A DNA stretch of 64,000 nucleotides from a virus: positions 1 to 64,000 of IMG/VR virus record IMGVR_UViG_3300047557_001498. The stretch is one strand, 5' to 3'. Below are positions 1-64,000 of this stretch, piece after piece. Every line of letters starts with the position of its first letter. Position 1 is the first letter of the stretch. Under the pieces are notes generated by a model. The model made no database searches. It worked only from the letters and a program-made list of their open reading frames with translations, and was not told where the DNA came from. The position numbers and the translations under genes were made by a program.

Positions 1-83
1 TTGAGTATTGGAAAGGTGGTCAAGCATCGGATGATGAAGGTGGTTTATCATTTGATGTATACCACAATGGTAAGGATGAATAA
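1..83 (+). CDS. C-terminal end of a gene entering from upstream (partial)
   Basis: An open frame read from base 3 runs into the window and stops at TAA 81-83, giving 26 residues that end Y-H-N-G-K-D-E. The start lies outside the window. The fragment is acidic and glycine-rich and I do not recognise it. It shares orientation with the small-gene cluster that follows. Confidence 0.5.
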   Translation, partial: EYWKGGQASDDEGGLSFDVYHNGKDE

Positions 84-296
84 TTATTTTACATACCGTT
101 TAGAAAATTAGAGTTAGGCATTGGTATCTGGTAGTTCTTATACAAATGCACTATGCGTCTCAGGTGGTTTTAATAACTTTCCACCAGCGGTGTCAAAAAA
201 TAAAAGTTTTCATAATAGTTGGGCGTGTGTGAAAATCTAACTAATGAGTAGCCCGCCCGAACTTTATGTATTTTTTACATACCGAAAGGATTTGAT
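84..296 (+). other. Non-coding leader with two possible hairpins
   Basis: No convincing gene is present. Two stems can be drawn: GGTGG 163-167 with CCACC 181-185, and AGTTGGGCG 217-225 with CGCCCGAACT 254-263 (nine pairs, one bulged G). The phrase TTTTACATACCG occurs twice, near 86 and near 267, and again within the hairpin at 12639-12669. It may be an untranslated leader or the terminator of the upstream gene. Confidence 0.35.
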
Positions 297-488
297 ATGA
301 GTAAGTTAGTTGGCTATAACGGGTTCCTAGCAGTCATTGAAACAAACGATGATGATACAGACTTGGACATTATGAATAAGTTTGTTGAGATTGCTAAGAA
401 CAATTCCATTGAAGATGTTTCCGAAATGAAGTTGGAGGACATTACCATCGAGGACTGTGAGGTAATGCCAACTAACAATGATGAATAG
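297..488 (+). CDS. Small acidic protein of unknown function
   Basis: A 63-residue protein with strongly acidic runs (NDDDTDLD, EDITIEDCE). The ATG follows GAAAGGATTTGAT, a usable ribosome site. It is the first complete gene of the small-gene cluster, and its stop overlaps the first bases of the promoter at 489. No family is recognised; small acidic early phage proteins are often inhibitors or nucleic-acid mimics, but nothing here proves that. Confidence 0.7.
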   Translation: MSKLVGYNGFLAVIETNDDDTDLDIMNKFVEIAKNNSIEDVSEMKLEDITIEDCEVMPTNNDE

Positions 489-524
489 TGCTTTGATCTT
501 TCAGAATAATTACTTATATTTGTA
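489..524 (+). promoter_or_regulatory. Bacteroidota-type promoter P1
   Basis: TGCTTTGATCTT at 489-500 supplies the -33 TTTG box (492-495). TATATTTGTA at 515-524 supplies the -7 box, with 19 bases between the boxes. It lies directly before the tRNA-Leu gene and the genes behind it. Confidence 0.8.
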
Positions 525-540
525 TATCAAAATTGAACAA

Positions 541-622
541 GCGGATATGGTGAAATTGGCAGTCACGCCAGATTTAGAATCTGGTGGGGAAACCCGTGGG
601 AGTTCGAGTCTCTCTATCCGCA
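541..622 (+). tRNA. tRNA-Leu (anticodon TAG)
   Basis: The acceptor stem GCGGATA (541-547) pairs fully with TATCCGC (615-621), followed by discriminator A622. The anticodon arm is CCAGA-TTTAGAA-TCTGG, giving anticodon TAG. The long variable arm fits a class II leucine tRNA. The T arm contains GTTCGAGTC. The terminal CCA is not fully encoded. Promoter P1 sits 17 bases upstream. Confidence 0.92.
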
Positions 623-661
623 CAAGTAACCATTAACTATTAACCATTAAGGACTAACGCC

Positions 662-1012
662 ATGTTGAAAAAATTCCTCGCCTCTATCCTCGCCCCTATT
701 ATTGCAGAAGAACTGCAGAACACAATCGTAAGAATGGAAGACATTGAACGCGGTATCAATTCATCCCTTGCAGATATAAAGGATGAAATGGATGATATTC
801 GCCGTAGTGTAGATGATATTGATCCATACACTATCGGTAGTAACATTGCAGAATATGTTGATATTGACACAAGACAAATTGCTCGTGACATTGCTGACAA
901 TATGGATGATGCCAATTCTGATAATTGGGATGACTTATGGTCATCGTTTACCAAGTTAGAACAAAAGATGGATAGTTTGGTATTGTTGTTAGGCAATCAA
1001 AACAATCAATAA
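662..1012 (+). CDS. Predicted coiled-coil protein, unknown function
   Basis: 116 residues. The N-terminus (MLKKFLASILAPIIAEEL) is amphipathic. The rest is rich in D/E and I/L in heptad-like spacing, with repeated phrases such as DDIRRSVDDIDP and IARDIADNMDD, which suggests a helical, probably oligomeric protein. The ATG follows AAGGACTAACGCC. Probably co-transcribed with tRNA-Leu from P1. No family recognised. Confidence 0.7.
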   Translation: MLKKFLASILAPIIAEELQNTIVRMEDIERGINSSLADIKDEMDDIRRSVDDIDPYTIGSNIAEYVDIDTRQIARDIADNMDDANSDNWDDLWSSFTKLEQKMDSLVLLLGNQNNQ

Positions 1013-1043
1013 TTTTATTTTAGATACCGAAGGAAACATAACC

Positions 1044-1301
1044 GTGAACAGAACTATAAAGGATTTCATTACGAATAACTCTATGCATCTGCTTCTCGGT
1101 TATGATGTCCCCGGTTCCTTGGCAGACCGTTATGTTTCCTACATGGGAAAGAACTACGAGAAGATGGCGGACAGAAAAAGACAGAACACGATAAACTATT
1201 TCAATGATGATGGTGAACATATTGCAACCATTGTTCGTGATAGTCAAGGTATTTTCAAAATGTATTTCGATGATATTACAATAATTCAAATTGAGGAATA
1301 A
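1044..1301 (+). CDS. Small protein of unknown function, GTG start
   Basis: 85 residues starting at GTG 1044, preceded by AAGGAAACATAACC, the leader seen before several early genes of this phage. It is basic in the middle (KNYEKMADRKRQ) and ends IIQIEE. The next gene begins six bases after the stop. No family recognised. Confidence 0.65.
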   Translation: MNRTIKDFITNNSMHLLLGYDVPGSLADRYVSYMGKNYEKMADRKRQNTINYFNDDGEHIATIVRDSQGIFKMYFDDITIIQIEE

Positions 1302-1306
1302 CAACC

Positions 1307-1846
1307 ATGGGTCAATACTATAAGGCCATAATACTTGAAGATAAGGAAACATACGATGCACCAGAAATTATCGCCGGTTGTTTGGAGCCTTGGACATACA
1401 ATAACGGTGCAAAGTTGATGGAACATTCTTGGATTGGTAATGATTTTGTTGAGAGAGTAGAGGCAAAACTTATCAATCAATATGATGGTAGAAGAATAGT
1501 CTGGGCTGGTGACTATGCAGACTACGAGCGAAATACGGAAGCAAACCTGTATATGATGACAACGGAATTTCATAACTACCATATTGCGAAACCTACACAA
1601 ACATTTCGGTATATCATTAACCATACCAGGAAACAGTATGTTGATAAGGAAAGAGTTTTGCCGAATGAAGATGGTTGGAAGATACACCCATTGCCACTAC
1701 TTACCTGTGAAGGAAACGGCAGAGGCGGTGGAGACTACGGCGGAAACGATAAGAATTTAGTTGGTCTTTGGGCAAGAAATAGAATATCAGTTTCAAATGA
1801 TATACCAGACGGTTATGAAGAATTACTTTTTACATTACACGAATAA
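1307..1846 (+). CDS. Conserved phage protein (MGQYYKA family), unknown function
   Basis: 179 residues. The opening MGQYYKAIIL, then NNGAKLMEHSWIGNDFV and IVWAGDYADYE, match from memory a widely distributed phage protein family of unknown function. There is a glycine-rich stretch near the C-terminus (GNGRGGGDYGGND). No signal peptide or membrane segment. Leader GAGGAATAACAACC precedes the ATG. The reading frame is secure; the role is not known. Confidence 0.8.
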   Translation: MGQYYKAIILEDKETYDAPEIIAGCLEPWTYNNGAKLMEHSWIGNDFVERVEAKLINQYDGRRIVWAGDYADYERNTEANLYMMTTEFHNYHIAKPTQTFRYIINHTRKQYVDKERVLPNEDGWKIHPLPLLTCEGNGRGGGDYGGNDKNLVGLWARNRISVSNDIPDGYEELLFTLHE

Positions 1847-1858
1847 AGGATAACAACC

Positions 1859-2383
1859 ATGAGTGACAAACAAACATTTGAAATTAGTGTAGACATCAGT
1901 TGGGATGGCGGTGAAACCACCGAAAGAGTTATCATTGATGACGCAACCTATAATCACGATGACATTATATCAGCTGCATTTGATGCAGCCGAAGATGTTG
2001 GTGTATTTGAAAACTTTGAAGATATAACACAAGAAGATTGTGATTTTGAAATTCATATAGACGATGGTGATTTAGAAGATCTTGGTATAACCAATTCAGA
2101 TGAACTGTATGAGTTTTGTGATATATTTTATACCAATGACAATTACTACGATATAGATGTGTTCAAAGCAGCGTATGATGCGAATATCCCGTTTGAGTCT
2201 ATTGAAGATTCTTATGCTGGTCAATGGGATGATGACGAAGATTTCGTTCAAACCTTATTAGAAGATACCGGAGACTTGCCGAGAGATTTACCACATTATA
2301 TTTGCATTGATTGGGAAAGAACGGCAGAAGCTATTATGATGGACTATACGGAAAGTGACGGACACTATTTCAGAAATAATTAA
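1859..2383 (+). CDS. Acidic protein of unknown function
   Basis: 174 residues, very acidic throughout (for example DDGDLEDLGI and WDDDEDF). The leader AAGGATAACAACC precedes the ATG, 12 bases after the previous gene. It has no membrane segment, cysteine cluster or recognised motif. The charge would suit a DNA mimic or inhibitor of a DNA-binding host protein, but that is only a guess from composition. Confidence 0.7.
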   Translation: MSDKQTFEISVDISWDGGETTERVIIDDATYNHDDIISAAFDAAEDVGVFENFEDITQEDCDFEIHIDDGDLEDLGITNSDELYEFCDIFYTNDNYYDIDVFKAAYDANIPFESIEDSYAGQWDDDEDFVQTLLEDTGDLPRDLPHYICIDWERTAEAIMMDYTESDGHYFRNN

Positions 2384-2392
2384 GAAACGGTT

Positions 2393-2502
2393 AGTTAGGT
2401 GGCGTAATTGGTTAAACGCATGGACAGTAGGGTGAGATAGAATCAACCCCAGCTTATGAAAGTGGCTCCCAAACTTTGCAGGTTCAAGTCCTGCCCTAAC
2501 TA
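2393..2502 (+). ncRNA. tRNA-like gene with an enlarged anticodon region
   Basis: Three tRNA arms are perfect. The acceptor is AGTTAGG 2393-2399 with CCTAACT 2495-2501, plus A2502. The D arm is GCG...CGC (2402-2419). The T arm is GCAGG-TTCAAGT-CCTGC (2478-2494). Between the D and T arms lie 58 bases instead of the usual 23 or so. That segment can form GGGT/ACCC (2430-2433, 2446-2449) and AAAGT/ACTTT (2459-2463, 2473-2477), but no ordinary 5-bp, 7-base-loop anticodon arm with T33 is visible. It could be an interrupted tRNA, a decayed tRNA, or a tRNA mimic. Confidence 0.6.
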
Positions 2503-2580
2503 CACTTTCGGTGATGTTGAAGCTGATAGTATCGGCATCAAACCGATGACGGCTCGGAAAGACGAGCAAATTTATTTTAA
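2503..2580 (+). ncRNA. Structured leader or small RNA downstream of the tRNA-like gene
   Basis: Two clean hairpins sit back to back: ATCGG-CATCAAA-CCGAT (2531-2547) and GCTCG-GAAAGA-CGAGC (2552-2567). An alternative pairing of CGGTGATG with CATC...CCG could compete with the first. The segment lies between the tRNA-like gene and the peptidase start at 2590, so it may be a 5' leader, a tRNA trailer or an independent RNA. Confidence 0.35.
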
Positions 2581-2589
2581 GGTTATACT

Positions 2590-3345
2590 ATGAATGAAAC
2601 AATAGACATTACGGTTGAAGATGCTAGATACTTGATAGAATATGCAGTTGATGCTGACATGGTAGAATACTATGAACAAACAGTTTTTGGCGGTATTGAT
2701 AATCTAGAATGGAATGCAAAACAATTATTACAGTTTCTTTCGGAATACTATCCTGATAACAAGTATAGAATAGTAGATGTTGATTCATACTTGGAAGAAG
2801 AAGATGAAATAATAATTGATTCAAACTTAACATTTGATCAGGCATTAGAAAATACACGGGCACCGAAAAATGTAATAGAATCTCTTGTGTTGTTAGATAT
2901 AGAGTATATTTCATTAGACAATAAAATACACCGTGGACAAATCATGGTAAACAAATCAGTTGAAAATGAGGTTAAACAATTTTTCAAACTTCTACTACAA
3001 GATAAGTTTATCATAGAAAAAATGATACCAACAACAAAATATGATTGGGATGATGATAAATCAATGGAAGATAATAACACATCAGGATTCAATTATAGAT
3101 TTATAGCAAACTCAAATAAGTTATCAAACCATGCCTTAGGAAAGGCGATAGATGTGAACCCGAAATGGAACCCGGTAATATATTCAAACGGTAAAGTATT
3201 GCCAAAAGGTGGAACAAGAGATAAAGGAAGGCCTGGAACTTTTCAAAAAAATTCTCGTGGTGTTACCTATCTGATTTCAAAAAATTGGAATTGGGGTGGG
3301 GAATACAAATCGTTTAAGGACTGGCATCATTTCGATAAAGATTAA
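2590..3345 (+). CDS. M15-family peptidoglycan peptidase (D-Ala-D-Ala / L-Ala-D-Glu type)
   Basis: 251 residues. The C-terminal third carries the M15 zinc-peptidase pattern: SNHALGKAIDVN (ligands H181 and D188), then DWHHFD at the C-terminus (H246 or H247 as third ligand). Such enzymes cut peptide bonds in peptidoglycan and serve phages as endolysins. The N-terminal 120 residues are acidic and unrecognised. No signal peptide, so release would need a holin. It is one of three wall hydrolases in the window (with 12052 and 32539). It lies among early-type genes, which is unusual for a lysis enzyme. Start ATG follows AAGGTTATACT. Confidence 0.8.
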   Translation: MNETIDITVEDARYLIEYAVDADMVEYYEQTVFGGIDNLEWNAKQLLQFLSEYYPDNKYRIVDVDSYLEEEDEIIIDSNLTFDQALENTRAPKNVIESLVLLDIEYISLDNKIHRGQIMVNKSVENEVKQFFKLLLQDKFIIEKMIPTTKYDWDDDKSMEDNNTSGFNYRFIANSNKLSNHALGKAIDVNPKWNPVIYSNGKVLPKGGTRDKGRPGTFQKNSRGVTYLISKNWNWGGEYKSFKDWHHFDKD

Positions 3346-3350
3346 AAAAT

Positions 3351-3385
3351 GCTTTGATCTCAAAAGAAAATGAACTATATTTGTA
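3351..3385 (+). promoter_or_regulatory. Bacteroidota-type promoter P2
   Basis: GCTTTGATCT at 3351-3360 holds TTTG at 3353-3356. TATATTTGTA lies at 3376-3385 with a 19-base spacer. It drives the DUF262 gene at 3505 through an untranslated leader of over 100 bases. Confidence 0.8.
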
Positions 3386-3442
3386 TATTGATAATTTACA
3401 TTCGGTGCACCCATAAAATTATCACACATTTTTATTCACGCT

Positions 3443-3479
3443 GTTTTTTCCAAAACATAAATTAACATACGGAAAAAAC
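3443..3479 (+). repeat. Inverted repeat in the 5' leader of the DUF262 gene
   Basis: GTTTTTTCC (3443-3451) and GGAAAAAAC (3471-3479) form nine pairs around a 19-base loop, between promoter P2 and the start codon at 3505. It could be an operator or an RNA hairpin that controls translation. Confidence 0.4.
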
Positions 3480-3504
3480 GCACAAACACAAGGAGAAAAA
3501 CCTT

Positions 3505-4746
3505 ATGACAAGTTTTACTAAAAACAAATCCCTAACTGATTTTTCGGAAGAACAATCACATGGAAACTTGATCCGTAGTTTAAACATAAACTATGGAAAT
3601 GCAATGGGCTACGATTTAGGTAGCATGAGTATTGGTGATTTGAAAGTTTCACAATCACAGGTTGGTGTTCAAAGAAGGAGACAACGAAAATATCTTTTCA
3701 ATGATGTTAAAGGTGGCCCTGGACATCCTTGGCAAAGAAATCTTTTTGCTAGTTTATTGGTTGGCAATCCAATCGGTATCTTCGAGGCAACTCTTATAGG
3801 TCAAGACAAATCAAACCAAAATGAAGAAAGAATGCTAATAGAAGATGGACAACAAAGATACTACACAACCATGGCTATTTTGGATAACAAAATAAAACTA
3901 CCAAATAACATGAGAGAGTATGGTAAACAATATGAACAATATGAAAATAAATTATTCAGAGATTTGCACCCAAATTTACGTGATCAGATTTTTTCAACTG
4001 AATTTATATTTTCAGTTTCTCGTTTGAAATCCGAATCAGAACGATATAAGAGATTCATAGATATAAACAAATCAAATAAACTATCAGACCAAGATAAACG
4101 GTCCGGGCAACCAAGTTCGGGTGCAGAGTATATCCAATATATTGTTGATGGTAATAATAAAATAGAATATGGTTCATATAAAGGTTCCACAACTCCACCG
4201 TATGATATGTTTTTACTATCATCTGCAGGTGATAAAATTGAACACACCTACATAGAACCAAAACCAAATGGAAGAACAGCCGAAGAGATTGTTGCAAACT
4301 GGTATTCATACTACTTATACAATGGAACGGCCGATATGAATACCGATTGTCTCAATAGAATGTATAAACAGTTTATTGACGAACCAGATACTATAACTGA
4401 AAGTGATAAACATAATTTTGAAAACTATCTATCACTCATAAACAAAATGGTGGTCAAGTATAATTCACGAAAAAAATTAACTAAAAAACCTCTTGACTAC
4501 TTGTTTCCAGTTGTTAAGAAAATGATGGATTCCGGAAAGAACATCAATACTGATGTATTTATGAAATACTATATCAAGGCGATTGATGATTTGAGAAATG
4601 AGAATCCAGTTTATACACCACAAAATAATCCGAAACAAAAACAACAAATGTTCGACTATGTATTCCGTCAGATGAATAACAGAGATGCAATACAATATGT
4701 GGTGGAACAAATCTATAATAAGATGTGTAAAAGTATGTCTCTCTAA
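3505..4746 (+). CDS. DUF262 (GmrSD N-terminal-like) protein
   Basis: 413 residues. It shows the DUF262/ParB-Srx signature: a Q-R-R-rich segment near residue 55, PWQRNLFASLLVGNPIG, then IEDGQQR (residues 112-118) followed by YTTMAIL, and a later DINKSNKLSDQDKR segment. In GmrSD-type enzymes this domain hydrolyses NTPs and supports cleavage of modified DNA. The usual C-terminal DUF1524/HNH nuclease is not visible; the last 150 residues are helical and unrecognised. It has its own strong promoter (P2) and terminator (4778-4810), so it is an isolated early transcription unit. It may act on host DNA or counter host defence; a restriction-like function is inference. Confidence 0.75.
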   Translation: MTSFTKNKSLTDFSEEQSHGNLIRSLNINYGNAMGYDLGSMSIGDLKVSQSQVGVQRRRQRKYLFNDVKGGPGHPWQRNLFASLLVGNPIGIFEATLIGQDKSNQNEERMLIEDGQQRYYTTMAILDNKIKLPNNMREYGKQYEQYENKLFRDLHPNLRDQIFSTEFIFSVSRLKSESERYKRFIDINKSNKLSDQDKRSGQPSSGAEYIQYIVDGNNKIEYGSYKGSTTPPYDMFLLSSAGDKIEHTYIEPKPNGRTAEEIVANWYSYYLYNGTADMNTDCLNRMYKQFIDEPDTITESDKHNFENYLSLINKMVVKYNSRKKLTKKPLDYLFPVVKKMMDSGKNINTDVFMKYYIKAIDDLRNENPVYTPQNNPKQKQQMFDYVFRQMNNRDAIQYVVEQIYNKMCKSMSL

Positions 4747-4777
4747 TCCGTGTATGACAAAATGACAGACACAAACT

Positions 4778-4810
4778 GGGGTAGTTTCGTTAGAAACTAC
4801 CCCTTTTTTT
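4778..4810 (+). terminator. Rho-independent terminator after the DUF262 gene
   Basis: The perfect 11-bp stem GGGGTAGTTTC / GAAACTACCCC with a GTTA loop (4778-4803) is followed by seven T. It lies 32 bases after the stop at 4746. Confidence 0.93.
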
Positions 4811-4819
4811 ATATCATTG

Positions 4820-4903
4820 TAACTCCTTGAAAATAAAGGACTTACTAACTCCTTACAAATCAAAGACTTACATAACCATCCTTATTTAGATTCAGTCTAA
4901 ATA
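4820..4903 (+). promoter_or_regulatory. Tandem 26-bp repeats and TCTAAA palindrome upstream of promoter P3
   Basis: Two adjacent 26-bp direct repeats (4820-4845, 4846-4871) share TAACTCCTT, AAAT and GACTTAC. They are followed by the palindrome TTTAGA-TTCAG-TCTAAA (4885-4901) and the phrase CAGTCTAAATA at 4893. The same elements recur at 13352-13436, with CAGTCTAAATA again exactly 35 bases before the promoter. Likely a regulatory module or protein-binding iterons. Confidence 0.6.
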
Positions 4904-4927
4904 TAAATTTAATTCCCATAAAATAAT

Positions 4928-4962
4928 GCTTTGATCTTTCATGCCGACGCCTTATATTTGTA
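4928..4962 (+). promoter_or_regulatory. Bacteroidota-type promoter P3
   Basis: GCTTTGATCTT at 4928-4938 and TATATTTGTA at 4953-4962, spacer 19. It is followed by GTAAGTTAAGG, an initial transcribed sequence shared with P4 and P5. It carries the upstream repeat module. Confidence 0.85.
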
Positions 4963-4983
4963 TTGTAAGTTAAGGTGAATAAT

Positions 4984-5199
4984 ATGAAACAATGTATGAA
5001 ATTCTTTCCGTTGGCAATAACAGTAGGCGTCTTGGTGCTTCTCGGTCTAGGTTACCAGAAACACGAATTGCCTAACTTGTTGAATCTCAACGACTTAAAC
5101 AAAAAACTCCGTGTCCTCCAAACTACTTCTCGTAAGTCATTGGTAGATAATGAGTTAGCAGAACAGTTAGTAGAACAAAAAAATTATTCGTCAAAGTAA
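4984..5199 (+). CDS. Small single-pass membrane protein
   Basis: 71 residues from ATG 4984, chosen over the GTG at 4975 because AAGGTG then sits correctly as ribosome site. A hydrophobic helix (FFPLAITVGVLVLLGLGY, about residues 7-24) follows a short basic start. The rest is polar and helix-prone. Probably anchored in the inner membrane. It has its own promoter, P3, with an upstream repeat module shared only with the outer-membrane gene at 13537, hinting at joint control of envelope proteins. Confidence 0.7.
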   Translation: MKQCMKFFPLAITVGVLVLLGLGYQKHELPNLLNLNDLNKKLRVLQTTSRKSLVDNELAEQLVEQKNYSSK

Positions 5200-5205
5200 A
5201 ATAAT

Positions 5206-5240
5206 GCTTTGATCTTACAAAAAAAGTTCGTATATTTGTA
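5206..5240 (+). promoter_or_regulatory. Bacteroidota-type promoter P4
   Basis: GCTTTGATCTT at 5206-5216 and TATATTTGTA at 5231-5240, spacer 19. It begins immediately after the previous stop codon and drives the gene at 5273. Confidence 0.85.
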
Positions 5241-5272
5241 ATGTAAGTTAAGAACAACCAAAGGAAACAACC

Positions 5273-5497
5273 ATGTTATTCTCGAAAACACTAACCGATA
5301 AACTATCAGATGCTTGGTCTGACTATTCAAAGATCATCCGTGAAAGAGAAACCCGCGTCAATCCAATGACATTAGAGGAATCAATGGACTATATGAACCG
5401 CAAGGAATCAGTCTTGTATCGTATTGCTCTGTTGTCCGAAGCCGTGGACATAGTAAAAAATGGTGCAGGTATTCCATCTTCAAAAATAATGCTTTGA
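5273..5497 (+). CDS. Small protein of unknown function whose 3' end overlaps a promoter
   Basis: 74 residues, mixed charge, helix-prone, no membrane segment. The leader AAGGAAACAACC precedes the ATG. The last codons (ATA ATG CTT TGA) lie inside the AATAATGCTTTGATCTT box of promoter P5, so the stop codon is supplied by the promoter. The conserved promoter text thus fixes the last three residues (I-M-L). No family recognised. Confidence 0.7.
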   Translation: MLFSKTLTDKLSDAWSDYSKIIRERETRVNPMTLEESMDYMNRKESVLYRIALLSEAVDIVKNGAGIPSSKIML

Positions 5498-5525
5498 TCT
5501 TATCTGAAAATTCCGTATATTTGTA
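5491..5525 (+). promoter_or_regulatory. Bacteroidota-type promoter P5
   Basis: GCTTTGATCTT at 5491-5501 and TATATTTGTA at 5516-5525, spacer 19. The -33 box overlaps the stop codon of the gene at 5273. It heads the long run of small genes from 5546 onward. Confidence 0.85.
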
Positions 5526-5545
5526 AAGTAAGTTAAGGACACAAA

Positions 5546-5668
5546 ATGAAACGCTTAAAACACATTCTCAAAGAGACTGTAATCATTACCGGTATCATCC
5601 TGTTTGTTCTCATTGCATCCAGTATTGATAGTATTCTCGATCTTGCTATGAATCATTTTTGTAAATAA
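5546..5668 (+). CDS. Very small membrane protein
   Basis: 40 residues, starting MKRLKHILKE and followed by the hydrophobic stretch TVIITGIILFVLIASSI, then an amphipathic tail ending NHFCK. It is the first gene behind promoter P5, 21 bases after the -7 box. A positive start before a single transmembrane helix predicts an inner-membrane protein with the N-terminus inside. Short, but the promoter and the next gene's close spacing support it. Confidence 0.6.
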   Translation: MKRLKHILKETVIITGIILFVLIASSIDSILDLAMNHFCK

Positions 5669-5684
5669 CCACAAGGAAACAACC

Positions 5685-5891
5685 ATGAATAACCCAAATC
5701 ACATTCGCGAATATGTAGTCACCGTTTCTGGTGTTTACAACAACAAAGTAGTTTCAATTCCAGAACGCAGGATTCATGCCTATGATTGGCAAGAAGCCAG
5801 TGACATTGCAAACGCTTCGTTTCAACAAATCTTCGGTGTAGAAAATTCGATCACATCTAGTATCTATATCAATACATTCAACAAACAATAA
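5685..5891 (+). CDS. Small protein of unknown function
   Basis: 68 residues behind the leader AAGGAAACAACC. A beta-rich start (EYVVTVSGVYNNKVVSI) leads into DWQEASDIANASFQQIFG, a pattern like small modular phage proteins that pair a beta-hairpin with a helix. No named family recognised. Confidence 0.65.
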   Translation: MNNPNHIREYVVTVSGVYNNKVVSIPERRIHAYDWQEASDIANASFQQIFGVENSITSSIYINTFNKQ

Positions 5892-5903
5892 GGAACAACA
5901 ACC

Positions 5904-6074
5904 ATGAGCACCATTGATGCAGTTATGAATATCGAATGCAACCCAGAATGTAGTGAAGAATTGTATATCCAATCATTTCAGTCACTAATTGATAGTGGCG
6001 ATGTTTGGGGATTGCAAGGCTGGTATGGTAGAATTGCAATGACATTGATTGATGCTGGTCTTTGCACACGATAA
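5904..6074 (+). CDS. Small conserved phage protein (LQGxYGRxA type)
   Basis: 56 residues starting MSTIDAVMNIECN and containing SFQSLIDSGDVWGLQGWYGRIAMTLIDAGLC. The pattern helix-LIDSG-LQG-YGR-A-LI-AG is one I recognise from many large tailed phages, function unknown. The leader AAGGAACAACAACC precedes the ATG. Too small for most default gene callers, but the motif makes it convincing. Confidence 0.75.
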   Translation: MSTIDAVMNIECNPECSEELYIQSFQSLIDSGDVWGLQGWYGRIAMTLIDAGLCTR

Positions 6075-6099
6075 ACAATAAACTATAAGGATAACAACC

Positions 6100-6342
6100 A
6101 TGATAATGACATATAAAATGAGAGCCGAAGGCGTCAATGATGTTTTTGAATTTGTGAGAGCGATGGGTAAGAATATCAAAGAATACCGCATCATTGGTAA
6201 TACTATCATTCCAGATGTTGAATTTGAATTTGAAACCAAAAAAAGTTTACATATTGTCTTGAACACTTTGCGTGGAATTCCAGACAGCCATGTAATGATT
6301 GAAACAGTCAAACCAATTTCAGACTATACAGGAGTTAGATGA
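6100..6342 (+). CDS. Small protein of unknown function
   Basis: 80 residues behind leader AAGGATAACAACC. Alternating beta and helical segments (EYRIIGNTIIPDVEFEFET, then SLHIVLNTLRGI) suggest a compact alpha/beta fold. Its stop overlaps the next start by four bases, implying translational coupling. No family recognised. Confidence 0.65.
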   Translation: MIMTYKMRAEGVNDVFEFVRAMGKNIKEYRIIGNTIIPDVEFEFETKKSLHIVLNTLRGIPDSHVMIETVKPISDYTGVR

Positions 6343-6566
6343 TGGGAATGGATAGACATATCTGGGAAGGATGGACCGTAAGAGCATACATAGAGGATCT
6401 TGAACCAATCTTCAATATGATTATGATGGGTCGCTCTTGGCAAAGACCATTTCAAACCAAAGAAGAACTTGCACAATGGTGCAAAGACAATCAACCTGGA
6501 TATAAGAAACATATTCCAGAAGTAGTGACATATTTTTGGCAACAAATTAAATCAAGGAAATACTAA
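6339..6566 (+). CDS. Conserved small phage protein (DRHIWEGWTV family)
   Basis: 75 residues. MDRHIWEGWTVRAYIEDLEP, GRSWQRPFQTKEELAQW and DNQPGYKKHIPEVVTYF match a conserved T4-superfamily protein that I recall only as hypothetical. It overlaps neighbours on both sides by one to four bases, so it sits inside a coupled group (6100-6856). Function unknown. Confidence 0.75.
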   Translation: MMGMDRHIWEGWTVRAYIEDLEPIFNMIMMGRSWQRPFQTKEELAQWCKDNQPGYKKHIPEVVTYFWQQIKSRKY

Positions 6567-6856
6567 TGAAAACGCTTCAACAAATCAAGACCGCAATGGC
6601 AAAATGTTCAACAGAAGAACTTTTTGAATTGAATGAGTTTATCAAATATCAAGTGGCTCTTAACGGTAGAGAGACACGAAGTAAACTGAAAACCGGAACA
6701 ATCTGTAAATGTTCCAAGAGACCTGGAAGGTATTTCATGGTCACTAAGATCAATCCAAAGTATGTTGTCTGTGAAGAAGTGGATGCAAAAGGCAAACCAA
6801 AGGGTTTTGTCAAGTATAACATTATGCCGTCTATTTTAGAACCAATCAAGAAATAA
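6566..6856 (+). CDS. Small protein with a KOW/SH3-like C-terminal half
   Basis: 96 residues. An N-terminal helix (IKTAMAKCSTEELFELNEFIKYQ) is followed by a beta-rich segment (LKTGTICKCSKRPGRYFMVTKINPKYVVCEEV) of the kind found in small T4-superfamily proteins with an SH3-like barrel, which may bind RNA or DNA. Starts on the last base of the previous gene. Function unknown. Confidence 0.7.
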   Translation: MKTLQQIKTAMAKCSTEELFELNEFIKYQVALNGRETRSKLKTGTICKCSKRPGRYFMVTKINPKYVVCEEVDAKGKPKGFVKYNIMPSILEPIKK

Positions 6857-6866
6857 GGAAACCAAT

Positions 6867-7226
6867 ATGAATACAACAACACAAACACCCAGTCTGGTAT
6901 CTGCTATTGGGTTTTTAGTAAACCATAGACTGCCAGAACTTGATACGAACAAAACATGGCACTATTCAGTCCAATACGGAAACAAGTATGCTAAGATTAT
7001 TTCAGAAACTAACCGTGGTCCTGCCGGCGGAACAAAGTCTGTTTGGGGTTTTGTTGCCCTAAAAGACATGAATGTAGGTGGCATACAATACAAACGAGGA
7101 GACTTGCTCAAAGCTGCATCATACAAGGCACCTGCAAAACACGCTCGTGGTAATCTGTTAGAAGGAACAGCCGAATACGATCTATACGGACCCGCATACC
7201 TAAACAACCCGAGGTCATCATGGTAA
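6867..7226 (+). CDS. Conserved phage protein (GPAGGxKSVWGFVALKD family)
   Basis: 119 residues. The central segment around RGPAGGTKSVWGFVALKD, followed by GDLLKAASYKAPAKHARGN and YDLYGPAYL, matches a protein I recall from many unrelated large phages, always without known function. No membrane segment or metal site. The stop overlaps the next start. Confidence 0.75.
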   Translation: MNTTTQTPSLVSAIGFLVNHRLPELDTNKTWHYSVQYGNKYAKIISETNRGPAGGTKSVWGFVALKDMNVGGIQYKRGDLLKAASYKAPAKHARGNLLEGTAEYDLYGPAYLNNPRSSW

Positions 7227-7456
7227 GGAAACCACATATTCGAGATAAAAGGTCACACCATGTAAAGCGTGGAACCAAATTCCAATGGTATTGCCCAAGT
7301 AGGGGCAAGTGGATTGATTGTACCGTGACCGGCACAAATCGTTCTTGGGTGCGGTATATTGAGAATCATCGAACCGGTGAAGCGTTCAACGGTGAATTTA
7401 ATTTTACCCGCAGAGACTTTAATGAATTTACGAATATCAAAATTATTCAATGGTGA
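7220..7456 (+). CDS. Small basic protein of unknown function
   Basis: 78 residues, basic (KPHIRDKRSHHVKRGTK at the N-terminus) with several W and R residues and short beta strands. The basic start could bind nucleic acid. It overlaps the preceding gene by seven bases. No family recognised. Confidence 0.65.
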   Translation: MVRKPHIRDKRSHHVKRGTKFQWYCPSRGKWIDCTVTGTNRSWVRYIENHRTGEAFNGEFNFTRRDFNEFTNIKIIQW

Positions 7457-7459
7457 ACC

Positions 7460-7705
7460 ATGTTTTTAGAAGATGACCACGCATACGAACTTGCAACAGA
7501 CTTGTTGGTAAAGTATCACAATGCTAGTGAAACCTATGTTGCATTGAAGGATATTCTGAAACACGAAGAACCCGATACGGAAAGGTATGAACTTATCCGT
7601 AGGGAATACCTAAAGGCAGCTGAATACGCAAAGATAAGACATACACACGCGATGATTATATCATGTGACATTATACAATCTATACAAGAATACCGTTGGA
7701 ATTAA
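7460..7705 (+). CDS. Small helical protein of unknown function
   Basis: 81 residues, predominantly helical with paired charges (LKDILKHEEPDTERYELIRREYLKAAEYAK written here only as a description of residues 26-55). The ATG is three bases after the previous stop. No motif recognised. Confidence 0.65.
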   Translation: MFLEDDHAYELATDLLVKYHNASETYVALKDILKHEEPDTERYELIRREYLKAAEYAKIRHTHAMIISCDIIQSIQEYRWN

Positions 7706-7730
7706 ACATTAACAATTAAGGAATAAAACT

Positions 7731-8156
7731 ATGTCTATGCCGCATCCGTCACAAATTGATTGGCAAGAAATTGAGAAGAAGATGAATAAACCAAAGACAA
7801 CGCCTGCTCACAGTAATGGTGAAGAATGGCGAGAAGGTTATACAAAGATTGAACATCCCGAATGGGGAACTGCATTTGTCCGTAGGATAGAGAGGTCAGA
7901 TGCAATCAAACTATTGCGTGATTGGACTTGGGATAATTACGATAGCTATAACGAATCTGCATACGATATACTGGAATGGTGCATTGATATGTTAGAATCT
8001 GGTATCAAGGGTTGGAAAGATTGGACAAGTGAAGAACTTGCTGAGGAACTGAATAGAATGAACACCGATGCAGATTGGCTCTATGAAAATGAAGAAGATG
8101 AAAACGGTGAGGAATGTCCAGTCATTTATGAAGTTATTGATGGAGTGAAAGGATGA
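7731..8156 (+). CDS. Acidic W-rich protein of unknown function
   Basis: 141 residues with nine tryptophans and an acidic C-terminal third (ENEEDENGEE). The start MSMPHPSQIDWQEIEKKM follows AAGGAATAAAACT. Its stop overlaps the next start by four bases. No family recognised. Confidence 0.7.
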   Translation: MSMPHPSQIDWQEIEKKMNKPKTTPAHSNGEEWREGYTKIEHPEWGTAFVRRIERSDAIKLLRDWTWDNYDSYNESAYDILEWCIDMLESGIKGWKDWTSEELAEELNRMNTDADWLYENEEDENGEECPVIYEVIDGVKG

Positions 8157-8380
8157 TACATACCTATCAAGAATGGATGGTCATACTTGAAGATGACCAC
8201 CAGGAATTGTTTACCTATGCAACTTGGGCGTCTTGCCAGAGAGACGCCGAAGAGGATGCGGTATTCAACACGAACTTGCAAGGTGTCCGTAATGTGACTG
8301 CAATCCCTATGGACACATACAGACTTGCCTTGAGAACGCCAACTAACAAAGTAAAAAATCCTTTGGTAGTCTCAAACTAA
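8153..8380 (+). CDS. Small protein of unknown function
   Basis: 75 residues, coupled to the previous gene by an ATGA overlap. It has a beta-rich start (YQEWMVILEDDHQELF) and a basic end. The last codons carry the -33 box of promoter P7, another case of a promoter nested in a gene's 3' end. Confidence 0.65.
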   Translation: MIHTYQEWMVILEDDHQELFTYATWASCQRDAEEDAVFNTNLQGVRNVTAIPMDTYRLALRTPTNKVKNPLVVSN

Positions 8381-8395
8381 TTCCGTATATTTGTA
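8362..8395 (+). promoter_or_regulatory. Bacteroidota-type promoter P7 (weaker -33)
   Basis: TTTG at 8362-8365 and TATATTTGTA at 8386-8395 with a 20-base spacer. The GATCTT extension of the other promoters is absent. It drives the gene at 8416. Confidence 0.65.
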
Positions 8396-8415
8396 TAACA
8401 ATAAAGGACAAAGTA

Positions 8416-8661
8416 ATGGAACACTACATTGAAGAATACTATGATGTTGGACAGAAATACAAAGGTTATTTCATAAAGGAAAATGAATGTCCAGAATGTC
8501 ATTCGGATGGGGGCATTGAATATCTTGATAGTGGTATCGGTGACAACTTTTATTTCTATGAAATGGAATGTGGTTGCGGTGCCCGTTGGACAGAATTTCA
8601 CAGACTTGTTTTTGACAGTATCAGAATTGACCAACCCGTAAATAAGGAGACAGACCAATGA
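8416..8661 (+). CDS. Small zinc-ribbon-like protein
   Basis: 81 residues with CPEC (about residues 26-29) and CGCG (residues 55-58), two Cys pairs about 27 residues apart that suit a single zinc site. Sits 21 bases after promoter P7. Such ribbons bind nucleic acid or proteins. The stop overlaps the next start by four bases. Exact role unknown. Confidence 0.7.
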   Translation: MEHYIEEYYDVGQKYKGYFIKENECPECHSDGGIEYLDSGIGDNFYFYEMECGCGARWTEFHRLVFDSIRIDQPVNKETDQ

Positions 8662-8927
8662 CACACAATGAAGAAACAATCTTTCATCATGGCTACACAA
8701 GACAAGAGATAGTGGATGCTATCATTGACTTTGAATTGGACAATGATATTCTACCCGATTGGCGTGAGATATTGGAATATGGATTTGGTGGATATGCTTA
8801 CACCGATGACGATGTGCTCCGTGAAATCTATGATGAATACTTTGTGGATGAACCAGTCAAACCACAAGAGGATTTTCCATTCGATAATGACGGAATTGCA
8901 ACCGATGGCCGAGGTAATTATGTCTAA
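8658..8927 (+). CDS. Acidic small protein of unknown function
   Basis: 89 residues, acidic, with an apparent helix at YTRQEIVDAIIDFELDND and an aromatic segment ILEYGFGGYAYTDDD. Coupled to the zinc-ribbon gene and overlapping the next start by eight bases. No family recognised. Confidence 0.65.
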   Translation: MTHNEETIFHHGYTRQEIVDAIIDFELDNDILPDWREILEYGFGGYAYTDDDVLREIYDEYFVDEPVKPQEDFPFDNDGIATDGRGNYV

Positions 8928-9135
8928 ACAAAAAAGTCTCGAATATCTTATCGGACTGTCAAGACTGTCCGGTAAATCCATGAACAAAACTTTGGAAAGG
9001 ATAGTCGCTACTCTTCCCGAAGATGAAAGACCACCACTATTTGTCCGTGACGATGATGGAAGTCTTATATCCGCAAAACAAGTAATCAACGAACATTTTG
9101 CACCCAAACAAATTGGGTTTATCAATAATCAATAA
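8920..9135 (+). CDS. Small protein of unknown function
   Basis: 71 residues from ATG 8920 (MSKQKSLEYLIGLSRLSGK). The longer frame back to 8716 is a shadow of the previous gene. Helical first half, polar second half with FVRDDDGSLISAKQVI. Coupled by overlap to the preceding gene. Confidence 0.6.
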   Translation: MSKQKSLEYLIGLSRLSGKSMNKTLERIVATLPEDERPPLFVRDDDGSLISAKQVINEHFAPKQIGFINNQ

Positions 9136-9146
9136 GGAATAATTAA

Positions 9147-9338
9147 ATGGAATACCTAACACTTGCATTGTTATTTATCGCTGCTGTTGGTGGAATTACT
9201 GCTACCACACTAACTATCATTGTCCACTTTAAAAAGGATGCTCATTGGGCACAATCTGCTGCTTGGTTACATGGTGACATTTGTAGATATGCATTATGGG
9301 CTTCTATTGCAACTGCGGTATTGGAACTATATGTATGA
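9147..9338 (+). CDS. Small membrane protein
   Basis: 63 residues with a hydrophobic N-terminal helix (LTLALLFIAAVGGITATTLTIIV) and a second hydrophobic segment near the C-terminus (YALWASIATAVLELYV). Predicted two-pass inner-membrane protein. Overlaps the next start by four bases. Confidence 0.65.
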   Translation: MEYLTLALLFIAAVGGITATTLTIIVHFKKDAHWAQSAAWLHGDICRYALWASIATAVLELYV

Positions 9339-9511
9339 GTGAAAACATATTGTCCGTATTGATTACCGTTGCAATGACATTTGGAGTTGTTTATTGGACT
9401 GATTGGATAAACCGTAAGCGTATTGAATGGAACATGAAACGCAACAAAGCCAATCAACCAGACGGTGATTGGGATTATATCAAATATATTTTAAGGAGGC
9501 ACAACCGATGA
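9335..9511 (+). CDS. Small single-pass membrane protein
   Basis: 58 residues from ATG 9335 (MSENILSVLITVAMTFG). The upstream in-frame ATG at 9296 would overlap the preceding gene heavily and was not chosen. One transmembrane helix, then a basic cytoplasmic tail (RKRIEWNMKRNK). Overlaps the next start by four bases. Confidence 0.65.
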   Translation: MSENILSVLITVAMTFGVVYWTDWINRKRIEWNMKRNKANQPDGDWDYIKYILRRHNR

Positions 9512-9645
9512 AAGTATATGTGCTTTACAACCAAAGATTCTGTGAGATTCGTGGTGTGTTTTCTACGCACGAACTTGCAATGGAAAATTCAGAATACGGA
9601 ACAGACTTTATATTTGAATGTGAAATTGACGAGGTATTCGTATGA
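9508..9645 (+). CDS. Very small protein of unknown function
   Basis: 45 residues (MKVYVLYNQRFCEIRGVF... ending DEVFV). An excellent ribosome site AAGGAGG lies eight bases before the ATG, and overlaps of four bases link it to both neighbours. Probably a beta-hairpin protein. Confidence 0.6.
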   Translation: MKVYVLYNQRFCEIRGVFSTHELAMENSEYGTDFIFECEIDEVFV

Positions 9646-10541
9646 AAAAAATAGTTATCACCACATTCATCATGCCAAACGAAATTGATGACTTGGAGAG
9701 ATTATTGATAGACTTAAACAAGGCATCAAAATTTGTTGATGGTGATAACTATGAAATATACTTATCACTTTCCGTAGATGATTATTTAGTGGATTGGTCT
9801 AATTCAAAATTGGATAAACAATTTTTTATTGATAGATTCAATTCACTAAAATTATTGACACAATGGGCATCTAAATCAACATTTACGATTAGGGATGACA
9901 TAATGGGTTGCACATCATTAAGACGAATTGCTCATAGTGAATGTTCGGATGCAACTCATTTTATTTGGTTAGACACAGACATATTCTTTGATGATAAGGT
10001 ATTGTTCTATATTGAAAATAGTATAGATGCAATATCTAAAACGTCTGCCATAGACAAATATGTTATCAGTCCAGAATGTGTCAGATATTGGGATGTTACT
10101 TGGGATTGTTTGGTCAATGATAATTTTTTAAGTAAACCGATTGATTATCAAAGAACGAATAATCCATTTATAGATAGTGGTGAAGTGGGTAATGTTAGTT
10201 TGGAAACACTTATCAATACCTTACCAGGACAACCAAAAATGAAATTTGGTGGTGGTTGGTTTAATTGTATAAGTAAACCATTGTTAGACAGGGTTCCACT
10301 TCCCGAATCAATGGGTCACTATGGTCCAGATGATACATTCTTAATGTTTGCGTGTGATGAACTAAATTCTCGTGGTGAAGAAATACATCAGTTTAAAATG
10401 AAGAACTATGTTGTATGTGAAAACTCTGCTTATAGGGATAGAACATATTGGAACACCTTGATTAGAAAATTCGATAGGAAAGAAGAATTTAGAAGAATTG
10501 CACAATCTGCATTTCAAACGGAACTACTCAAAATAGTATGA
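9642..10541 (+). CDS. Glycosyltransferase-like protein (GT-A fold)
   Basis: 299 residues. A GT-A-like start (KKIVITTFIMPNEIDDLERLLIDL) and a DxD-type motif, FIWLDTDIFFDD (residues near 107-118), typical of nucleotide-sugar binding with a divalent metal. Later KFGGGWFNCISK and HYGPDDTF fit the acceptor side of GT2-like enzymes. It lies at the end of the small-gene cluster, coupled to the gene before it, and apart from the two main glycosyltransferase islands. Donor and acceptor unknown. Confidence 0.65.
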   Translation: MKKIVITTFIMPNEIDDLERLLIDLNKASKFVDGDNYEIYLSLSVDDYLVDWSNSKLDKQFFIDRFNSLKLLTQWASKSTFTIRDDIMGCTSLRRIAHSECSDATHFIWLDTDIFFDDKVLFYIENSIDAISKTSAIDKYVISPECVRYWDVTWDCLVNDNFLSKPIDYQRTNNPFIDSGEVGNVSLETLINTLPGQPKMKFGGGWFNCISKPLLDRVPLPESMGHYGPDDTFLMFACDELNSRGEEIHQFKMKNYVVCENSAYRDRTYWNTLIRKFDRKEEFRRIAQSAFQTELLKIV

Positions 10542-10735
10542 AACAAATAATAGACATTGTAGTTTGGTTTTATTCAAGTATATCAACTATATTGTTTTTG
10601 TGGACACTATATTTATTTACTCTCCGTGAGTGGTTAGACCGCAGAATTGTTATGAAAAACAAATCATATTATGATTACAACGGTATATGTAGAATTGATA
10701 AATTAAAAAGACTTCACCATGAACAGAAAAGATGA
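10538..10735 (+). CDS. Small membrane protein
   Basis: 65 residues: one strong transmembrane helix (IIDIVVWFYSSISTILFLWTLYLF), then a basic cytoplasmic-type tail. Overlaps the glycosyltransferase stop by four bases, so it may anchor or assist that enzyme. This link is inference from coupling only. Confidence 0.65.
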   Translation: MKQIIDIVVWFYSSISTILFLWTLYLFTLREWLDRRIVMKNKSYYDYNGICRIDKLKRLHHEQKR

Positions 10736-10865
10736 TGCTACAGACGAAAAGATAACAAACTGGATAATTGGTTTTGGTATTGCATCTGCTATTATATGGA
10801 TGTTTAATTCATACGATGTTGTGGAACTATATCAACAGTTAATAAAAATATTTATCATGGAATAA
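10719..10865 (+). CDS. Very small membrane protein
   Basis: 48 residues with a hydrophobic segment WIIGFGIASAIIWMF in the middle. The start overlaps the previous gene by 17 bases and the stop lies three bases before the next ATG. Supported by packing and hydrophobic pattern only. Confidence 0.5.
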   Translation: MNRKDDATDEKITNWIIGFGIASAIIWMFNSYDVVELYQQLIKIFIME

Positions 10866-10868
10866 CCG

Positions 10869-11195
10869 ATGAAAGAAATTTCAGCAGATACAATTCGTAA
10901 TTGGATTGACCAATGTGATTCTCAACTAAAACACTTACAGAACGCAAGGGAATTTATCAAACGTGAATACTATGAAAGACACACGATTGATTGGTCATTG
11001 GAAGAAGATTTGTTGATGGTAATAGGCAATCTTATCGGTGAACATAAATCAAAGAAGCAACTGTTAGAAAGGATGTTGATTCATTGTGAAACTGAAAACA
11101 CAGTAGAAATGTTTGATTACTTTATGAAAAGGTTGGGAGACAAACTTCCGGAATATATGCTAAAAGAATTTTACAATTATGTATACGAGATTTGA
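10869..11195 (+). CDS. Helical protein of unknown function
   Basis: 108 residues, almost entirely helical with balanced charge (for example CDSQLKHLQNAREFIKREY). Last gene before the inverted repeat at 11202-11246 that separates it from the HNH gene. No family recognised. Confidence 0.65.
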   Translation: MKEISADTIRNWIDQCDSQLKHLQNAREFIKREYYERHTIDWSLEEDLLMVIGNLIGEHKSKKQLLERMLIHCETENTVEMFDYFMKRLGDKLPEYMLKEFYNYVYEI

Positions 11196-11201
11196 TTTTT
11201 C

Positions 11202-11246
11202 ATTTGATAGACACTATTTATTAGTATTACAGAGTGTCTATCAAAT
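11202..11246 (+). repeat. Perfect 14-bp inverted repeat before the HNH gene
   Basis: ATTTGATAGACACT (11202-11215) and AGTGTCTATCAAAT (11233-11246) are perfect complements around a 17-base loop. There is no T-run, so a classical terminator is unlikely. It may be an RNA hairpin hiding the HNH ribosome site, an operator, or a recognition site tied to the mobile HNH gene. Confidence 0.65.
11215..11223 (+). promoter_or_regulatory. Candidate late-promoter box TATTTAT
   Basis: TATTTATTA lies 44 bases before the HNH start and 20 bases after TTTGAT (11191). It is one of eleven sense-strand boxes set before gene clusters. Confidence 0.35.
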
Positions 11247-11258
11247 TGGAGAATTTAT

Positions 11259-11708
11259 ATGTATGGACCAGATAAAATATCAGATGATGATATTATACAG
11301 GCGATTCGTGATTCAAAAACCATGAGCCAAGCGTGTTCAAAACTTCCTATGAGTTTTAATGCATTCAAACGTAGAGCGACTATTTTAGGAATGTATTTGC
11401 CAAATCCAGGTGGAAAGGGAACTAATAAACCATATAAAAATAAAGCATCAACAGAAGATATATTGAAAGGAGACTACCCACAGTATCAGACTTTCAAATT
11501 GAAAAAAAGACTAATAGACGAAGGTTATCTTAAAAACGAATGTTCTATGTGTGGTATATCTGAATGGAATGGTAAACCATTACCACTGGAACTAGACCAT
11601 ATAGACGGTAATCCAACAAATCATAATATAAAAAATCTAAGAATGATTTGTCCAAATTGTCATTCACAGACAGAAACATTCAGAGGAAAAAACAAACGTA
11701 AAAAATAA
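11259..11708 (+). CDS. HNH endonuclease, probably homing-type
   Basis: 149 residues. The N-terminal 50 residues look like a helix-turn-helix domain (DDIIQAIRDSKTMSQACSKL). The C-terminal half is a complete zinc-containing HNH module: C95 and C98, LELDHIDG (D113-H114), then C131, C134 and H135 in CPNCHSQ. Such proteins nick or cut DNA and often move as free-standing homing endonucleases in T4-like phages. It stands alone between a hairpin and tRNA-Leu. The gene at 19362 is a paralogue lacking the catalytic histidines. Confidence 0.85.
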   Translation: MYGPDKISDDDIIQAIRDSKTMSQACSKLPMSFNAFKRRATILGMYLPNPGGKGTNKPYKNKASTEDILKGDYPQYQTFKLKKRLIDEGYLKNECSMCGISEWNGKPLPLELDHIDGNPTNHNIKNLRMICPNCHSQTETFRGKNKRKK

Positions 11709-11711
11709 AAT

Positions 11712-11795
11712 GGTCCGGTGGCGGAATAGGAATACGCAATGCACTTAAAATGCATTGCCCGTAAGGGATTGCGGGTTCGAGTCCCGCCCGGACTA
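11712..11795 (+). tRNA. tRNA-Leu (anticodon TAA)
   Basis: The acceptor GGTCCGG (11712-11718) pairs with CCGGACT (11788-11794; first pair G-T), followed by A11795. The anticodon arm is ATGCA-CTTAAAA-TGCAT, anticodon TAA. A class II variable arm is present, and the T arm is GCGGG-TTCGAGT-CCCGC. Two leucine tRNAs (TAG at 541, TAA here) would help decode A/T-ending leucine codons, frequent in this AT-rich sequence. Confidence 0.93.
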
Positions 11796-11801
11796 CAATC
11801 A

Positions 11802-11831
11802 ATGGGTAGTGGTTTTTTAATCACTGCCCAT
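11802..11831 (+). terminator. Hairpin terminator after tRNA-Leu
   Basis: ATGGGTAGTG (11802-11811) pairs with CACTGCCCAT (11822-11831), ten pairs with one G-T, followed by ATTTATTTT. The T-run is imperfect. The loop is T-rich. Confidence 0.65.
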
Positions 11832-11837
11832 ATTTAT
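11831..11837 (+). promoter_or_regulatory. Candidate late-promoter box TATTTAT
   Basis: Lies 46 bases before the holin start, directly after the tRNA terminator stem. Same box as at 17581, 19341 and 22086. Confidence 0.35.
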
Positions 11838-11876
11838 TTTGGTAGATATGTTTTTTTTATTATATGAGGTTATATC

Positions 11877-12140
11877 ATGTTAGATACCTTAAAGACATTC
11901 ATACCATTACTTGTTTTGTCCGTCATTGCAATCGGTGCAACATTTGGGGATGGTAACTTCAGCACATTCGCTGTTGGTTTAAGTAAGTATGCACTTGCCG
12001 TTGGAGCTGCATGGTTTGTTGATTCATACTTAATCAAGGAGGTAAAGACCCGTGAGATACTTGCAGAAAATCCTGTTGCTTACGCTATTTGGTTGTTTGC
12101 TAACATCCTTACCGCTGCTCTCTGCTTCTCAAACAGTTGA
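11877..12140 (+). CDS. Holin-like membrane protein
   Basis: 87 residues with three hydrophobic segments: about 9-25 (FIPLLVLSVIAIGATFG), 33-52 (VGLSKYALAVGAAWFVDSYL) and 67-84 (YAIWLFANILTAALCF). Size and topology suit a class I holin that permeabilises the inner membrane at lysis. The next gene, an endolysin, starts inside its last 89 bases in another frame. No named holin family recognised, so the call rests on topology and neighbour. Confidence 0.6.
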   Translation: MLDTLKTFIPLLVLSVIAIGATFGDGNFSTFAVGLSKYALAVGAAWFVDSYLIKEVKTREILAENPVAYAIWLFANILTAALCFSNS

Positions 12141-12633
12141 ACAGACAGACGGAGAAAGAGTTAGAAACATTGCTTACGGATTCGTTGGAACGAAAGAGGA
12201 AGGAAACAACGGAGGATATTGGGTAACTCGTTATCTAAAATCAGTTGGCTTACGACCCGGTAATCCTTGGTGTGCAGCATTCGTTTCATTTTGTCTTGAT
12301 AGTGCTAAGATAAAGACTATGCGTGTTCGTTCTGGTTTAGCCAGACATTTCATCACGAAGAATAAGACAATCCGTGCCACGAAAGTTATGAACTCAAACA
12401 TGGATATTCCTATGGGAACTGTTGTAGTTTGGCGTAGAGGAACAACAACATTTGGTCATGTTGGATTCGTTGATAAATGGAAAGGTAAAGCCGGAACTAC
12501 TATTGAAGGTAATACATCTTCGGGTAAAAGCGGTAGAGAATGGGATGGTGGGGGAGTATGGTATCGTAAGAGAACGATAAATCCATACAACCATTTCCGA
12601 ATAACAGACTTTGCTCTGTTAGACCAAAAATAA
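12052..12633 (+). CDS. Secreted CHAP/NlpC-like endolysin
   Basis: 193 residues from GTG 12052, supported by an ideal ribosome site AAGGAGG at 12036-12042. The N-terminus is a Sec-type signal peptide (basic start, then KILLLTLFGCLLTSLPLL, cleavage probably after SAS). The domain has the CHAP triad pattern: Cys in NPWCAAFVSFC, His in FGHVGFV, and EGNTSSG as the third element. These enzymes are amidases or endopeptidases of peptidoglycan. The gene overlaps the holin by 89 bases out of frame, so the signal-peptide region is overprinted on the holin tail. With a signal peptide it could reach the periplasm without large holin holes. Confidence 0.85.
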   Translation: MRYLQKILLLTLFGCLLTSLPLLSASQTVEQTDGERVRNIAYGFVGTKEEGNNGGYWVTRYLKSVGLRPGNPWCAAFVSFCLDSAKIKTMRVRSGLARHFITKNKTIRATKVMNSNMDIPMGTVVVWRRGTTTFGHVGFVDKWKGKAGTTIEGNTSSGKSGREWDGGGVWYRKRTINPYNHFRITDFALLDQK

Positions 12634-12638
12634 AATAA

Positions 12639-12669
12639 GACGGTATGTAAAATAAAATTACATACCGTC
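12639..12669 (+). terminator. Hairpin after the endolysin gene
   Basis: GACGGTATGTAA (12639-12650) and TTACATACCGTC (12658-12669) form 12 perfect pairs with a 7-base loop, six bases after the stop. The downstream sequence is only moderately T-rich, so termination may be partial. Confidence 0.65.
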
Positions 12670-12696
12670 ATTGTTTCAAACTAAATATAATTTGTT

Positions 12697-13362
12697 ATGA
12701 CCAGAGTAGACATTATCAATCATCTTATATCCGAATGTGGATATGAAAGTTATTTGGAAATAGGTGTTAGAGATCCAGACCAATGTTTTAATTGGATAAA
12801 TTGTAAAATCAAAACATCAGTTGATCCAAAAGTAGAACCAGAAGGAACTCCTCCGGGTGTTGAATATGATTACGAATTGACATCTGATACATTCTTTCGT
12901 ATGCTCGATTCAGATAAATTAAAATTATCACCGAAAACTCTTTGGGATATTATTTTCATTGATGGCCTACATACCGCCGAGCAAGTCCACAGAGACATAG
13001 AAAATTCTCTTAATCATCTATCCGAACATGGTGTAATTATTTTACACGATTGTAGTCCGCCAGATGCAAACCATGCCCGTGATGATTATTATGCTCTATG
13101 TTTTGAAGATGGACAACCTATGCCTTGGAACGGAACAGTATGGAAAGCCGTTTATCATATGCGTACATCCAGACCAGACCTGGTCATAAGAACTGTTGAT
13201 ACAGATTGGGGTGTTGGTATTATTCATAGAGGCCAGAGCCAAACAATACCAAACACAAACATATATTATTCTTATGAAATTATGGATAAAAACAGAATAG
13301 AACATTTAGGATTGATTCATCCAAATCAATTCTATGAAATTTATAGTCGTGTAACCCCTTGA
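12697..13362 (+). CDS. SAM-dependent methyltransferase (class I, family-24 type)
   Basis: 221 residues. YLEIGVRDPDQCF (about residues 19-31) is the SAM-binding motif I. WDIIFIDGLHTAEQVHRDI is the acidic post-motif typical of family-24 methyltransferases. HGVIILHDCSPPD follows as motif IV/V. Relatives in phages and polysaccharide clusters methylate sugars or small molecules rather than DNA; no DPPY/NPPF motif is present. Its stop codon lies inside the regulatory repeat at 13352. Confidence 0.75.
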   Translation: MTRVDIINHLISECGYESYLEIGVRDPDQCFNWINCKIKTSVDPKVEPEGTPPGVEYDYELTSDTFFRMLDSDKLKLSPKTLWDIIFIDGLHTAEQVHRDIENSLNHLSEHGVIILHDCSPPDANHARDDYYALCFEDGQPMPWNGTVWKAVYHMRTSRPDLVIRTVDTDWGVGIIHRGQSQTIPNTNIYYSYEIMDKNRIEHLGLIHPNQFYEIYSRVTP

Positions 13363-13436
13363 AAATAAAAGACTTACGCCCGGTCGTAACCCATTGGGGC
13401 ATAAGGACTTAGCACTATTTGTATCCAGTCTAAATA
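13352..13436 (+). promoter_or_regulatory. Second copy of the repeat module, upstream of promoter P6
   Basis: 13352-13377 matches the 26-bp repeat unit at 4820 (TAACCCCTT, then AAAATAAAAGACTTAC). A diverged unit follows at 13387-13413, and CAGTCTAAATA at 13426-13436. The last element is exactly 35 bases from the promoter's GCTTTGATCTT, as in the first copy. It overlaps the 3' end of the methyltransferase gene. Confidence 0.6.
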
Positions 13437-13460
13437 AGAATTGGCGGTAATTAAAATAAT

Positions 13461-13495
13461 GCTTTGATCTTATCTATAAATTTCGTATATTTGTA
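13461..13495 (+). promoter_or_regulatory. Bacteroidota-type promoter P6
   Basis: GCTTTGATCTT at 13461-13471 and TATATTTGTA at 13486-13495, spacer 19. It drives the outer-membrane protein gene at 13537 and carries the repeat module upstream. Confidence 0.85.
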
Positions 13496-13536
13496 TGTTA
13501 GGTAAATAACATATCAACATTCTTATAGGTTTTTGT

Positions 13537-14199
13537 ATGAAAAACATCATTCATTTGGTCGTTGCGGTTGTTATGTCCACTATGGTATATGGACAAGAGG
13601 TTATCGAAAGGGTGCCACCAGCACAAACAGATTATGAAACGGTGTATGGGCCCTTTGAGGATGAAATTTGTGAATTGTGTCTTCCAGACGGTGACTACAA
13701 TATACTTGATTTTCTCGGAAAAGACTCAAATAACATTTCATGGGGTATGTCTTATTCTCTAGGAAAAGATTTTATATCCAGTAATGAATTGTTAAAAAAT
13801 GGTTATGATTCAAAAACTTTAAAAAGTTTAAGTATATTTTTTGGTATATTAAATTACATAGATATATTTTATTCTTCTAATACATTATCATTTCAATCTC
13901 CGGTAAATGATTATGATTATGACCAGAATTATTCGATATATGGTGTAAGGGTATCTCCGTATCAAACCGATGAATTAAAAACATATATTGGTTATGGATT
14001 CGGAACACTTGATTACAATACAAACACAAGTGAAATTCAAATCGGTGCACTATACAACCTGCACAAGCTCCGTGACAGAGTAAACATAGGACTATCTTTA
14101 TCAGCAAATTTTACACAATTTATCCATACAGGAAATGTGATTGGTAGTCCAATGAAATCAGATAACAATATATCTTTGGGTGTGTTTTTTAAATTTTAA
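13537..14199 (+). CDS. Predicted phage-encoded outer-membrane beta-barrel protein
   Basis: 220 residues. A clear signal peptide (MKNIIHLVVAVVMSTMVYGQ) is followed by a polar segment to about residue 65. Alternating, aromatic-rich strands then run to the end (SIYGVRVSPY, KTYIGYGFGTL, EIQIGALYNL, NIGLSLSANF, ISLGVFFKF). The last residue is Phe, the usual outer-membrane assembly signal. Two cysteines (CELC) lie near residue 47. Size fits an 8-strand barrel. Its own strong early-type promoter suggests expression during infection to alter the host surface, for instance to exclude other phages; that role is inference. Confidence 0.7.
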   Translation: MKNIIHLVVAVVMSTMVYGQEVIERVPPAQTDYETVYGPFEDEICELCLPDGDYNILDFLGKDSNNISWGMSYSLGKDFISSNELLKNGYDSKTLKSLSIFFGILNYIDIFYSSNTLSFQSPVNDYDYDQNYSIYGVRVSPYQTDELKTYIGYGFGTLDYNTNTSEIQIGALYNLHKLRDRVNIGLSLSANFTQFIHTGNVIGSPMKSDNNISLGVFFKF

Positions 14200-14211
14200 G
14201 GATGGAATCTT

Positions 14212-14556
14212 ATGGGCGAATATCTCCCTACACATTATTTTTTGGTTCGTCTATGCCGAAGGCATGATGAATGGGACCATATAATTACGATGGATTCTTC
14301 GTGGTTAGATTATGGGCGCGCTATGGCAAGGATGGGCGATGTGGTTAAACACTTTGAGAGTGAAGGAAGGGTTTTTGGTGGTGAACAAATGATTACTTGG
14401 CGTGGAAATACTTTTCATTGGATGCGTACTGCAGACGATGGTATGTCTGTGGAAGTGGTCAAGTATGAATTTGAAAGGGTGTATGAATGGGAAACTGTTG
14501 TACCGGGTGTGACTGATGTGGTGGTTGATACCGGTGGAAGTGATGTAACTGAATAA
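14212..14556 (+). CDS. Protein of unknown function
   Basis: 114 residues, W- and H-rich first half (LCRRHDEWDHIITMDSSWLDYGRAMARM), then beta-rich with repeated V-G-T-D residues at the C-terminus. It lies 12 bases after the barrel gene and ends before a hairpin, so it is probably co-transcribed with the barrel. The opposite strand has a long frame here, judged a shadow. No family recognised. Confidence 0.6.
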   Translation: MGEYLPTHYFLVRLCRRHDEWDHIITMDSSWLDYGRAMARMGDVVKHFESEGRVFGGEQMITWRGNTFHWMRTADDGMSVEVVKYEFERVYEWETVVPGVTDVVVDTGGSDVTE

Positions 14557-14585
14557 ACTGGAACTGTGACTGGTGTGTATGTTAC

Positions 14586-14630
14586 GGGTATGTTTGACAA
14601 TCCGACTTGTTCGGAATGGGAAACATACCC
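14586..14630 (+). terminator. Long hairpin ending the barrel-gene unit
   Basis: GGGTATGTTT (14586-14595) pairs with AAACATACCC (14621-14630). An inner stem TCCGA-CTTGT-TCGGA sits at 14601-14615. It is followed by TAAACATTTTTTATTTT. It fits a terminator before promoter P8. Confidence 0.7.
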
Positions 14631-14644
14631 TAAACATTTTTTAT

Positions 14645-14675
14645 TTTGATCGTATCTAAAATTTTCGTATATTTG
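14645..14675 (+). promoter_or_regulatory. Bacteroidota-type promoter P8
   Basis: TTTGATC at 14645-14651 and TATATTTG at 14668-14675, spacer 19. It starts the glycan/nucleotide-sugar island at 14704. Confidence 0.75.
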
Positions 14676-14703
14676 GACATCATTCACATTACGACAGACG
14701 ACT

Positions 14704-15141
14704 ATGGCAAAGATGAATTGGTCAAAGGTAAAACGATATAAACCGACAAAAGAAGAACTTGGGCGATGGCACAGACTCAAACTAGAGAAAGTAAAATTAA
14801 AAGAAGCTCGGAAAAAAAATAAACCGGTTAAGAAACCCGGAAGAGCGACTCCAAAACAAATGAGATTTCTTCGTAGGAATAAACTGATAAAACCTACAAC
14901 AACAAAAGTCTCATTCGATACAGCACATAATTTAATAAGTAAATTCATAAATAAGGATAGAAAAAATGGCAAGACCAAAAACAATAATACTGGACATAGA
15001 CGGAACACTGGTGGAACACGCACCACCAAATATAGCACAAGGGTACAACCACTCAATGAAACTACTGGACGGAACGATAGAGAAATTGATAGAGTGGGAC
15101 AAGAAGGGCTACAACATAATTCTACTTACGGGCAGGCGTGA
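14704..15141 (+). CDS. Basic protein with a TPKQMxFLRRN-type segment; tail overprinted
   Basis: 145 residues, very basic. Residues 56-84 (ATPKQMRFLRRNKLIK, then TKVSFDTAHNLISKF) match a short helical module I recall from phage and plasmid proteins of the form TPKQ-x-FL...A-x-x-LI. From about residue 88 the frame overlaps the HAD gene at 14966 for 176 bases, where its sequence becomes low-complexity (N/T/R-rich), so the functional part is probably the first 85-90 residues. First gene behind P8. Confidence 0.55.
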   Translation: MAKMNWSKVKRYKPTKEELGRWHRLKLEKVKLKEARKKNKPVKKPGRATPKQMRFLRRNKLIKPTTTKVSFDTAHNLISKFINKDRKNGKTKNNNTGHRRNTGGTRTTKYSTRVQPLNETTGRNDREIDRVGQEGLQHNSTYGQA

Positions 15142-15322
15142 ATCACTACGACAACAAACAGAAAGACAACTCACGGAGGTTGGAATTTTCTACGACCAAC
15201 TAATTATGGGAGTTGGTGGTGGATGCCGTGTATTGATTAACGACAAGAAACCAGATGGTGAAATAACATCCATTGCATTTAATCCAGAAAGGAACGAAGG
15301 TATAAATGGAATTGACATTTGA
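14966..15322 (+). CDS. HAD-superfamily phosphatase (sugar-phosphate type)
   Basis: 118 residues. Motif I is ILDIDGTLVEH (catalytic aspartates at residues 10 and 12). Motif II is IILLTGRRESLRQQ. A motif III/IV region is CRVLINDKKPDGE. Small HAD proteins of this type occur in capsule and LPS gene clusters as sugar-phosphate phosphatases. It sits directly before the RmlD-like reductase, overlapping it by 17 bases, which supports a role in nucleotide-sugar formation. The ATG follows AAGGATAGAAAAA. Confidence 0.8.
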   Translation: MARPKTIILDIDGTLVEHAPPNIAQGYNHSMKLLDGTIEKLIEWDKKGYNIILLTGRRESLRQQTERQLTEVGIFYDQLIMGVGGGCRVLINDKKPDGEITSIAFNPERNEGINGIDI

Positions 15323-16226
15323 AAAAAGATACAAGGTTGCAATAATTGGCTCAACTGGTAAGGTTGGTGAATCCGTAGTAAACTATCTATATGAGAATAC
15401 AGATTGGGAACTATTATTATTTTCATCAACCCATACATCCGAAAAAAATCATATGGGTAATCATCTACTACCGATTGACTATGTTGATTGTAATTCTTTT
15501 ATAGAAAAATGTAGACTTCTATCACCAGATATTATTATCAATACCGCAGCCATGACAAATGTTGATGGGTGTGAAAAGGATAGAACGGGTGCTTGGTCAC
15601 TTAATGTAGACTTCGTAGAATGTGTTGCTAAAGTTGCACACGAATTGGGTTCAAAATTGATACATATTTCGACAGACTACATATTCGATGGTGAAGAAGG
15701 TCCATACTTTGAGTTTGATTCACCGAATCCTATTTCTTGGTATGGTTATACAAAGTATATCGGTGAAACAAAAACTAATATAGAAGGTCTGAATTGTTGT
15801 GTGTTAAGGACTAATGTAGTGTATGGTAATTCGTCTCACGGTAAATCGGATTTTGTTAAATGGGTTATCAATGAATTAAGAAGTGGTAATGAAATTAAAA
15901 TAGTTACCGACCAATATTCAAATCCAACTATAACAGACGATATTGCTTTGTCTATCTACAAGATAATAAAATTAGACAAGAGAGGAATATACAATATAGG
16001 TGGTTCAGAATATTGTGACAGATTTTCTTTTACAAAAAAGATTGCAAATATATTTATGTTAGACGATAAATTGATTCAACCAATAAAAACTAATGAATTA
16101 AACCAACCGGCAAAAAGACCCTTAATCGGTGGACTTGATGTATCAAAGGCATCTAATGAATTTGGTATAACATTTATGAATATTGAATCGGGTTTAAATT
16201 TATTGAAAACAAAATATTCATATTAA
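15306..16226 (+). CDS. RmlD-like sugar reductase (dTDP-4-dehydrorhamnose reductase family)
   Basis: 306 residues. An NAD(P)-binding Rossmann start VAIIGSTGKVGES (GxxGxxG), then INTAAMTNVDGCE, the serine-threonine part HISTDYIFDG, and the catalytic YGYTKYIGE (YxxxK), in the order found in short-chain sugar reductases of the RmlD family. These make deoxysugars such as dTDP-rhamnose. Partner genes here are a HAD phosphatase, an epimerase and glycosyltransferases. The upstream rmlA-C genes are not in the window, so the substrate is uncertain and may come from the host. Confidence 0.8.
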   Translation: MELTFEKRYKVAIIGSTGKVGESVVNYLYENTDWELLLFSSTHTSEKNHMGNHLLPIDYVDCNSFIEKCRLLSPDIIINTAAMTNVDGCEKDRTGAWSLNVDFVECVAKVAHELGSKLIHISTDYIFDGEEGPYFEFDSPNPISWYGYTKYIGETKTNIEGLNCCVLRTNVVYGNSSHGKSDFVKWVINELRSGNEIKIVTDQYSNPTITDDIALSIYKIIKLDKRGIYNIGGSEYCDRFSFTKKIANIFMLDDKLIQPIKTNELNQPAKRPLIGGLDVSKASNEFGITFMNIESGLNLLKTKYSY

Positions 16227-16242
16227 ATATAAAAGGTTTCGT

Positions 16243-16971
16243 ATGCTATTAGAAAATTTAGGTAAAACCATTTTAGACAGAACTCTTGTAATAGTTCTCG
16301 CACATCCAAACGATGAAAATAAAACCAATATATTAAACGATTGTTTATCAGGAATATCATTTCCAAAACTCTTATCTTGTAACTATACATTAAAAGAAGA
16401 AACTCAAAATATGTGTGATTGGATTGTTTACTCAAAAGAAAATCCAATTTTGATGGGAGAGGACTTTGGAAAATATGATATGTTTTTATCAAGATGGTAT
16501 ATCGATGAGAAGGGTGAAAAAGTTCACTTACCACATCAATTCGATAATCAATATGCAGTTTGCTTCCTAATCAAAAATGCATTAGAATATGCAAAATATC
16601 TAAAAAAAGATTTCATCCATATGGTGAATTATGATTTTAATATAACAGATGAAGTTTTGATTGAAAATACAATACACCTAATTGATAATGACTTGGTAGT
16701 TTATAGGACACCGCCTCATGCATTTGGAAGACCTGCTTGTTCTAGTGCATTTTTCTCTGGTAAAATATCAACTATACAAACTTTTTTCGATCAATTTTAC
16801 AATGCAGATGGATATTATTGGTACAAACACGATGGTCTATTCCTTGAAGAAAAAATATACTCATTCATGTCAAGAACAGTTAGTAAATTAAAAGAAATAG
16901 ATTTGGATGATTTGGGTGGAAAGTGTAAAGTTGCAAGACATGCAATAATAGCGGATTTCGTATATGATTGA
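16243..16971 (+). CDS. Probable glycosyltransferase-like protein
   Basis: 242 residues. It starts with a beta-strand and LAHPNDENKTNILNDCLSGI, resembling the nucleotide-binding start of GT-A enzymes. The central IHMVNYDFNITDE resembles a metal-binding D-x-D-like site. HAFGRPACSSAFFSGK follows. It lies between the reductase and two GT2 genes and overlaps the next gene by eight bases. The fold call rests on context and faint pattern only. Confidence 0.5.
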   Translation: MLLENLGKTILDRTLVIVLAHPNDENKTNILNDCLSGISFPKLLSCNYTLKEETQNMCDWIVYSKENPILMGEDFGKYDMFLSRWYIDEKGEKVHLPHQFDNQYAVCFLIKNALEYAKYLKKDFIHMVNYDFNITDEVLIENTIHLIDNDLVVYRTPPHAFGRPACSSAFFSGKISTIQTFFDQFYNADGYYWYKHDGLFLEEKIYSFMSRTVSKLKEIDLDDLGGKCKVARHAIIADFVYD

Positions 16972-17563
16972 TGATATAAAATTTAGCATAGTGGTTGTTG
17001 CATATAAAAAACATTTTGAATTGAAATGTCTTTTGTATTCCCTATTGTGTCAGACTTACAATAACTTTGAGATTATTGTAATACACGATGGTGTAGATGC
17101 AGAACACAATCTCACTATGCAAGAATTTTTAAAAGACGATAGAATAAAATATATTCAGACAAATCAGAGATATAATGATTGGGGAATGACTTTAAGAAAC
17201 ATAGGTTTGGGTATTGTTAGTGGTGATTTTATTATCAATACAAATGATGATAACTACTATACACCAAACTGTCTTGAAGAATTGCATAGTGAATTGGTAA
17301 AAAATAAGGAATGTAATTTTATTTACTTTGATAGTGTAGATAAAAATTTCCAATGGCAAAATGAAAAACAACAACCGTATAGTTTATTCAAACCACTATT
17401 AAAAGTAAACCATATTGACATGGGACAGTTTGCTGTTAAAAAAGAACTAATTGGTGATATTAAATTCAAGATTCATTATAGCGGTGATGGATTATTTGTA
17501 AATGATCTTCTACCGAAAATAAATCCGGTTTATGTTGAAAAAGTTTTATTTATACATAACTAG
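16964..17563 (+). CDS. Family-2 glycosyltransferase
   Basis: 199 residues. FSIVVVAYKKHFELKCLLYSLLCQTY is the classic GT2 opening. EIIVIHDG and GDFIINTNDDNYYTPN give the donor and metal (NDD) sites. Shorter than usual, lacking the C-terminal extension. Coupled to the preceding gene by overlap. Likely transfers a sugar onto a lipid, protein or glycan acceptor; target unknown. Confidence 0.85.
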   Translation: MIDDIKFSIVVVAYKKHFELKCLLYSLLCQTYNNFEIIVIHDGVDAEHNLTMQEFLKDDRIKYIQTNQRYNDWGMTLRNIGLGIVSGDFIINTNDDNYYTPNCLEELHSELVKNKECNFIYFDSVDKNFQWQNEKQQPYSLFKPLLKVNHIDMGQFAVKKELIGDIKFKIHYSGDGLFVNDLLPKINPVYVEKVLFIHN

Positions 17564-17580
17564 TTTTTGTTACTAGCATA

Positions 17581-17587
17581 TATTTAT
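17581..17587 (+). promoter_or_regulatory. Candidate late-promoter box TATTTAT
   Basis: Lies in the only sizeable gap of the glycan island, 51-57 bases before the GT gene at 17638. Confidence 0.35.
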
Positions 17588-17637
17588 TGTTACCACCATA
17601 TAACAGTAAAGGTTTTGTAAAAATATTAGGAATCTAA

Positions 17638-18357
17638 ATGAAGAAACAGTTAAGTATATGCATGACGCATTTCAATCGAAAGAACCAATTATTAAATACA
17701 CTACGTAGTATACAAAGACAAATCGATGTAAAAGATTTATGTGAGATAATAATAGTTGATGACGTTAGCGAAACGCCATTAAAATATGAAGATTTTAACG
17801 AATTTGATTTAGACATAAAGCTTGTCACAATACAGACAAAAAATAAATGGTGGGTTAATCCAGTTGTTGGTTTTAATACAGCATTCAGTTTCATAAGTGG
17901 TGAAAAAACTATTATACAAAATGCAGAGTGTTTACATAAAACAGATATAATAAAATATGTTTTAGATAATCTGAAACAAAATGAATACATTGCAATGTCT
18001 ACTATATCTATACCACAGACAATAACAGAAAATTTAAATAGTGATACCAATTTGGATGAAGTGATAAATCAAGATGGATGTCTTTGGTATTGTCATCCGG
18101 TTCATAGAGCTGATCCTTTTAATTTTTGTTCTGCAATCCATACCAGCGATTTAAGAAAAATAGGAGGATTCAATTTAGATTTTTCGGATGGTATATGGTT
18201 TGACGATAATGATTTTGTAGAAAGAATTAGAAAAAACCAAATTGACATTAGAATAGAAGTTTCACAGTTGGCAATACACCAATGGCATGAAAGCGTTTGG
18301 ACAACCAGAAATGACTTCAATGAACTAATGAATGTAAACAGATTAAAACTAAAGTGA
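17638..18357 (+). CDS. Family-2 glycosyltransferase
   Basis: 239 residues. KQLSICMTHFNRKNQLLNTLRSI and EIIIVDDVSE match the GT2 N-terminal nucleotide-binding half. The usual DxD is replaced by QNAECLHK. LRKIGGFNLDFSDGIWFDDNDFVERI is the typical acceptor-side segment with the catalytic D/E cluster. Preceded by a 74-base gap holding a TATTTAT box, so it may start its own transcript. Confidence 0.8.
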   Translation: MKKQLSICMTHFNRKNQLLNTLRSIQRQIDVKDLCEIIIVDDVSETPLKYEDFNEFDLDIKLVTIQTKNKWWVNPVVGFNTAFSFISGEKTIIQNAECLHKTDIIKYVLDNLKQNEYIAMSTISIPQTITENLNSDTNLDEVINQDGCLWYCHPVHRADPFNFCSAIHTSDLRKIGGFNLDFSDGIWFDDNDFVERIRKNQIDIRIEVSQLAIHQWHESVWTTRNDFNELMNVNRLKLK

Positions 18358-18386
18358 TATGTTTAAAAATAAAAAGGAATTGTTTT

Positions 18387-19334
18387 ATGAAAATTTTAGT
18401 AACAGGTGTTTTAGGTACAGTTGGGAAAATATTGAATGAAAAACTTTTGGAAAAAAACCATGAAGTTTTTGGTATAGACTTAACTCATCATTATGGTGAA
18501 CAGGGTTTTTCACAAAATATGAGTTCAGAAAATCAAAATTATTCAAGGTGTGATATATCAGATTATAGACAATTAGAAAGGGTCTTTGAAAACTTTGGAC
18601 CATTTGATATGGTTTTTAATTGTGCAGCAGAGTTTGGAAGATGGAATGGTGAGGATTATTACGAACAACTTTGGAGAACAAATGCCATAGGCCTAAAGCA
18701 TATAATCCGTTTACAAGAAAAGTTAAAATTTAAATTGATTCATTTTTCTAGTTCAGAAGTCTATGGTGATTATGATGGGATAATGTCAGAAGATATAATG
18801 GATTCTATTGAAATCAAACAAATGAATGACTATGCCATTTCAAAATGGGCAAATGAAATGCAAATAAGAAATTCCAGAATAATGAATAATACCGAAACTG
18901 TTATTGTTAGATTATTTAACACATACGGTCCAGGTGAATATTATCATCCATATCGATCTGTTAATTGTAAATTCTGTTATCATGCTTTGAAAAACTTACC
19001 AATAACTGTTTATACAGGACATTTTAGATCTAGCACATACATAGATGATGCAGTTTCTGCAATAGCAAATATATCTGATAATTTTATTGATGGTAGAGTT
19101 TACAACATAGGTAGTAATGAATATCACAGTATAGAAGAATTAACAGATATAATATGGGAGTATACAGACACAGATAAAAATTTAATATCTTACAAAAATT
19201 CAGAAGTTTTGACAACTAAAACCAAAACACCAGATATTTCTTTATCAATAAATGAATTGGGTTATGTACAAACTGTATCATTGAAAGATGGGGTTAGAAA
19301 AACGATAGATTGGATGAAAGATAATTTATTTTAA
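18387..19334 (+). CDS. NAD-dependent nucleotide-sugar epimerase/dehydratase
   Basis: 315 residues from ATG 18387, which has AAAAAGGAATTG before it; the longer frame from 18354 lacks a good ribosome site. MKILVTGVLGTVGKIL is the Rossmann GxxGxxG. FDMVFNCAAEFG, HFSSSEVYGD and the YAISKWANE (YxxxK) triad follow, as does RLFNTYGPGEYYHPYRS. It belongs to the extended short-chain dehydrogenase family (GalE/UDP-glucuronate decarboxylase-like). It should reshape a nucleotide sugar for the neighbouring glycosyltransferases. Confidence 0.85.
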   Translation: MKILVTGVLGTVGKILNEKLLEKNHEVFGIDLTHHYGEQGFSQNMSSENQNYSRCDISDYRQLERVFENFGPFDMVFNCAAEFGRWNGEDYYEQLWRTNAIGLKHIIRLQEKLKFKLIHFSSSEVYGDYDGIMSEDIMDSIEIKQMNDYAISKWANEMQIRNSRIMNNTETVIVRLFNTYGPGEYYHPYRSVNCKFCYHALKNLPITVYTGHFRSSTYIDDAVSAIANISDNFIDGRVYNIGSNEYHSIEELTDIIWEYTDTDKNLISYKNSEVLTTKTKTPDISLSINELGYVQTVSLKDGVRKTIDWMKDNLF

Positions 19335-19340
19335 AGGAAC

Positions 19341-19347
19341 TATTTAT
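19341..19347 (+). promoter_or_regulatory. Candidate late-promoter box TATTTAT
   Basis: Lies 21 bases before the start of the HNH-like gene that leads into groES-groEL. Confidence 0.3.
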
Positions 19348-19361
19348 CGGATTATATCGTT

Positions 19362-20066
19362 ATGGATAGAAAGAAAGGACGACCACCTTTGGTATTAACG
19401 GAAGCACAAATCCGTTATGCAATGCAAAACAGTTTCGGTAATAAAGATGCTTCACGATTTCTCAAAGTCGATTATAGAACATATAAGAAATGGGCTAAGC
19501 AACATATAGACAGCGAAACTGGTAAGACTTTATTTGAACTACACTCAAAGATTGGTATTCCACTCACGAGAGAAAAGAAAGATGACAAGTGGAATGGTAA
19601 ATCATTTGATTGTAATAAAGGTTACAAAGAAAGATTAGAGGACATACTTGATGGTAAACATCCTGCGTATGATTCTCGTAAGTTACGAAAAAGATTATTA
19701 CTATCAGGATGGATTCCGTGTGTATGTGCGGCGTGTGGTTGGGATGAACCAAGAATGACTGATGGCAATTATCCCCTACTGATAGACTTCATAGATAACA
19801 ACTGGCGGAATACTCGTTTAGAGAATCTTCGTCTGTTGTGTTTTAATTGTTACTTCAATCTTGTAAGGACACCATCAACATCGTATCAAGGATGGACATA
19901 CGGTACAGTATCAAAGACACCTTGGTATGGCGAGAAACGTCCAAGAGACGGCAGATACCGTAGAAGACTAGAAGAACGAATCAGACAACAAGAAGAAAAG
20001 AAAAAACAAGAACAAGAAAAGTTTTTCGATTGGGATGATGAATCCGATTCGGAAGATAAGTTTTAA
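19362..20066 (+). CDS. HNH-like zinc protein lacking catalytic histidines
   Basis: 234 residues. Residues 1-60 resemble the helix-turn-helix part of the HNH gene at 11259. The zinc cysteines are kept (C122, C125, C160, C163). The catalytic DH pair has become D142-F143 (LLIDFIDNN), and the final His is Y164 (CFNCYFN). A highly charged C-terminal tail (about 195-234, R/E/Q then D/S) is added. Nuclease activity is therefore unlikely. It may bind DNA or RNA, for instance as a regulator of the groES-groEL genes directly downstream, or be a decaying endonuclease. The intact frame and conserved cysteines favour retained function. Confidence 0.75.
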   Translation: MDRKKGRPPLVLTEAQIRYAMQNSFGNKDASRFLKVDYRTYKKWAKQHIDSETGKTLFELHSKIGIPLTREKKDDKWNGKSFDCNKGYKERLEDILDGKHPAYDSRKLRKRLLLSGWIPCVCAACGWDEPRMTDGNYPLLIDFIDNNWRNTRLENLRLLCFNCYFNLVRTPSTSYQGWTYGTVSKTPWYGEKRPRDGRYRRRLEERIRQQEEKKKQEQEKFFDWDDESDSEDKF

Positions 20067-20084
20067 CTAATATAGGAGGTTTAT

Positions 20085-22029
<1,945 letters not shown>

Positions 22030-22049
22030 TGATATAATTCGTTAGTAAA

Positions 22050-22076
22050 AGCCCCTATGAATTAGGGGCTTTTTTT
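22050..22076 (+). terminator. Rho-independent terminator after groEL
   Basis: AGCCCCTA (22050-22057) and TAGGGGCT (22063-22070) with loop TGAAT, then six T. Begins 21 bases after the groEL stop. Confidence 0.93.
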
Positions 22077-22085
22077 ATACAAACA

Positions 22086-22092
22086 TATTTAT
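22086..22092 (+). promoter_or_regulatory. Candidate late-promoter box TATTTAT
   Basis: Lies between the groEL terminator and the ATG at 22097, so the five-gene tagged operon must start from it or just next to it. This leaves an unusually short or absent leader. Confidence 0.35.
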
Positions 22093-22096
22093 TGGT

Positions 22097-22327
22097 ATGA
22101 TAAAACTAATAGACATATTGAATGAAAGTAGAGAGTATGTTCGTAACAATACTGGCAAAGTAATAGGCCATGTAACGAAAGGTTCGGATGGTAAATTTAT
22201 TTTTAGAGATACCGAAGGTGCTTTGTTAGGAATGTATGATTCAAAATATAACTACACAAAAGATAGAACTGGCAAAGTTGTTGGCAGAGGAAACATATTG
22301 GGTTATTTAATTAAGGCATACAAATGA
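22097..22327 (+). CDS. Small protein with an MIKLxDILxE N-terminal tag
   Basis: 76 residues. It opens MIKLIDILNES, the tag shared with four other genes nearby. The rest holds two repeats of the type TGKVIGHVTKGSDGKF / TGKVVGRGN (about residues 19-33 and 58-68), probably a small beta structure. First gene of a five-gene run coupled by ATGA overlaps. The tag ends L-x-E, the cleavage pattern of T4 head proteins. Function unknown. Confidence 0.65.
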   Translation: MIKLIDILNESREYVRNNTGKVIGHVTKGSDGKFIFRDTEGALLGMYDSKYNYTKDRTGKVVGRGNILGYLIKAYK

Positions 22328-23238
22328 TTAGATTGAAACCATTGTTAGAACAAACACTATTACGGGAATATGTAGACACCGACATAGTAAAACTGTGGAA
22401 GTATCTTGATGGGACATTGGACAATACTTTTGGTAAGTTCGGTAGGTTTGGTGAGGTTGCAAGGAAGATAGGTTATCGGAACATGATGGAGTATTTCATA
22501 GAAAATTCAGATGATACATGGTGGGGTAGTTATGATTTCTCCGATGAAGGAACTCTCAGCACTACTTTAATCAGGTATTCAACATTCAAAGAATTAGAAA
22601 CAAAAAAGAAACGTGTCTATAAGTTGGTGCTCAAGTGGTATGAAGATGTGTTTGATAACAAACCTGGTTATATTCAGGAACTATATTCATTATACGGTGG
22701 TGGTGCAGAGTATATGCCATCATGGATATTCTTGAAGAATCCAGAATTAGTTAAGAATCAATGGTTAGTTCATGGAACAAGAATGATAGATGGTGCAAGG
22801 ATGGCAAGTCAAGGATTCATTAGGGGTGTAAAGGATTTTAAAAAATTAGGATTGACTACATTTTGGACAGGTGAACAAGCTGAAAAGAAAGCAGGTGGAT
22901 ATAACTTTGCATTTACACCCACTGATTTTGCTATGTATGGTATGGATGAAAGTGATCCAATTTATGGTGATGGAACACTATTAGTATTCCGTGCTTCTGG
23001 TATACGGTCTTATCATGTATCAGACGACCAATATCAAACTATATTCAATGGTAAGACTGCAACAGACATTGTTCTGATATATGAGACAATGGGAACTTAT
23101 ACGATATATTCCAAAGATAAAAAGAAATTATTTCAGACATCCACCGAAGGTCAAAGTGGGGCAATAGAAGCGATAAATTGGGTGATCAATAATTATGATC
23201 AATATAGACAATCAATAGGATGGAATAAACCGGTATGA
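22324..23238 (+). CDS. Putative ADP-ribosyltransferase-fold protein with head-targeting-like tag
   Basis: 304 residues. The tag MIRLKPLLEQTLLRE ends in L-R-E. The C-terminal half has features of the PARP/ART H-Y-E fold: QWLVHGTR (H150), a tyrosine in AGGYNFAF (Y193), and a glutamate in DIVLIYET (E254) about 60 residues later. GDGTLLVFRAS lies between. Such enzymes transfer ADP-ribose from NAD to proteins; T4 Alt is packaged and injected to modify RNA polymerase. The N-terminal 130 residues are unrecognised. Coupled to its neighbours. The assignment is inference from a few spaced residues. Confidence 0.5.
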   Translation: MIRLKPLLEQTLLREYVDTDIVKLWKYLDGTLDNTFGKFGRFGEVARKIGYRNMMEYFIENSDDTWWGSYDFSDEGTLSTTLIRYSTFKELETKKKRVYKLVLKWYEDVFDNKPGYIQELYSLYGGGAEYMPSWIFLKNPELVKNQWLVHGTRMIDGARMASQGFIRGVKDFKKLGLTTFWTGEQAEKKAGGYNFAFTPTDFAMYGMDESDPIYGDGTLLVFRASGIRSYHVSDDQYQTIFNGKTATDIVLIYETMGTYTIYSKDKKKLFQTSTEGQSGAIEAINWVINNYDQYRQSIGWNKPV

Positions 23239-23810
23239 TAAAATTAAAAGACATACTAACCGAAAGAATATCTGATATAGTATATCACTTCACAGCACCA
23301 GATGCTGCAACTCTTATCATTAGACAGAACAGATTTAAGTTGGCACCAATACCAGTTGGACAGAGAGTTGATCCTGGTAAGAAATACGAGGATGGTTACT
23401 ATATGTCCGTTGCAAGAACAAAGATTGAGGGATATACAAAACTTGTGGGTGATTCCAAATGTAAAAATGTTCGGATGGAATTGGATGGTGCCAAAATGGG
23501 CAATACATTAAAAGGTGGTGCTTACAATTACTTTCACGGTCAGCATGGTAAGGATGATTACGAGGAATACGAAGACCGGGTATACTCACGAAAGCAATAC
23601 ATAGATAATGCACTTGGATATATCAAAAGAATTGATGTTTATTGGGATAACAGATGTGAAATTGGATTTAATTTTGTTAAAACCGCATTAGAAAATAACA
23701 TACCAACATTCTTATTTGCTAAAAGAGAAAAATGGGCACAACAATCTGGTGGTATTCAAGTTAAGGATATGGATGAATATACTCTGTTTATGCAGAAAAG
23801 AATGAGGTAA
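23235..23810 (+). CDS. Tagged protein, possibly ART-like (YHFT type)
   Basis: 191 residues. Tag MIKLKDILTER, then IVYHFTAPDAATLIIRQ (H18), GYYMSVARTK, VRMELDGAKMGN and YEDRVYS (E113-D114-R115). The order YHFT, S-x-R-T, LDG, E-E/D-R matches a phage family I recall, probably distantly related to DarT-like ADP-ribosyltransferases, but I cannot prove this. ATGA overlap with the gene before. Likely co-packaged with it if the tag is a targeting signal. Confidence 0.5.
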   Translation: MIKLKDILTERISDIVYHFTAPDAATLIIRQNRFKLAPIPVGQRVDPGKKYEDGYYMSVARTKIEGYTKLVGDSKCKNVRMELDGAKMGNTLKGGAYNYFHGQHGKDDYEEYEDRVYSRKQYIDNALGYIKRIDVYWDNRCEIGFNFVKTALENNIPTFLFAKREKWAQQSGGIQVKDMDEYTLFMQKRMR

Positions 23811-23816
23811 ACAATA

Positions 23817-24575
23817 ATGAATATACCTAAACTAAAAACTCTATTGGAAAATACTAATCTATCTGGTAATGTTACCGATACGATAAACTATCTATCATCA
23901 AAGAAAGATAGTAAAGTATTATTCATAACAACATCAACTCGTTATCCTTTCAATACTGGTTATGACAAAGGTGGGGTAGAAGATGAATTACCCAAATCAA
24001 CTGAACTTGCACTACACATTAAAAAATCTATACCGAACAAATCTAAATGGATTGATATACCACAGTTGAAAATTTTACCATGTGAAGGCAATGTATCACA
24101 TAGAGACGGAAACAGCTGTGGTGTAAAAAAATCTATATTGAAAGATAAGGAAAAGAATCCAACTGGTTATCACAGATGTTGGGCAAGTGTGAATGACACA
24201 AGTGATGAATTATGGAAAGTATCAAAAGACTTATTTGAAGCGGATATTGTTCTTTTCTTTTCGTCTATCCGTTGGGGACAAACCAATTCGGAATATCAAA
24301 AGTTAATTGAAAGATTAACTTGGATAGAGAATCGTCATAGCACATTAGGTGAAGAAAATATTATTGGTGATAAGGAAGCTGGTTTTATTTGTATAGGACA
24401 GAATTGGAATGGGATAAATGTTGTTGGTATTCAAAAGAAAGTTCTAAACTTTTACGGTTTCAATACTCCAGATAACCTATTTTGGAACTGGCAGTATACA
24501 GATAATCCAAAAGATGAAACACAAGAATCATATAAAAAATCATATAATGCATTTAGAAAGGAGATTGGGAAATGA
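23817..24575 (+). CDS. Flavodoxin/NADPH-FMN reductase-like protein with tag
   Basis: 252 residues. Tag MNIPKLKTLLENT. KVLFITTSTRYPFNTGYDKGG resembles the phosphate-binding loop of flavodoxin-like folds. DIVLFFSSIRWGQTNSEYQKLIERL resembles the flavin-contacting segment of NAD(P)H-dependent FMN reductases. FICIGQNWNGINVV completes the Rossmann-like pattern. A redox enzyme in a putative packaged cassette would be unusual. Four cysteines are present. Function and substrate unknown. Confidence 0.55.
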   Translation: MNIPKLKTLLENTNLSGNVTDTINYLSSKKDSKVLFITTSTRYPFNTGYDKGGVEDELPKSTELALHIKKSIPNKSKWIDIPQLKILPCEGNVSHRDGNSCGVKKSILKDKEKNPTGYHRCWASVNDTSDELWKVSKDLFEADIVLFFSSIRWGQTNSEYQKLIERLTWIENRHSTLGEENIIGDKEAGFICIGQNWNGINVVGIQKKVLNFYGFNTPDNLFWNWQYTDNPKDETQESYKKSYNAFRKEIGK

Positions 24576-25729
24576 TTAAGTTAAAAAATTTATTGGAAGA
24601 AAATACAAAGGCAGCCCAAGATAGAATGACAAAATATCGTAGAGTAAATGAGGGTGATGTTGAAATTGAGTTGGATGGTGTGCAAATCAAACAACTTGAT
24701 AAAATGTTTTCTAAGTTTGGATTCGATGTTAATACTGCTATCGAAACTCAACTTGAAGAAAAAGAAATGAACTACACACAAATGTCTCAAGAAGAATTGG
24801 AAAATGTTAAGGGTGTTTTAAAAGTAGACGAATCAATCATGGATGGTATCGAAGAATTACTTCAGTTAGGTGGTGAAGCAAAATCTTGGTATGCTGAAAT
24901 GAATAAAACTATATTGGAAACATTCGGTGATACGGAAGGAACAATATTTTTAACACTACTTGCCATATTCTCACCGAGAAATCCTTTGAAGCAAAATTTC
25001 AAATTGGCAGCACAAACATTTCGTGGTCTTAAAAAAGACTTATCAGATGAACAGAGTAAGGCAAAGTTAGAAGAAATGATGGAATTGGATTCAACAGAAC
25101 TATACAACATGATGAAAACACAAGATGCATACAAAGACCTTGCAACTGTTCGTGGTATAATAAAAGGAAACATGGGTGTAAATACATACTTACCAAACAT
25201 TCTTCGTTTCTTGAAGCTATTGAAGGCAAACAACTATGAACTATCAAGAGATATTGCAGTTAAAGAAATTGCTAAACATATTAAACCAAGTGGTGCATTA
25301 CAAGATTCATCTGTTATATCCGCTGAAAAAGTATTTTCTTTTACACTCAATCTTTTGGATCCAAACTACAAGTTTGAAGATTTAGGATGGGTTCCAGTAA
25401 CAATGGACACATGGATGGCATCATTCTTCTATCCACAGTTGGATAAGAAACAAAAGAACAAAGTATTGGCAAAGACACCGAACTATGTTTATATTGCAAG
25501 ACTGACACAACAATGGGCTGAAAAATACGGAATGACACCACCTGAATTTCAAGCTGCTATTTGGGTTGGTATGATTAAAAAGGCAAAGGGTGAAAACTAT
25601 GACAATACATTCCTAACTGCAATAGATAACAACTTGAAAAAGTTAAACATAAAAATAGAAGAAATAAAAAATGCAGATAACTTCTTCAAACGAGCAATAG
25701 CAATAGTTGGTGATAAAGGAATCAGATAA
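24572..25729 (+). CDS. Tagged conserved phage protein, SPRN/TMDTWM type
   Basis: 385 residues. Tag MIKLKNLLEEN. The middle holds WYAEMNKTILETFGDTEG, LLAIFSPRNPLKQNF and, later, GWVPVTMDTWMASFFYPQ and EFQAAIWVGM. I recall this combination from a phage family of unknown function with a helix-hairpin-helix-like core. Predominantly helical, no cysteine cluster. Last gene of the operon; the terminator follows within ten bases. Confidence 0.65.
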   Translation: MIKLKNLLEENTKAAQDRMTKYRRVNEGDVEIELDGVQIKQLDKMFSKFGFDVNTAIETQLEEKEMNYTQMSQEELENVKGVLKVDESIMDGIEELLQLGGEAKSWYAEMNKTILETFGDTEGTIFLTLLAIFSPRNPLKQNFKLAAQTFRGLKKDLSDEQSKAKLEEMMELDSTELYNMMKTQDAYKDLATVRGIIKGNMGVNTYLPNILRFLKLLKANNYELSRDIAVKEIAKHIKPSGALQDSSVISAEKVFSFTLNLLDPNYKFEDLGWVPVTMDTWMASFFYPQLDKKQKNKVLAKTPNYVYIARLTQQWAEKYGMTPPEFQAAIWVGMIKKAKGENYDNTFLTAIDNNLKKLNIKIEEIKNADNFFKRAIAIVGDKGIR

Positions 25730-25732
25730 AAC

Positions 25733-25759
25733 AAACCCCTCTAAATCGAGGGGTTTTTT
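25733..25759. terminator. Bidirectional terminator at the convergence point
   Basis: AAACCCCTC (25733-25741) and GAGGGGTTT (25748-25756) form nine pairs with a 6-base loop. TTT follows on the plus strand, and on the minus strand the exit reads TTTGTTTTATC. It serves the converging transcripts ending at 25729 (plus) and 25761 (minus). Confidence 0.88.
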
Positions 25760-25760
25760 A

Positions 25761-28232
25761 TTATATGTCTAATTTAACTTTTACTACCAATTCAGTTGAT
25801 TGTGTTTTTAATATGGGTCTACTCAATTTAGCAACAGCTAACAAATCATCATTATCATTATACAAACCAATAGTTGTTATGTATGTAAAAGGATATGGAA
25901 CTTCTCTAAATTTATCTTTTAGTAGAAAACTATCCGGTCTTGCATAAAGTGTTGGATTTGTTGAGTAATTAAATTCTTCATTGTTTATACGAATGAAACA
26001 ATATGTTGGCATTTTAGTCTCAACAGTATTTGCAATGAATGGCATATCCAATTCCATTGCACCCTTTATAGATGCATACAACAAATCTGCGTTTGAAGAA
26101 CGAGTGAAAGATCCGGTGCCTGACGCTGGCGTTCTTTTTGTTTCGATGATTATTGATGGTTTTACAAATTTTCCATCTTCATTAGAATTTAATAACATTT
26201 CACCGTTTAAAATAATAATACCATTCTCTGGAAAGAAAAGACCATACGGTGAATCTTCTGCAGATTTATCTATACCTTCTTCAAGAGTTCCTCTATAAAC
26301 ACCATAAACAGGACCACCCTTACTGGTAACATCATACATTGGATTGTCATATTCAGTTCCACTAAAATTTACAGACTCATCTACTAGAGTAATTGTTTTA
26401 TAGAGCGGTTCTGTGAATGCAGGGAAATTGTATAATAACTCTTGGCCAGATCCGGTAAAGACAGTTCTCAAAGATAGTTGCCAATTTCCAGCATCAACTT
26501 TATCTTTGAAATTCCATCTATTGAAATTGATAACGTATATGTCATCTGATACCATACTGTTTACATTTGGATTTGGTGTATTTATTGCTCCAGCACCGCT
26601 AAGCGAACCAACTGATATTAAATCCCATCCTGTTATTGATGGAGAAGCCACCCATATCATATCTGCATAGTCTCTAGCAAATATTGAATTTGTATCTATT
26701 TGTAATTGTCCTTTATCATTTTTACCCCAACACCACAATGTTGCATTGTTTGTAGTATTGGTCATTACATATGACATATTATTATTATTAAAAGAGTTTA
26801 TTGCAAACGAAAAATCAGCTCCACAAGAAACAGATTTCCATCCAGTAGCATAAGGATAAAACGTATTCGTTCCAGGATTAGTCAAATACTTTTTATCAAG
26901 TATGTTGTAAACCGTATCTGCCTGTATGTTCTCACCTGATGATACATCTGGTGTGTTAATTGGAAGAAGTTCACCATCCATTCCACTATAACCCCATCCG
27001 TATAACTTTCTATCATCACCATAAATTGCAATTACAAAATCTTCACCACACGATACATCATACCAATATGGATTGGCATCTAATAAAACGGGTTCATATT
27101 TGTAAAAACCATCAATATTTATTTTTTCATTAGAATTGTCTCCCCATGCCCAAAGTCTATCAAGTGTATCTATACCAAAAACAGTAATGAGTGATTCATT
27201 TCCATTTTTTACATTTCCTATTGATATTTTTTTCCAAGTATTAGTACCAACTCTTGTTGGATAGTATTCTGGAATAGTTCCACCTAAACCCAAAATACCA
27301 TACTGATTATCCCCCCATGCATATAATTCACCGTTAGTTTTTATGGCAAAAGAAAAACCAGGTCCAGCGTATACTTTTTCCCAATCACTATCTTTACCAA
27401 TTTGAACTGGACTCTTATCAATATCAATTTCATCAGTTGAAATATAACCAACACCTCTCTGTCCTTTTTCATTTCTACCCCAAGACCATAGTGTTCCATC
27501 TTCTTTTATAGCAACCAAATGACCATCTACTATATCCGGAGACTTTCCGACTGAAACATCTTTCCATACTTCGCCAATACCAAATTCATATACATTGCGG
27601 ACTGAAGGAGTATCTGATACAAGGTATTGAAATAGTCTACCCTCTTTCGTTATGAAATATAATGTTCTTAAAACAAACAAATCAAGCTCTGCTTTATTAC
27701 AACTGATGGCTTTTATTTCATTTAATTCAAATGATTTTACATCTGGTATTTTTAATTTATCAGAATAAGATACATAATCAAAAATAGTATTTCCGTGTTC
27801 CCAACCATATACACCCAAATACACATCGGTCAATCCGAAGAATCTAAACTTACCATCGGATAAGTATTTTCTTTTATCATAATCATACAACATATTTCTA
27901 TACTGTGAATATATTGCCTTCGATTCACTAACAGCAAAGGTTGGTGTAGCTGATGATGATATTAGACCATATGATCCAGTTGATGATCCACTACCCGCAT
28001 AATGACCATAAGCAATACTGAAATCAACATCAAGACTTCCAGTTCTTTCTTTATCTGAAAATATCGTTCTGTAATATATCTTTTGGTGGTGTGGTTGATT
28101 GGAACTTGTGTAGATATTATACAAAGATGAAGAATTGTTAGGCCACATTGGAGCGGTAACGACTTCTTTCCTATCATATAGAAATGATGTATTTTTTTCT
28201 ATTTCTTTTTTTATCAATGTAGTTTTAGCCAT
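25761..28232 (-). CDS. Virion-type protein with inserted RCC1 beta-propeller (A)
   Basis: 823 residues. N-terminal part to about 130 ends in ESKAIYSQYRNML. Residues about 240-510 carry RCC1-type repeats: LWSWGRNEKGQ, LYAWGDNQYG, LWAWGDNSNE, LYGWGYSG, LWCWGKNDKGQ. After that the scaffold resumes with DIYVINFNRW, GLFFPENGIIILNG and the C-terminal YITTIGLYNDNDDLLAVAKLSR. The same C-terminus ends the genes at 28244 and 60650, and I recall it from virion proteins of marine T4-like phages. Probably a baseplate or fibre component with a propeller for receptor or protein binding. Twelve bases after the paralogue at 28244. Confidence 0.8.
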   Translation of the reverse strand: MAKTTLIKKEIEKNTSFLYDRKEVVTAPMWPNNSSSLYNIYTSSNQPHHQKIYYRTIFSDKERTGSLDVDFSIAYGHYAGSGSSTGSYGLISSSATPTFAVSESKAIYSQYRNMLYDYDKRKYLSDGKFRFFGLTDVYLGVYGWEHGNTIFDYVSYSDKLKIPDVKSFELNEIKAISCNKAELDLFVLRTLYFITKEGRLFQYLVSDTPSVRNVYEFGIGEVWKDVSVGKSPDIVDGHLVAIKEDGTLWSWGRNEKGQRGVGYISTDEIDIDKSPVQIGKDSDWEKVYAGPGFSFAIKTNGELYAWGDNQYGILGLGGTIPEYYPTRVGTNTWKKISIGNVKNGNESLITVFGIDTLDRLWAWGDNSNEKINIDGFYKYEPVLLDANPYWYDVSCGEDFVIAIYGDDRKLYGWGYSGMDGELLPINTPDVSSGENIQADTVYNILDKKYLTNPGTNTFYPYATGWKSVSCGADFSFAINSFNNNNMSYVMTNTTNNATLWCWGKNDKGQLQIDTNSIFARDYADMIWVASPSITGWDLISVGSLSGAGAINTPNPNVNSMVSDDIYVINFNRWNFKDKVDAGNWQLSLRTVFTGSGQELLYNFPAFTEPLYKTITLVDESVNFSGTEYDNPMYDVTSKGGPVYGVYRGTLEEGIDKSAEDSPYGLFFPENGIIILNGEMLLNSNEDGKFVKPSIIIETKRTPASGTGSFTRSSNADLLYASIKGAMELDMPFIANTVETKMPTYCFIRINNEEFNYSTNPTLYARPDSFLLKDKFREVPYPFTYITTIGLYNDNDDLLAVAKLSRPILKTQSTELVVKVKLDI

Positions 28233-28243
28233 ATATGTAACCT

Positions 28244-30625
28244 TTAATATCTTATTCTAATTTTTATTACCATTTCTCTTTCTATCGTTTTTCTTATTGG
28301 TTTGCTTAATTTAGCAACAGCAACTAAATTTTCATCTTTATCGTACAAACCAATAGTTGTTATGTATGTCAATCCGAAATCATTATTTCTATATTTAGGA
28401 TGAATGAATCCATTACTACCAGTTACATAAGTAGGATTGTTCGTATAATTAAATTCATCAGATTTTATTCTAACAAAAATATATGATGCCTCTATTCTCT
28501 CCGTTGATGTTCCTTGAAAATAATAAGAAGATGGATTGAATGTCATGGATGCGCTTATAGAGGTGTAAAGTGTTTCTGCGTTTGATGAATTTTCAAATGG
28601 AGTGATTTCATACGGTCTTGATCTATTCGTAAAAACAGAATTAAACGAATATAATGATCTTCCATTTAAAACTATAATGCCTTGATTCGGATAAAAAAGT
28701 CCATATGGTACTGAAAAAGATCCAGTATACAATCCGTCTTGTAAACTACCACTATAAACATTATACACATCTCTATTATCAACACCAATGTTTGATAGTA
28801 TAGAATCATCGATTAACGTAGTTGGAAAACTTCCAGTCAATGGCATATTGTATGAATCAACACCGAGTAAAGATAATTGCCATGTTCCTGGTTTTATAGA
28901 ATCCTTGTATCTATCTCTGTTTATATTTATTACATAAATGTAATCCGATTCTTCATAATATTTTTCATCTATATCATACTTTGAAAGTATTGTAGAGAAG
29001 GAACCTTGTTCATCAATATCGAGGTTATTGGACCCAGCATCAGCATAATCTGATGTTGTTATTGATATTACATTTCTGTTACCGATTTTATCTTCTTCCA
29101 AAAGAGGATCAATCTTACAAAAAAGTGGTGTGTCTTGTGTTAAATTAGAGTTTTCACCTAAACCCAAATTACCAAATCGGTTATCGCCCCATGTATAAAC
29201 GGAACCATTACTTTTCAGTCCTATAACAGAATGTATAGAAGATTTCACATCTACCCACCCATAACCGGCTTGGTAAAATATAACAGGTTCTACTTCCGTA
29301 TCACCTAAAAAATATCCCCATTTCCACAATGATCCATCTGATTTTATACCAAATCCTCCAAATCCGGTTGGTGATACTACCGTATATGTTTCAGATCCAA
29401 TTCTAGTTGGAGTTACAACTGGTGAAGAATCATCGTTCAAACCTAATTCATAATTTTCATTGAATCCCATTCCATATAATTCACCATTTTCTTTTAGCGC
29501 AAGTGTGAAACAGTCACCTGAAGGATGTACGTTAGTATAAACCTTTGACCAATTAGTGTCAGTACCAACTTGTTGTGGTACACCAACAGGACTCGTAGTA
29601 TTACCTAATCCTAATTGTCCAGATGTGTTATATCCCCATGCCCAAAGTTTACCATCAGTATCTATTGCAAGTGAATGCCCGTTTCCAGCTGCAGCGTGTT
29701 TCCATGTTTTAGGAAACGGTAAGGTTATTTGAACAGGAGATAATATATTTGATGTACTATTTGTGCCCAACCTATATTCGGATCCCTTTCCCCATACCCA
29801 AAGTGTACCATTCTTTTTTATAGCAAATGAATGAAAAGCTCCAGAAGTATGAAACACCCAATTATTATCTGTTCCTATTTGAACAGGAATCCTAGAATCA
29901 TTTCCAGTTCCGTCTCCTAATTCTCCGTTTCCATTACTTCCCCATGCCCACAATGTTCCATCTTCTCGAAGAGCAGTTGTAAATGTATAACCACTTGAAA
30001 CAGACTTCCAATCTGCTAATGGAAAATTAGAAATAAAAGATGGATATGATTCTTTTGTATATGTTGTTAGATTTACATTTATACTTTCACCAGCAGAGTA
30101 TGGTCTCGCTAAACCATTAAAAGATTTCGACCAACTTGGGAAATTAAATTTAAACAGTTCGGTATCAGAACCTAATAACATATTTTGATATTTTGAATAT
30201 ATTGCCTTCGATTCATAAACATTTGTTGGTATATTCCCAAATGATCCGGTGGTTGATCCATAACCATAGTAATCGCCATAAGATATTGAAAATTCTGGTC
30301 CTAAACTTTCATCTTCAGATTTGTATATGTTTTTGTAATATATCTGTGTTTCATCTGATTGTAGGGATGAAGTAAATACAGCCGTCAATCTTACGTCACC
30401 TTCAGACCAAAGAGCAGAATCGAATGTTTCATGTCTATCGTATATTGCAAGTTTTTCTTCATCTGTAATAAATTCCTTGAATACTAATGATGGTTGATTG
30501 ACTTGTAATGCAACATAATCTATTTTACCAATAGTTCTATTGTCTGATAAATCTTTTAATACATCTATACCGGTTCTTCCAGTCAATGTATCTGATAATA
30601 AATTATTTTGTATTCTTTTTGCCAT
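28244..30625 (-). CDS. Virion-type protein with inserted RCC1 beta-propeller (B)
   Basis: 793 residues. Same architecture as its neighbour: N-terminal scaffold through YESKAIYSKYQNML, then six RCC1 units between about 220 and 490 (LWAWGSNGNGELG, LWVWGKGSEYRLG, LWAWGYNTSGQLG, LYGMGFNENYELG, LWKWGYF, VYTWGDNRFGNLG). The shared C-terminal scaffold then resumes (YIYVININRD, GLFYPNQGIIVLNG, YITTIGLYDKDENLVAVAKLS). The two copies have diverged most in the propellers. Probable tail or baseplate protein. Confidence 0.8.
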   Translation of the reverse strand: MAKRIQNNLLSDTLTGRTGIDVLKDLSDNRTIGKIDYVALQVNQPSLVFKEFITDEEKLAIYDRHETFDSALWSEGDVRLTAVFTSSLQSDETQIYYKNIYKSEDESLGPEFSISYGDYYGYGSTTGSFGNIPTNVYESKAIYSKYQNMLLGSDTELFKFNFPSWSKSFNGLARPYSAGESINVNLTTYTKESYPSFISNFPLADWKSVSSGYTFTTALREDGTLWAWGSNGNGELGDGTGNDSRIPVQIGTDNNWVFHTSGAFHSFAIKKNGTLWVWGKGSEYRLGTNSTSNILSPVQITLPFPKTWKHAAAGNGHSLAIDTDGKLWAWGYNTSGQLGLGNTTSPVGVPQQVGTDTNWSKVYTNVHPSGDCFTLALKENGELYGMGFNENYELGLNDDSSPVVTPTRIGSETYTVVSPTGFGGFGIKSDGSLWKWGYFLGDTEVEPVIFYQAGYGWVDVKSSIHSVIGLKSNGSVYTWGDNRFGNLGLGENSNLTQDTPLFCKIDPLLEEDKIGNRNVISITTSDYADAGSNNLDIDEQGSFSTILSKYDIDEKYYEESDYIYVININRDRYKDSIKPGTWQLSLLGVDSYNMPLTGSFPTTLIDDSILSNIGVDNRDVYNVYSGSLQDGLYTGSFSVPYGLFYPNQGIIVLNGRSLYSFNSVFTNRSRPYEITPFENSSNAETLYTSISASMTFNPSSYYFQGTSTERIEASYIFVRIKSDEFNYTNNPTYVTGSNGFIHPKYRNNDFGLTYITTIGLYDKDENLVAVAKLSKPIRKTIEREMVIKIRIRY

Positions 30626-30631
30626 GATGTA

Positions 30632-30913
30632 TTAAAACGTATTATTTTTTAATTCGTTAGTTATAGTATTTAGATACTCAACACCTTTCATCGTTAGAGA
30701 GTAATCCATTACTTTTATCTTATCTTTTATTTTACTTATAGTATCGTAATCATATTTACGAACATCTTTTATCTTGTATAATTTTAATACAACCCAATCA
30801 ATCTTTTCCAAAACATCTTCTTTTTTTTCGGATGTATTGTAAGGTATATTTTCGATATATCCTAAATCGGATATGTCACCAATATCTAAACTTGCCCAAA
30901 ACTGATCTAACAT
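30632..30913 (-). CDS. Small acidic-basic helical protein, unknown function
   Basis: 93 residues, with a lysine- and aspartate-rich central helix (VLKLYKIKDVRKYDYDT). It lies seven bases upstream of the propeller gene B and directly downstream of the gene at 30915, inside the virion cluster. No family recognised. Confidence 0.6.
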   Translation of the reverse strand: MLDQFWASLDIGDISDLGYIENIPYNTSEKKEDVLEKIDWVVLKLYKIKDVRKYDYDTISKIKDKIKVMDYSLTMKGVEYLNTITNELKNNTF

Positions 30914-30914
30914 A

Positions 30915-32546
30915 TTATACCGATTTTAATTCTGAAACTTCTATGTTGATTGCTTCACCAGCATATCTGAAATCAAGTGATACTTTGTATTTACTAACTG
31001 GTTTGGTTCCTTTCTTTTCATCAAGTTTAACGGTTGTGATGAACTCAACAAAGAATCCTTTTCTTCCAGGACTATCACCTATTACAATTTTTTGTTTTTC
31101 ATCCAGATTCAAAAATCCAGAACCATAAAATGTTTCCAAGTGAGCAGTGCCACCTTTTGAGTTTCCAATCATCTTAAAAAATGTTGGTGATATTCCAGCC
31201 ATACCTATTGCATAAGCAGTCATTGCAACAAACGCATTCTTTTCATTTATGATTGTCTGATATACGTCAGGTATATTTAATTTTTTACTATTGATACCAT
31301 CTAATACCCAAGATGCAACCATGTAACATGATGTCTTTTTCAAAATGGTTTCCATGTTCATAGATTTTAAATCTGGCGTTTGAGCAGGAACTTCCATATT
31401 ATTTTTAGCCAAAACATCTAAAAATTGCTTTCTTGCTTTGTTGTATTCACTTTCTGTTTTCTTTCTAACAGAAGCAAACAACTTATCTATATTTTTTTGA
31501 ACACCACTTGGTATTACAAATGTATCTAAATTTTTATTACCGAACAATTCTCTTGTATCATCTTTATCATATCTACCATTTGCATTCTTAATACCTTTAA
31601 GATCAGATGCACCAAATGTTGTCTTTAATATCTTGAACAAATCATTCTTAACAGGTTCAGCTTCTTTTAATTTAGATGAAACTATTTCAGCAGAAGCATG
31701 AGCTGTTGCAATATAACCTATTGCCTTTTGTGCATCCTTCGATACAGATTTTACTGCTTGATCGAAATTATATGCTATACTCAAAACATATTTTGAATTA
31801 CCAGATAGTTTTGGAGCATCTGGATAATTTTCTTTTCTTTTAAGTGTTTTGAAGAATGATGTTGCTTTACCGGCCTGTGCCTTTTCTTCTTTCAAAGAAA
31901 TACCAATAAGACCATCGGATATATTTGTTATTTGTGATTGAAAATATGCATTAAAAGAATCATCACCTATATTCAATGAATCTGCATTTAACATTTTAGA
32001 TGGAACGTCAGAATCCGAATATATGTAAATATCAGCAGGACACCACTTGTCTGCTGTTATTGCCATTTCATAACCTTCCTTTATTAGTTGAACCGCCTTG
32101 TTTCTCAACTTTGAATAAGTCACATCACCTCTGTCTGCATCAACTGGACCTTTGAATATCTCTTGTATTTTTTTAGCAACCGATAATGCATTATAGTAAA
32201 ATGCCTTCTCTGATGATTTAACTATATCATTTGAAAGATGTGCAATAGCAGTTATTACCAAACCATAAGATTTTCCACCATACAAAGTATCATTTTCAGG
32301 TTCAGGTAATGATATTTTTTTCTGATTGTTTTCTGGTTTACCTAATTTTTCCTCCACTACTTTAAGTTTCTGTGCAGGTAATCCTGAAAAATAGATAACA
32401 AGACCTTCCTTAAATTCTGGTGTATTTGTTTCTTTTAATGCAGTGACTTCATCTATTATCTGTTCTTTCGATGATTCCCTTAAAATATCGCGTATAGATT
32501 GAAGTATTATATTTTTATTTTCTAAAAGATTTTTATAGTTACCCAT
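30915..32546 (-). CDS. Tagged protein with a possible PD-(D/E)xK-like core
   Basis: 543 residues from ATG 32546 (MGNYKNLLENK), chosen because GGAG stands nine bases before it; the longer frame begins at a TTG inside that site. Residues near 175-225 show CPADIYIYSDSD, then GISLKEEKAQAGKATSFF. The PADI...ISLKxEK arrangement resembles a nuclease-like D...ExK site, though no activity can be claimed. The first 25 residues (NYKNLLEN, IRDILRE) resemble the head-targeting tag. Overlaps the lysozyme gene by eight bases. Confidence 0.55.
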   Translation of the reverse strand: MGNYKNLLENKNIILQSIRDILRESSKEQIIDEVTALKETNTPEFKEGLVIYFSGLPAQKLKVVEEKLGKPENNQKKISLPEPENDTLYGGKSYGLVITAIAHLSNDIVKSSEKAFYYNALSVAKKIQEIFKGPVDADRGDVTYSKLRNKAVQLIKEGYEMAITADKWCPADIYIYSDSDVPSKMLNADSLNIGDDSFNAYFQSQITNISDGLIGISLKEEKAQAGKATSFFKTLKRKENYPDAPKLSGNSKYVLSIAYNFDQAVKSVSKDAQKAIGYIATAHASAEIVSSKLKEAEPVKNDLFKILKTTFGASDLKGIKNANGRYDKDDTRELFGNKNLDTFVIPSGVQKNIDKLFASVRKKTESEYNKARKQFLDVLAKNNMEVPAQTPDLKSMNMETILKKTSCYMVASWVLDGINSKKLNIPDVYQTIINEKNAFVAMTAYAIGMAGISPTFFKMIGNSKGGTAHLETFYGSGFLNLDEKQKIVIGDSPGRKGFFVEFITTVKLDEKKGTKPVSKYKVSLDFRYAGEAINIEVSELKSV

Positions 32547-33153
32547 TTGAAACAACTCCAAATATTTTTCCGAACTTGTTAGTATATTTTATACGGTCTT
32601 GTAGACCATTAGTTCCACCGTTTATTCTTTTTGTCAATTCAAGTATTACGGTATCATTCAATCCTTTATCGGATATAGAATTTAATTTATTTTTATGAAA
32701 AAACCAAGCAGCAGATAATAACGGATATTTTTTAGCAACCAAATCTGGATTTGATATTATATCCTCGTTTACAAATTTATCAAACTCTGTATAATTATTT
32801 TTTCCAGTTAATTGAATATAACCTCTGCCTCTGAATTTCCAACCATCTGCAGTTCCTTCTACTCCATTCCCCATTCTATTAGCGTATACTCTTGAAGCAA
32901 TACGTTCTGGATTTCTAGCATAAGCTTCAGCAAGGCCTGGCTGCTTGAAATACTTTGGGAATACCGTTAGTAATCCTTTTGATGAATAGTTTAGATTTTC
33001 AGTATTAAATTTAAAGTTACCACTCTCGTGAGCACATTGTCCCAAAAAATGTGATAGTCTGAAAGGTGTGTTCATTCCGAATGTATCAATAACAGACTGT
33101 ATTTCATTATACACACCGTCAGGTATATTACCTTTCAATTTACTGACATCCAT
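32539..33153 (-). CDS. GH19-family lysozyme/chitinase-like enzyme
   Basis: 204 residues from ATG 33153. HFLGQCAHESGNF holds the first catalytic Glu. ASRVYANRMGNG, then GWKFRGRGYIQLTGKNNYTEF, are GH19 hallmark segments. The family cleaves glycan chains of peptidoglycan or chitin. No signal peptide. It lies among virion genes, not beside the holin, so it may be a tail-associated wall enzyme used at entry or one of the lysis enzymes. A TTG-started longer form is possible but lacks a ribosome site. Confidence 0.88.
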   Translation of the reverse strand: MDVSKLKGNIPDGVYNEIQSVIDTFGMNTPFRLSHFLGQCAHESGNFKFNTENLNYSSKGLLTVFPKYFKQPGLAEAYARNPERIASRVYANRMGNGVEGTADGWKFRGRGYIQLTGKNNYTEFDKFVNEDIISNPDLVAKKYPLLSAAWFFHKNKLNSISDKGLNDTVILELTKRINGGTNGLQDRIKYTNKFGKIFGVVSNG

Positions 33154-33154
33154 C

Positions 33155-33517
33155 TTAATCACCTGTCCAATGTTCAACTCTGACTGGAACTATGATATTA
33201 TTTCCTTTTTGTTCTGGTCTTCCAGAATTATGAGTTGTATTGTAATCATCTAACTTATTACATATATCCCTTGCAATCTTTGATGCATCACGTAATAACA
33301 TTTCGGAATTACCATTTATATCGGTTGCATTGGACTTAAATCCAAATATTATATTCATTCTTGTTGTTCCCCTATTGGAAGAAAAACCACCTTTATCGTG
33401 TTCTATCTTCAATACAGTCAATGTTGGGTGACTTATTTTATAGTGAACATCTGCCTTTGAAGGACCAGTTGGTATATCTGTATTATCTTCTTTCAATATA
33501 TCTTTTAATTTAATCAT
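33155..33517 (-). CDS. Tagged small protein, unknown function
   Basis: 120 residues. It opens MIKLKDILKEDN, nearly identical to the tag of the 22-25.7 kb operon although on the other strand 8 kb away. The body is beta-rich (MNIIFGFKSN, NIIVPVRVEHW) with a basic helix in the middle. One base separates it from the lysozyme gene. If the tag marks packaged head proteins, this is another candidate. Confidence 0.65.
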   Translation of the reverse strand: MIKLKDILKEDNTDIPTGPSKADVHYKISHPTLTVLKIEHDKGGFSSNRGTTRMNIIFGFKSNATDINGNSEMLLRDASKIARDICNKLDDYNTTHNSGRPEQKGNNIIVPVRVEHWTGD

Positions 33518-33537
33518 AATCTTCTCTTTAGTTTTGT

Positions 33538-33831
33538 TTAATCAAATTGTGGATATAAACCTTCAGTTGCAATATAGTATGGAATGTAGGGTTTGCCATT
33601 GTACATATCGCCGGTATTTAAATGTATTGGATTTCCATGTTCATCTTTTGGTCTCAAATCTGGAAGAGCAAAGTGGTCACGGCCATCGCCACCAAATTGA
33701 AATCCAATCAATGAAAATAATGCCTCATGGTTTCTAACCGGTAAAACTTGTCCATTGCAATGTTCCCAACCCAACAAAACACGATTGAATTGATATGGGA
33801 ATTGCATTATTGCTCCAATGTAAATATCCAT
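33538..33831 (-). CDS. Phage tail-collar domain protein
   Basis: 97 residues. MDIYIGAIMQFPYQFNRVLLGWEHCNGQVLP, ALFSLIGFQFGGDGRDHFALPDLRP is the tail-collar (microcystin-dependent protein) pattern almost in full, found at short-fibre and collar regions. The C-terminal 30 residues end IPYYIATEGLYPQFD. It lies downstream of the secreted alanine-rich gene and upstream of the tagged gene. Confidence 0.85.
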   Translation of the reverse strand: MDIYIGAIMQFPYQFNRVLLGWEHCNGQVLPVRNHEALFSLIGFQFGGDGRDHFALPDLRPKDEHGNPIHLNTGDMYNGKPYIPYYIATEGLYPQFD

Positions 33832-33869
33832 ACTATAACTCCTAATATATTAAATGTAAACTAACACAT

Positions 33870-33876
33870 ATAAATA
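33870..33876 (-). promoter_or_regulatory. Candidate late-promoter box TATTTAT
   Basis: On the minus strand the box lies 39-45 bases before the tail-collar start. Confidence 0.35.
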
Positions 33877-33902
33877 TCAATGAAATACAAAATAAACAGA
33901 AA

Positions 33903-33923
33903 TCGCCAGACATAATCTGGCGA
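33903..33923 (-). terminator. Terminator after the secreted alanine-rich gene
   Basis: TCGCCAGA / TCTGGCGA form eight perfect pairs with a 5-base loop. On the minus strand the exit is TTTCTGTTTATTTTG, while the plus-strand exit is not T-rich, so it acts on the minus strand, 36 bases after the stop at 33959. Confidence 0.82.
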
Positions 33924-33958
33924 CTTCGTAACTCTATTAACACATGGTTATTGAGATA

Positions 33959-35131
33959 TTATTGAACAACAACCCACTCTGTTCCATTATACCAAAGTGT
34001 TCTAGATTGATTTGGCCAAAGTGTATAATCAAGGTTAGTATCAATTCCCCAAACACTATCCTTAATAGTAAGATTGTTTGCAGTTGAACCATTGAAAATT
34101 GTTACAAGTTGTCCAGTAGTTGGTGATGTGACAGTCGCAATATTGTAATCAACAGCAACACGACTAACTACCCAACGTGAATCAGATGGTAAAGATAACG
34201 GAGCGGCGGTGTAAATACCAACACTATTTGTTTTGTGATGTGGGTTTACTTCCCAAGAAATACCATTTGTACCACGAGTAGCGTATGAACTAACGGCGGC
34301 AGTTGAACTACCTTCGAGTGATGAAAGTCTCACGGATTCTGTTTTAAAATTACGATGTTCGATTGTATTATCAATCAATGATTTTGCCGTATCTGCAAGA
34401 ATTGAACGAGCGGAGTTTGTGGAAAAAGCAGATGTTGATGCGAAATCAGCATGGTTAGCATCAAAAGCAAAAGTTGATGTATCAGCTCTGAAAGAAAGTC
34501 CAGATTTTACAGCAAACTGAGCAGTATCAGATTTAGCAGAATGAGCTGCAGTTGATGCATAAGTTGCCAAATCCGAAAGAGTTGCCTTACCGGCTGCACG
34601 AGTGGTATCAGCGAATCCTGATGTATTTGAACGATTACTTATTCTAGTAGAATCTGCAAATGTTGCCGTTACAGACGAACCTGCATTTGTTGCAAACTTG
34701 GCAGTATCAGCTTTTTCAGCGTGTTTTGCAGAAACTGCATTTGTTGCATTTGTTGCAAGTTCAGCAGTTGCAGAAAACTTTGATTTAAGTGCATAAGGAA
34801 CTCTATGAAGTGGTAATCTACCTAATGTTTGTCCATTAACATACGCATATACAAAAATATTTGATTGATTTGAAACTAAAACATTATCTGGAATATCCTT
34901 CAATGTATAATTAACAATACCGTTTGATACTTCAATATCAACATTCTCCACATACCAAAGAGCAGATGTATTCAAATGTGAGTTTTCATCGAAAGTATCA
35001 TCTGCAAGATAAACAGAAAACTTTGATTGTGCAGGCGTTCCTCCTGGTACATGAGCTTGATACTGTAAACTTGTTTGTGCAGAAAGATTAACTGCAAAGA
35101 TAAACGAAAGTGCGAGAATAAAATAACGCAT
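33959..35131 (-). CDS. Secreted alanine-rich surface or fibre protein
   Basis: 390 residues from ATG 35131, with GAGGAA upstream. A Sec signal peptide (MRYFILALSFIFAVNLSAQ) leads to a beta domain that ends GRLPLHRVPYALKSKFS, the motif preceding alanine-rich stalks in many Bacteroidota/Ignavibacteria surface proteins. Residues about 120-275 are repeats of the form A-D-T-A-x-F-A. The last 70 residues (GQLVTIFNGS, LTIKDSVW, LWYNGTEWVVVQ) resemble phage fibre tips. So it combines a bacterial secreted front with a fibre-like end. It may be a host-surface protein made by the phage, or a tail fibre whose signal peptide is a relic. Confidence 0.7.
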   Translation of the reverse strand: MRYFILALSFIFAVNLSAQTSLQYQAHVPGGTPAQSKFSVYLADDTFDENSHLNTSALWYVENVDIEVSNGIVNYTLKDIPDNVLVSNQSNIFVYAYVNGQTLGRLPLHRVPYALKSKFSATAELATNATNAVSAKHAEKADTAKFATNAGSSVTATFADSTRISNRSNTSGFADTTRAAGKATLSDLATYASTAAHSAKSDTAQFAVKSGLSFRADTSTFAFDANHADFASTSAFSTNSARSILADTAKSLIDNTIEHRNFKTESVRLSSLEGSSTAAVSSYATRGTNGISWEVNPHHKTNSVGIYTAAPLSLPSDSRWVVSRVAVDYNIATVTSPTTGQLVTIFNGSTANNLTIKDSVWGIDTNLDYTLWPNQSRTLWYNGTEWVVVQ

Positions 35132-35150
35132 AAATAAATTCCTCATAAAT

Positions 35151-35591
35151 TTAATTAAAAATAACTGTTGTTGAATAAACTGAATTGTTTTTGTTTGTTA
35201 CTCGGATGATGTAAACTCCCTTGTTAGAAAGAGTAATTGTTTCTCCGGTAAAATTAAAATAACTACCGACTGATTTTCCATTCAAATCAAATATCTGAAT
35301 GTGTTTAATGTTCTCAGCATTTACATTGAAAAACCCATTGTTTGTTGGGTTTGGAAATACTTGAACATCGAATTTTGACAGTTGGTAATCCGATTCATCA
35401 CCAACAGAAAGCGCAACTTTACTCGGAATACGGATTCCAATATGGAATCCATTGGAGTAACCGGCAATCACTTGACCAAGTGACGCATTTTTGTTTCCAC
35501 CCACTACAACCCTTTTTAAAAGGTTAGGTGAAGTTTCATTTGCTAAACCGATTGAATAGCAAATAAGAAGAGCAATGATATACTTCATCAT
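35151..35591 (-). CDS. Secreted protein with a type IX secretion (T9SS) sorting domain
   Basis: 146 residues. A signal peptide covers residues 1-17 (MMKYIIALLICYSIGLA). Residues 28-55 (VVVGGNKNASLGQVIAGYSNG) resemble the mature start of many Bacteroidota secreted proteins. Residues 75-146 form a type A T9SS domain: VQVFPNPTNNGFFNV, IQIFDLNGKSVGSY, and NKGVYIIRVTNKN before the last strand. In hosts this tail is cut off by PorU as cargo is released or attached to lipopolysaccharide. GGAG precedes the ATG by seven bases. Shares a promoter (35643) with the secreted gene at 33959, 19 bases downstream. Confidence 0.82.
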   Translation of the reverse strand: MMKYIIALLICYSIGLANETSPNLLKRVVVGGNKNASLGQVIAGYSNGFHIGIRIPSKVALSVGDESDYQLSKFDVQVFPNPTNNGFFNVNAENIKHIQIFDLNGKSVGSYFNFTGETITLSNKGVYIIRVTNKNNSVYSTTVIFN

Positions 35592-35642
35592 CGTAACTCC
35601 ATATTGGTTAATAAAAATACTTATATTTCTCTCTTTATCTAA

Positions 35643-35677
35643 TACAAATATAGAGATTTTCTATCAGATATGAAAGC
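35643..35677 (-). promoter_or_regulatory. Bacteroidota-type promoter for the secreted-protein operon
   Basis: On the minus strand: AATAATGCTTTC (-33 as TTTC, one change from TTTG), 19 bases, then TATATTTGTA. The AATAATGCTTT text is that of the plus-strand early promoters. It stands 52 bases before the T9SS gene. Confidence 0.75.
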
Positions 35678-35704
35678 ATTATTTTTTATTTTTGATTGGC
35701 ATTA

Positions 35705-36040
35705 TTATCTTTGTTTTGGGTTGGCATCCCTTATTATTTGTTTAATCCATTCATATACTTCTGGATTATGTGAATTTACTCGCCATTCTTGCACTGCTTT
35801 GTAATCCAAATCATTACTACCAAATGGTCTAACATCACATATTCTTGCAACGTCTCCAGTCTGGAATTGAATATGCCATGCACATTTTTCAACACCATCG
35901 AAATCATCACCGTAATCAGTAGAAAATAATGGATTACCAAACGTTCTCGTTAGATGTTTGAAATCACAACTCATAACGCCAACTTGTGGTGCCAATTTAA
36001 TTTGAATATCTTTACCTACTCGGTATTTAGGATATTGCAT
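35705..36040 (-). CDS. Small conserved phage-type protein, unknown function
   Basis: 111 residues. LTRTFGNPLFSTDYGDD, then WHIQFQTGDVARICDVRPFG and VQEWRVNSHNPEVYEWI. This FG-x-P...W-x-I-x-F-x-x-G...A-x-I layout is one I recall from many phage hypothetical proteins. Beta-rich, no signal peptide. It lies between the secreted operon's promoter and a set of small genes. Confidence 0.65.
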   Translation of the reverse strand: MQYPKYRVGKDIQIKLAPQVGVMSCDFKHLTRTFGNPLFSTDYGDDFDGVEKCAWHIQFQTGDVARICDVRPFGSNDLDYKAVQEWRVNSHNPEVYEWIKQIIRDANPKQR

Positions 36041-36061
36041 AATTACCTCATTAAAATTTGT

Positions 36062-36068
36062 ATAAATA
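36062..36068 (-). promoter_or_regulatory. Candidate late-promoter box TATTTAT
   Basis: Minus-strand box 22-28 bases before the start at 36040, overlapping the intergenic gap. Confidence 0.3.
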
Positions 36069-36071
36069 ATT

Positions 36072-36254
36072 TCACATTATTGGATTAAATGTGTTTCCAA
36101 AAATATGTGAAACTGCTAACTGTATTAAATAAAAACCAATAGCGATTGGTAGTCCTAAAACGAATACCAAAAGTATAGTTACGATAGAATAAAATAAATA
36201 CAATATGGGTGTTACTACTCCCATATAAATAAATTCCAAAAACTTGTCAAACAT
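36072..36254 (-). CDS. Small membrane protein
   Basis: 60 residues, largely hydrophobic: two helices (FIYMGVVTPILYLFYSIVTILLVFV, described by residues 7-31, and GLPIAIGFYLIQLAV). Predicted two-pass inner-membrane protein. No family recognised. Confidence 0.6.
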   Translation of the reverse strand: MFDKFLEFIYMGVVTPILYLFYSIVTILLVFVLGLPIAIGFYLIQLAVSHIFGNTFNPIM

Positions 36255-36269
36255 AAAAAAACCTTTGTG

Positions 36270-36551
36270 TTATATTTTAGTAATGTGATCAATGAGGTAT
36301 TTGTAGTCTACTGAATTTAGATTTACCATCCCCTTTAATATTGGCATATCTATTGTTTTCAATCTACTCTTAAAAAACATTTTTAGTTGGTCCTTTACTT
36401 GCGGATAGACTGCATTAAAAAAATCATCATCTGTAAAATCATTGGTGGATAATAAAAATGTCAATTCATCATCCACCATTGATTGTAATTCTTTTCTTAA
36501 ATCATCACTTAATGTGATGACATCTATAACAGTTCTTGTATCAAAATTCAT
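36270..36551 (-). CDS. Small acidic protein, unknown function
   Basis: 93 residues from ATG 36551 (MNFDTRTVIDVITL); an in-frame ATG at 36566 is also possible. Helical and acidic (LSTNDFTDDDFFNAVYPQVK). The start overlaps the previous gene by 11 bases, so it is translationally coupled. No family recognised. Confidence 0.6.
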   Translation of the reverse strand: MNFDTRTVIDVITLSDDLRKELQSMVDDELTFLLSTNDFTDDDFFNAVYPQVKDQLKMFFKSRLKTIDMPILKGMVNLNSVDYKYLIDHITKI

Positions 36552-36756
36552 TGTCTCTATAAACATTGTCTATGATATTATCAGTGTATATTACTTTTGG
36601 TTCTGTTAGATATGAAAAAGCCATACTCTTAATGTCTTCCTCTGTCATTCCTTTCTTCTTTGCTTCTTTCAAATCTTTTTTAAATATTTTTGTTTTGTTA
36701 CCATTATTTGCATAAAACGTCCATCCATCAACAAATATAAATGGATTATTCATCAT
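36541..36756 (-). CDS. Small protein, unknown function
   Basis: 71 residues from ATG 36756 (MMNNPFIFVDGWTFYANNGNK) with GAGGACTTTG as ribosome site inside the preceding gene's tail. A beta start is followed by a lysine-rich helix (KKDLKEAKKKGMTEEDIKSM). Overlaps both neighbours by 11-16 bases. Confidence 0.6.
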   Translation of the reverse strand: MMNNPFIFVDGWTFYANNGNKTKIFKKDLKEAKKKGMTEEDIKSMAFSYLTEPKVIYTDNIIDNVYRDNEF

Positions 36757-37375
36757 CAAAGTCCTCGTCATCTTCTAAATCGGAAAAATCTTCATCATCC
36801 CAACCTTCATCTTCATAATCGAGTTCATCTTCTTCGATGTCATCAAAATCATCATCCCAATCTTCATCATCTAATTCGGAATCATCGTAATCGAGATCAT
36901 CGTATGAATCTAATTCATAATCATCTTTCATATTGTTTTCTCCATTATAGTATTTCAAATATCCAGATACGGCACGTAAATAATCTTCCGCAATCGTTAC
37001 TTTATATTGAAGCCAATCTTCAAACATTTCTCCATCTTCTATCATGTGATAGATTCTTTCGGCATTTTCCATTATAGAAAGAAGCTGAGCCTTCATCATT
37101 TTATCTTCACCTTCTTCTTGCCCTTCAAATTTTCTATAAGCACTTGATAGTTTACTTTCAATTTGTTCTGTTATCTTTTTAGCAATCTTATATTTTTTAT
37201 AGTTCCTTTTTAACTCGGAAGCATTTTTTGATTCCATCGTTTTCTTTTTTAATGAACCCATTGTATTAACTGCTTCGTAAAGATTCTTTTGCATTTCTCT
37301 AAATTTTATGCGTGCACTTTCTTTTTTCAAAGCACTATTAACTTCTTCACGCACAAATTTTTTTAATGAACTCAT
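36746..37375 (-). CDS. Helical protein with a highly acidic C-terminal tail
   Basis: 209 residues from ATG 37375 (MSSLKKFVREEVNSALKK), with GGAG seven bases upstream; the TTG four codons earlier is part of that site. Residues 1-140 form basic helices. Residues about 150-209 are nearly all D and E with a few Y, W and L. Such tails occur in DNA mimics, histone-like chaperones and head scaffolding proteins; a scaffold or assembly role is only a guess. Confidence 0.65.
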   Translation of the reverse strand: MSSLKKFVREEVNSALKKESARIKFREMQKNLYEAVNTMGSLKKKTMESKNASELKRNYKKYKIAKKITEQIESKLSSAYRKFEGQEEGEDKMMKAQLLSIMENAERIYHMIEDGEMFEDWLQYKVTIAEDYLRAVSGYLKYYNGENNMKDDYELDSYDDLDYDDSELDDEDWDDDFDDIEEDELDYEDEGWDDEDFSDLEDDEDFDDE

Positions 37376-37410
37376 TTCATTCTCCAATAATATAATATAA
37401 CTATACAGTC

Positions 37411-37421
37411 ATAAATAAATA
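37411..37421 (-). promoter_or_regulatory. Candidate late-promoter box (TATTTATTTAT)
   Basis: Minus-strand ATATTTATTTATGAC: two overlapping TATTTAT boxes, 36-46 bases before the start at 37375. Confidence 0.35.
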
Positions 37422-37428
37422 TAATCTT

Positions 37429-38490
37429 TTAATACGAATCTTTAATCATCATCAATAGTTTTTCATTATTAAATAAAGAAAACTGACTAACTCCAAACTG
37501 ATCTGGATTTGAATAAATTTTATTACGAATTGACTGCAATACACGTTCTTTTTCAGCATGAGGTGCGTGTAAGTCCTCGATAAAATAAATTGATCCATTT
37601 TTTAATTTTGGAAAAATTGCAAGATACGATGCAAAAATATCGTGATAATTATGAGATCCATCATCAATAACAACATCAAATGTTTCAACAGATTTAAAAA
37701 TATCATCTATTAAAATCAAATCGGACTGATTTCCTATGTGCAGTGATACATTTTCGGTTCCTGTAAAGTGATCGATTACTCCCGGATTTATATCTACTGC
37801 GTATAAATTTATATTTTCGTTGTATTTATTCCACATTCTAATAGAATCCCCTTTCCATACACCAATTTCTAACATTTTTATTTTTTTGTTACTTGAGATA
37901 TATTTTTCATACGTTGTGGTGTATGAATGTGCCTCATAATAAACAGTTCCCTTATCACAAATATTTTCATTTGCAATGGTTGTTAGTGTTTCATAATTTA
38001 AATAATACCCATAGGTTTCATCACCATACAACAAATGTAACGATGGGTATTTAGTTTTCATAATTTCGTGAGTAAGATCCGGTTGTAGATGAGTCTCATA
38101 TACATTACCTTCATATTCACCCTGTTCGTAATTATATGGAACTGATATAATACATTTTATATTCTTTTCATTTATATTGTTCAATAAATTCGATGCTTGT
38201 TCATAGTTCAGATGTTCAAAAATATCACCCAATATTAAATAATCATATTCACTAAAATCGAATGAACAAATATCATCAATAAAAACATTTTGGTATTTTT
38301 CTTTTAAATTAAATTGATTAACATATGGTTCCCAAATCTCTACACAATCCAATAAATAACCATGTGGTTTTAATAAATCTGAGTATGTTCCAGATCCAGG
38401 TCCAACATCTAAAATTTTAAAATCGGTTGGTATATTTTCTTGAATATACTTTTCTACATTATTCTTAAAAATGTTAAGACTATAAGGCAT
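37429..38490 (-). CDS. Two-domain SAM methyltransferase
   Basis: 353 residues with two class I SAM folds in tandem. The first (about 20-150) has FKILDVGPGSGTYSDLL and YDYLILGDIFEHLN. The second (about 200-330) has KMLEIGVWKGDSIRMW, INLYAVDINPG, and FDVVIDDGSHNYHD with the metal-type aspartates of MycE-like sugar methyltransferases. The linker holds YYEAHSYTTTYEKY. It lies just before the second glycosyltransferase island, so a sugar or glycan target is plausible. Confidence 0.78.
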   Translation of the reverse strand: MPYSLNIFKNNVEKYIQENIPTDFKILDVGPGSGTYSDLLKPHGYLLDCVEIWEPYVNQFNLKEKYQNVFIDDICSFDFSEYDYLILGDIFEHLNYEQASNLLNNINEKNIKCIISVPYNYEQGEYEGNVYETHLQPDLTHEIMKTKYPSLHLLYGDETYGYYLNYETLTTIANENICDKGTVYYEAHSYTTTYEKYISSNKKIKMLEIGVWKGDSIRMWNKYNENINLYAVDINPGVIDHFTGTENVSLHIGNQSDLILIDDIFKSVETFDVVIDDGSHNYHDIFASYLAIFPKLKNGSIYFIEDLHAPHAEKERVLQSIRNKIYSNPDQFGVSQFSLFNNEKLLMMIKDSY

Positions 38491-38502
38491 ATCGAAACTC
38501 CT

Positions 38503-38997
38503 TTATTTTTTTTCACTATCCTTTTTACCATCTTCCTTTTTCTTAAAAGAAACTATCTTAGTTTGTTTCTTATAGTCATCCAAATCTATCGTTGGTTCAA
38601 AATCATTTTGACTAACTCTAGTATCTAAATCAACAAATGCATCAAGAAATTTATCTTTCTTTTTCGGTATTATAGATTTTTTATTCATAAGAGGTTCTAC
38701 GGTATCAACATACTCCTCTCTTTCAGCATCACTATCAGGTTGTTTTAATTTATTCTTCAACCGTTTAGTATCTTTCGGAGAGTAAGATGTAACTCTATGA
38801 CCAAATACATCCTCTTTCACTTGATGTGGGTATTTTCCATTTTTTATTCGGTTGTATATCATTATCAATTCAACTTCTGACATATCATCCAAATGTTTTT
38901 TACCAACAGTTTTTTCACACCATGACATGAAATCCTTGTCACCATCCCAAGATACTTTCATCTTTTCTGCAATTTTATGTATTTGTTCAGGTTTCAT
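38503..38997 (-). CDS. Lysine-rich protein, unknown function
   Basis: 164 residues. An ordered N-terminal third (IHKIAEKMKVSWDGDKDFMSWCEKTVG) is followed by a charged, probably disordered region ending KKKEDGKKDSEKK. The stop of the next-upstream gene overlaps its start by four bases. No family recognised; the first 60 residues look like a small helical domain. Confidence 0.6.
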   Translation of the reverse strand: MKPEQIHKIAEKMKVSWDGDKDFMSWCEKTVGKKHLDDMSEVELIMIYNRIKNGKYPHQVKEDVFGHRVTSYSPKDTKRLKNKLKQPDSDAEREEYVDTVEPLMNKKSIIPKKKDKFLDAFVDLDTRVSQNDFEPTIDLDDYKKQTKIVSFKKKEDGKKDSEKK

Positions 38998-39182
38998 TTA
39001 GTATAAGGAAATAAATCATTTAAAATTTCACGTCTTTTACTACAACCACAATCTTCCTTCCCCATTGCATGTGCAACGGATTCCGCTACCTTATCAAGAC
39101 CAACTGCGTGTGTAACTTTTGCAATAGTATCACCAAGACCCTTTGATTCTTGATTTTCCGTTTGTTGTGTTTGTTCGCTCAT
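38994..39182 (-). CDS. Small conserved T4-superfamily protein (GLGDTIAKVTHA type)
   Basis: 62 residues from ATG 39182, with AAAGGTG upstream. GLGDTIAKVTHAVGLDKVAESVAHAMG, CGCSKRREILNDLFPY is a pattern I recall from marine T4-like phages: an amphipathic segment, a CGC motif, then LN-LFPY. Function unknown. Confidence 0.75.
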   Translation of the reverse strand: MSEQTQQTENQESKGLGDTIAKVTHAVGLDKVAESVAHAMGKEDCGCSKRREILNDLFPYTK

Positions 39183-39203
39183 AGTAATCACCTTTAATTA
39201 GTT

Positions 39204-39560
39204 TTACTTTAATGTTATTAAATAACGAAGTTTATTAAATTCTGCTAACATTTCATCACGAATATTAAGCAAATCTGTATCTGTTTGTGGGTTTAATTCA
39301 TTACTCAAACTCAATAAATACATTACAGTTTCATCTATAAATGCAGTAATGTCCTTTTCATTTCTGTTGTAAACTTTGAATTGTACTGCTGGAACTCGAC
39401 CATACTTACCCATAAGAACTTCAACGAAATTATCAATAAGACCATCCATTGCATCATAAGTTCCACCGTATGCCTGATGTCTGGCGTATGATTTGGTTTG
39501 CCAGTGAAAAAATCTTAATTGTGTTTGAATTGCCACAAGTGTGCTTGCCATTTCATGCAT
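39204..39560 (-). CDS. Conserved phage protein (QTQLRFFHWQT type, DUF5856-like)
   Basis: 118 residues from ATG 39560, with GGAG eight bases before. The helical segment TQLRFFHWQTKSYARHQAYGGTYDAMDGLIDNFVE (residues about 13-47), then GKYGRVPA, is conserved in T4-superfamily phages and resembles ferritin/Dps-like helix pairs. I recall the family as DUF5856, not fully certain. Function unknown. Confidence 0.7.
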   Translation of the reverse strand: MHEMASTLVAIQTQLRFFHWQTKSYARHQAYGGTYDAMDGLIDNFVEVLMGKYGRVPAVQFKVYNRNEKDITAFIDETVMYLLSLSNELNPQTDTDLLNIRDEMLAEFNKLRYLITLK

Positions 39561-39593
39561 AATATTCTCCAAAATAAAAACTTAAAGATACAT

Positions 39594-39600
39594 ATAAATA
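39594..39600 (-). promoter_or_regulatory. Candidate late-promoter box TATTTAT
   Basis: Minus-strand TCATATTTATATG, 34-40 bases before the start at 39560. Confidence 0.35.
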
Positions 39601-39604
39601 TGAT

Positions 39605-40390
39605 TTATTTATATTTTGAAATCATTTTTGAATTAGTATTAACATTATGTTGTGCATATTGTCCCCATTTGTATTTAAAATATTCATGGGAATCTGCTTC
39701 GGATTCTTTGGATGATTCAACTTCATCATCGGATTTCGATGAAACTGATACAAAGTGGTAAAAATGTGCGGAATAGTCTCTCAACATACGCATACCACTC
39801 AACTCACATTTCAAAAAGAAATCCCAATCAGAAACCGCACCAGCTTTTGACGGATAATTTTCATCAAATCCACCCACTCTTAAAAAATCTTTTTTAAACA
39901 TTAGTATTGGAAAAGTTGATCCCGAATCATCCATTGTGTTATTTGAAGATACCATTTCGGAATAATCCCAAAAAGAAGCCAAATCAAATGAATCTGGATT
40001 TCTACCCAAATCTTTTATGATAAACTGTTGAAACATACTAGGATATGGTTCTATTTGGTTTGGCGAAACCACTTCATTCTCTAACATATGTTCGGTTAAA
40101 AGTTTATCCCAATCTTTCGGAAAAACATTATCATCATTAACTATTAAAATCTTTTCATTCGTTGAATTGTAAACACCCATGTTAGTTGCACGGCAAGTTC
40201 CAATGTTATTAGGGATATTCAAAACTAGAATATAGTTTTCATATTTTTTTATTATATGTTTATTTTCGTTGTAAGTTCCGTCTATAACTACTATTATTTC
40301 ATTATTATTGACTTGACCACTTATAGCAGATTTTAAACATAAATCCAATACTTGTGGCGACTTATATGTTGGTATTATTACTGAAATCAT
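39605..40390 (-). CDS. Family-2 glycosyltransferase
   Basis: 261 residues. MISVIIPTYKSPQVLDLCLKSA and EIIVVIDGTYNEN are the GT2 N-terminal motifs. KILIVNDDNVFPKDW supplies the metal-binding D-D. VGGFDENYPSKAGAVSDWDFFLKC is the acceptor-side segment with the catalytic ED-like residues. Last gene of the seven-gene minus-strand glycosyltransferase island; it begins right after the stop of the RgpF-like gene. Confidence 0.88.
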   Translation of the reverse strand: MISVIIPTYKSPQVLDLCLKSAISGQVNNNEIIVVIDGTYNENKHIIKKYENYILVLNIPNNIGTCRATNMGVYNSTNEKILIVNDDNVFPKDWDKLLTEHMLENEVVSPNQIEPYPSMFQQFIIKDLGRNPDSFDLASFWDYSEMVSSNNTMDDSGSTFPILMFKKDFLRVGGFDENYPSKAGAVSDWDFFLKCELSGMRMLRDYSAHFYHFVSVSSKSDDEVESSKESEADSHEYFKYKWGQYAQHNVNTNSKMISKYK

Positions 40391-41113
40391 TTAGTTTACA
40401 GATAGTGTTAAAAATTTACCATTATGTTTCTCTACACCGTAACAAATAACCCTTTCCATAGCGTGTGCAAGCAAATCACTATTGGGTGAATAATTTTCTT
40501 CAAACTCCTCGTATAGTAAATCAAGATCACACCCATTGAAAAATTTATGTAGATAGTCAGACTTAACTATAAACATTGATCCTGCAAAAAAACATCCATG
40601 ATTAAAAGAATCAACATAATTCATAAGCTTATCAATTTTATCAACACAGTTCATTCTATTCACATGATCAATCGGTTCTCTATATGTATCATAGAAATGA
40701 CGCTCTGATCCAGCCATGTACACATTATCATTTTCTTCCATAAAAGAAATTATTTCATAGAATCTATCTTTTGATTTTATTAACGGTTGTACTAACTGCA
40801 TTCTCCATATTATTCCAAAATTAGATCCGAATTTTTTATCATAATACTCAGATTTTTTACCATGTATTTTCAAAATATATTCATATCCCATATCCTTTAT
40901 CTTGTTCCAAACATAAACAAAAGGACCGTAATCCATTCCTTTATTTTTTACCATAAAAACTTCTTTAGCAAATAAACGAATATCATTAGTGTATTCAGTT
41001 TCTTCATTTATAGTAACATATAAGTGAACATCATCGTTTAGCAATGGTTGTATTTTTTCTTTTAATTCGTTCCACAATTCTTGGTAATATAGATGCAATA
41101 CAATAGCTACCAT
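40391..41113 (-). CDS. RgpF-like (rhamnan synthesis F family) protein
   Basis: 240 residues from ATG 41113. MVAIVLHLYYQELWNEL, then LYVTINE, VKNKGMDYGPFVYVWNKI and YILKIHGKKS match the RgpF family involved in rhamnose-glucan synthesis. HVNRMNCVD and CFFAGSMFIVKSDYL follow. It suggests a rhamnose- or fucose-containing glycan and fits the RmlD-like reductase at 15306 on the other arm. Confidence 0.78.
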   Translation of the reverse strand: MVAIVLHLYYQELWNELKEKIQPLLNDDVHLYVTINEETEYTNDIRLFAKEVFMVKNKGMDYGPFVYVWNKIKDMGYEYILKIHGKKSEYYDKKFGSNFGIIWRMQLVQPLIKSKDRFYEIISFMEENDNVYMAGSERHFYDTYREPIDHVNRMNCVDKIDKLMNYVDSFNHGCFFAGSMFIVKSDYLHKFFNGCDLDLLYEEFEENYSPNSDLLAHAMERVICYGVEKHNGKFLTLSVN

Positions 41114-41122
41114 TAACACACC

Positions 41123-41749
41123 TTAAATAATTTTAGAATAAAATTCGTTTTGTTTTTCTTGTTTTTCTATGGTCTTGAAATGCAAAAGTGAAAACTCTTG
41201 TTCTTCCGGAAATGCAGAATATCTTTCAAATCCTTCCAACCTTTCGTGTACTTTATTTTTCCAATTTATATTTTCACTATTTCTATAAATTCTAGTTTGA
41301 TAATCCGGCCAATTTATTCTATCCATATCATCAAGTTTCCATCCCCATTTTTTTATATGTTCATCGGTTATGCCCTCTACAATATTCCACCTTGGTACTA
41401 ATATCATTTCAACATTTTTGTTATCATTCAATATTAGATGTAGATTATCAATTAAAAATTCAGATGGAACTTCATCTGCATCTATATTAAAAATCCATTC
41501 TTTTGAACAATGTGATTTCAAATTATTTTTAAAATCAGAGAAATTATCATTTAGTGGAAATTTTAAATAAATTAGTTTTGAGAACTTATCAATATATTCC
41601 GAAACAACATCTTCTACTTCTGATGTTAGTTTTTCAGAATCGGCCTGAATGACTACCTCATCATCATTTGATATATGTTTTAGCAAATATCCCAATAAAA
41701 GATTTAATTCTTCTGCTTCGTTGCATACTGTTATTGTGTATGAAATCAT
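41123..41749 (-). CDS. Family-2 glycosyltransferase
   Basis: 208 residues. MISYTITVCNEAEELNLLLGYLL, then WIFNIDADEVPSEFL (DADE metal site) and RIYRNSENINWKNKVHERLEG, the pattern of a GT2 subgroup with an H-E-x-L acceptor motif. Coupled by a one-base overlap with the upstream GT4-like gene. Confidence 0.85.
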   Translation of the reverse strand: MISYTITVCNEAEELNLLLGYLLKHISNDDEVVIQADSEKLTSEVEDVVSEYIDKFSKLIYLKFPLNDNFSDFKNNLKSHCSKEWIFNIDADEVPSEFLIDNLHLILNDNKNVEMILVPRWNIVEGITDEHIKKWGWKLDDMDRINWPDYQTRIYRNSENINWKNKVHERLEGFERYSAFPEEQEFSLLHFKTIEKQEKQNEFYSKII

Positions 41750-43044
41750 TAAGAAATCTCCGATGGTTTTTTAATTTTAGGCAAACTTAATGTAAGTCTT
41801 TCTGCAAATTTGGGCAATCGTTCATCTAATATCTTCTTGAAATTAGTGTGCATTTTTTTATATGACCATTTTTCTTTTATCTCAATAATAGACATTTTAG
41901 ATTTTGAATGATGTTTATTGTAGTTTAAGTAGACATCTTTTAATTTTTCAGACGCAACATCATAATCAACAGTAAACCAAGAAGAACCTTCATTTATTAT
42001 AGTATTCCAAACTGCACTTTGGTGAACTCTTTCCAATTTTCCAGGCAACAATATATTATTATTTGGATTGACAAAATCAACGTGGCCACTCCATCCTGAA
42101 ACTATAACTGGTTTGCCTGACCTCATAAACTCAGCAATAGGTCTTCCATATCCTTCTCCTTTTGTAAAAGAAACAAATGCCTTAATCTTATTATGATTGT
42201 ACAAAGTATTCATTTCTTTTTCATTTAAGTCTCCAAACATTAAGTATATTTTTGGCAACTTCTTTGCATCAACCATTTTTTTTATCGAATTTATTTTATT
42301 TTTTAATTCAGTTAAAGCAGTGTTTGAAAACGTACCCATAGAAGTTTTTAGAACAAGTGCAGGTGGATATTTCGTATCTTTGAATGTTTCTAAAAATAAA
42401 TGTATCAATCCAGAAACATCTTTTCTATCTTGACGAAATTCGCCCTTTAACCAATGACCAACAAAAAGAAAACAAAAATCTTCTTTTATTTTTGACATCT
42501 GTTCACTTACAGTTGTTGATTCTCTATTTTCTTTATTAAAAATATCAGTTCTAACCCCCTCATGTAAAATTTCAATAGGTTTTTTTATTTTTACTAAATC
42601 GATTATTTCTCCAGTAGTTTTATCCCTTTTTTCATAGGAAGTTTCAACAAAAACATTCTTTGCATGATGTGATGGAACCAATACCAAGTCCATTCTATTG
42701 CAACCTTCTATCCATTCGGGAGAGCATATATTTGTTTCTATACCAGCAGTTATACCAATATTGTATTTACCCATAGGTGTAAATTCTGATGGTATGGTAC
42801 ATTGAACCCAAATTTCTGGTTTAACAACAATGGGTTCATTTGAAATTCTGGAAATTATATCGATATGTTCTGGATTTGTTTCATCTAATGCATTCATTGG
42901 GGTGTCTCCCCAATTTATAGGAACTATTTTAATTTCAAATCTGTCCATTTCTATAAGTGATGTTACTAAATCTCTTGCATGAGATCCATAACCACTAACA
43001 GTTTCTACTGGTCCACAAAATACTAAATATGGTTTATTACTCAT
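41749..43044 (-). CDS. Family-4-like glycosyltransferase (GT-B)
   Basis: 431 residues. A GT-B start (YLVFCGPVETVSGYGSHARDLV), then LVLVPSHHAKNVFVE at the domain interface and FCFLFVGHWLKGEFRQDRKD in the C-terminal Rossmann half. FVSFTKGEGYGRPIAEFMRSGKPVIVSG is the E-x7-E region that holds the nucleotide-sugar donor. Likely a retaining transferase. Part of the seven-gene island. Confidence 0.85.
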   Translation of the reverse strand: MSNKPYLVFCGPVETVSGYGSHARDLVTSLIEMDRFEIKIVPINWGDTPMNALDETNPEHIDIISRISNEPIVVKPEIWVQCTIPSEFTPMGKYNIGITAGIETNICSPEWIEGCNRMDLVLVPSHHAKNVFVETSYEKRDKTTGEIIDLVKIKKPIEILHEGVRTDIFNKENRESTTVSEQMSKIKEDFCFLFVGHWLKGEFRQDRKDVSGLIHLFLETFKDTKYPPALVLKTSMGTFSNTALTELKNKINSIKKMVDAKKLPKIYLMFGDLNEKEMNTLYNHNKIKAFVSFTKGEGYGRPIAEFMRSGKPVIVSGWSGHVDFVNPNNNILLPGKLERVHQSAVWNTIINEGSSWFTVDYDVASEKLKDVYLNYNKHHSKSKMSIIEIKEKWSYKKMHTNFKKILDERLPKFAERLTLSLPKIKKPSEIS

Positions 43045-43051
43045 GTTTACC

Positions 43052-44476
43052 TCAAATTAAATGTATTTCAAATTTCTTTCTTTTATTGAAATGTTCAAAT
43101 GTATTATCAATGCTTTTTATCACCCTATTTGACATTTCTTTCCTAGACATACCGACTTTTTCTTCCATAATAAACTCTCTACCTTTAAGACCGGCTTCTT
43201 TTCTCTGTTCTTTTGGTGTAAGATACCACTCATATAAAGCATCACCAATTTCTCGGTAGTCTGCTCTGTCATCAAAGATATACGGTGTTGGTACTGATCC
43301 CTGTAATGATATGTTTGAAGGCCAAACCGGCTTAACCCAACAACCGTGTTTCAACTCTGACCATATGTATTTATCATGCAAGGTATGTATTTTGATATAA
43401 TCATCGGCTGTAAAGTAGTCATTAGTTTCTGGATTTATGAAACCACATTGATCCTGCAATCCACCGGTTACATTTACAACTATTGGTACTCCACAAGAAA
43501 GTGACTCGGCAGTGCCAAGACCAAATCCTTCATTTGAAGCCATGTTTAGAACAACATCTGCCGAATTGTAAAATATATTTAATTGTTCGGGTGTTACAAT
43601 AGAATTGTTAAATAATATATTATATTCATTGCAAAGATTTTCTATAACTGCCATTAAATCCGTTCCATTGTTATCTATCGGAACTGTGTTCATAAACAGA
43701 ATACAATCATTTTTAGCATTACCACCGTTAGCATCTATTTTTTTACACAAATGTTTGTATGCAAGTATAACATCACCTGGATGTTTTCTGTTTATATTTC
43801 TATTATTCCACATGACAACAAATTTGTTTTCATTGTTATCTCTTATTTTTATTCTTTGATCCAAATATGAATCCCATTCCTTATCACCCTCTTTTATTGG
43901 AAAATATACATCGGTGTTTATACCATGTGGAACGTAAGTTATTCTATCGTTAGAAATATCTTGACCGACTTTTTTTAGTATTCTATGGTTTATACCATAA
44001 GTTTGTTTTGAAATTGCCATCAACAAATCACAACTCGAATAAGCATCAGCATTCCACATTGGATCAGTTGGTGTATCTCCTACTAATCCTGATCCATCCC
44101 AAATGTTTAGATACATTAAAGGGATTGTTGTTCTGATTTCATGTTCCATATTATACAACCAACCCCAAAATCTTGGATCTGTAAAATGTAGAATTGCATC
44201 TGGATTTTCTCTATCCATTATTTTTCTCAACATAAAAGGATCACCGTAATTATCATGGCAATATAATTTGACATAACCATCGTTTAATCCCGTAATTGAA
44301 TTACTGTCTTGTGACAAATCCATTACTTTACCTTTATCAGGATGATTTATTGCAGCACCTATCTGAACCCAATCGTATTTGTGTAAAGTGCCCAAAACTA
44401 TATCTCTTGACACAGTTGCTATTCCAGATGTAAGTCTCAAATCGTCTGACAGTAATAATATTTTTTTCTTTGCCAT
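43052..44476 (-). CDS. Family-4 glycosyltransferase (GT-B)
   Basis: 474 residues. KKKILLLSDDLRLTSGIATVSRDI is the GT-B N-terminal motif. LLMAISKQTYGINHRI and VPHGINTDVYFPI are the classic GT4 hinge. NMASNEGFGLGTAESLSCGVPIVVNVTGG is the donor-binding E-x7-E segment. The C-terminal tail is helical. Eight bases upstream of the next GT-B gene. Confidence 0.9.
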   Translation of the reverse strand: MAKKKILLLSDDLRLTSGIATVSRDIVLGTLHKYDWVQIGAAINHPDKGKVMDLSQDSNSITGLNDGYVKLYCHDNYGDPFMLRKIMDRENPDAILHFTDPRFWGWLYNMEHEIRTTIPLMYLNIWDGSGLVGDTPTDPMWNADAYSSCDLLMAISKQTYGINHRILKKVGQDISNDRITYVPHGINTDVYFPIKEGDKEWDSYLDQRIKIRDNNENKFVVMWNNRNINRKHPGDVILAYKHLCKKIDANGGNAKNDCILFMNTVPIDNNGTDLMAVIENLCNEYNILFNNSIVTPEQLNIFYNSADVVLNMASNEGFGLGTAESLSCGVPIVVNVTGGLQDQCGFINPETNDYFTADDYIKIHTLHDKYIWSELKHGCWVKPVWPSNISLQGSVPTPYIFDDRADYREIGDALYEWYLTPKEQRKEAGLKGREFIMEEKVGMSRKEMSNRVIKSIDNTFEHFNKRKKFEIHLI

Positions 44477-44485
44477 GTGAAACCT

Positions 44486-45871
44486 TTATATGTTAAAAAA
44501 CTTTTGTGTTGTAGTTGATGAAACACCGTTCATGTTAATAAGCATTTTACGGTATGGTTTGAATTTGTAACCCATTTGTTCCAATGAAGAATTAAACAAA
44601 TCTTCCGAGTAATCATCTTTATTTCTTTTACCGTTTGAAACTATTGTTTGCATATCACGAACAAAGTTATTAAGTTTATTCATATCTCTTGTTAATCGTA
44701 TCAATCTCAATCTTCGTCTGTTATATTCTTCTTCATCTTGTTCTAATCTTTGAATATCCAATATAAGACTTTTTAATGAATTTTCCAAATCATTTATATC
44801 ATAAGATAAAACTAATTCAGGAAATTCTGTTCCTTTGAACAAATCAATATATGTTTTATCATAAATTGGAATAGTCATCAAGTTCTTTTCTATTTGAGCA
44901 TATTCAAATCTTGGTGTAATGAACATTCCGAAGAACGGCACTTTTGTATTTGTTGTTGATATACTAAATCTACAACCACATAAAAAGTCCATCATACTTT
45001 CCATTGTATATGTTCCTGCAAGTATCATGGGTTTATGGTTATCGAAAACTTTGAATACAGTTGGATCCAAATCAAAGTCTGGAAGAAATGTATCACTAAA
45101 AGTTTTACGAGAAACATTCGAGTGTTCCGCCAATATCTTTACATGATTGAAATAATTTTCGGGTGAATATGTGTTTCCAATGTGAACCAATTTCTTACCA
45201 GACAAGTCTCTCAGTCCCATCTTACCCATTGTTTCTACTATTGGTTTGAAGTTTCCATGGCCTTTAAATTTTGCATAGTAAGCACATTCTGAAATGTATG
45301 GTAATTCTTTTTTATCTAACCATGATTTTTCAATCCACTTGTCATAGATACTCATGTCAATATAACCACCGACTTGAAAAGTATAGTTGGAAGTTCCTCT
45401 CATTCCAATATATTCTTTCAATGCATCCACAAAGAACGGTGTGTATGTCAAATAGTAATCACTATATTTTATGAATGCCGGAACACAAATTGTATTGAAA
45501 TGCATGCCTTCATATGGATATATCTCATGGTCAAAGAATGCAGTTATAGTATTCAACTGACAATACATCTTTGCCAATTCAATCAGTCTTTCTTTATGTT
45601 CTGGTTTTCTTTTTTGAATACCATCAACATCATAGATAAATTTGTTGAGATTCAAAACAACAATATCGTATTGTTCCAACTTATTTTTCAATTTAGTTAT
45701 TTCCATTTCGGAAATATCTAAACAGTTCTGATATTCAGATTTGAAATTGTTTGTTTCGCTTGGGTTAAAATAAAAAGTATCAACACTATCAAGTGATGAT
45801 ATATTTTTGGTAAAGGTATGTATACCCCTATAAACCGAAAGGTCAATTATTGCCAACTGAGCTATTTTCAC
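44486..45871 (-). CDS. Probable GT-B-type glycosyltransferase
   Basis: 461 residues from GTG 45871 (KIAQLAIIDLSVYRGIHT), with AGGTG upstream; the frame to 45907 has no ribosome site. SDYYLTYTPFFVDALKEYIGMRG, then LVHIGNTYSPENYFNHVKI and MILAGTYTMESMMDFLCGCRFSISTTN look like GT-B halves, but the donor motif is weak. A long C-terminal charged helix (LEQDEEEYNRRRLRLIRLTRD, residues 388-408 approximately) could form a coiled coil. Placed among clear glycosyltransferases. Confidence 0.6.
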   Translation of the reverse strand: MKIAQLAIIDLSVYRGIHTFTKNISSLDSVDTFYFNPSETNNFKSEYQNCLDISEMEITKLKNKLEQYDIVVLNLNKFIYDVDGIQKRKPEHKERLIELAKMYCQLNTITAFFDHEIYPYEGMHFNTICVPAFIKYSDYYLTYTPFFVDALKEYIGMRGTSNYTFQVGGYIDMSIYDKWIEKSWLDKKELPYISECAYYAKFKGHGNFKPIVETMGKMGLRDLSGKKLVHIGNTYSPENYFNHVKILAEHSNVSRKTFSDTFLPDFDLDPTVFKVFDNHKPMILAGTYTMESMMDFLCGCRFSISTTNTKVPFFGMFITPRFEYAQIEKNLMTIPIYDKTYIDLFKGTEFPELVLSYDINDLENSLKSLILDIQRLEQDEEEYNRRRLRLIRLTRDMNKLNNFVRDMQTIVSNGKRNKDDYSEDLFNSSLEQMGYKFKPYRKMLINMNGVSSTTTQKFFNI

Positions 45872-45896
45872 GAAACACCTAATTAAATTATCTATA

Positions 45897-45903
45897 ATAA
45901 ATA
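45897..45903 (-). promoter_or_regulatory. Candidate late-promoter box TATTTAT
   Basis: Minus-strand GATATTTATTATAG, 26-32 bases before the GTG start at 45871. Confidence 0.35.
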
Positions 45904-45926
45904 TCAAGTAAATTTACAAAATCGAA

Positions 45927-46652
45927 TCAACTTAAATAAAAATTTAGTGCATAATGGTCTTCGATTTCATTCAAATTATGTCCATGAAAATCGGTATCTT
46001 TTCTAATATACCCTTTATCGCTTCTTCTTTTATCGGCTCTACCTCTATTTTTTTTATCTTGCCATTCATCAAATGTTTTACAAAAATAATGATTTAACTG
46101 TGCGGTATCATAGTTTCCATTTTTATTAAATGGTCCAGTAAATTTTTTATGTTCGGTATTTACTATTGAAATATTGATTGGATTGTGTATATCCATTCTT
46201 ACTCTTTTATCCAATTTAACAATACATTTTATATGAATATTTATGTCAGATTGTCTTCTGGTAAATCTATTTAAAACAGAATAGTCTCCTTCAAATGATA
46301 GTCCACTATCACCAAACAATGCCCAATTTATACCTATTGACTCATAATCTGTATAATCATTTATGAAATTTTTTACGTTTGAATGTTTTTTTAAAACCAA
46401 AAATTCATCAACATCAAAAAATGCAACCCAATCGTATTTATCATAAAAATTTTGTATGAAACGGTTATATGCAGCAACTTGCATATCATCGCCGTCAGCG
46501 GGTATTTTGTATAAATTATCCATTTCAAGATGACATCGCCAATCATTTTCATAAATGAAAATATCATCAAATCCCAATTTGAAATTGTAATTTACCCATT
46601 CTTCTATGTAATTATCTTCATTTTTAGCAATACATACTAATGCAATCTTCAC
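45927..46652 (-). CDS. GT92/GT2-like glycosyltransferase
   Basis: 241 residues. MKIALVCIAKNEDNYIEEWVNY, GFDDIFIYEND, then WVAFFDVDEFLVL (DVDE metal site) and LNHYFCKTFDEWQDKKNRG, the acceptor motif of the GT92-like group. First gene of the minus-strand glycosyltransferase island, 15 bases after the nuclease gene. Confidence 0.88.
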   Translation of the reverse strand: MKIALVCIAKNEDNYIEEWVNYNFKLGFDDIFIYENDWRCHLEMDNLYKIPADGDDMQVAAYNRFIQNFYDKYDWVAFFDVDEFLVLKKHSNVKNFINDYTDYESIGINWALFGDSGLSFEGDYSVLNRFTRRQSDINIHIKCIVKLDKRVRMDIHNPINISIVNTEHKKFTGPFNKNGNYDTAQLNHYFCKTFDEWQDKKNRGRADKRRSDKGYIRKDTDFHGHNLNEIEDHYALNFYLS

Positions 46653-46667
46653 TATATTTCTCCAGAA

Positions 46668-47579
46668 TTAAAACGGCAATATATTTCTTTTATCATTAGC
46701 ACATAGTTCTTCTTTGTCATTAAACTCACAGTATTTACAATTTGAATAATCACGACCAGCTTCTGCTGGTTGTATAACATCTAAACGATATTCACCTTCT
46801 TCCGTAAAGTTGTGTGTGATAAATTCTGCAATTTCTTTTTTGATATTGTTCTGTGAAACTTTGCCATTAGATGGCTCAAATCTTTGAACCCTTTGTTTCA
46901 TTGCTTCGTATTCAGCATCTTCAATTATTTTACGTCTAAGAATTAAATACTCAATATGTATTTCTTCTGGACTAATATCATATTGTTTTGCATAATATGT
47001 TTTGTAAAGTAATAACTGTGATGTTTTTATTTTATCTGCCTTTGCCCATTTGTTCCAACCATTTGTGCTAGTTTTGAAATCGTATATGTATATTTCACCG
47101 GTCTTTGTATTACGAATCACTAAATCAAGAAATCCAACTAATTTTACTGTTGGGTGAGTTTCAAGTGGAACTATATTTATCGGAACTTCTATACCAACTA
47201 ATTCATAATCTTTCTTTTGGAAAAAGTCTGCACGATGTGCCTTAAACCAATTAAGAATTTGAACACCATCAGAATAATATTCTTTCAATTCTCTATCAGT
47301 TGAAAAGTGTTCATTATTGTTTTCTGTTAGCAATTTCTTATATTGTTCGCGAATTCCTGATTGTAACATTTCATTTACATCAAGTTTATTTGCCTCAACA
47401 ATAGATTTCTCATAGATATTTTTTACATATTCTTGCAATACTTCATGCATTACCGTTCCGAAAAGAGCAGCAGTTGATGGACGGTAACTATAATGTTTAT
47501 CAATGTAATTTAGTTTCCATCTGTGAGGACAGACTTTCCACATTTGATACTGTGAGAAAGATATTTTCCGATTGGACAT
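46668..47579 (-). CDS. RecB/Cas4-like PD-(D/E)xK exonuclease
   Basis: 303 residues. ISFSQYQMWKVCPHRWKLNYID (C17) opens like AddB/Cas4 nucleases. GTVMHEVLQEYV holds the first His-Glu. GFLDLVIRNTKTGEIYIYDFKTS is the D...DFK active site (near residues 150-168). A C-terminal cysteine group CKYCEFNDKEELC could complete a 4Fe-4S cluster with C17. Probably a single-strand exonuclease for recombination or host DNA breakdown. Overlaps the DUF1599 gene by one base. Confidence 0.85.
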   Translation of the reverse strand: MSNRKISFSQYQMWKVCPHRWKLNYIDKHYSYRPSTAALFGTVMHEVLQEYVKNIYEKSIVEANKLDVNEMLQSGIREQYKKLLTENNNEHFSTDRELKEYYSDGVQILNWFKAHRADFFQKKDYELVGIEVPINIVPLETHPTVKLVGFLDLVIRNTKTGEIYIYDFKTSTNGWNKWAKADKIKTSQLLLYKTYYAKQYDISPEEIHIEYLILRRKIIEDAEYEAMKQRVQRFEPSNGKVSQNNIKKEIAEFITHNFTEEGEYRLDVIQPAEAGRDYSNCKYCEFNDKEELCANDKRNILPF

Positions 47580-47950
47580 TATTTACCCCACTTGCCAGAC
47601 TGAACAAGTTGTGCAATAATACCATACACTGAAATATCTTTGAATGTATCATCAAGACTTTCGCCAACCGCATCTTGTGATCCAAACATAATCATTTGTT
47701 TGTAACGATTTATTTTATCATTGATACGGAAGAAAAGACCTTGTAAAGAAAGTTTACGGTCTTGTTCTTTTTCAAGTGTGCTACCCATAGATATATTATC
47801 TGGACCATAATTACTTTGTTTTGCACAAAACAATTCATATTGAGTTTGTTGAATACGTTTAAATTCAGCAGTCATAATTGGAAACTTTTCTTCCATTTGT
47901 CTAACAACATCTGATTGTTTTACACCCAAATCTCTTTCTGATATAGACAT
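47579..47950 (-). CDS. DUF1599 / nucleotide-modification-associated protein
   Basis: 123 residues from ATG 47950, with GAGGAAT upstream. AKQSNYGPDNISMG, LQGLFFRINDKINRYKQMI and ESLDDTFKDISVYGIIAQLVQSGKW form the conserved DUF1599 pattern (helical, dUTPase-like or MazG-like acidic clusters). The family is linked by gene context to phage nucleotide modification. Located with clamp-loader genes. The precise reaction is unknown. Confidence 0.82.
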   Translation of the reverse strand: MSISERDLGVKQSDVVRQMEEKFPIMTAEFKRIQQTQYELFCAKQSNYGPDNISMGSTLEKEQDRKLSLQGLFFRINDKINRYKQMIMFGSQDAVGESLDDTFKDISVYGIIAQLVQSGKWGK

Positions 47951-47961
47951 TTTTATATTCC

Positions 47962-48414
47962 TCATTTTATGGTTTTTAATTGTTTCTCAAATTTTTTAAC
48001 ATCATCTTCTTTTGTTCCGTACATTTTTAGTATTTCAATCAGTTCATCTTGATTTTCTTTTTTTAAGAAAACGATATATGGGTATACTTCATTTCTTCCT
48101 AATTCAAAATGTTTACAGAATATATCAACAAACTCCGGCTCTATCTCAACACGAGTTTTTGATTTAATGTATTTTAAGAATATTGATTGTTTCGGGAGAA
48201 CATCGAGTAAAAGTTTATAGTAATCCCTTGAAGTTAAATCACCATTTGAATATTTTTGAAATTCATTTATCGCTTCAACGAATTGAGACTCCATTGAAAA
48301 GAAACGAGCAATCATATAATTGCTCCAAGATTTTTTATCTTCTTCTGTAAGTTCTTCCCATTTTGTTTTACGGAAAGTTATACCTTTGATGTGATCAAAT
48401 AAACTTTTACCCAT
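47962..48414 (-). CDS. Clamp-loader small subunit (T4 gp62-like)
   Basis: 150 residues. SLFDHIKGITFRKTKWEELTEEDKKSW, then MIARFFSMESQFVEAINEFQKY and YKLLLDVLPKQSIFLKYIKSK match the gp62 family. It binds the AAA+ subunits that load the sliding clamp. GAGGATATA precedes the ATG. Its place next to the gp44-like gene (with a zinc-ribbon gene between) supports the call. Confidence 0.82.
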   Translation of the reverse strand: MGKSLFDHIKGITFRKTKWEELTEEDKKSWSNYMIARFFSMESQFVEAINEFQKYSNGDLTSRDYYKLLLDVLPKQSIFLKYIKSKTRVEIEPEFVDIFCKHFELGRNEVYPYIVFLKKENQDELIEILKMYGTKEDDVKKFEKQLKTIK

Positions 48415-48421
48415 TATATCC

Positions 48422-48688
48422 TCAATCGTTTAACTGTTGTCTTTTTGTTGGCATAAATTCTTCATTGATATTTCCACATTCCAAACAAGCATATGTTGGT
48501 ATTGGAATTATTGCTTCTTGTCCGGTTGGTGAAAGAAGTGCAGATAGTTTCTTAAAAAATGTAACTTCATGGAAAAATTTATTTCCACACTTTGAACATT
48601 CAATATCAGTTGCCTGGTTAATATCAACCGAAACTTGTTGCGGTTGTTGTGGTCTTTGTCCACCACCGTTAATATCATATACGCTCAT
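48422..48688 (-). CDS. Zinc-ribbon protein of the T4-superfamily replication block
   Basis: 88 residues. CSKCGNKFF and CLECGNINEEFMP are the two Cys knuckles. LKK-like FFKKLSALLSPTGQEAIIPIP between them is a segment I recall from marine T4-like phages. The start at 48688 is favoured because AGGAGG, which encodes the last two arginines of the clamp loader, is then five bases away. Function unknown, possibly a replication accessory. Confidence 0.78.
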   Translation of the reverse strand: MSVYDINGGGQRPQQPQQVSVDINQATDIECSKCGNKFFHEVTFFKKLSALLSPTGQEAIIPIPTYACLECGNINEEFMPTKRQQLND

Positions 48689-48690
48689 CA

Positions 48691-49629
48691 TTACCTCCTT
48701 TGGTCAATTTCCATAATAATTTGAATAAACATAGCCATGGCATTTATTTCATGGTCTACAACAAAACTGTCTTTATACTGTGCTTCAGCAATAATTAAAA
48801 TAATTGTAGATACGAAACCATTAGCGTATGTATCAACATTATCATAAAGATAACGAAACATTTGATTAAAGTCTCTAACATGATTGTCAGCAAGTAACTG
48901 ACGAATACCATCGAACTTTTCTTTTTTACTTTTACTTGATTTCAAAACATCAATAATAGATGAAAGATAATTGTGTTCTACCAAAGTTGTTTCATCCAAT
49001 TTCAAAACACCACCGATAACACATCGTTGAGTTGTGTTGATTACACGGCGAATATCTGGATAAGATTGATTGATAATTGTTACAAGATTATCTTTGTCAT
49101 ACTTTACATTTTCACCATCAAGAATTTTTACAAGATGTTGTGCAACTTCTTTCTTTGACGGTGGAACTATATTAAATATCTGACAACGAGACTGAATGGG
49201 ATCAATAATCTTATCTACATAATTACAAGTCAAAATAAAACGAGTTGTCTTACTGAATGTTTCTATTACATTACGAAGTGCCGCCTGGGCATTTGGTGTC
49301 ATGTAATCACACTCGTCAAGTATAATTATTTTTAGTCCACCGAAACCAATCGAAGAAGCAAACTGTTTAATTTTATCACGAACAGTATCTACCGAGTTTT
49401 CATCAGAAGCATTGATATAAATGTAATTATCTTTTGCAATAGTATTTGCAACAATCTTAGCAAGTGTGGTTTTACCACTACCGGCATCACCATAAAGAAG
49501 TAAGTGTGGAACATCACTGGTGTCAATATATTGTTGAAAGGTTGCCTTTACAGTATCGTTACCAACATAAGTGTCAAGTGTCTGTGGACGATACTTTTCA
49601 TTCCAAATTGTGTGTGAGGGGTTAAACAT
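48691..49629 (-). CDS. Clamp-loader large subunit, AAA+ ATPase (T4 gp44-like)
   Basis: 312 residues. WNEKYRPQTLDTYVGND opens as in RFC/gp44. LLLYGDAGSGKTTLAKI is Walker A. IIILDECDYMT is Walker B with the DExx box, followed by ALRNVIETFSKTTRFILTCNY (sensor 1) and IQSRCQIFNI (the SRC arginine-finger motif). It loads the clamp encoded at 52381. A -33/-7 promoter lies at 49661-49691. Confidence 0.93.
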   Translation of the reverse strand: MFNPSHTIWNEKYRPQTLDTYVGNDTVKATFQQYIDTSDVPHLLLYGDAGSGKTTLAKIVANTIAKDNYIYINASDENSVDTVRDKIKQFASSIGFGGLKIIILDECDYMTPNAQAALRNVIETFSKTTRFILTCNYVDKIIDPIQSRCQIFNIVPPSKKEVAQHLVKILDGENVKYDKDNLVTIINQSYPDIRRVINTTQRCVIGGVLKLDETTLVEHNYLSSIIDVLKSSKSKKEKFDGIRQLLADNHVRDFNQMFRYLYDNVDTYANGFVSTIILIIAEAQYKDSFVVDHEINAMAMFIQIIMEIDQRR

Positions 49630-49660
49630 AACATACCTTAATGTTTGATAAATTCATATT

Positions 49661-49691
49661 GTAATATACTAAATTTATTGATAAGATCAAA
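49661..49691 (-). promoter_or_regulatory. Degenerate Bacteroidota-type promoter before the clamp loader
   Basis: On the minus strand: TTTGATCTT (49683-49691), 19 bases, then TATATTAC (49661-49668). The -33 element is perfect including GATCTT; the -7 differs in two bases, suggesting lower strength. Confidence 0.55.
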
Positions 49692-49692
49692 A

Positions 49693-50757
49693 TTATTTTT
49701 GAAAAACAAAGATTGGCTCTCTTTTATATCCTGCACCCATGACGGCAGATAGTATCAGTTGTAGGGTATCGGTATGAGTAAAGCCAACTAAGTTGGCATA
49801 TTTTATAGTCATTTCTTCGAGGTCTTTATACTTTGGTGTGTTGGCTATATTGATTAACATATATCCACCTTTTTTCAATCCATGATAACAGTTCCGAAAT
49901 GTTCCTTGTAAGAAACCAGAACCCCAATCTTCTCTTGTTGGAAACTTATTGTATGACTGTGTTTCTTCATCTGCATATTTCTCTGTATCGAAATATGGCG
50001 GTGAAGTAAAACATAAGTCTAATGTTTCCGCCGCTGGGAGATAGTCCTCTGAACCCATCATGTTTAATTGAATATCCTTACCAAGATACTCAAAGTCATC
50101 ACGAAGTTTACAAAGTCCTTCAAATGTTTTTGTAGATGGTTCTGTTCCGATATAAGTTTTAATGTATGGTGAAGCAAGAGCACCAACCAATCTTCCACCC
50201 CAACCACAAGACATATCCCACATTACACCATCACCACCAAATTTTTTATAGATGACACCGGCTGCTGTTGGTCTGAAATTGGAAACACCTTGAACACCAG
50301 AATATATTTTTAATGATTGACGCAAACGGTTTTCTTGAAAAGAACCACCCCAATGTTTTGATAACCATTTCAAACATTTACGAATAGTCATCTTGAATGT
50401 TTGGTCATTCAAAAAATTATCCATAGGAGACATTTTAGAATTGCCACACTTTACTTCCATTGCATGAGGAAAGTATGACCACGCCAATCGAAGTCCGTTC
50501 ATGGTTTGAATTATATCACCATCTTTGAAAATAGAATCATAATCAAACTGTTGAAGTTTTCTCATGTGTTCATGTTTTTCTTGTTCGGTGATTTTCATAT
50601 ACGGATAACCATGTTTGCGGTAATACTGAAAGATACAGTCTATCGTATCATCCAATTCTCTTTTACCAGCAAAGTATTCACCCGTTTCTTTCCACAGACG
50701 AACTTCTAGCGGATCAACATCAAAAAATTTACCTAAACTTTCACTATCTACTTTCAT
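49693..50757 (-). CDS. DNA methyltransferase with SPPY motif (1 of 3)
   Basis: 354 residues from ATG 50757, one base after the stop of the second methyltransferase. Motif I is WDMSCGWGGRLVGAL (near 186). The catalytic motif is CFTSPPYFDTEKYADEETQSY (near 253). ends REPIFVFQK. SPPY-type enzymes methylate an exocyclic amino group (N4-cytosine or N6-adenine). The N-terminus (1-130) probably recognises the DNA target. Paralogues at 50759 and 56524. Confidence 0.83.
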   Translation of the reverse strand: MKVDSESLGKFFDVDPLEVRLWKETGEYFAGKRELDDTIDCIFQYYRKHGYPYMKITEQEKHEHMRKLQQFDYDSIFKDGDIIQTMNGLRLAWSYFPHAMEVKCGNSKMSPMDNFLNDQTFKMTIRKCLKWLSKHWGGSFQENRLRQSLKIYSGVQGVSNFRPTAAGVIYKKFGGDGVMWDMSCGWGGRLVGALASPYIKTYIGTEPSTKTFEGLCKLRDDFEYLGKDIQLNMMGSEDYLPAAETLDLCFTSPPYFDTEKYADEETQSYNKFPTREDWGSGFLQGTFRNCYHGLKKGGYMLINIANTPKYKDLEEMTIKYANLVGFTHTDTLQLILSAVMGAGYKREPIFVFQK

Positions 50758-50758
50758 G

Positions 50759-52381
50759 TTATGGTTTATAGAATACAAATATCGGCTCGTGTTTGAACCA
50801 CTCACCATTGAATAAAACTTTATTTGCTAGTCTTTCTGGATCAGAATTACCAATCATCTTTGTCATCAACATACACATTTTTCCTTTATATTCCATTCCA
50901 AGTGATTTCAAAATTTTTATGGAATCTTCTTCAAGGTTTATTGTTTTAGTTGCTGAAACTTTTATGTTTGCAATATTCCAACAAAGGTATCTATCGTTCT
51001 TCAAATATCTAACAGCAGTTTCAAGTGTTGGGCGAAGAAAGTTATCTCTCCAATCTGCATATTCTCCGTGTGATTTGTATGATTGAGTTTCATCGTCAGA
51101 ATACATTTCACGATTGAAATATGGCGGTGATGTGAAAACAAAATCTAACTTACCTTCATACTTTTGGAATTTAGGATTGTGTTGAATCAATTCTGAACCA
51201 TCTTGAAAAACATCATACGTGTGATCCTCTTTTACATCGAAAAATCTTGATGAAAGTGAACTACCTTTTTCACCAATGGATTTCAAATAAAAATCAGCAA
51301 GATATTCATAACGAGTTATTCCCAATTCTGGAATAGAATTGTCTGTATTAGGATCAGTTCCAACATAATGTATTGGACGACTTACAGACATTGCACCGAG
51401 TATTCTACCACCCCACCCTGCACTTGGATCATATACCGTCACCATTTCACTTGCCGGAATATGTTTCGTAAAATGTTCATACAAAAACTTTGCAGTCATT
51501 GGCGGAAAATTTACAGCAGGTTGTGAGAATGAAATACGGAATATCTGAAATGCTTGTGGAAATAACTTTGCACTCTTTTCATATACTCTAACCAAGAAAA
51601 CGTTTACTCTTGGTTCTTCACCGTCTTTTTTTATCATAAAATTATCAGACAATTCATCTATATCACCCAAATAAAAAATCATACTTTCATCAAGTATTCC
51701 ATCCTTAACAAACTCACGAATTTGATCGGCTTTGATAGTTAAATACTTTGTATATTTTTTATTGTAAGTTTCAAGTGTACACGATATTTTTGAAATACGC
51801 AAACCTTGTCCATCAAATCTACCATCACCATTCTTAAATGCTAAGAAGAAATCTCGAAGTGTTTCTCCCTCACGGAAGTATGGGTTCTTGATTTGATTTG
51901 ATGAAATGGATTTACTATACAAATACATTGAATCGTTATACAGAGTTCTACGCATAACATGATGAAATGTCTCTTTCATTTCATCGGTGAAGAAATCGTA
52001 AATAGATCGTGAAGTTTCACCGTTTGTTCCACTGGCAATTTTTGTTTTCAACATTGTTGGGAAGAATTGATTAGCTGCAGAACCGTTTTTAGAAAAATTG
52101 GCAATGACGCCGATGATGTCAGCGTCATTACCTTTTTCTGGATTATGAAAAATCTTTGAAGAATTGAATTGACGGAGCTTTGAAAATGATTGTATGATTT
52201 CTTCTTCACTTCTGCCAACAAGTGGCGGTTTACCATTTTCATCCCAATCTTTCAAAAACCTCATTCGTAAATCTTCTACCCATTCGGAAAACTTTTTATC
52301 GTCATAAGTTACCAACTCACCATATGTTATATTACATGGCCAGGACAGAACATTACCTTTTTCATAAAAATATTTTTGCAT
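50759..52381 (-). CDS. DNA methyltransferase with SPPY motif (2 of 3)
   Basis: 540 residues, the longest paralogue. VYDPSAGWGGRILGAM (near 322) binds SAM. VFTSPPYFNREMYSDDETQSY (near 418) is catalytic. The end EPIFVFYKP matches the others. The extra N-terminal 150 residues probably form a different target-recognition region. Overlaps the clamp stop by TGATG, so it is co-translated with the clamp. Confidence 0.83.
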   Translation of the reverse strand: MQKYFYEKGNVLSWPCNITYGELVTYDDKKFSEWVEDLRMRFLKDWDENGKPPLVGRSEEEIIQSFSKLRQFNSSKIFHNPEKGNDADIIGVIANFSKNGSAANQFFPTMLKTKIASGTNGETSRSIYDFFTDEMKETFHHVMRRTLYNDSMYLYSKSISSNQIKNPYFREGETLRDFFLAFKNGDGRFDGQGLRISKISCTLETYNKKYTKYLTIKADQIREFVKDGILDESMIFYLGDIDELSDNFMIKKDGEEPRVNVFLVRVYEKSAKLFPQAFQIFRISFSQPAVNFPPMTAKFLYEHFTKHIPASEMVTVYDPSAGWGGRILGAMSVSRPIHYVGTDPNTDNSIPELGITRYEYLADFYLKSIGEKGSSLSSRFFDVKEDHTYDVFQDGSELIQHNPKFQKYEGKLDFVFTSPPYFNREMYSDDETQSYKSHGEYADWRDNFLRPTLETAVRYLKNDRYLCWNIANIKVSATKTINLEEDSIKILKSLGMEYKGKMCMLMTKMIGNSDPERLANKVLFNGEWFKHEPIFVFYKP

Positions 52382-53100
52382 CAGTTGTTATCCAATTTTA
52401 CTAAATAATATTTGGCTTCAAAATCATCAATATCAAATTCAACTTTTGCCAAACCTTCGGAAGAAACTTTAAGAGTTCCACCATTAAGGTCTTTATTAGC
52501 AGCAAGAATACCGTTAAAGTATTTTGCAGAGAAACTAATCGGATCAATATCACCACTTGCATTACAATCAATATCAATAGAGATACGGTTTGAATTTGTA
52601 TTTGAATAACCAAGAACAATTTGATATTTGTTCAATTTATCATTCTTCAATACCGTGAACTTTTCAATATCAGATAGTGCAGATTTTGCCTTAATGAATT
52701 TGTCAATAAATTCTTTTGTAATCGTAATATCCAATTCAAAAGGTGGCAACTCTTTTAGGTCTGGTGCAGGTGGAATTACTGCAAGGTCAGCCAACATATA
52801 ATTTACCGTAGTTGATTTGTCATCAATAGTTAATGAGAACGCCTTATCACCTGCACCGTTTACTTGAAAGTTTACTGTATTACCAAGAACTCCCAATAAA
52901 CTCACAAGCAGGTCAGTATTGTAAACTCCAAATTTCCAAGAATCTCCTTGAAAACTTTTTAACTTAACTTCACCAACAACACACTTATCATCGGAAATAA
53001 AACGAGTAGATAAACCACCGTTCATATTCCAAGCAACCGATTGAATCAACTTACCCAAGTGATACTTGCTGATAAAGTTGAGCAACTTTGATTTTTCCAT
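52381..53100 (-). CDS. DNA polymerase sliding clamp (T4 gp45-like)
   Basis: 239 residues. The size and strand pattern fit a two-domain trimeric clamp. ISFSAKYFNGILAANKDLNGG followed by LKVSSEGLAKVEFDIDD and YYLVKLD is the typical C-terminal domain with the closing strand. It has its own strong promoter at 53134 and lies directly after the polymerase C-terminal gene. The N-terminal half is diverged. Confidence 0.78.
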   Translation of the reverse strand: MEKSKLLNFISKYHLGKLIQSVAWNMNGGLSTRFISDDKCVVGEVKLKSFQGDSWKFGVYNTDLLVSLLGVLGNTVNFQVNGAGDKAFSLTIDDKSTTVNYMLADLAVIPPAPDLKELPPFELDITITKEFIDKFIKAKSALSDIEKFTVLKNDKLNKYQIVLGYSNTNSNRISIDIDCNASGDIDPISFSAKYFNGILAANKDLNGGTLKVSSEGLAKVEFDIDDFEAKYYLVKLDNN

Positions 53101-53133
53101 AACAAAAATCCTTAATGATTAGAAAATAATGTA

Positions 53134-53166
53134 TACAAATATACGAAAAAATTTTGAATTATCAAA
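53134..53166 (-). promoter_or_regulatory. Bacteroidota-type promoter for the sliding clamp
   Basis: Minus strand: TTTTGAT with TTTG at 53163-53166, 19 bases, then TATATTTGTATAC (53134-53143 core). The -33 box overlaps the last codon of the polymerase fragment. Confidence 0.75.
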
Positions 53167-54076
53167 ACGAAAAAAACTTTTGTGCAACTTTTTTGTTCTC
53201 CGTTGGGAAATCCCACTTCATTGCATCATAAAAGTTTCTTAACTTGCCATCCAATTCAGATACAAATAATTCGTTGGCATCAAAATGTTCTTTGATAAAC
53301 TCAATAATTTCATCTGGATCGGAATCTCCACGAAAAGCCAACTCCTCCAAACCATATTTGTTGGCTTTTAAATAAGCAATCTTAACCTTATCACCATTTT
53401 TGATTGGAGGAAACTTTGGAGGACAACCAAATACTTTTAATAACTTATTGTAATTTATAGCAGCTTTAATATGTGATGGTGTTCCTTTTCCGAATTTACC
53501 AAGAACATCATCCGTAACCATGCTTGCATATTTTTTAATGTCTTTAATAGAAGATGTCTTTGCAACCTCTGAATACAAAACTGTATTCAGATTTCTTTTG
53601 AAAGATAAAATATTTTCATCTATGTCCTTTTTATTTTTGTCTTTGAGAATATCAACTATAACATTTTTCATAAGTTTCTGAAACGATTTTGGGAATGATG
53701 AGCGCACAATATCCAATCCTTTAACTTCTAACTTATCAACCGATACTCCATTATCTGAAATAATCCATAGTGCATATCTCTTTTTCTTTTGCCAGAAACC
53801 CGTTCTACCAATCATTTCTTGTTTAATTTCTAAACGATGTTTGTCTGTATTGAATATCTTTTTAGCAAAAACATCATAGAATTGATTAACATAATTTTGA
53901 ACTTCAGTTGCAATTTCGTAAATTTTAGGTGTCATAGAATCAATATCATTGGTATCTATTTCAGGAAATCTATTCTTAACGAGAGGCAGACAAGAAACGA
54001 AAACAGAATCCGTGTCTACATATTGAACATGATCTATTTCAACATTTTCATTTTTTATTATTTTTTTTATTTTCAT
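53162..54076 (-). CDS. DNA polymerase B, C-terminal fragment (palm motif C and thumb)
   Basis: 304 residues. The polymerase signature YVDTDSVF lies at residues 19-26, supplying the catalytic aspartates of motif C. KRYALWIISDNGVSVDKLEVKGLDIVRSSFPK follows, with the KKRYA lysine and the thumb. The preceding palm, fingers and exonuclease are in the gene at 54756. The two genes are separated by a glycosyltransferase gene, so the active enzyme must be assembled from two chains. Residues 1-18 look like the second half of an insertion found at the end of the other fragment. No clear ribosome site. Confidence 0.85.
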   Translation of the reverse strand: MKIKKIIKNENVEIDHVQYVDTDSVFVSCLPLVKNRFPEIDTNDIDSMTPKIYEIATEVQNYVNQFYDVFAKKIFNTDKHRLEIKQEMIGRTGFWQKKKRYALWIISDNGVSVDKLEVKGLDIVRSSFPKSFQKLMKNVIVDILKDKNKKDIDENILSFKRNLNTVLYSEVAKTSSIKDIKKYASMVTDDVLGKFGKGTPSHIKAAINYNKLLKVFGCPPKFPPIKNGDKVKIAYLKANKYGLEELAFRGDSDPDEIIEFIKEHFDANELFVSELDGKLRNFYDAMKWDFPTENKKVAQKFFSF

Positions 54077-54092
54077 ATCGAATCAATATATT

Positions 54093-54740
54093 TTACAAAT
54101 TAAGAAAACTTTTATACGAACATGATATATTTGCATTGTCTAAATAGTGTTTAAATTCTACATCCGAATCTCTTTCTTCTGGTGTGAAATACCACGGTAT
54201 ATGTTTTGCCCTATAATCAACTAAACTAACACCACCGATGAATGCATCTTTTATATTGTAAACAGCAAATGTAGTATCTATCAATACATTTATCAAACAA
54301 CCTTCAAGTTCTGTTGATTGCGTTTGTCTAGATTTTTCATACGATTGTATGTGATCATAATACGGCGAATCAATCGGAACATCGTGAAAGTCTAATGTTA
54401 AACCAACCTTACCATAATCTGGAAATTTTTCAAGAATAGATATTGATTTTGTCAAACAATCTGTTGGTGTGATTGATAAATCTAAATCAGGATCTGTTAC
54501 AACATAGTAATCTGATTCTAATGAATTAACCAATCCCGAAATCCATGGTGCATGATGGCCTAAATTTTCAGTTCTAACAACTCTAATATCCGTTTCACTA
54601 TACCATTCCAAAAGAGGTTCATATGTACTATCATTATCTAAAATTATTATTTCACCGACCATATCAAACTTTGAAATGTATTCTATCATTTTTCTTGGCC
54701 ATGTCAATAAGTTTCTATTATTTATTATTACTGGAATCAT
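54093..54740 (-). CDS. Glycosyltransferase inserted inside the DNA polymerase gene
   Basis: 215 residues. MIPVIINNRNLLTWPRKMIEYIS, EIIILDNDSTY and YYVVTDPDLDLS (DPD metal site) mark a GT2-like fold common among phage glycosyltransferases. IGGVSLVDYRAKHIPW lies near the end. The gene occupies exactly the gap between the two halves of the polymerase, in the same direction, with 15-16 bases on either side. It contains no nuclease domain, unlike the homing genes that usually split phage polymerases. Confidence 0.82.
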   Translation of the reverse strand: MIPVIINNRNLLTWPRKMIEYISKFDMVGEIIILDNDSTYEPLLEWYSETDIRVVRTENLGHHAPWISGLVNSLESDYYVVTDPDLDLSITPTDCLTKSISILEKFPDYGKVGLTLDFHDVPIDSPYYDHIQSYEKSRQTQSTELEGCLINVLIDTTFAVYNIKDAFIGGVSLVDYRAKHIPWYFTPEERDSDVEFKHYLDNANISCSYKSFLNL

Positions 54741-54755
54741 TTTTTTTCCAAAAAA

Positions 54756-56522
54756 TTATACAATATCATCTGTTTCTAAAAGTTCAGACGCCTTAACTTT
54801 TGTCAATATACCATTTCTCATTATGGATATAAAATTATTTGAATAGTATGTTCGAGTTGAATTGTCTTCCATTTTAACAATTACCTCATATCCAAGCTCT
54901 TTATTGTATTTCATGTTTATAGCAGCTTCTGTTTTTTTGATAACGGTTTGACCGGATAGAGTAACCGCTTCAGCATTATCAATATCATAAAAACGAAATG
55001 CCGGTAAACCCAAAATACCATACATAGAATTAAGAAGAATTTTTTGAACAAGTTGTCTTTTCTTGTAAAACTCATACTTTTCTGTATCACCCGCATTACC
55101 CCACTTCTTCATTTCATTTTTATACTCAACCCTCTTATCAAACCAATCAGAAAGAATTGCTGGAATAAGTCCTGTTCTTTCTGAACTATACATTACCCCA
55201 TTTGATGCAACGGTGTATTTGTATTTATCCAAAAATGCCTTTAACTTTTCTTTCGATACCGTTTCACCACCAACAATATATGCATCTACATTACCACGAA
55301 GAAATTCTTCTGCATTCCAATTCTCAATCTTAGCAATTTTTGTTTCCGGTGAAATGTTTAGTGTCATAATGATTGACGGATAAAGTGATGTTAAGTCCAA
55401 GTCATACATCCACTCATATCTACCAGGAACGGGATCCTTAACAAATGCTCCAATAAATCCCTTCTCACCACTATCTTTCAATTCTTGCATTTTTTCTTGT
55501 CTATCTGCAGGTTTGTTCGGAGCAACAACACCACCAATATGCTTCAGATATGTCAGCATCGCACCTTCAAGATACTTTGATGAATAAACAAAATCTTCAT
55601 AAGGAACATGACCGACATGAGCAATACCTCTAACTAAATCGATATATTGTAATTTCTTATCCAAATCAATTACCAACTCAACGTCAGTAATGTTGTAATC
55701 AATAAATGTATCAATATCGTTTTCCATCAAATCATCAAGATTACCCTCATACTCAACCTTACCACGACCAAGTTCTGTTATTGAAACATAATCTAATGAA
55801 TAAGATGGTAGCTCCTTATATGAGAATTTTTTGTAAACAGTCATATAATCTAACACAGATGTCCCACCTATTGTATATCGGTTTCTATATGGAGAATAAA
55901 ACATTTCACCGATAACAGAAAGATTGTTTGCTTGTTTTTTACCGAGAACACGTTTGATGCGATTATACAAATATGGAATATCGAATGCATCACAATTCCA
56001 ACCCGTCATAACATGGGGTTGAATTTCTTGAATAGCATCTATAAATTTTAATAACAAAGTTTTTTCATCGTAACATGGAATTACTGTTTTGTTATGGGTA
56101 GTTTTTGAATCTAATTTTTTTTTCTTGTCCAATACAAGAATTGTGTAATGGTCTGATGCAGAATCATGGTAAGCGATAGATGTTACTTCATTGTTACCTT
56201 GTGTTGGATCTGGAACACCTGTAATCATTTCAACCTCAATATCAAATGTCATAGTAACTATTCCATTTGACGGCATATCTGAATCGCCGTACATATCAAC
56301 GAGAATACGAGTAGTCTCTGCAATATCAGATTCAAACAAGTCTGGATCATTCTTAACAAAGTTTGTAACCTTTGATAGTTTATCACCATATAGAGAAATA
56401 TATTTACCGTTAGGATCTTTTTTGTAAGCATACGGTTTATATTCAAAATGTAATAAACCTTTGGTATCATCCCAAACCCACGCTTCTCTTGTATTTGTTT
56501 TTACGAAAATGTTTTGATACAT
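54756..56522 (-). CDS. DNA polymerase B, N-terminal fragment (exonuclease, palm, fingers)
   Basis: 588 residues from ATG 56522, two bases after the methyltransferase stop; the longer frame overlaps that gene. MTFDIEVEM (near 95) is exonuclease motif I. LTSLYPSIIMTLNISPE (near 380) is polymerase motif A. QKILLNSMYGILGLPAFRFYD (near 500) is motif B. After GQTVIKKTEAAINMKYN the chain gains a non-polymerase segment with VKMEDNSTRTYYSNN and VKASELLETDDIV, then stops. Motif C is in the gene at 53162. Similar split gp43 genes are known in T4-like Aeromonas phages. Confidence 0.88.
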   Translation of the reverse strand: MYQNIFVKTNTREAWVWDDTKGLLHFEYKPYAYKKDPNGKYISLYGDKLSKVTNFVKNDPDLFESDIAETTRILVDMYGDSDMPSNGIVTMTFDIEVEMITGVPDPTQGNNEVTSIAYHDSASDHYTILVLDKKKKLDSKTTHNKTVIPCYDEKTLLLKFIDAIQEIQPHVMTGWNCDAFDIPYLYNRIKRVLGKKQANNLSVIGEMFYSPYRNRYTIGGTSVLDYMTVYKKFSYKELPSYSLDYVSITELGRGKVEYEGNLDDLMENDIDTFIDYNITDVELVIDLDKKLQYIDLVRGIAHVGHVPYEDFVYSSKYLEGAMLTYLKHIGGVVAPNKPADRQEKMQELKDSGEKGFIGAFVKDPVPGRYEWMYDLDLTSLYPSIIMTLNISPETKIAKIENWNAEEFLRGNVDAYIVGGETVSKEKLKAFLDKYKYTVASNGVMYSSERTGLIPAILSDWFDKRVEYKNEMKKWGNAGDTEKYEFYKKRQLVQKILLNSMYGILGLPAFRFYDIDNAEAVTLSGQTVIKKTEAAINMKYNKELGYEVIVKMEDNSTRTYYSNNFISIMRNGILTKVKASELLETDDIV

Positions 56523-56523
56523 A

Positions 56524-57750
56524 TTAAACTCTCTTAAACATCCATATTGGTTCACAAAACTTTTTATCTCTATTCTTCTCGGCAAATTCTACACTATCAT
56601 CAAGGAAATGTCCGTCTCTTGTTGCAGTTCCTGCACCGGCAGAGTTTGGTCTTTTTGACATTTCCATTCCGATACAACCGATATATTCCATTCCATTCTC
56701 TACAAGGAAATCACTCATTGGGTTTGTTATCTCTAACCATTGACGACCGGTAGACCATGCAGAGTTTGTGTAAACATCTGCAATGTTTATTGCCATAATA
56801 CCACCAACTCTCAATGATGGGATGATATTACCCAATGTTTTATGTAGAAAGTTTTTATTCCATTCATCAATACCTTTATATCGAACCCAACTTTGTGTGT
56901 CTGATTGTGAATACTTCTCAACATTAAAATATGGTGGTGATGTAAACACCAAGTCAAAGTGTTCCGGATATTGTGTGAAATCGAAATCTTCTGCTGGTGA
57001 TGTATAAAAATTCGTTTTCTTTTTACTTTCAAAGAAACCTAAATTCTTTTCATAGAACTGTTTTTGTTCTTCATATATCGGATGATTTTCTACTCTTGGA
57101 TCCAAACCAACATAATGTTCGGTACAAGATGCTGCATAAAAACCAGCAAGTCTGTCACCCCATCCCATAGAGAAATCCAATACATTCTTTACACCCAACA
57201 TTTCATATAGAACTTTAGCAACATTTGGTTTAAACTGTGAACAAATGTATTTACGAAGACCTAACATGGTTCTTAATTCCGATTTACCAAGTGTTTCCAT
57301 TTTGAGTGAATACATGGAACCCATTAGTGATTTCATAAACTTATGGTTAGACCATGTTCTGGCAGGACCTGGTGAAACTGATGCATCAACTTCCCAACGA
57401 TTCTTTTGTTGAAAATAATTTGATGCATCGTTACCAGTATTCAAACGACTGAAATATAATTGTTTTCCCTCATATGTCAAAGCATATTTTGGTTCAGACG
57501 CCTTTCTTGGAAACCACTCACCTTCGGTTAGCAATTCATTCCAACGAATACCTTTGAGTTTTAGAAACTCTCGTTGTGCATCTTCAATAGTAATTTCAGC
57601 GTAAGGTAAAGGGTATGTCATTGCTATTTCAGCAAGACGATCCTTTACATATTCTTTATCGAAGTTTTCTTTTATGTATGTTATTTGTTCGGCAGTTATT
57701 GTTAGATACGGTTCCATACCGTAAAATTGTTGGAAGTAATCTTGTTGCAC
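56524..57750 (-). CDS. DNA methyltransferase with SPPY motif (3 of 3)
   Basis: 408 residues. VLDFSMGWGDRLAGFYAA (near 197) is motif I, with GWGDR replacing GWGGR. LVFTSPPYFNVEKYSQSDTQSW (near 270) is catalytic. The end CEPIWMFKRV matches the paralogues. A segment RPNSAGAGTATRDGHF (residues about 378-393) near the C-terminus is unique to this copy. It lies upstream of the polymerase gene. Confidence 0.82.
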   Translation of the reverse strand: MQQDYFQQFYGMEPYLTITAEQITYIKENFDKEYVKDRLAEIAMTYPLPYAEITIEDAQREFLKLKGIRWNELLTEGEWFPRKASEPKYALTYEGKQLYFSRLNTGNDASNYFQQKNRWEVDASVSPGPARTWSNHKFMKSLMGSMYSLKMETLGKSELRTMLGLRKYICSQFKPNVAKVLYEMLGVKNVLDFSMGWGDRLAGFYAASCTEHYVGLDPRVENHPIYEEQKQFYEKNLGFFESKKKTNFYTSPAEDFDFTQYPEHFDLVFTSPPYFNVEKYSQSDTQSWVRYKGIDEWNKNFLHKTLGNIIPSLRVGGIMAINIADVYTNSAWSTGRQWLEITNPMSDFLVENGMEYIGCIGMEMSKRPNSAGAGTATRDGHFLDDSVEFAEKNRDKKFCEPIWMFKRV

Positions 57751-57763
57751 AAAACACCATTTG

Positions 57764-58054
57764 TTAATCTATTGAATAAAAACTACCTATTCTATCTCTC
57801 ATATCATATACAACTCTAAACTTTCTTACAAATTCATCTTGTTTGTATATTTTTGTATCATTATTATCAATAACAACGTAATCGCCCGGTAAAATTTCTT
57901 TTCCAGATTTAAATGTGAACTTGTACAACGATTCACTTACCAATGAAATAACACCGTCCCATTTATCAACAGCTTCAAGTGCAGATTCTTTTGTGCCATC
58001 AAAATGATATGCAGAGAATTTAGAGTGTAAAGGTTCGACCATCATAAAATTCAT
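57764..58054 (-). CDS. Small beta-rich protein, unknown function
   Basis: 96 residues, KSGKEILPGDYVVIDNNDTKIYKQDEF being a beta-rich region typical of small phage proteins with an SH3-like or RecT-accessory fold. GAGGAAAT lies nine bases before the ATG. No family assigned. Confidence 0.65.
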   Translation of the reverse strand: MNFMMVEPLHSKFSAYHFDGTKESALEAVDKWDGVISLVSESLYKFTFKSGKEILPGDYVVIDNNDTKIYKQDEFVRKFRVVYDMRDRIGSFYSID

Positions 58055-58059
58055 AACAA

Positions 58060-58344
58060 TTATTTCCTCATAAGTTTTTTCTTAAAATCTTTCAACCAAT
58101 CTGGATCGTTTTCAGTATCATCAATGTCATAATATGTTTTACCATCTTTTGCCATTGTCCAATTATCAGAGATTTCATCCTCATTTGGCATTAGAATTTC
58201 TTCCAAAGAATCCAAATCACCGTGAGTTGCTGCAATATGATCCTTTATATGTTTTCTGGTCTTTCTGTGAGCATGGACTTTATCATATTTTTCAGAAGAA
58301 CCTGTATTGCCTATTATAGGATTTTTTCTATATGAACGGCTCAT
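58060..58344 (-). CDS. Small conserved phage protein, basic N-terminus
   Basis: 94 residues. MSRSYRKNPIIGNTGSSEKYDK, then a basic helix and an acidic middle (MPNEDEISDNWTM), ending in KDFKKKLMRK. This S-R-S-x-R-K-N-P-I opening is one I recall from phage hypothetical proteins. Function unknown. Confidence 0.68.
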   Translation of the reverse strand: MSRSYRKNPIIGNTGSSEKYDKVHAHRKTRKHIKDHIAATHGDLDSLEEILMPNEDEISDNWTMAKDGKTYYDIDDTENDPDWLKDFKKKLMRK

Positions 58345-58361
58345 AACATAACCTCATAAAA

Positions 58362-59009
58362 TTAAAGTTGAATATCTTTCCAATTTCCGTTTGCAATAGT
58401 TTTTGTTGCCCATTTACCCATGTTGTTTGCAACTTCATAATAGTTGTAAACACCTTTTTGTTCTAACATACTATCTTCAAACACAAATGGTCTACCCTTT
58501 ACCTTTGTCATAAATTCTCCACCCTTACCCATGTTTCTATCATTAAAAGATTGTGTGTTTCTGTATCCAGGAAAAGAATTAGGACACTTATTTGTTCCAA
58601 TCAAAACAGATCCTTTGCCACCTTTTGGTATAAACAGTATAGAATCTTGCATATACTTTTCACCTAGTCTGACTAAATCTGATTTTAATGTTCCCTTATC
58701 TTTCAAATCAACAACAAAGTAAACATCCTCTTTTACTTCTTTTGCATCTTTTGTTCCAAAGTTTTCGATATAAGCACCATCAACTCTAGTTACACCATAA
58801 CCAAGAACTTCAAGATTTGCATACAACTGTCTATTTCTTTTTTTATTATCATCCAATGAATATTCTGCATCATCTGGACTACCACAACCTTCTTTTGAAC
58901 GGAATGCCGTTATTGTACCACAATCATGTTCATCCATGTGTTTTGTTAAACGAGAAAGACCACTCTCATTTACATTCTTGTTTGGTAATAAATCTTTTAA
59001 CTTTGCCAT
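58362..59009 (-). CDS. DUF3293-like protein
   Basis: 215 residues. HDCGTITAFRSKEG, then NRQLYANLEVLGYGVTRVDGAYIENFG and GEKYMQDSILFIPKGG show the order ITA...N-x-L...GY...G of DUF3293. It opens MAKLKDLLPNKNVNES, similar in spirit to the head tag but without the L-x-E site. The function is unknown. Confidence 0.65.
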   Translation of the reverse strand: MAKLKDLLPNKNVNESGLSRLTKHMDEHDCGTITAFRSKEGCGSPDDAEYSLDDNKKRNRQLYANLEVLGYGVTRVDGAYIENFGTKDAKEVKEDVYFVVDLKDKGTLKSDLVRLGEKYMQDSILFIPKGGKGSVLIGTNKCPNSFPGYRNTQSFNDRNMGKGGEFMTKVKGRPFVFEDSMLEQKGVYNYYEVANNMGKWATKTIANGNWKDIQL

Positions 59010-59039
59010 AATTTCTCTCGGTTATGAAAAACATTTACT

Positions 59040-59046
59040 ATAAATA
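59040..59046 (-). promoter_or_regulatory. Candidate late-promoter box TATTTAT
   Basis: Minus-strand GTATATTTATAG, 31-37 bases before the start at 59009. Confidence 0.3.
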
Positions 59047-59052
59047 TACAAA

Positions 59053-59559
59053 TCATTTTTTATCTGTTGAACCAAATCCACCATCGCCTCTATTACTATC
59101 AGACAGTTCTCGAACTTCTTCAAAATGAACGGTTGGGTATGGAATGATTATCAACTGAGCAATTTTATCGCCAACTTTTGGAACATTGTTTATCCATTCT
59201 TCATCAAATGGAAAACTTGGATATTCAAATCTAGCAAGAATTTCACCACGATAATTTGAATCAATAACTCCAACTGAATTTTTTAATGATACACCCGATA
59301 GTGCCTTTGTTATTGAGCTTCTTGGAAAAAGAAGTCCAACATAACCACTTGGAATTTCTACGGCAATACCTGTTCCATATTCCATGAATGTTTTATCCTT
59401 TCTCAATGATGTTGCAGTTAAATCCAAACCAGCATCACCATCTTGTGCATATCGTGGTGTTACTGCTTCAGGTACTAATTTACGAAATTTTACAGTTAAA
59501 TCCAAATTATTTTTGTAATTTAATTTGTAATTGGGAAACCATTTGCCAACCAAACTCAT
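59053..59559 (-). CDS. dut: dUTPase
   Basis: 168 residues with all five dUTPase motifs: DAGLDLTA, PRSSITKALSG, GVIDSNYRGE, GDKIAQLIIIP and the C-terminal RGDGGFGST. The trimeric enzyme hydrolyses dUTP to dUMP, keeping uracil out of DNA and feeding thymidylate synthesis. AGGAGG, formed by the end of the PLP gene, serves as its ribosome site. Confidence 0.95.
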   Translation of the reverse strand: MSLVGKWFPNYKLNYKNNLDLTVKFRKLVPEAVTPRYAQDGDAGLDLTATSLRKDKTFMEYGTGIAVEIPSGYVGLLFPRSSITKALSGVSLKNSVGVIDSNYRGEILARFEYPSFPFDEEWINNVPKVGDKIAQLIIIPYPTVHFEEVRELSDSNRGDGGFGSTDKK

Positions 59560-59560
59560 T

Positions 59561-60310
59561 TTAACCTCCTACATTCCAAAATAATGCATCATCCGATGCG
59601 TGTTCTCTAATAAATGACCAAACTTTTGAATCGTAATAATCCGAAGATGGAAACGGTGGTTTCTCTGCGGGTTTACATTTTTGTGTGAATTTATACTTTG
59701 ATACGAAGATTTCTGCCCTACCTCTCTCTCTATCGGTAGTATTGTGACCAACTCTAACACCATATATTTTTGCATCTGGCCATGCCTTCTGTAATCCCCT
59801 TGACAGAACACCTGAACTTATACATGACCAAACTTCTTTTGGTTGTATTGGAAGTGAACTCGCAATTCTAGCAACTTCATCAATAACAACAGGATGGTCA
59901 AGACCAAATGGTAATAATTGTGAACCGGGAGTTTCTACTGCATATTTTTTAGCAACGTGTTGAATGTGTGTAAGAAATCCCATAGGAACTTCTATAATGT
60001 TTGCACCAATAGAAATTGCTTCTTTGGTTAGTGGTAGATGTTTTCCTTTCGGAATGATAACTGTTGCCTTCAATCCCAAATCTCTACAAGCATAAGCAAG
60101 TGCAACTTGAGCATAGCCAACTCTCGGTGAAGCATAAACCCATTCCCTTACATGAGATTGTGATTGAAGATAACGATATAAAAATCTTCTCTTTGTTCCA
60201 CCAGGAAGTAAGTCATCACGAACTACCCAAATGTTTTCATGTTTTTCAATAACAACATCTGGTAAAGTTACCGTAACATCTTTCGTTGGATATTGAAAGA
60301 AGTCTGACAT
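59561..60310 (-). CDS. PLP-dependent enzyme, TrpB/ACC-deaminase fold (fold type II)
   Basis: 249 residues, shorter than typical members (about 330). WVVRDDLLPGGTKRRFLYRYL contains the PLP lysine in GGTKRR, in the position of GGNK in ACC deaminase-like enzymes. SPRVGYAQVALAYACRDLGLKATVIIPKG is the phosphate-side helix. GSQLLPFGLDHP and SCISSGVLSRGL follow. The C-terminus ends FWNVGG. Located between dUTPase and thioredoxin. Some phages use PLP enzymes to modify thymine; a similar role here is conjecture. Confidence 0.72.
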   Translation of the reverse strand: MSDFFQYPTKDVTVTLPDVVIEKHENIWVVRDDLLPGGTKRRFLYRYLQSQSHVREWVYASPRVGYAQVALAYACRDLGLKATVIIPKGKHLPLTKEAISIGANIIEVPMGFLTHIQHVAKKYAVETPGSQLLPFGLDHPVVIDEVARIASSLPIQPKEVWSCISSGVLSRGLQKAWPDAKIYGVRVGHNTTDRERGRAEIFVSKYKFTQKCKPAEKPPFPSSDYYDSKVWSFIREHASDDALFWNVGG

Positions 60311-60318
60311 AAATAACC

Positions 60319-60576
60319 TTACAAACTAGTGATAATTTCTTCGTAGTATTTTAATCCATGTAACCCTACAATCCTTTGAACTTCTTCTCCGTTTTTTTCA
60401 AATATTACGGTTGGAACCCCTCTAACGCCAATTTTTGATGCAGCTTCTGGATTTTCATCAACATCTATTATTTGGTAATTAGTATTTGGATATTTGTTCA
60501 CCAAGTCTCTCATAATAGGAGACAGTTGTTTACATGGTTGGCACCATGTTGCTGTGAAGTGTTTAATTTTAATCAT
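60319..60576 (-). CDS. Thioredoxin
   Basis: 85 residues. The active site TATWCQPCKQ has C12 and C15. VRGVPTVIFEKNGEEVQRIVGLHG contains the cis-proline loop. Shorter than bacterial thioredoxin (about 105), as phage versions often are. It could reduce ribonucleotide reductase, or serve as polymerase processivity or redox partner. First gene of the nucleotide block. Confidence 0.92.
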   Translation of the reverse strand: MIKIKHFTATWCQPCKQLSPIMRDLVNKYPNTNYQIIDVDENPEAASKIGVRGVPTVIFEKNGEEVQRIVGLHGLKYYEEIITSL

Positions 60577-60610
60577 AACTCATTTTAATTGTTTGTTCAA
60601 AAACTTATGT

Positions 60611-60642
60611 CAAATATACATATTTTTCAAATACCAAGCAAG
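60611..60642 (-). promoter_or_regulatory. Possible Bacteroidota-type promoter before thioredoxin
   Basis: Minus strand TATATTTG (60611-60618), perfect -7. The -33 would be CTTG (60639-60642) with a 20-base spacer, one change from TTTG. Weaker case. Confidence 0.45.
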
Positions 60643-60649
60643 CAATTTA

Positions 60650-63475
60650 TTAAATAGATAGTCTGACATCGAATAATAATTCTCGTTCCATTGTCTTTTT
60701 CAAAGGTTTACTTAATTTGCCAACCGCAACTAGATTTTCATTATCGTCATACAGTCCGATAGTTGTTACATAAGTTACAGGTTCTATGTAAAAGTTTTTA
60801 ACCTTTAATCTACCTTTTCCATCTGAAGAATGTGCAAATGTTGGATTGTTTGAATAGTTGGCATGATGTGCCGGTACTCGTATGAAATAATGTGTAACCG
60901 TATCTTTAAAAGTATTTCTACTGAAAAACGAATATCCATCTTGCATTGCATTATTTATAGAATCAAATAATATCAATTCATTTTTAGCATCAACATTACT
61001 ATCAGTATCTATATTAAAGTTTAATTCTGTTACGAATTTATTTGCATCGAATATGATAATGCCCATGTTTGGATATATCTTACCGTAAGTAGTATATGTT
61101 GTATTAGTATCTGAATTACTTGCACCCGATGAATGAAATCCAGATAACAAACTTCCACTAACTAAATCGAATGAATAGTATGGGGATTCATCGAAATACT
61201 TTGTATTCGTTGGATCCTGTGATGTATCTATTAAAGTTATTATATTAGATGGATTTGAAATATCCGATAAACTTATTTGTAAATTACCCGCGTCAATTCT
61301 ATCTTTCATTGAATCTTTATCGAATTTCATAATGTATATGTGTTCTGATTCCGGAGATAAAATACCATTTGAGTAAAAAGAAAATGGAGATACATCATCG
61401 TTTGTAAATAATTTATATTGTGAATAATTTATCTTTGATGTAGTATCTTTGTCTCTTTCACCAACCTTTAATGATCCTGATCCAGATACGTGGGCATACA
61501 ATAACGAAAATTGTTTTATATCATTTTCATCGGTTATATCTGTATAGTATTTTTTAGTATCATCATTTTGTATAGAACTTGTATACATTATACTCATCGA
61601 TGGACTATTATTGAATGCACCATTAGTTTCTATAATATTTAAACCATTCAACATATCTTTTTCAAAAGACATCTTATGCAATACGGCAGGTTTAGTCATA
61701 TCGTGACAATTTGTTCTATCAATATGTCTTATTTCCAATCTAGTTGGAACTGAATTTGGTGGTACTATTCTATTTTCATAATAATAATTCCCATCATCAG
61801 GACAGACGGTGTATATGGTATCTGTATGTAGGACATCACATTCATTTGGATCATTTGGATCAATGTATGGGGGATTCTGAACAGATACTTCTATGCATTC
61901 ACACGTCTTATCTATGGAATTTCTTATTATATTTTCCCATTCCACTATAACTTGAGAAGAAGAAACTATCTTGTATTCATATTTTATTGTCCTTGATCCA
62001 TAAACCAATCCATCATCACCAACTCTACCATCGAAACATTCTTTACTTGATGTATGTTCGTAGTGAATTAGTGCATCATATGTTGCGGGTAAACCTTGAT
62101 AACATGGTCTTCCTGGTATTGGATAAAATTTAGATGTATCTTTTGATATTAAAGTATAAACATCTAAATCATTTCTTCTTCTAACATCTGTAACAACAAA
62201 TGGCAATTTAGTACAATCATCACTTGGTAATTTTTGAACACAATTTGTTTTACCACGGCAAATGTTTTCATACCCATCGTCATCCAGTCTTGTGCTAACC
62301 CTCAACCATTTTGCAGCCCTTGGCATATAATAACCCTCTGCAAAATCAGATTGTAATGGGAAACCATCAACTTCAAGTGCTAACATTACTCCATCATAAT
62401 AATCCTTCCCATCATCTAATCTAGGATTGGTTGGATCAACACTAACATTATCGAATCTGTAACCTACCCATGTTTTCCATATAGTTTGCCATATAATATT
62501 TTGTGTTATAGGATTATCATGTGTCTCTGTTCCACCATTTTGATTTACACGAATTTCATTTGAATCTAATGTGAAACCGTCCCATGTAACCATTTCTCCA
62601 AAATTATTTACAGAAAACTCACCTGCCTCAGGAACAACACCCCTTCCCTTCGGCACAGTCCCTCTTTTTACAAGTGGAACCATTTTTTTATACAATGGAG
62701 CTTCCGATAAAGTTGGTGGTTCTATTAAATCAAAAGTTATTGGACTTTCTAAATTAACATCTTGTGGTTGTGGTCTTTCTTGTTTTAATCGTGTTGTTAA
62801 ATCAACATCATTGCCGGTTGTGTTTGACTTTTGTTTAAAGTCTAAACCGGAAAGTGATTCTATTTCTTCTACTGAAAATTTGTAATACCAACTGATTTGA
62901 TTTCTATTTGATGGTAAAGTTCTAGCTGTATTTGAAAACGGAAGAAACGGAGAAGTTATTATCTGTGGTGATGATGTGGATGAACAATCATCTATACTAT
63001 ACTCTAACTGTCCGGATGCAAGTAATACATCACTTTTAATTATACCAGACATAACTTCTTCTATCGGTGTCTGTCCAATAGAATTTATTACAACCTTTCT
63101 TTTTAAATACAAATAAATGTCTGCTACCAAATCCCATCTTCCAGGTATGGTATTTCCAGCAATTATTGTATTCAATCTTATATTATTATCATCGTATATT
63201 GGAACGAGTCTTATATCACGAATAGCATATGCAATGGATCCATCCTCAAACTCACCCTTTTCTCCGAGTAAGTTTCTGATTTGCATTTCACCATCTTTTA
63301 CATATTCCGGTAAAATACCACCTTCGGAAGACGGCTTAAAATATAAACGCCAATCCGTTAATTTATTACGAGTTCCATCCTCGTTTAAAATTGGACTATA
63401 TCTTGCTTCATCTTCCGGAACTTGTATGTTTGTGCGTGGTATTCCACCTAATTTATTTCCGTAGGTAAGTCTCAT
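60650..63475 (-). CDS. Large virion-type protein with the shared C-terminal scaffold
   Basis: 941 residues. The first 620 or so include a region with repeated Cys (CRGKTNCVQKLPSDDC, CHD) and are unrecognised. From about 640 it follows the scaffold of the propeller proteins: SIQNDDTKKYY, INYSQYKLFTNDD, HIYIMKFDKDS, GKIYPNMGIIIFD, YVTTIGLYDDNENLVAVGKLS. It has no RCC1 units; the scaffold runs straight through the site where the others carry them. Probable baseplate or tail protein. Confidence 0.75.
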   Translation of the reverse strand: MRLTYGNKLGGIPRTNIQVPEDEARYSPILNEDGTRNKLTDWRLYFKPSSEGGILPEYVKDGEMQIRNLLGEKGEFEDGSIAYAIRDIRLVPIYDDNNIRLNTIIAGNTIPGRWDLVADIYLYLKRKVVINSIGQTPIEEVMSGIIKSDVLLASGQLEYSIDDCSSTSSPQIITSPFLPFSNTARTLPSNRNQISWYYKFSVEEIESLSGLDFKQKSNTTGNDVDLTTRLKQERPQPQDVNLESPITFDLIEPPTLSEAPLYKKMVPLVKRGTVPKGRGVVPEAGEFSVNNFGEMVTWDGFTLDSNEIRVNQNGGTETHDNPITQNIIWQTIWKTWVGYRFDNVSVDPTNPRLDDGKDYYDGVMLALEVDGFPLQSDFAEGYYMPRAAKWLRVSTRLDDDGYENICRGKTNCVQKLPSDDCTKLPFVVTDVRRRNDLDVYTLISKDTSKFYPIPGRPCYQGLPATYDALIHYEHTSSKECFDGRVGDDGLVYGSRTIKYEYKIVSSSQVIVEWENIIRNSIDKTCECIEVSVQNPPYIDPNDPNECDVLHTDTIYTVCPDDGNYYYENRIVPPNSVPTRLEIRHIDRTNCHDMTKPAVLHKMSFEKDMLNGLNIIETNGAFNNSPSMSIMYTSSIQNDDTKKYYTDITDENDIKQFSLLYAHVSGSGSLKVGERDKDTTSKINYSQYKLFTNDDVSPFSFYSNGILSPESEHIYIMKFDKDSMKDRIDAGNLQISLSDISNPSNIITLIDTSQDPTNTKYFDESPYYSFDLVSGSLLSGFHSSGASNSDTNTTYTTYGKIYPNMGIIIFDANKFVTELNFNIDTDSNVDAKNELILFDSINNAMQDGYSFFSRNTFKDTVTHYFIRVPAHHANYSNNPTFAHSSDGKGRLKVKNFYIEPVTYVTTIGLYDDNENLVAVGKLSKPLKKTMERELLFDVRLSI

Positions 63476-63494
63476 TATTTATTTTACTTTTATA

Positions 63495-63872
63495 TTAGAA
63501 ACAACTTGTTAATAGTGCCAACTCTTTATTATTGAATTTATTTTTTGCATATAAAAGAAGTGCAATTTTAATTGATTCGGTATATTTAGTCAAGTGTTGT
63601 GCATCAACTACTAACAATGCATCTTCTTCAAATTTTTCATATTGTTTATGAATATCTTTTATTGAGTTTAATATGGCAGTATATTGTTTTTGATCTACCA
63701 ATTTTGATAATTCAATTAAAGCAGATACCACATCGCCTTTTTCTGCGCAAAATTCTTTCATTTTTTTAACAGCGTTTTCTACTTTTGTATCAACACCGTC
63801 AGTTTCTTCTTTAATGATACCGAGTAATTTTTCCGCATCTTTCATTAACTTAACTCTTGATGAAATGTTCAT
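63495..63872 (-). CDS. Helical protein, unknown function
   Basis: 125 residues, entirely helical (MKDAEKLLGIIKEETDGVD, VVSALIELSKLVDQKQ). CGGAGGAAAAG lies directly before the ATG. It sits between virion-type genes, so a structural or assembly role is possible. No family recognised. Confidence 0.65.
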   Translation of the reverse strand: MNISSRVKLMKDAEKLLGIIKEETDGVDTKVENAVKKMKEFCAEKGDVVSALIELSKLVDQKQYTAILNSIKDIHKQYEKFEEDALLVVDAQHLTKYTESIKIALLLYAKNKFNNKELALLTSCF

Positions 63873-63884
63873 CTTTTCCTCCGG

Positions 63885-64000
63885 TTATTTACGGGATAAT
63901 AAAAAATAAAGTCCAAAAAATAACAGCGCTACCGAGTAAAATATAATATCGGTAACGATGTAACTCCCTGTAAGTTTTGTCACTAAAGCAAAAGCCGCAT
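63885..64000 (-). CDS. C-terminal end of a membrane protein (partial)
   Basis: An open frame enters from beyond base 64000 and stops at 63885-63887, giving 37 residues. It contains one long hydrophobic helix (IIFYSVALLFFGLYFLL) and ends SRK. The start is outside the window. Confidence 0.55.
   Translation of the reverse strand, partial: AAFALVTKLTGSYIVTDIIFYSVALLFFGLYFLLSRK

What the first reader, a model, noticed from the sequence alone, without database searches (positions are those of the whole stretch)
35151..35591. Phage-borne cargo protein for the host type IX secretion system
A 146-residue protein has a signal peptide and a C-terminal type A T9SS sorting domain (FPNPTNNG, FDLNGKSVG, KGVYIIRV), plus its own host-like promoter at 35643. 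T9SS is confined to the Bacteroidota group, and its tail directs cargo across the outer membrane. A phage protein using it would be displayed on, or released from, the infected cell. I know of no established phage T9SS effector. The mature part before the tail is only about 55 residues.
Basis: partly seen in the sequence, partly recalled or inferred. Interest (0 to 1): 0.88.

Follow-up and report, generated by a model that had tools for sequence, protein, structure and literature searches.

The report
Phage protein tagged for host secretion
A family of viruses of Bacteroidota-type bacteria keeps a small two-gene unit whose first protein carries the bacterium's own export tag (type IX secretion), and bacteria carry two-gene units of the same layout, so the virus probably uses the host's export machine to place proteins on the infected cell's surface.

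Summary
The 146-residue protein (35151-35591, minus strand) has a signal peptide and a type A T9SS tail above both curated cut-offs: Pfam PF18962 38.4 bits (cut-off 27), TIGR04183 41.3 bits (cut-off 23). The three best PDB fold matches are T9SS substrate tails bound to the translocon. The record is a 115 kb T4-like phage.

It is not a one-off. Homologs occur in 21 further IMG/VR contigs, all 19 members tested match TIGR04183, and selection is purifying (dN/dS 0.11-0.16). It is followed by a second signal-peptide protein without a T9SS tail, P0002 (33959-35146). Bacteroidota genomes hold pairs of the same layout: 15 of 17 small tailed proteins are directly followed by such a partner, against 0 of 26 ordinary T9SS cargos.

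The claim that no phage T9SS cargo is known is wrong as to predictions: Cryophage (PMC7468147) and BACON-bearing phages (PMC6949934) were reported, cultured Flavobacterium phage immuto carries one, and T9SS tails are common in viral contigs.

Most likely: a phage version of a host-type two-gene surface unit, exported by the host T9SS to alter the infected cell's surface. Secretion and function are inferred.

The parts
35151..35591 (-). P0001, 146-aa protein: signal peptide, short mature domain, T9SS type A sorting tail
35541..35591 (-). Signal peptide (residues 1-17, MMKYIIALLICYSIGLA), putative signal peptidase I site before NET; no canonical lipobox
   Evidence: heuristic scan; conserved hydrophobic N-terminus in 16 members
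35361..35540 (-). Mature domain, residues 18-77, with the motif GGN-NA(S/T)LGQV-AGY-N-FH-GIR-P, the most conserved part of the family
35160..35360 (-). T9SS type A C-terminal sorting domain, residues 78-144
   Evidence: PF18962 and TIGR04183 above cut-offs; Foldseek top 3 are T9SS substrate CTDs 8gl6_D, 8gl8_D, 8glk_D
35645..35652 (-). Bacteroidota-type -7 promoter element TATATTTG; -33 element degenerate (TTC) in this copy, intact in 8 homologs
33959..35146 (-). P0002, 395-aa partner: signal peptide, N-terminal LQYQA...VPYAL domain, repeat region, C-terminal part weakly like a phage depolymerase C-terminus; no T9SS tail; starts 4 bases after the P0001 stop
35705..36040 (-). Conserved ~110-aa flanking gene used as marker of the slot; not part of the unit
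33538..33831 (-). Phage tail collar domain protein, other flank of the slot; not part of the unit
   Evidence: PF07484; in L300 it directly follows the marker gene with the pair missing

Best explanation
P0001 and P0002 form a phage-borne two-gene surface unit of a kind that Bacteroidota bacteria also carry. During infection both are exported through the Sec pathway by their signal peptides. P0001 is then carried across the outer membrane by the host T9SS through its type A tail, the tail being cut off and the roughly 60-residue mature part attached to the cell surface or released. P0002, which has no T9SS tail, is most likely the working fibre or adhesin, and P0001 its T9SS-delivered partner, acting as pilot or anchor. 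The result is a remodelled surface on the infected cell; exclusion of competing phages or altered adhesion of infected cells are the likeliest benefits. Shown: tail, signal peptides (by heuristic), conserved pairing, purifying selection, host pair of matching layout. Inferred: secretion, physical interaction of the two proteins, and the benefit.
For: Tail above both curated cut-offs. All 16 aligned family members match TIGR04183, as do three more divergent ones. Fold matches to T9SS substrate tails rank 1-3 in the PDB. dN/dS 0.11 and 0.16 against the two closest homologs, 0.05 and 0.14 in the tail, so the tail is maintained. P0002 follows P0001 within 5-21 bases in every contig read that extends far enough. 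In bacterial genomes 15 of 17 small T9SS-tailed proteins found with a host query are directly followed by a signal-peptide protein of the same xYQA...VPYA design, against 0 of 26 for ordinary T9SS cargo. A search with the P0002 N-terminal domain alone gave as best host hit a collagen-like secreted protein whose upstream neighbour, not selected for, is a small TIGR04183-positive protein. Bacteroidota-type promoters fit a T9SS-bearing host. T9SS is tied to phage infection in Flavobacterium: sprA and gld mutants of F. columnare resist phage (PMC9233685).
Against: No experiment; host unknown. The mature domain of P0001 is only motif-level similar to host small proteins (profile comparison E=0.025; no credible hit in 395 genomes). 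In the P0002 domain search a chance hit in a stop-containing frame reached nearly the same E-value (1.5e-5 against 1.3e-5). So common ancestry with the host pair rests mainly on layout. The P0002 model is low confidence. The pair sits beside a tail collar gene, so a virion role for P0002 is not excluded. Contig L300 lacks the pair cleanly, so it is not essential.
Confidence: 0.62

Rival explanations
1. P0001 is a T9SS cargo that works alone, and P0002 is a separate protein such as a periplasmic or tail-associated fibre that merely lies next to it.
For: P0002 C-terminus weakly resembles phage depolymerase or tailspike domains (PF25692 in 14 of 15 members, below cut-off in the window copy; Foldseek to tailspikes, low confidence); the next gene is a tail collar protein.
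Against: P0002 has a signal peptide, which virion proteins assembled in the cytoplasm do not need; strict adjacency in all phages read; the same adjacency in bacterial genomes with a control of 0 of 26.
Confidence: 0.2
2. P0001 is a T9SS blocker or competitor: a small tailed decoy that occupies the translocon so that host adhesins used as phage receptors are not displayed, giving superinfection exclusion.
For: Very short mature part; T9SS and gliding mutants of F. columnare are phage resistant (PMC9233685), so lowering T9SS output could exclude other phages.
Against: The mature domain, not only the tail, is strongly conserved; other phages carry large multi-domain T9SS cargo; does not explain the conserved partner.
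Confidence: 0.12
3. The tail is an Ig-like decoration domain of a virion protein, not an export tag.
For: Phages often carry Ig-like domains (general knowledge); the gene lies near tail genes.
Against: Conserved signal peptide; specific TIGR04183 matches in all members tested; top fold hits are T9SS substrates and not phage Ig domains.
Confidence: 0.05
4. A host gene picked up by chance or a mis-binned bacterial stretch, without function for the phage.
For: Layout resembles a bacterial gene pair.
Against: Hallmark phage genes on the same record (terminase, portal, capsid, tail sheath, DNA polymerase); 21 further viral contigs; dN/dS 0.11-0.16.
Confidence: 0.01

Closest known systems
Cryophage T9SS cargo genes (Nat Commun 2020, PMC7468147)
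   Same: Phage-encoded proteins with T9SS type A sorting domains, proposed to hijack the host system
   Different: Three variable genes: an endoglucanase, a glycoside hydrolase 39 and a PA14 protein; here a tiny cargo in a fixed pair with a second exported protein, conserved across a phage group
T9SS sorting domains near BACON proteins in gut phages (Viruses 2019, PMC6949934)
   Same: Predicted T9SS sorting domains in phages of Bacteroidetes
   Different: Associated with BACON repeats; no two-gene unit described in the passages read
gp015 of Flavobacterium phage vB_FspM_immuto_2-6A (NC_055915)
   Same: T9SS type A tail (37.8 bits; TIGR04183 44.8 bits) with signal peptide, in a cultured phage, next to other exported proteins
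   Different: Cohesin domain cargo, no evident relation to P0001 outside the tail; record annotation does not mention T9SS
Bacteroidota gene pair: small SIGQ-type T9SS protein plus xYQA...VPYA secreted protein (for example L170, Bacteroidetes GWF2_38_335)
   Same: Gene order, orientation, spacing of a few bases, signal peptides on both, tail on the first only, GQ motif in the first, YQ and VPYA motifs in the second
   Different: Sequence similarity outside motifs is weak; host partners end in varied domains; phage small proteins are shorter

Membership tests
T9SS type A cargo | C-terminal sorting domain matching TIGR04183 or PF18962 above curated cut-off | tested here: met
   41.3 bits (cut-off 23) and 38.4 bits (cut-off 27)
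T9SS type A cargo | N-terminal Sec signal peptide | tested here: met
   Heuristic only (hydrophobic core, small residue at the cleavage site); conserved in 16 members
T9SS type A cargo | Tail adopts the T9SS CTD beta-sandwich | tested here: inconclusive
   Tail region pLDDT about 60-73, overall 45; nevertheless the top three PDB matches are T9SS substrate CTDs, prob 1.00, E 0.007-0.03
T9SS type A cargo | Host possesses a T9SS | not testable with these tools
   Host unknown; only indirect support from the promoter type
T9SS type A cargo | Secretion depends on T9SS and the tail is cleaved | not testable with these tools
   Needs experiment
Tailed phage genome (the record) | Terminase, portal, major capsid protein, tail sheath | tested here: met
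Host-type small-T9SS plus xYQA pair | Tailed small protein directly followed by signal-peptide xYQA...VPYA protein on the same strand | tested here: met
   LQYQA...VPYAL in P0002, 4 bases after P0001
Host-type small-T9SS plus xYQA pair | Significant sequence homology of both proteins to host counterparts | tested here: inconclusive
   P0002 domain hit E=1.3e-5 per genome, beside a chance hit of similar score; P0001 mature domain E=0.025 in profile comparison
Lipoprotein (alternative export) | Lipobox with cysteine after the signal peptide | tested here: not met
   No canonical lipobox in P0001; most homologs have no cysteine at that place

The most novel reading that the evidence does not exclude
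The pair is a two-component surface-display system, undescribed so far, that is widespread in Bacteroidota and captured by phages: a minimal T9SS cargo acts as pilot or anchor that brings a non-tailed fibre protein to the cell surface, extending T9SS export to proteins without a T9SS tail.
Probability: 0.3. Interest if true: 0.78.

Novelty: new variant of a known kind. Interest (0 to 1): 0.58.

Why it matters
Phage use of a host outer-membrane secretion machine during infection is almost unstudied. This gives a compact, conserved unit to test it with, and a cultured phage (immuto) in which the wider idea can be tested. It also points to a bacterial gene pair that may show how proteins without a T9SS tail reach the surface.

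Tried and rejected
Phage isolates: tblastn of P0001, of a homolog's tail and of P0002 found nothing in 50,697 phage records, so tailed cargo there is seen only with the profile. A genome scan with the first alignment found no bacterial homolog. Mature-domain profile against 395 Bacteroidota-phylum genomes: the best hits are not small T9SS proteins. PHROGs has no family for P0001. Structure models were poor (mean pLDDT 45 for both proteins), so fold matches outside the tail were not used. TANFOR toxins (PMC7073777) were considered because they neighbour T9SS cargo and lack tails; no toxin domain was found in P0002, and only the idea of tail-less T9SS clients carries over. Lipoprotein export of P0001 rejected (no lipobox).

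Full report
Observation. The ORF at 35151-35591 (minus strand) encodes the 146-residue protein described, with all three quoted motifs. Its C-terminal residues 78-144 match the two curated models of the T9SS type A sorting domain over nearly their full length and above their cut-offs: Pfam PF18962 at 38.4 bits (cut-off 27) and NCBIfam TIGR04183 at 41.3 bits (cut-off 23). By sequence the only notable PDB match is the tail of Endonuclease I from a T9SS complex (8glk_D, E=0.009). By fold, although the model is poor overall (tail pLDDT about 60-73), the three best of 350,542 PDB chains are substrate tails in T9SS translocon structures, 8gl6_D, 8gl8_D and 8glk_D. The N-terminus is a plausible signal peptide without a lipobox (no dedicated predictor was available).

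Context. The record (115,069 bases, IMG/VR) is a genuine T4-like tailed phage: terminase, portal, major capsid protein, tail sheath, UvsX recombinase, DnaB helicase, ribonucleotide reductase and family B DNA polymerase. Its promoters are of the Bacteroidota type: 14 TTG-N17-20-TATATTTG sites against 1.7 expected. P0001 has TATATTTG at 35645-35652 with a degenerate -33 element; eight of 15 homologs have the complete promoter. The host itself is unknown.

Conservation. Scans of IMG/VR found P0001 homologs in 20 contigs from many metagenomes, down to about 41% identity, and one more divergent homolog appeared through the flanking gene (L321). All 16 members of the main alignment match TIGR04183, as do L031, L043 and L321. 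dN/dS is 0.11 and 0.16 against the two nearest homologs, with the tail at 0.05 and 0.14. Some variants share a close mature domain but have a different tail (L013, L017 and L019 against L015, L020 and L025: mature pN about 0.1, tail pN about 0.33), which looks like tail exchange: any working tail may do. Of 23 contigs holding the flanking marker gene, 19 carry P0001; L300 lacks the pair cleanly, the marker being followed directly by the collar gene; L318 and L319 have a deformylase-like gene there; L320 has a deformylase-like gene and another signal-peptide protein, which by eye resembles gp014 of phage immuto. The pair is therefore an accessory but well-kept cassette in a slot for variable genes.

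The partner. P0001 is followed by P0002 (33959-35146), 395 aa, with its own signal peptide, a conserved N-terminal domain (LQYQAH...VPYAL), a repeat region and a C-terminal part weakly resembling phage depolymerase C-termini (PF25692, 14 of 15 members, below the cut-off in the window copy). It has no T9SS tail. In every contig read that extends far enough, P0002 begins a few bases after P0001. Few other ORFs of the record look exported, so two adjacent ones are notable.

The host counterpart. A profile search of 17 Bacteroidota genomes led to a genome (GWF2_38_335, L170) with two copies of a pair: a 158-162-aa T9SS protein, in one copy with a SYSVGQ motif, directly followed by a secreted protein; in the SYSVGQ copy the partner reads LSYQA...SVPYALYAE. 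A search of 198 genomes of the phylum with that small protein found relatives in 13; 15 of 17 small proteins are directly followed (-4 to 88 bases) by a signal-peptide protein with the xYQ(A/G/T) motif, and the remaining two are the same place, where a second tailed protein stands between. As a control, none of 26 ordinary T9SS cargos is followed by such a protein. Starting instead from the P0002 domain alone, the best of 395 genomes is a collagen-like secreted protein with the same N-terminal design, and its upstream neighbour, 18 bases away, is a 198-aa protein with a TIGR04183 tail of 40.4 bits. The statistical case for common descent is weak: the mature domains compare at E=0.025, no host mature domain was found by profile, and in the P0002 search a chance hit scored nearly as well as the true one. 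I therefore claim the same layout and probably the same way of working, not proven membership.

How it most likely works. Both proteins go through Sec; P0001 then leaves through the host T9SS. The constant pairing of a tailed with a tail-less exported protein, in phages and bacteria alike, suggests that P0001 pilots or anchors P0002 at the cell surface. Sequence data support the first step well, the pairing well, and the physical interaction only by inference. For the benefit I favour surface remodelling that excludes competitors or changes adhesion of the infected cell: T9SS products matter for phage entry in Flavobacterium, since sprA and gld mutants of F. columnare resist phage (PMC9233685). 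This last step is speculation.

What is known. Phage-encoded T9SS type A cargo was predicted in Cryophage in 2020, where the authors already proposed hijacking of the host system (PMC7468147), and T9SS sorting domains were noted in gut phages with BACON proteins in 2019 (PMC6949934). Here the cultured Flavobacterium phage immuto_2-6A also proves to carry a cohesin protein with a T9SS tail. A scan for a single tail motif (YPNPTNG) found 73 viral stretches, 37 of them with proper terminal tails by reading; 18 of 18 distinct tails match TIGR04183, and nine contigs of 74-306 kb each hold one. Some of these contigs could be mis-called as viral; I did not check each for phage genes. T9SS cargo in phages thus looks common and under-described. 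Literature searches of the held library found no further report; subscription papers and preprints are not covered. New here are the conserved phage pair, its accessory slot, and the parallel with a bacterial pair.

Verdict. Observation confirmed; interpretation right in kind, wrong on novelty, and incomplete. New variant of a known, purely predicted kind.

Noticed in passing
NC_055915.1 9935-16409 (locus L169): Cultured Flavobacterium phage immuto_2-6A carries a run of exported proteins (gp012-gp015 and gp017-gp019) including a C-type lectin, a cohesin with T9SS tail, and gp017, which by eye resembles the curli secretion protein CsgG (no Pfam match at E 0.1).
   Followed up: partly
PP395634.1 (loci L121, L122): Microcystis phage Mel-JY01, the nearest isolate by DNA polymerase (62.5%), has an excess of Bacteroidota-type promoters (5 against 1.3 expected in 100 kb); its true host might be a Bacteroidota in the culture rather than the cyanobacterium. 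It has no T9SS tail match.
   Followed up: partly
53162-56585: The family B DNA polymerase gene is split into two ORFs (54756-56585 and 53162-54076) with a 215-aa ORF of unknown family between them; the nearest phage has a single gene.
   Followed up: partly
12052-12633: A protein with a signal-peptide-like N-terminus and a CHAP domain (37.5 bits): a possible second, exported cell-wall enzyme besides the GH19-like endolysin at 32539-33177.
   Followed up: no
25761-30625: Two adjacent large proteins (823 and 793 aa) with RCC1-type repeats, at the end of the minus-strand gene block, possibly tail fibres.
   Followed up: no
39605-45907: Block of glycosyltransferase-like genes including a rhamnan synthesis protein F-like protein (40391-41119, 78.7 bits): possible surface-glycan modification set.
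   Followed up: no
L263, L241, L253, L279: Near-identical T9SS-tailed protein, by eye with cohesin-like and dockerin-like parts, in several large viral contigs (49-306 kb).
   Followed up: partly
L013, L017, L019 against L015, L020, L025: Same mature domain with different T9SS tails, as if tails were exchanged by recombination.
   Followed up: partly
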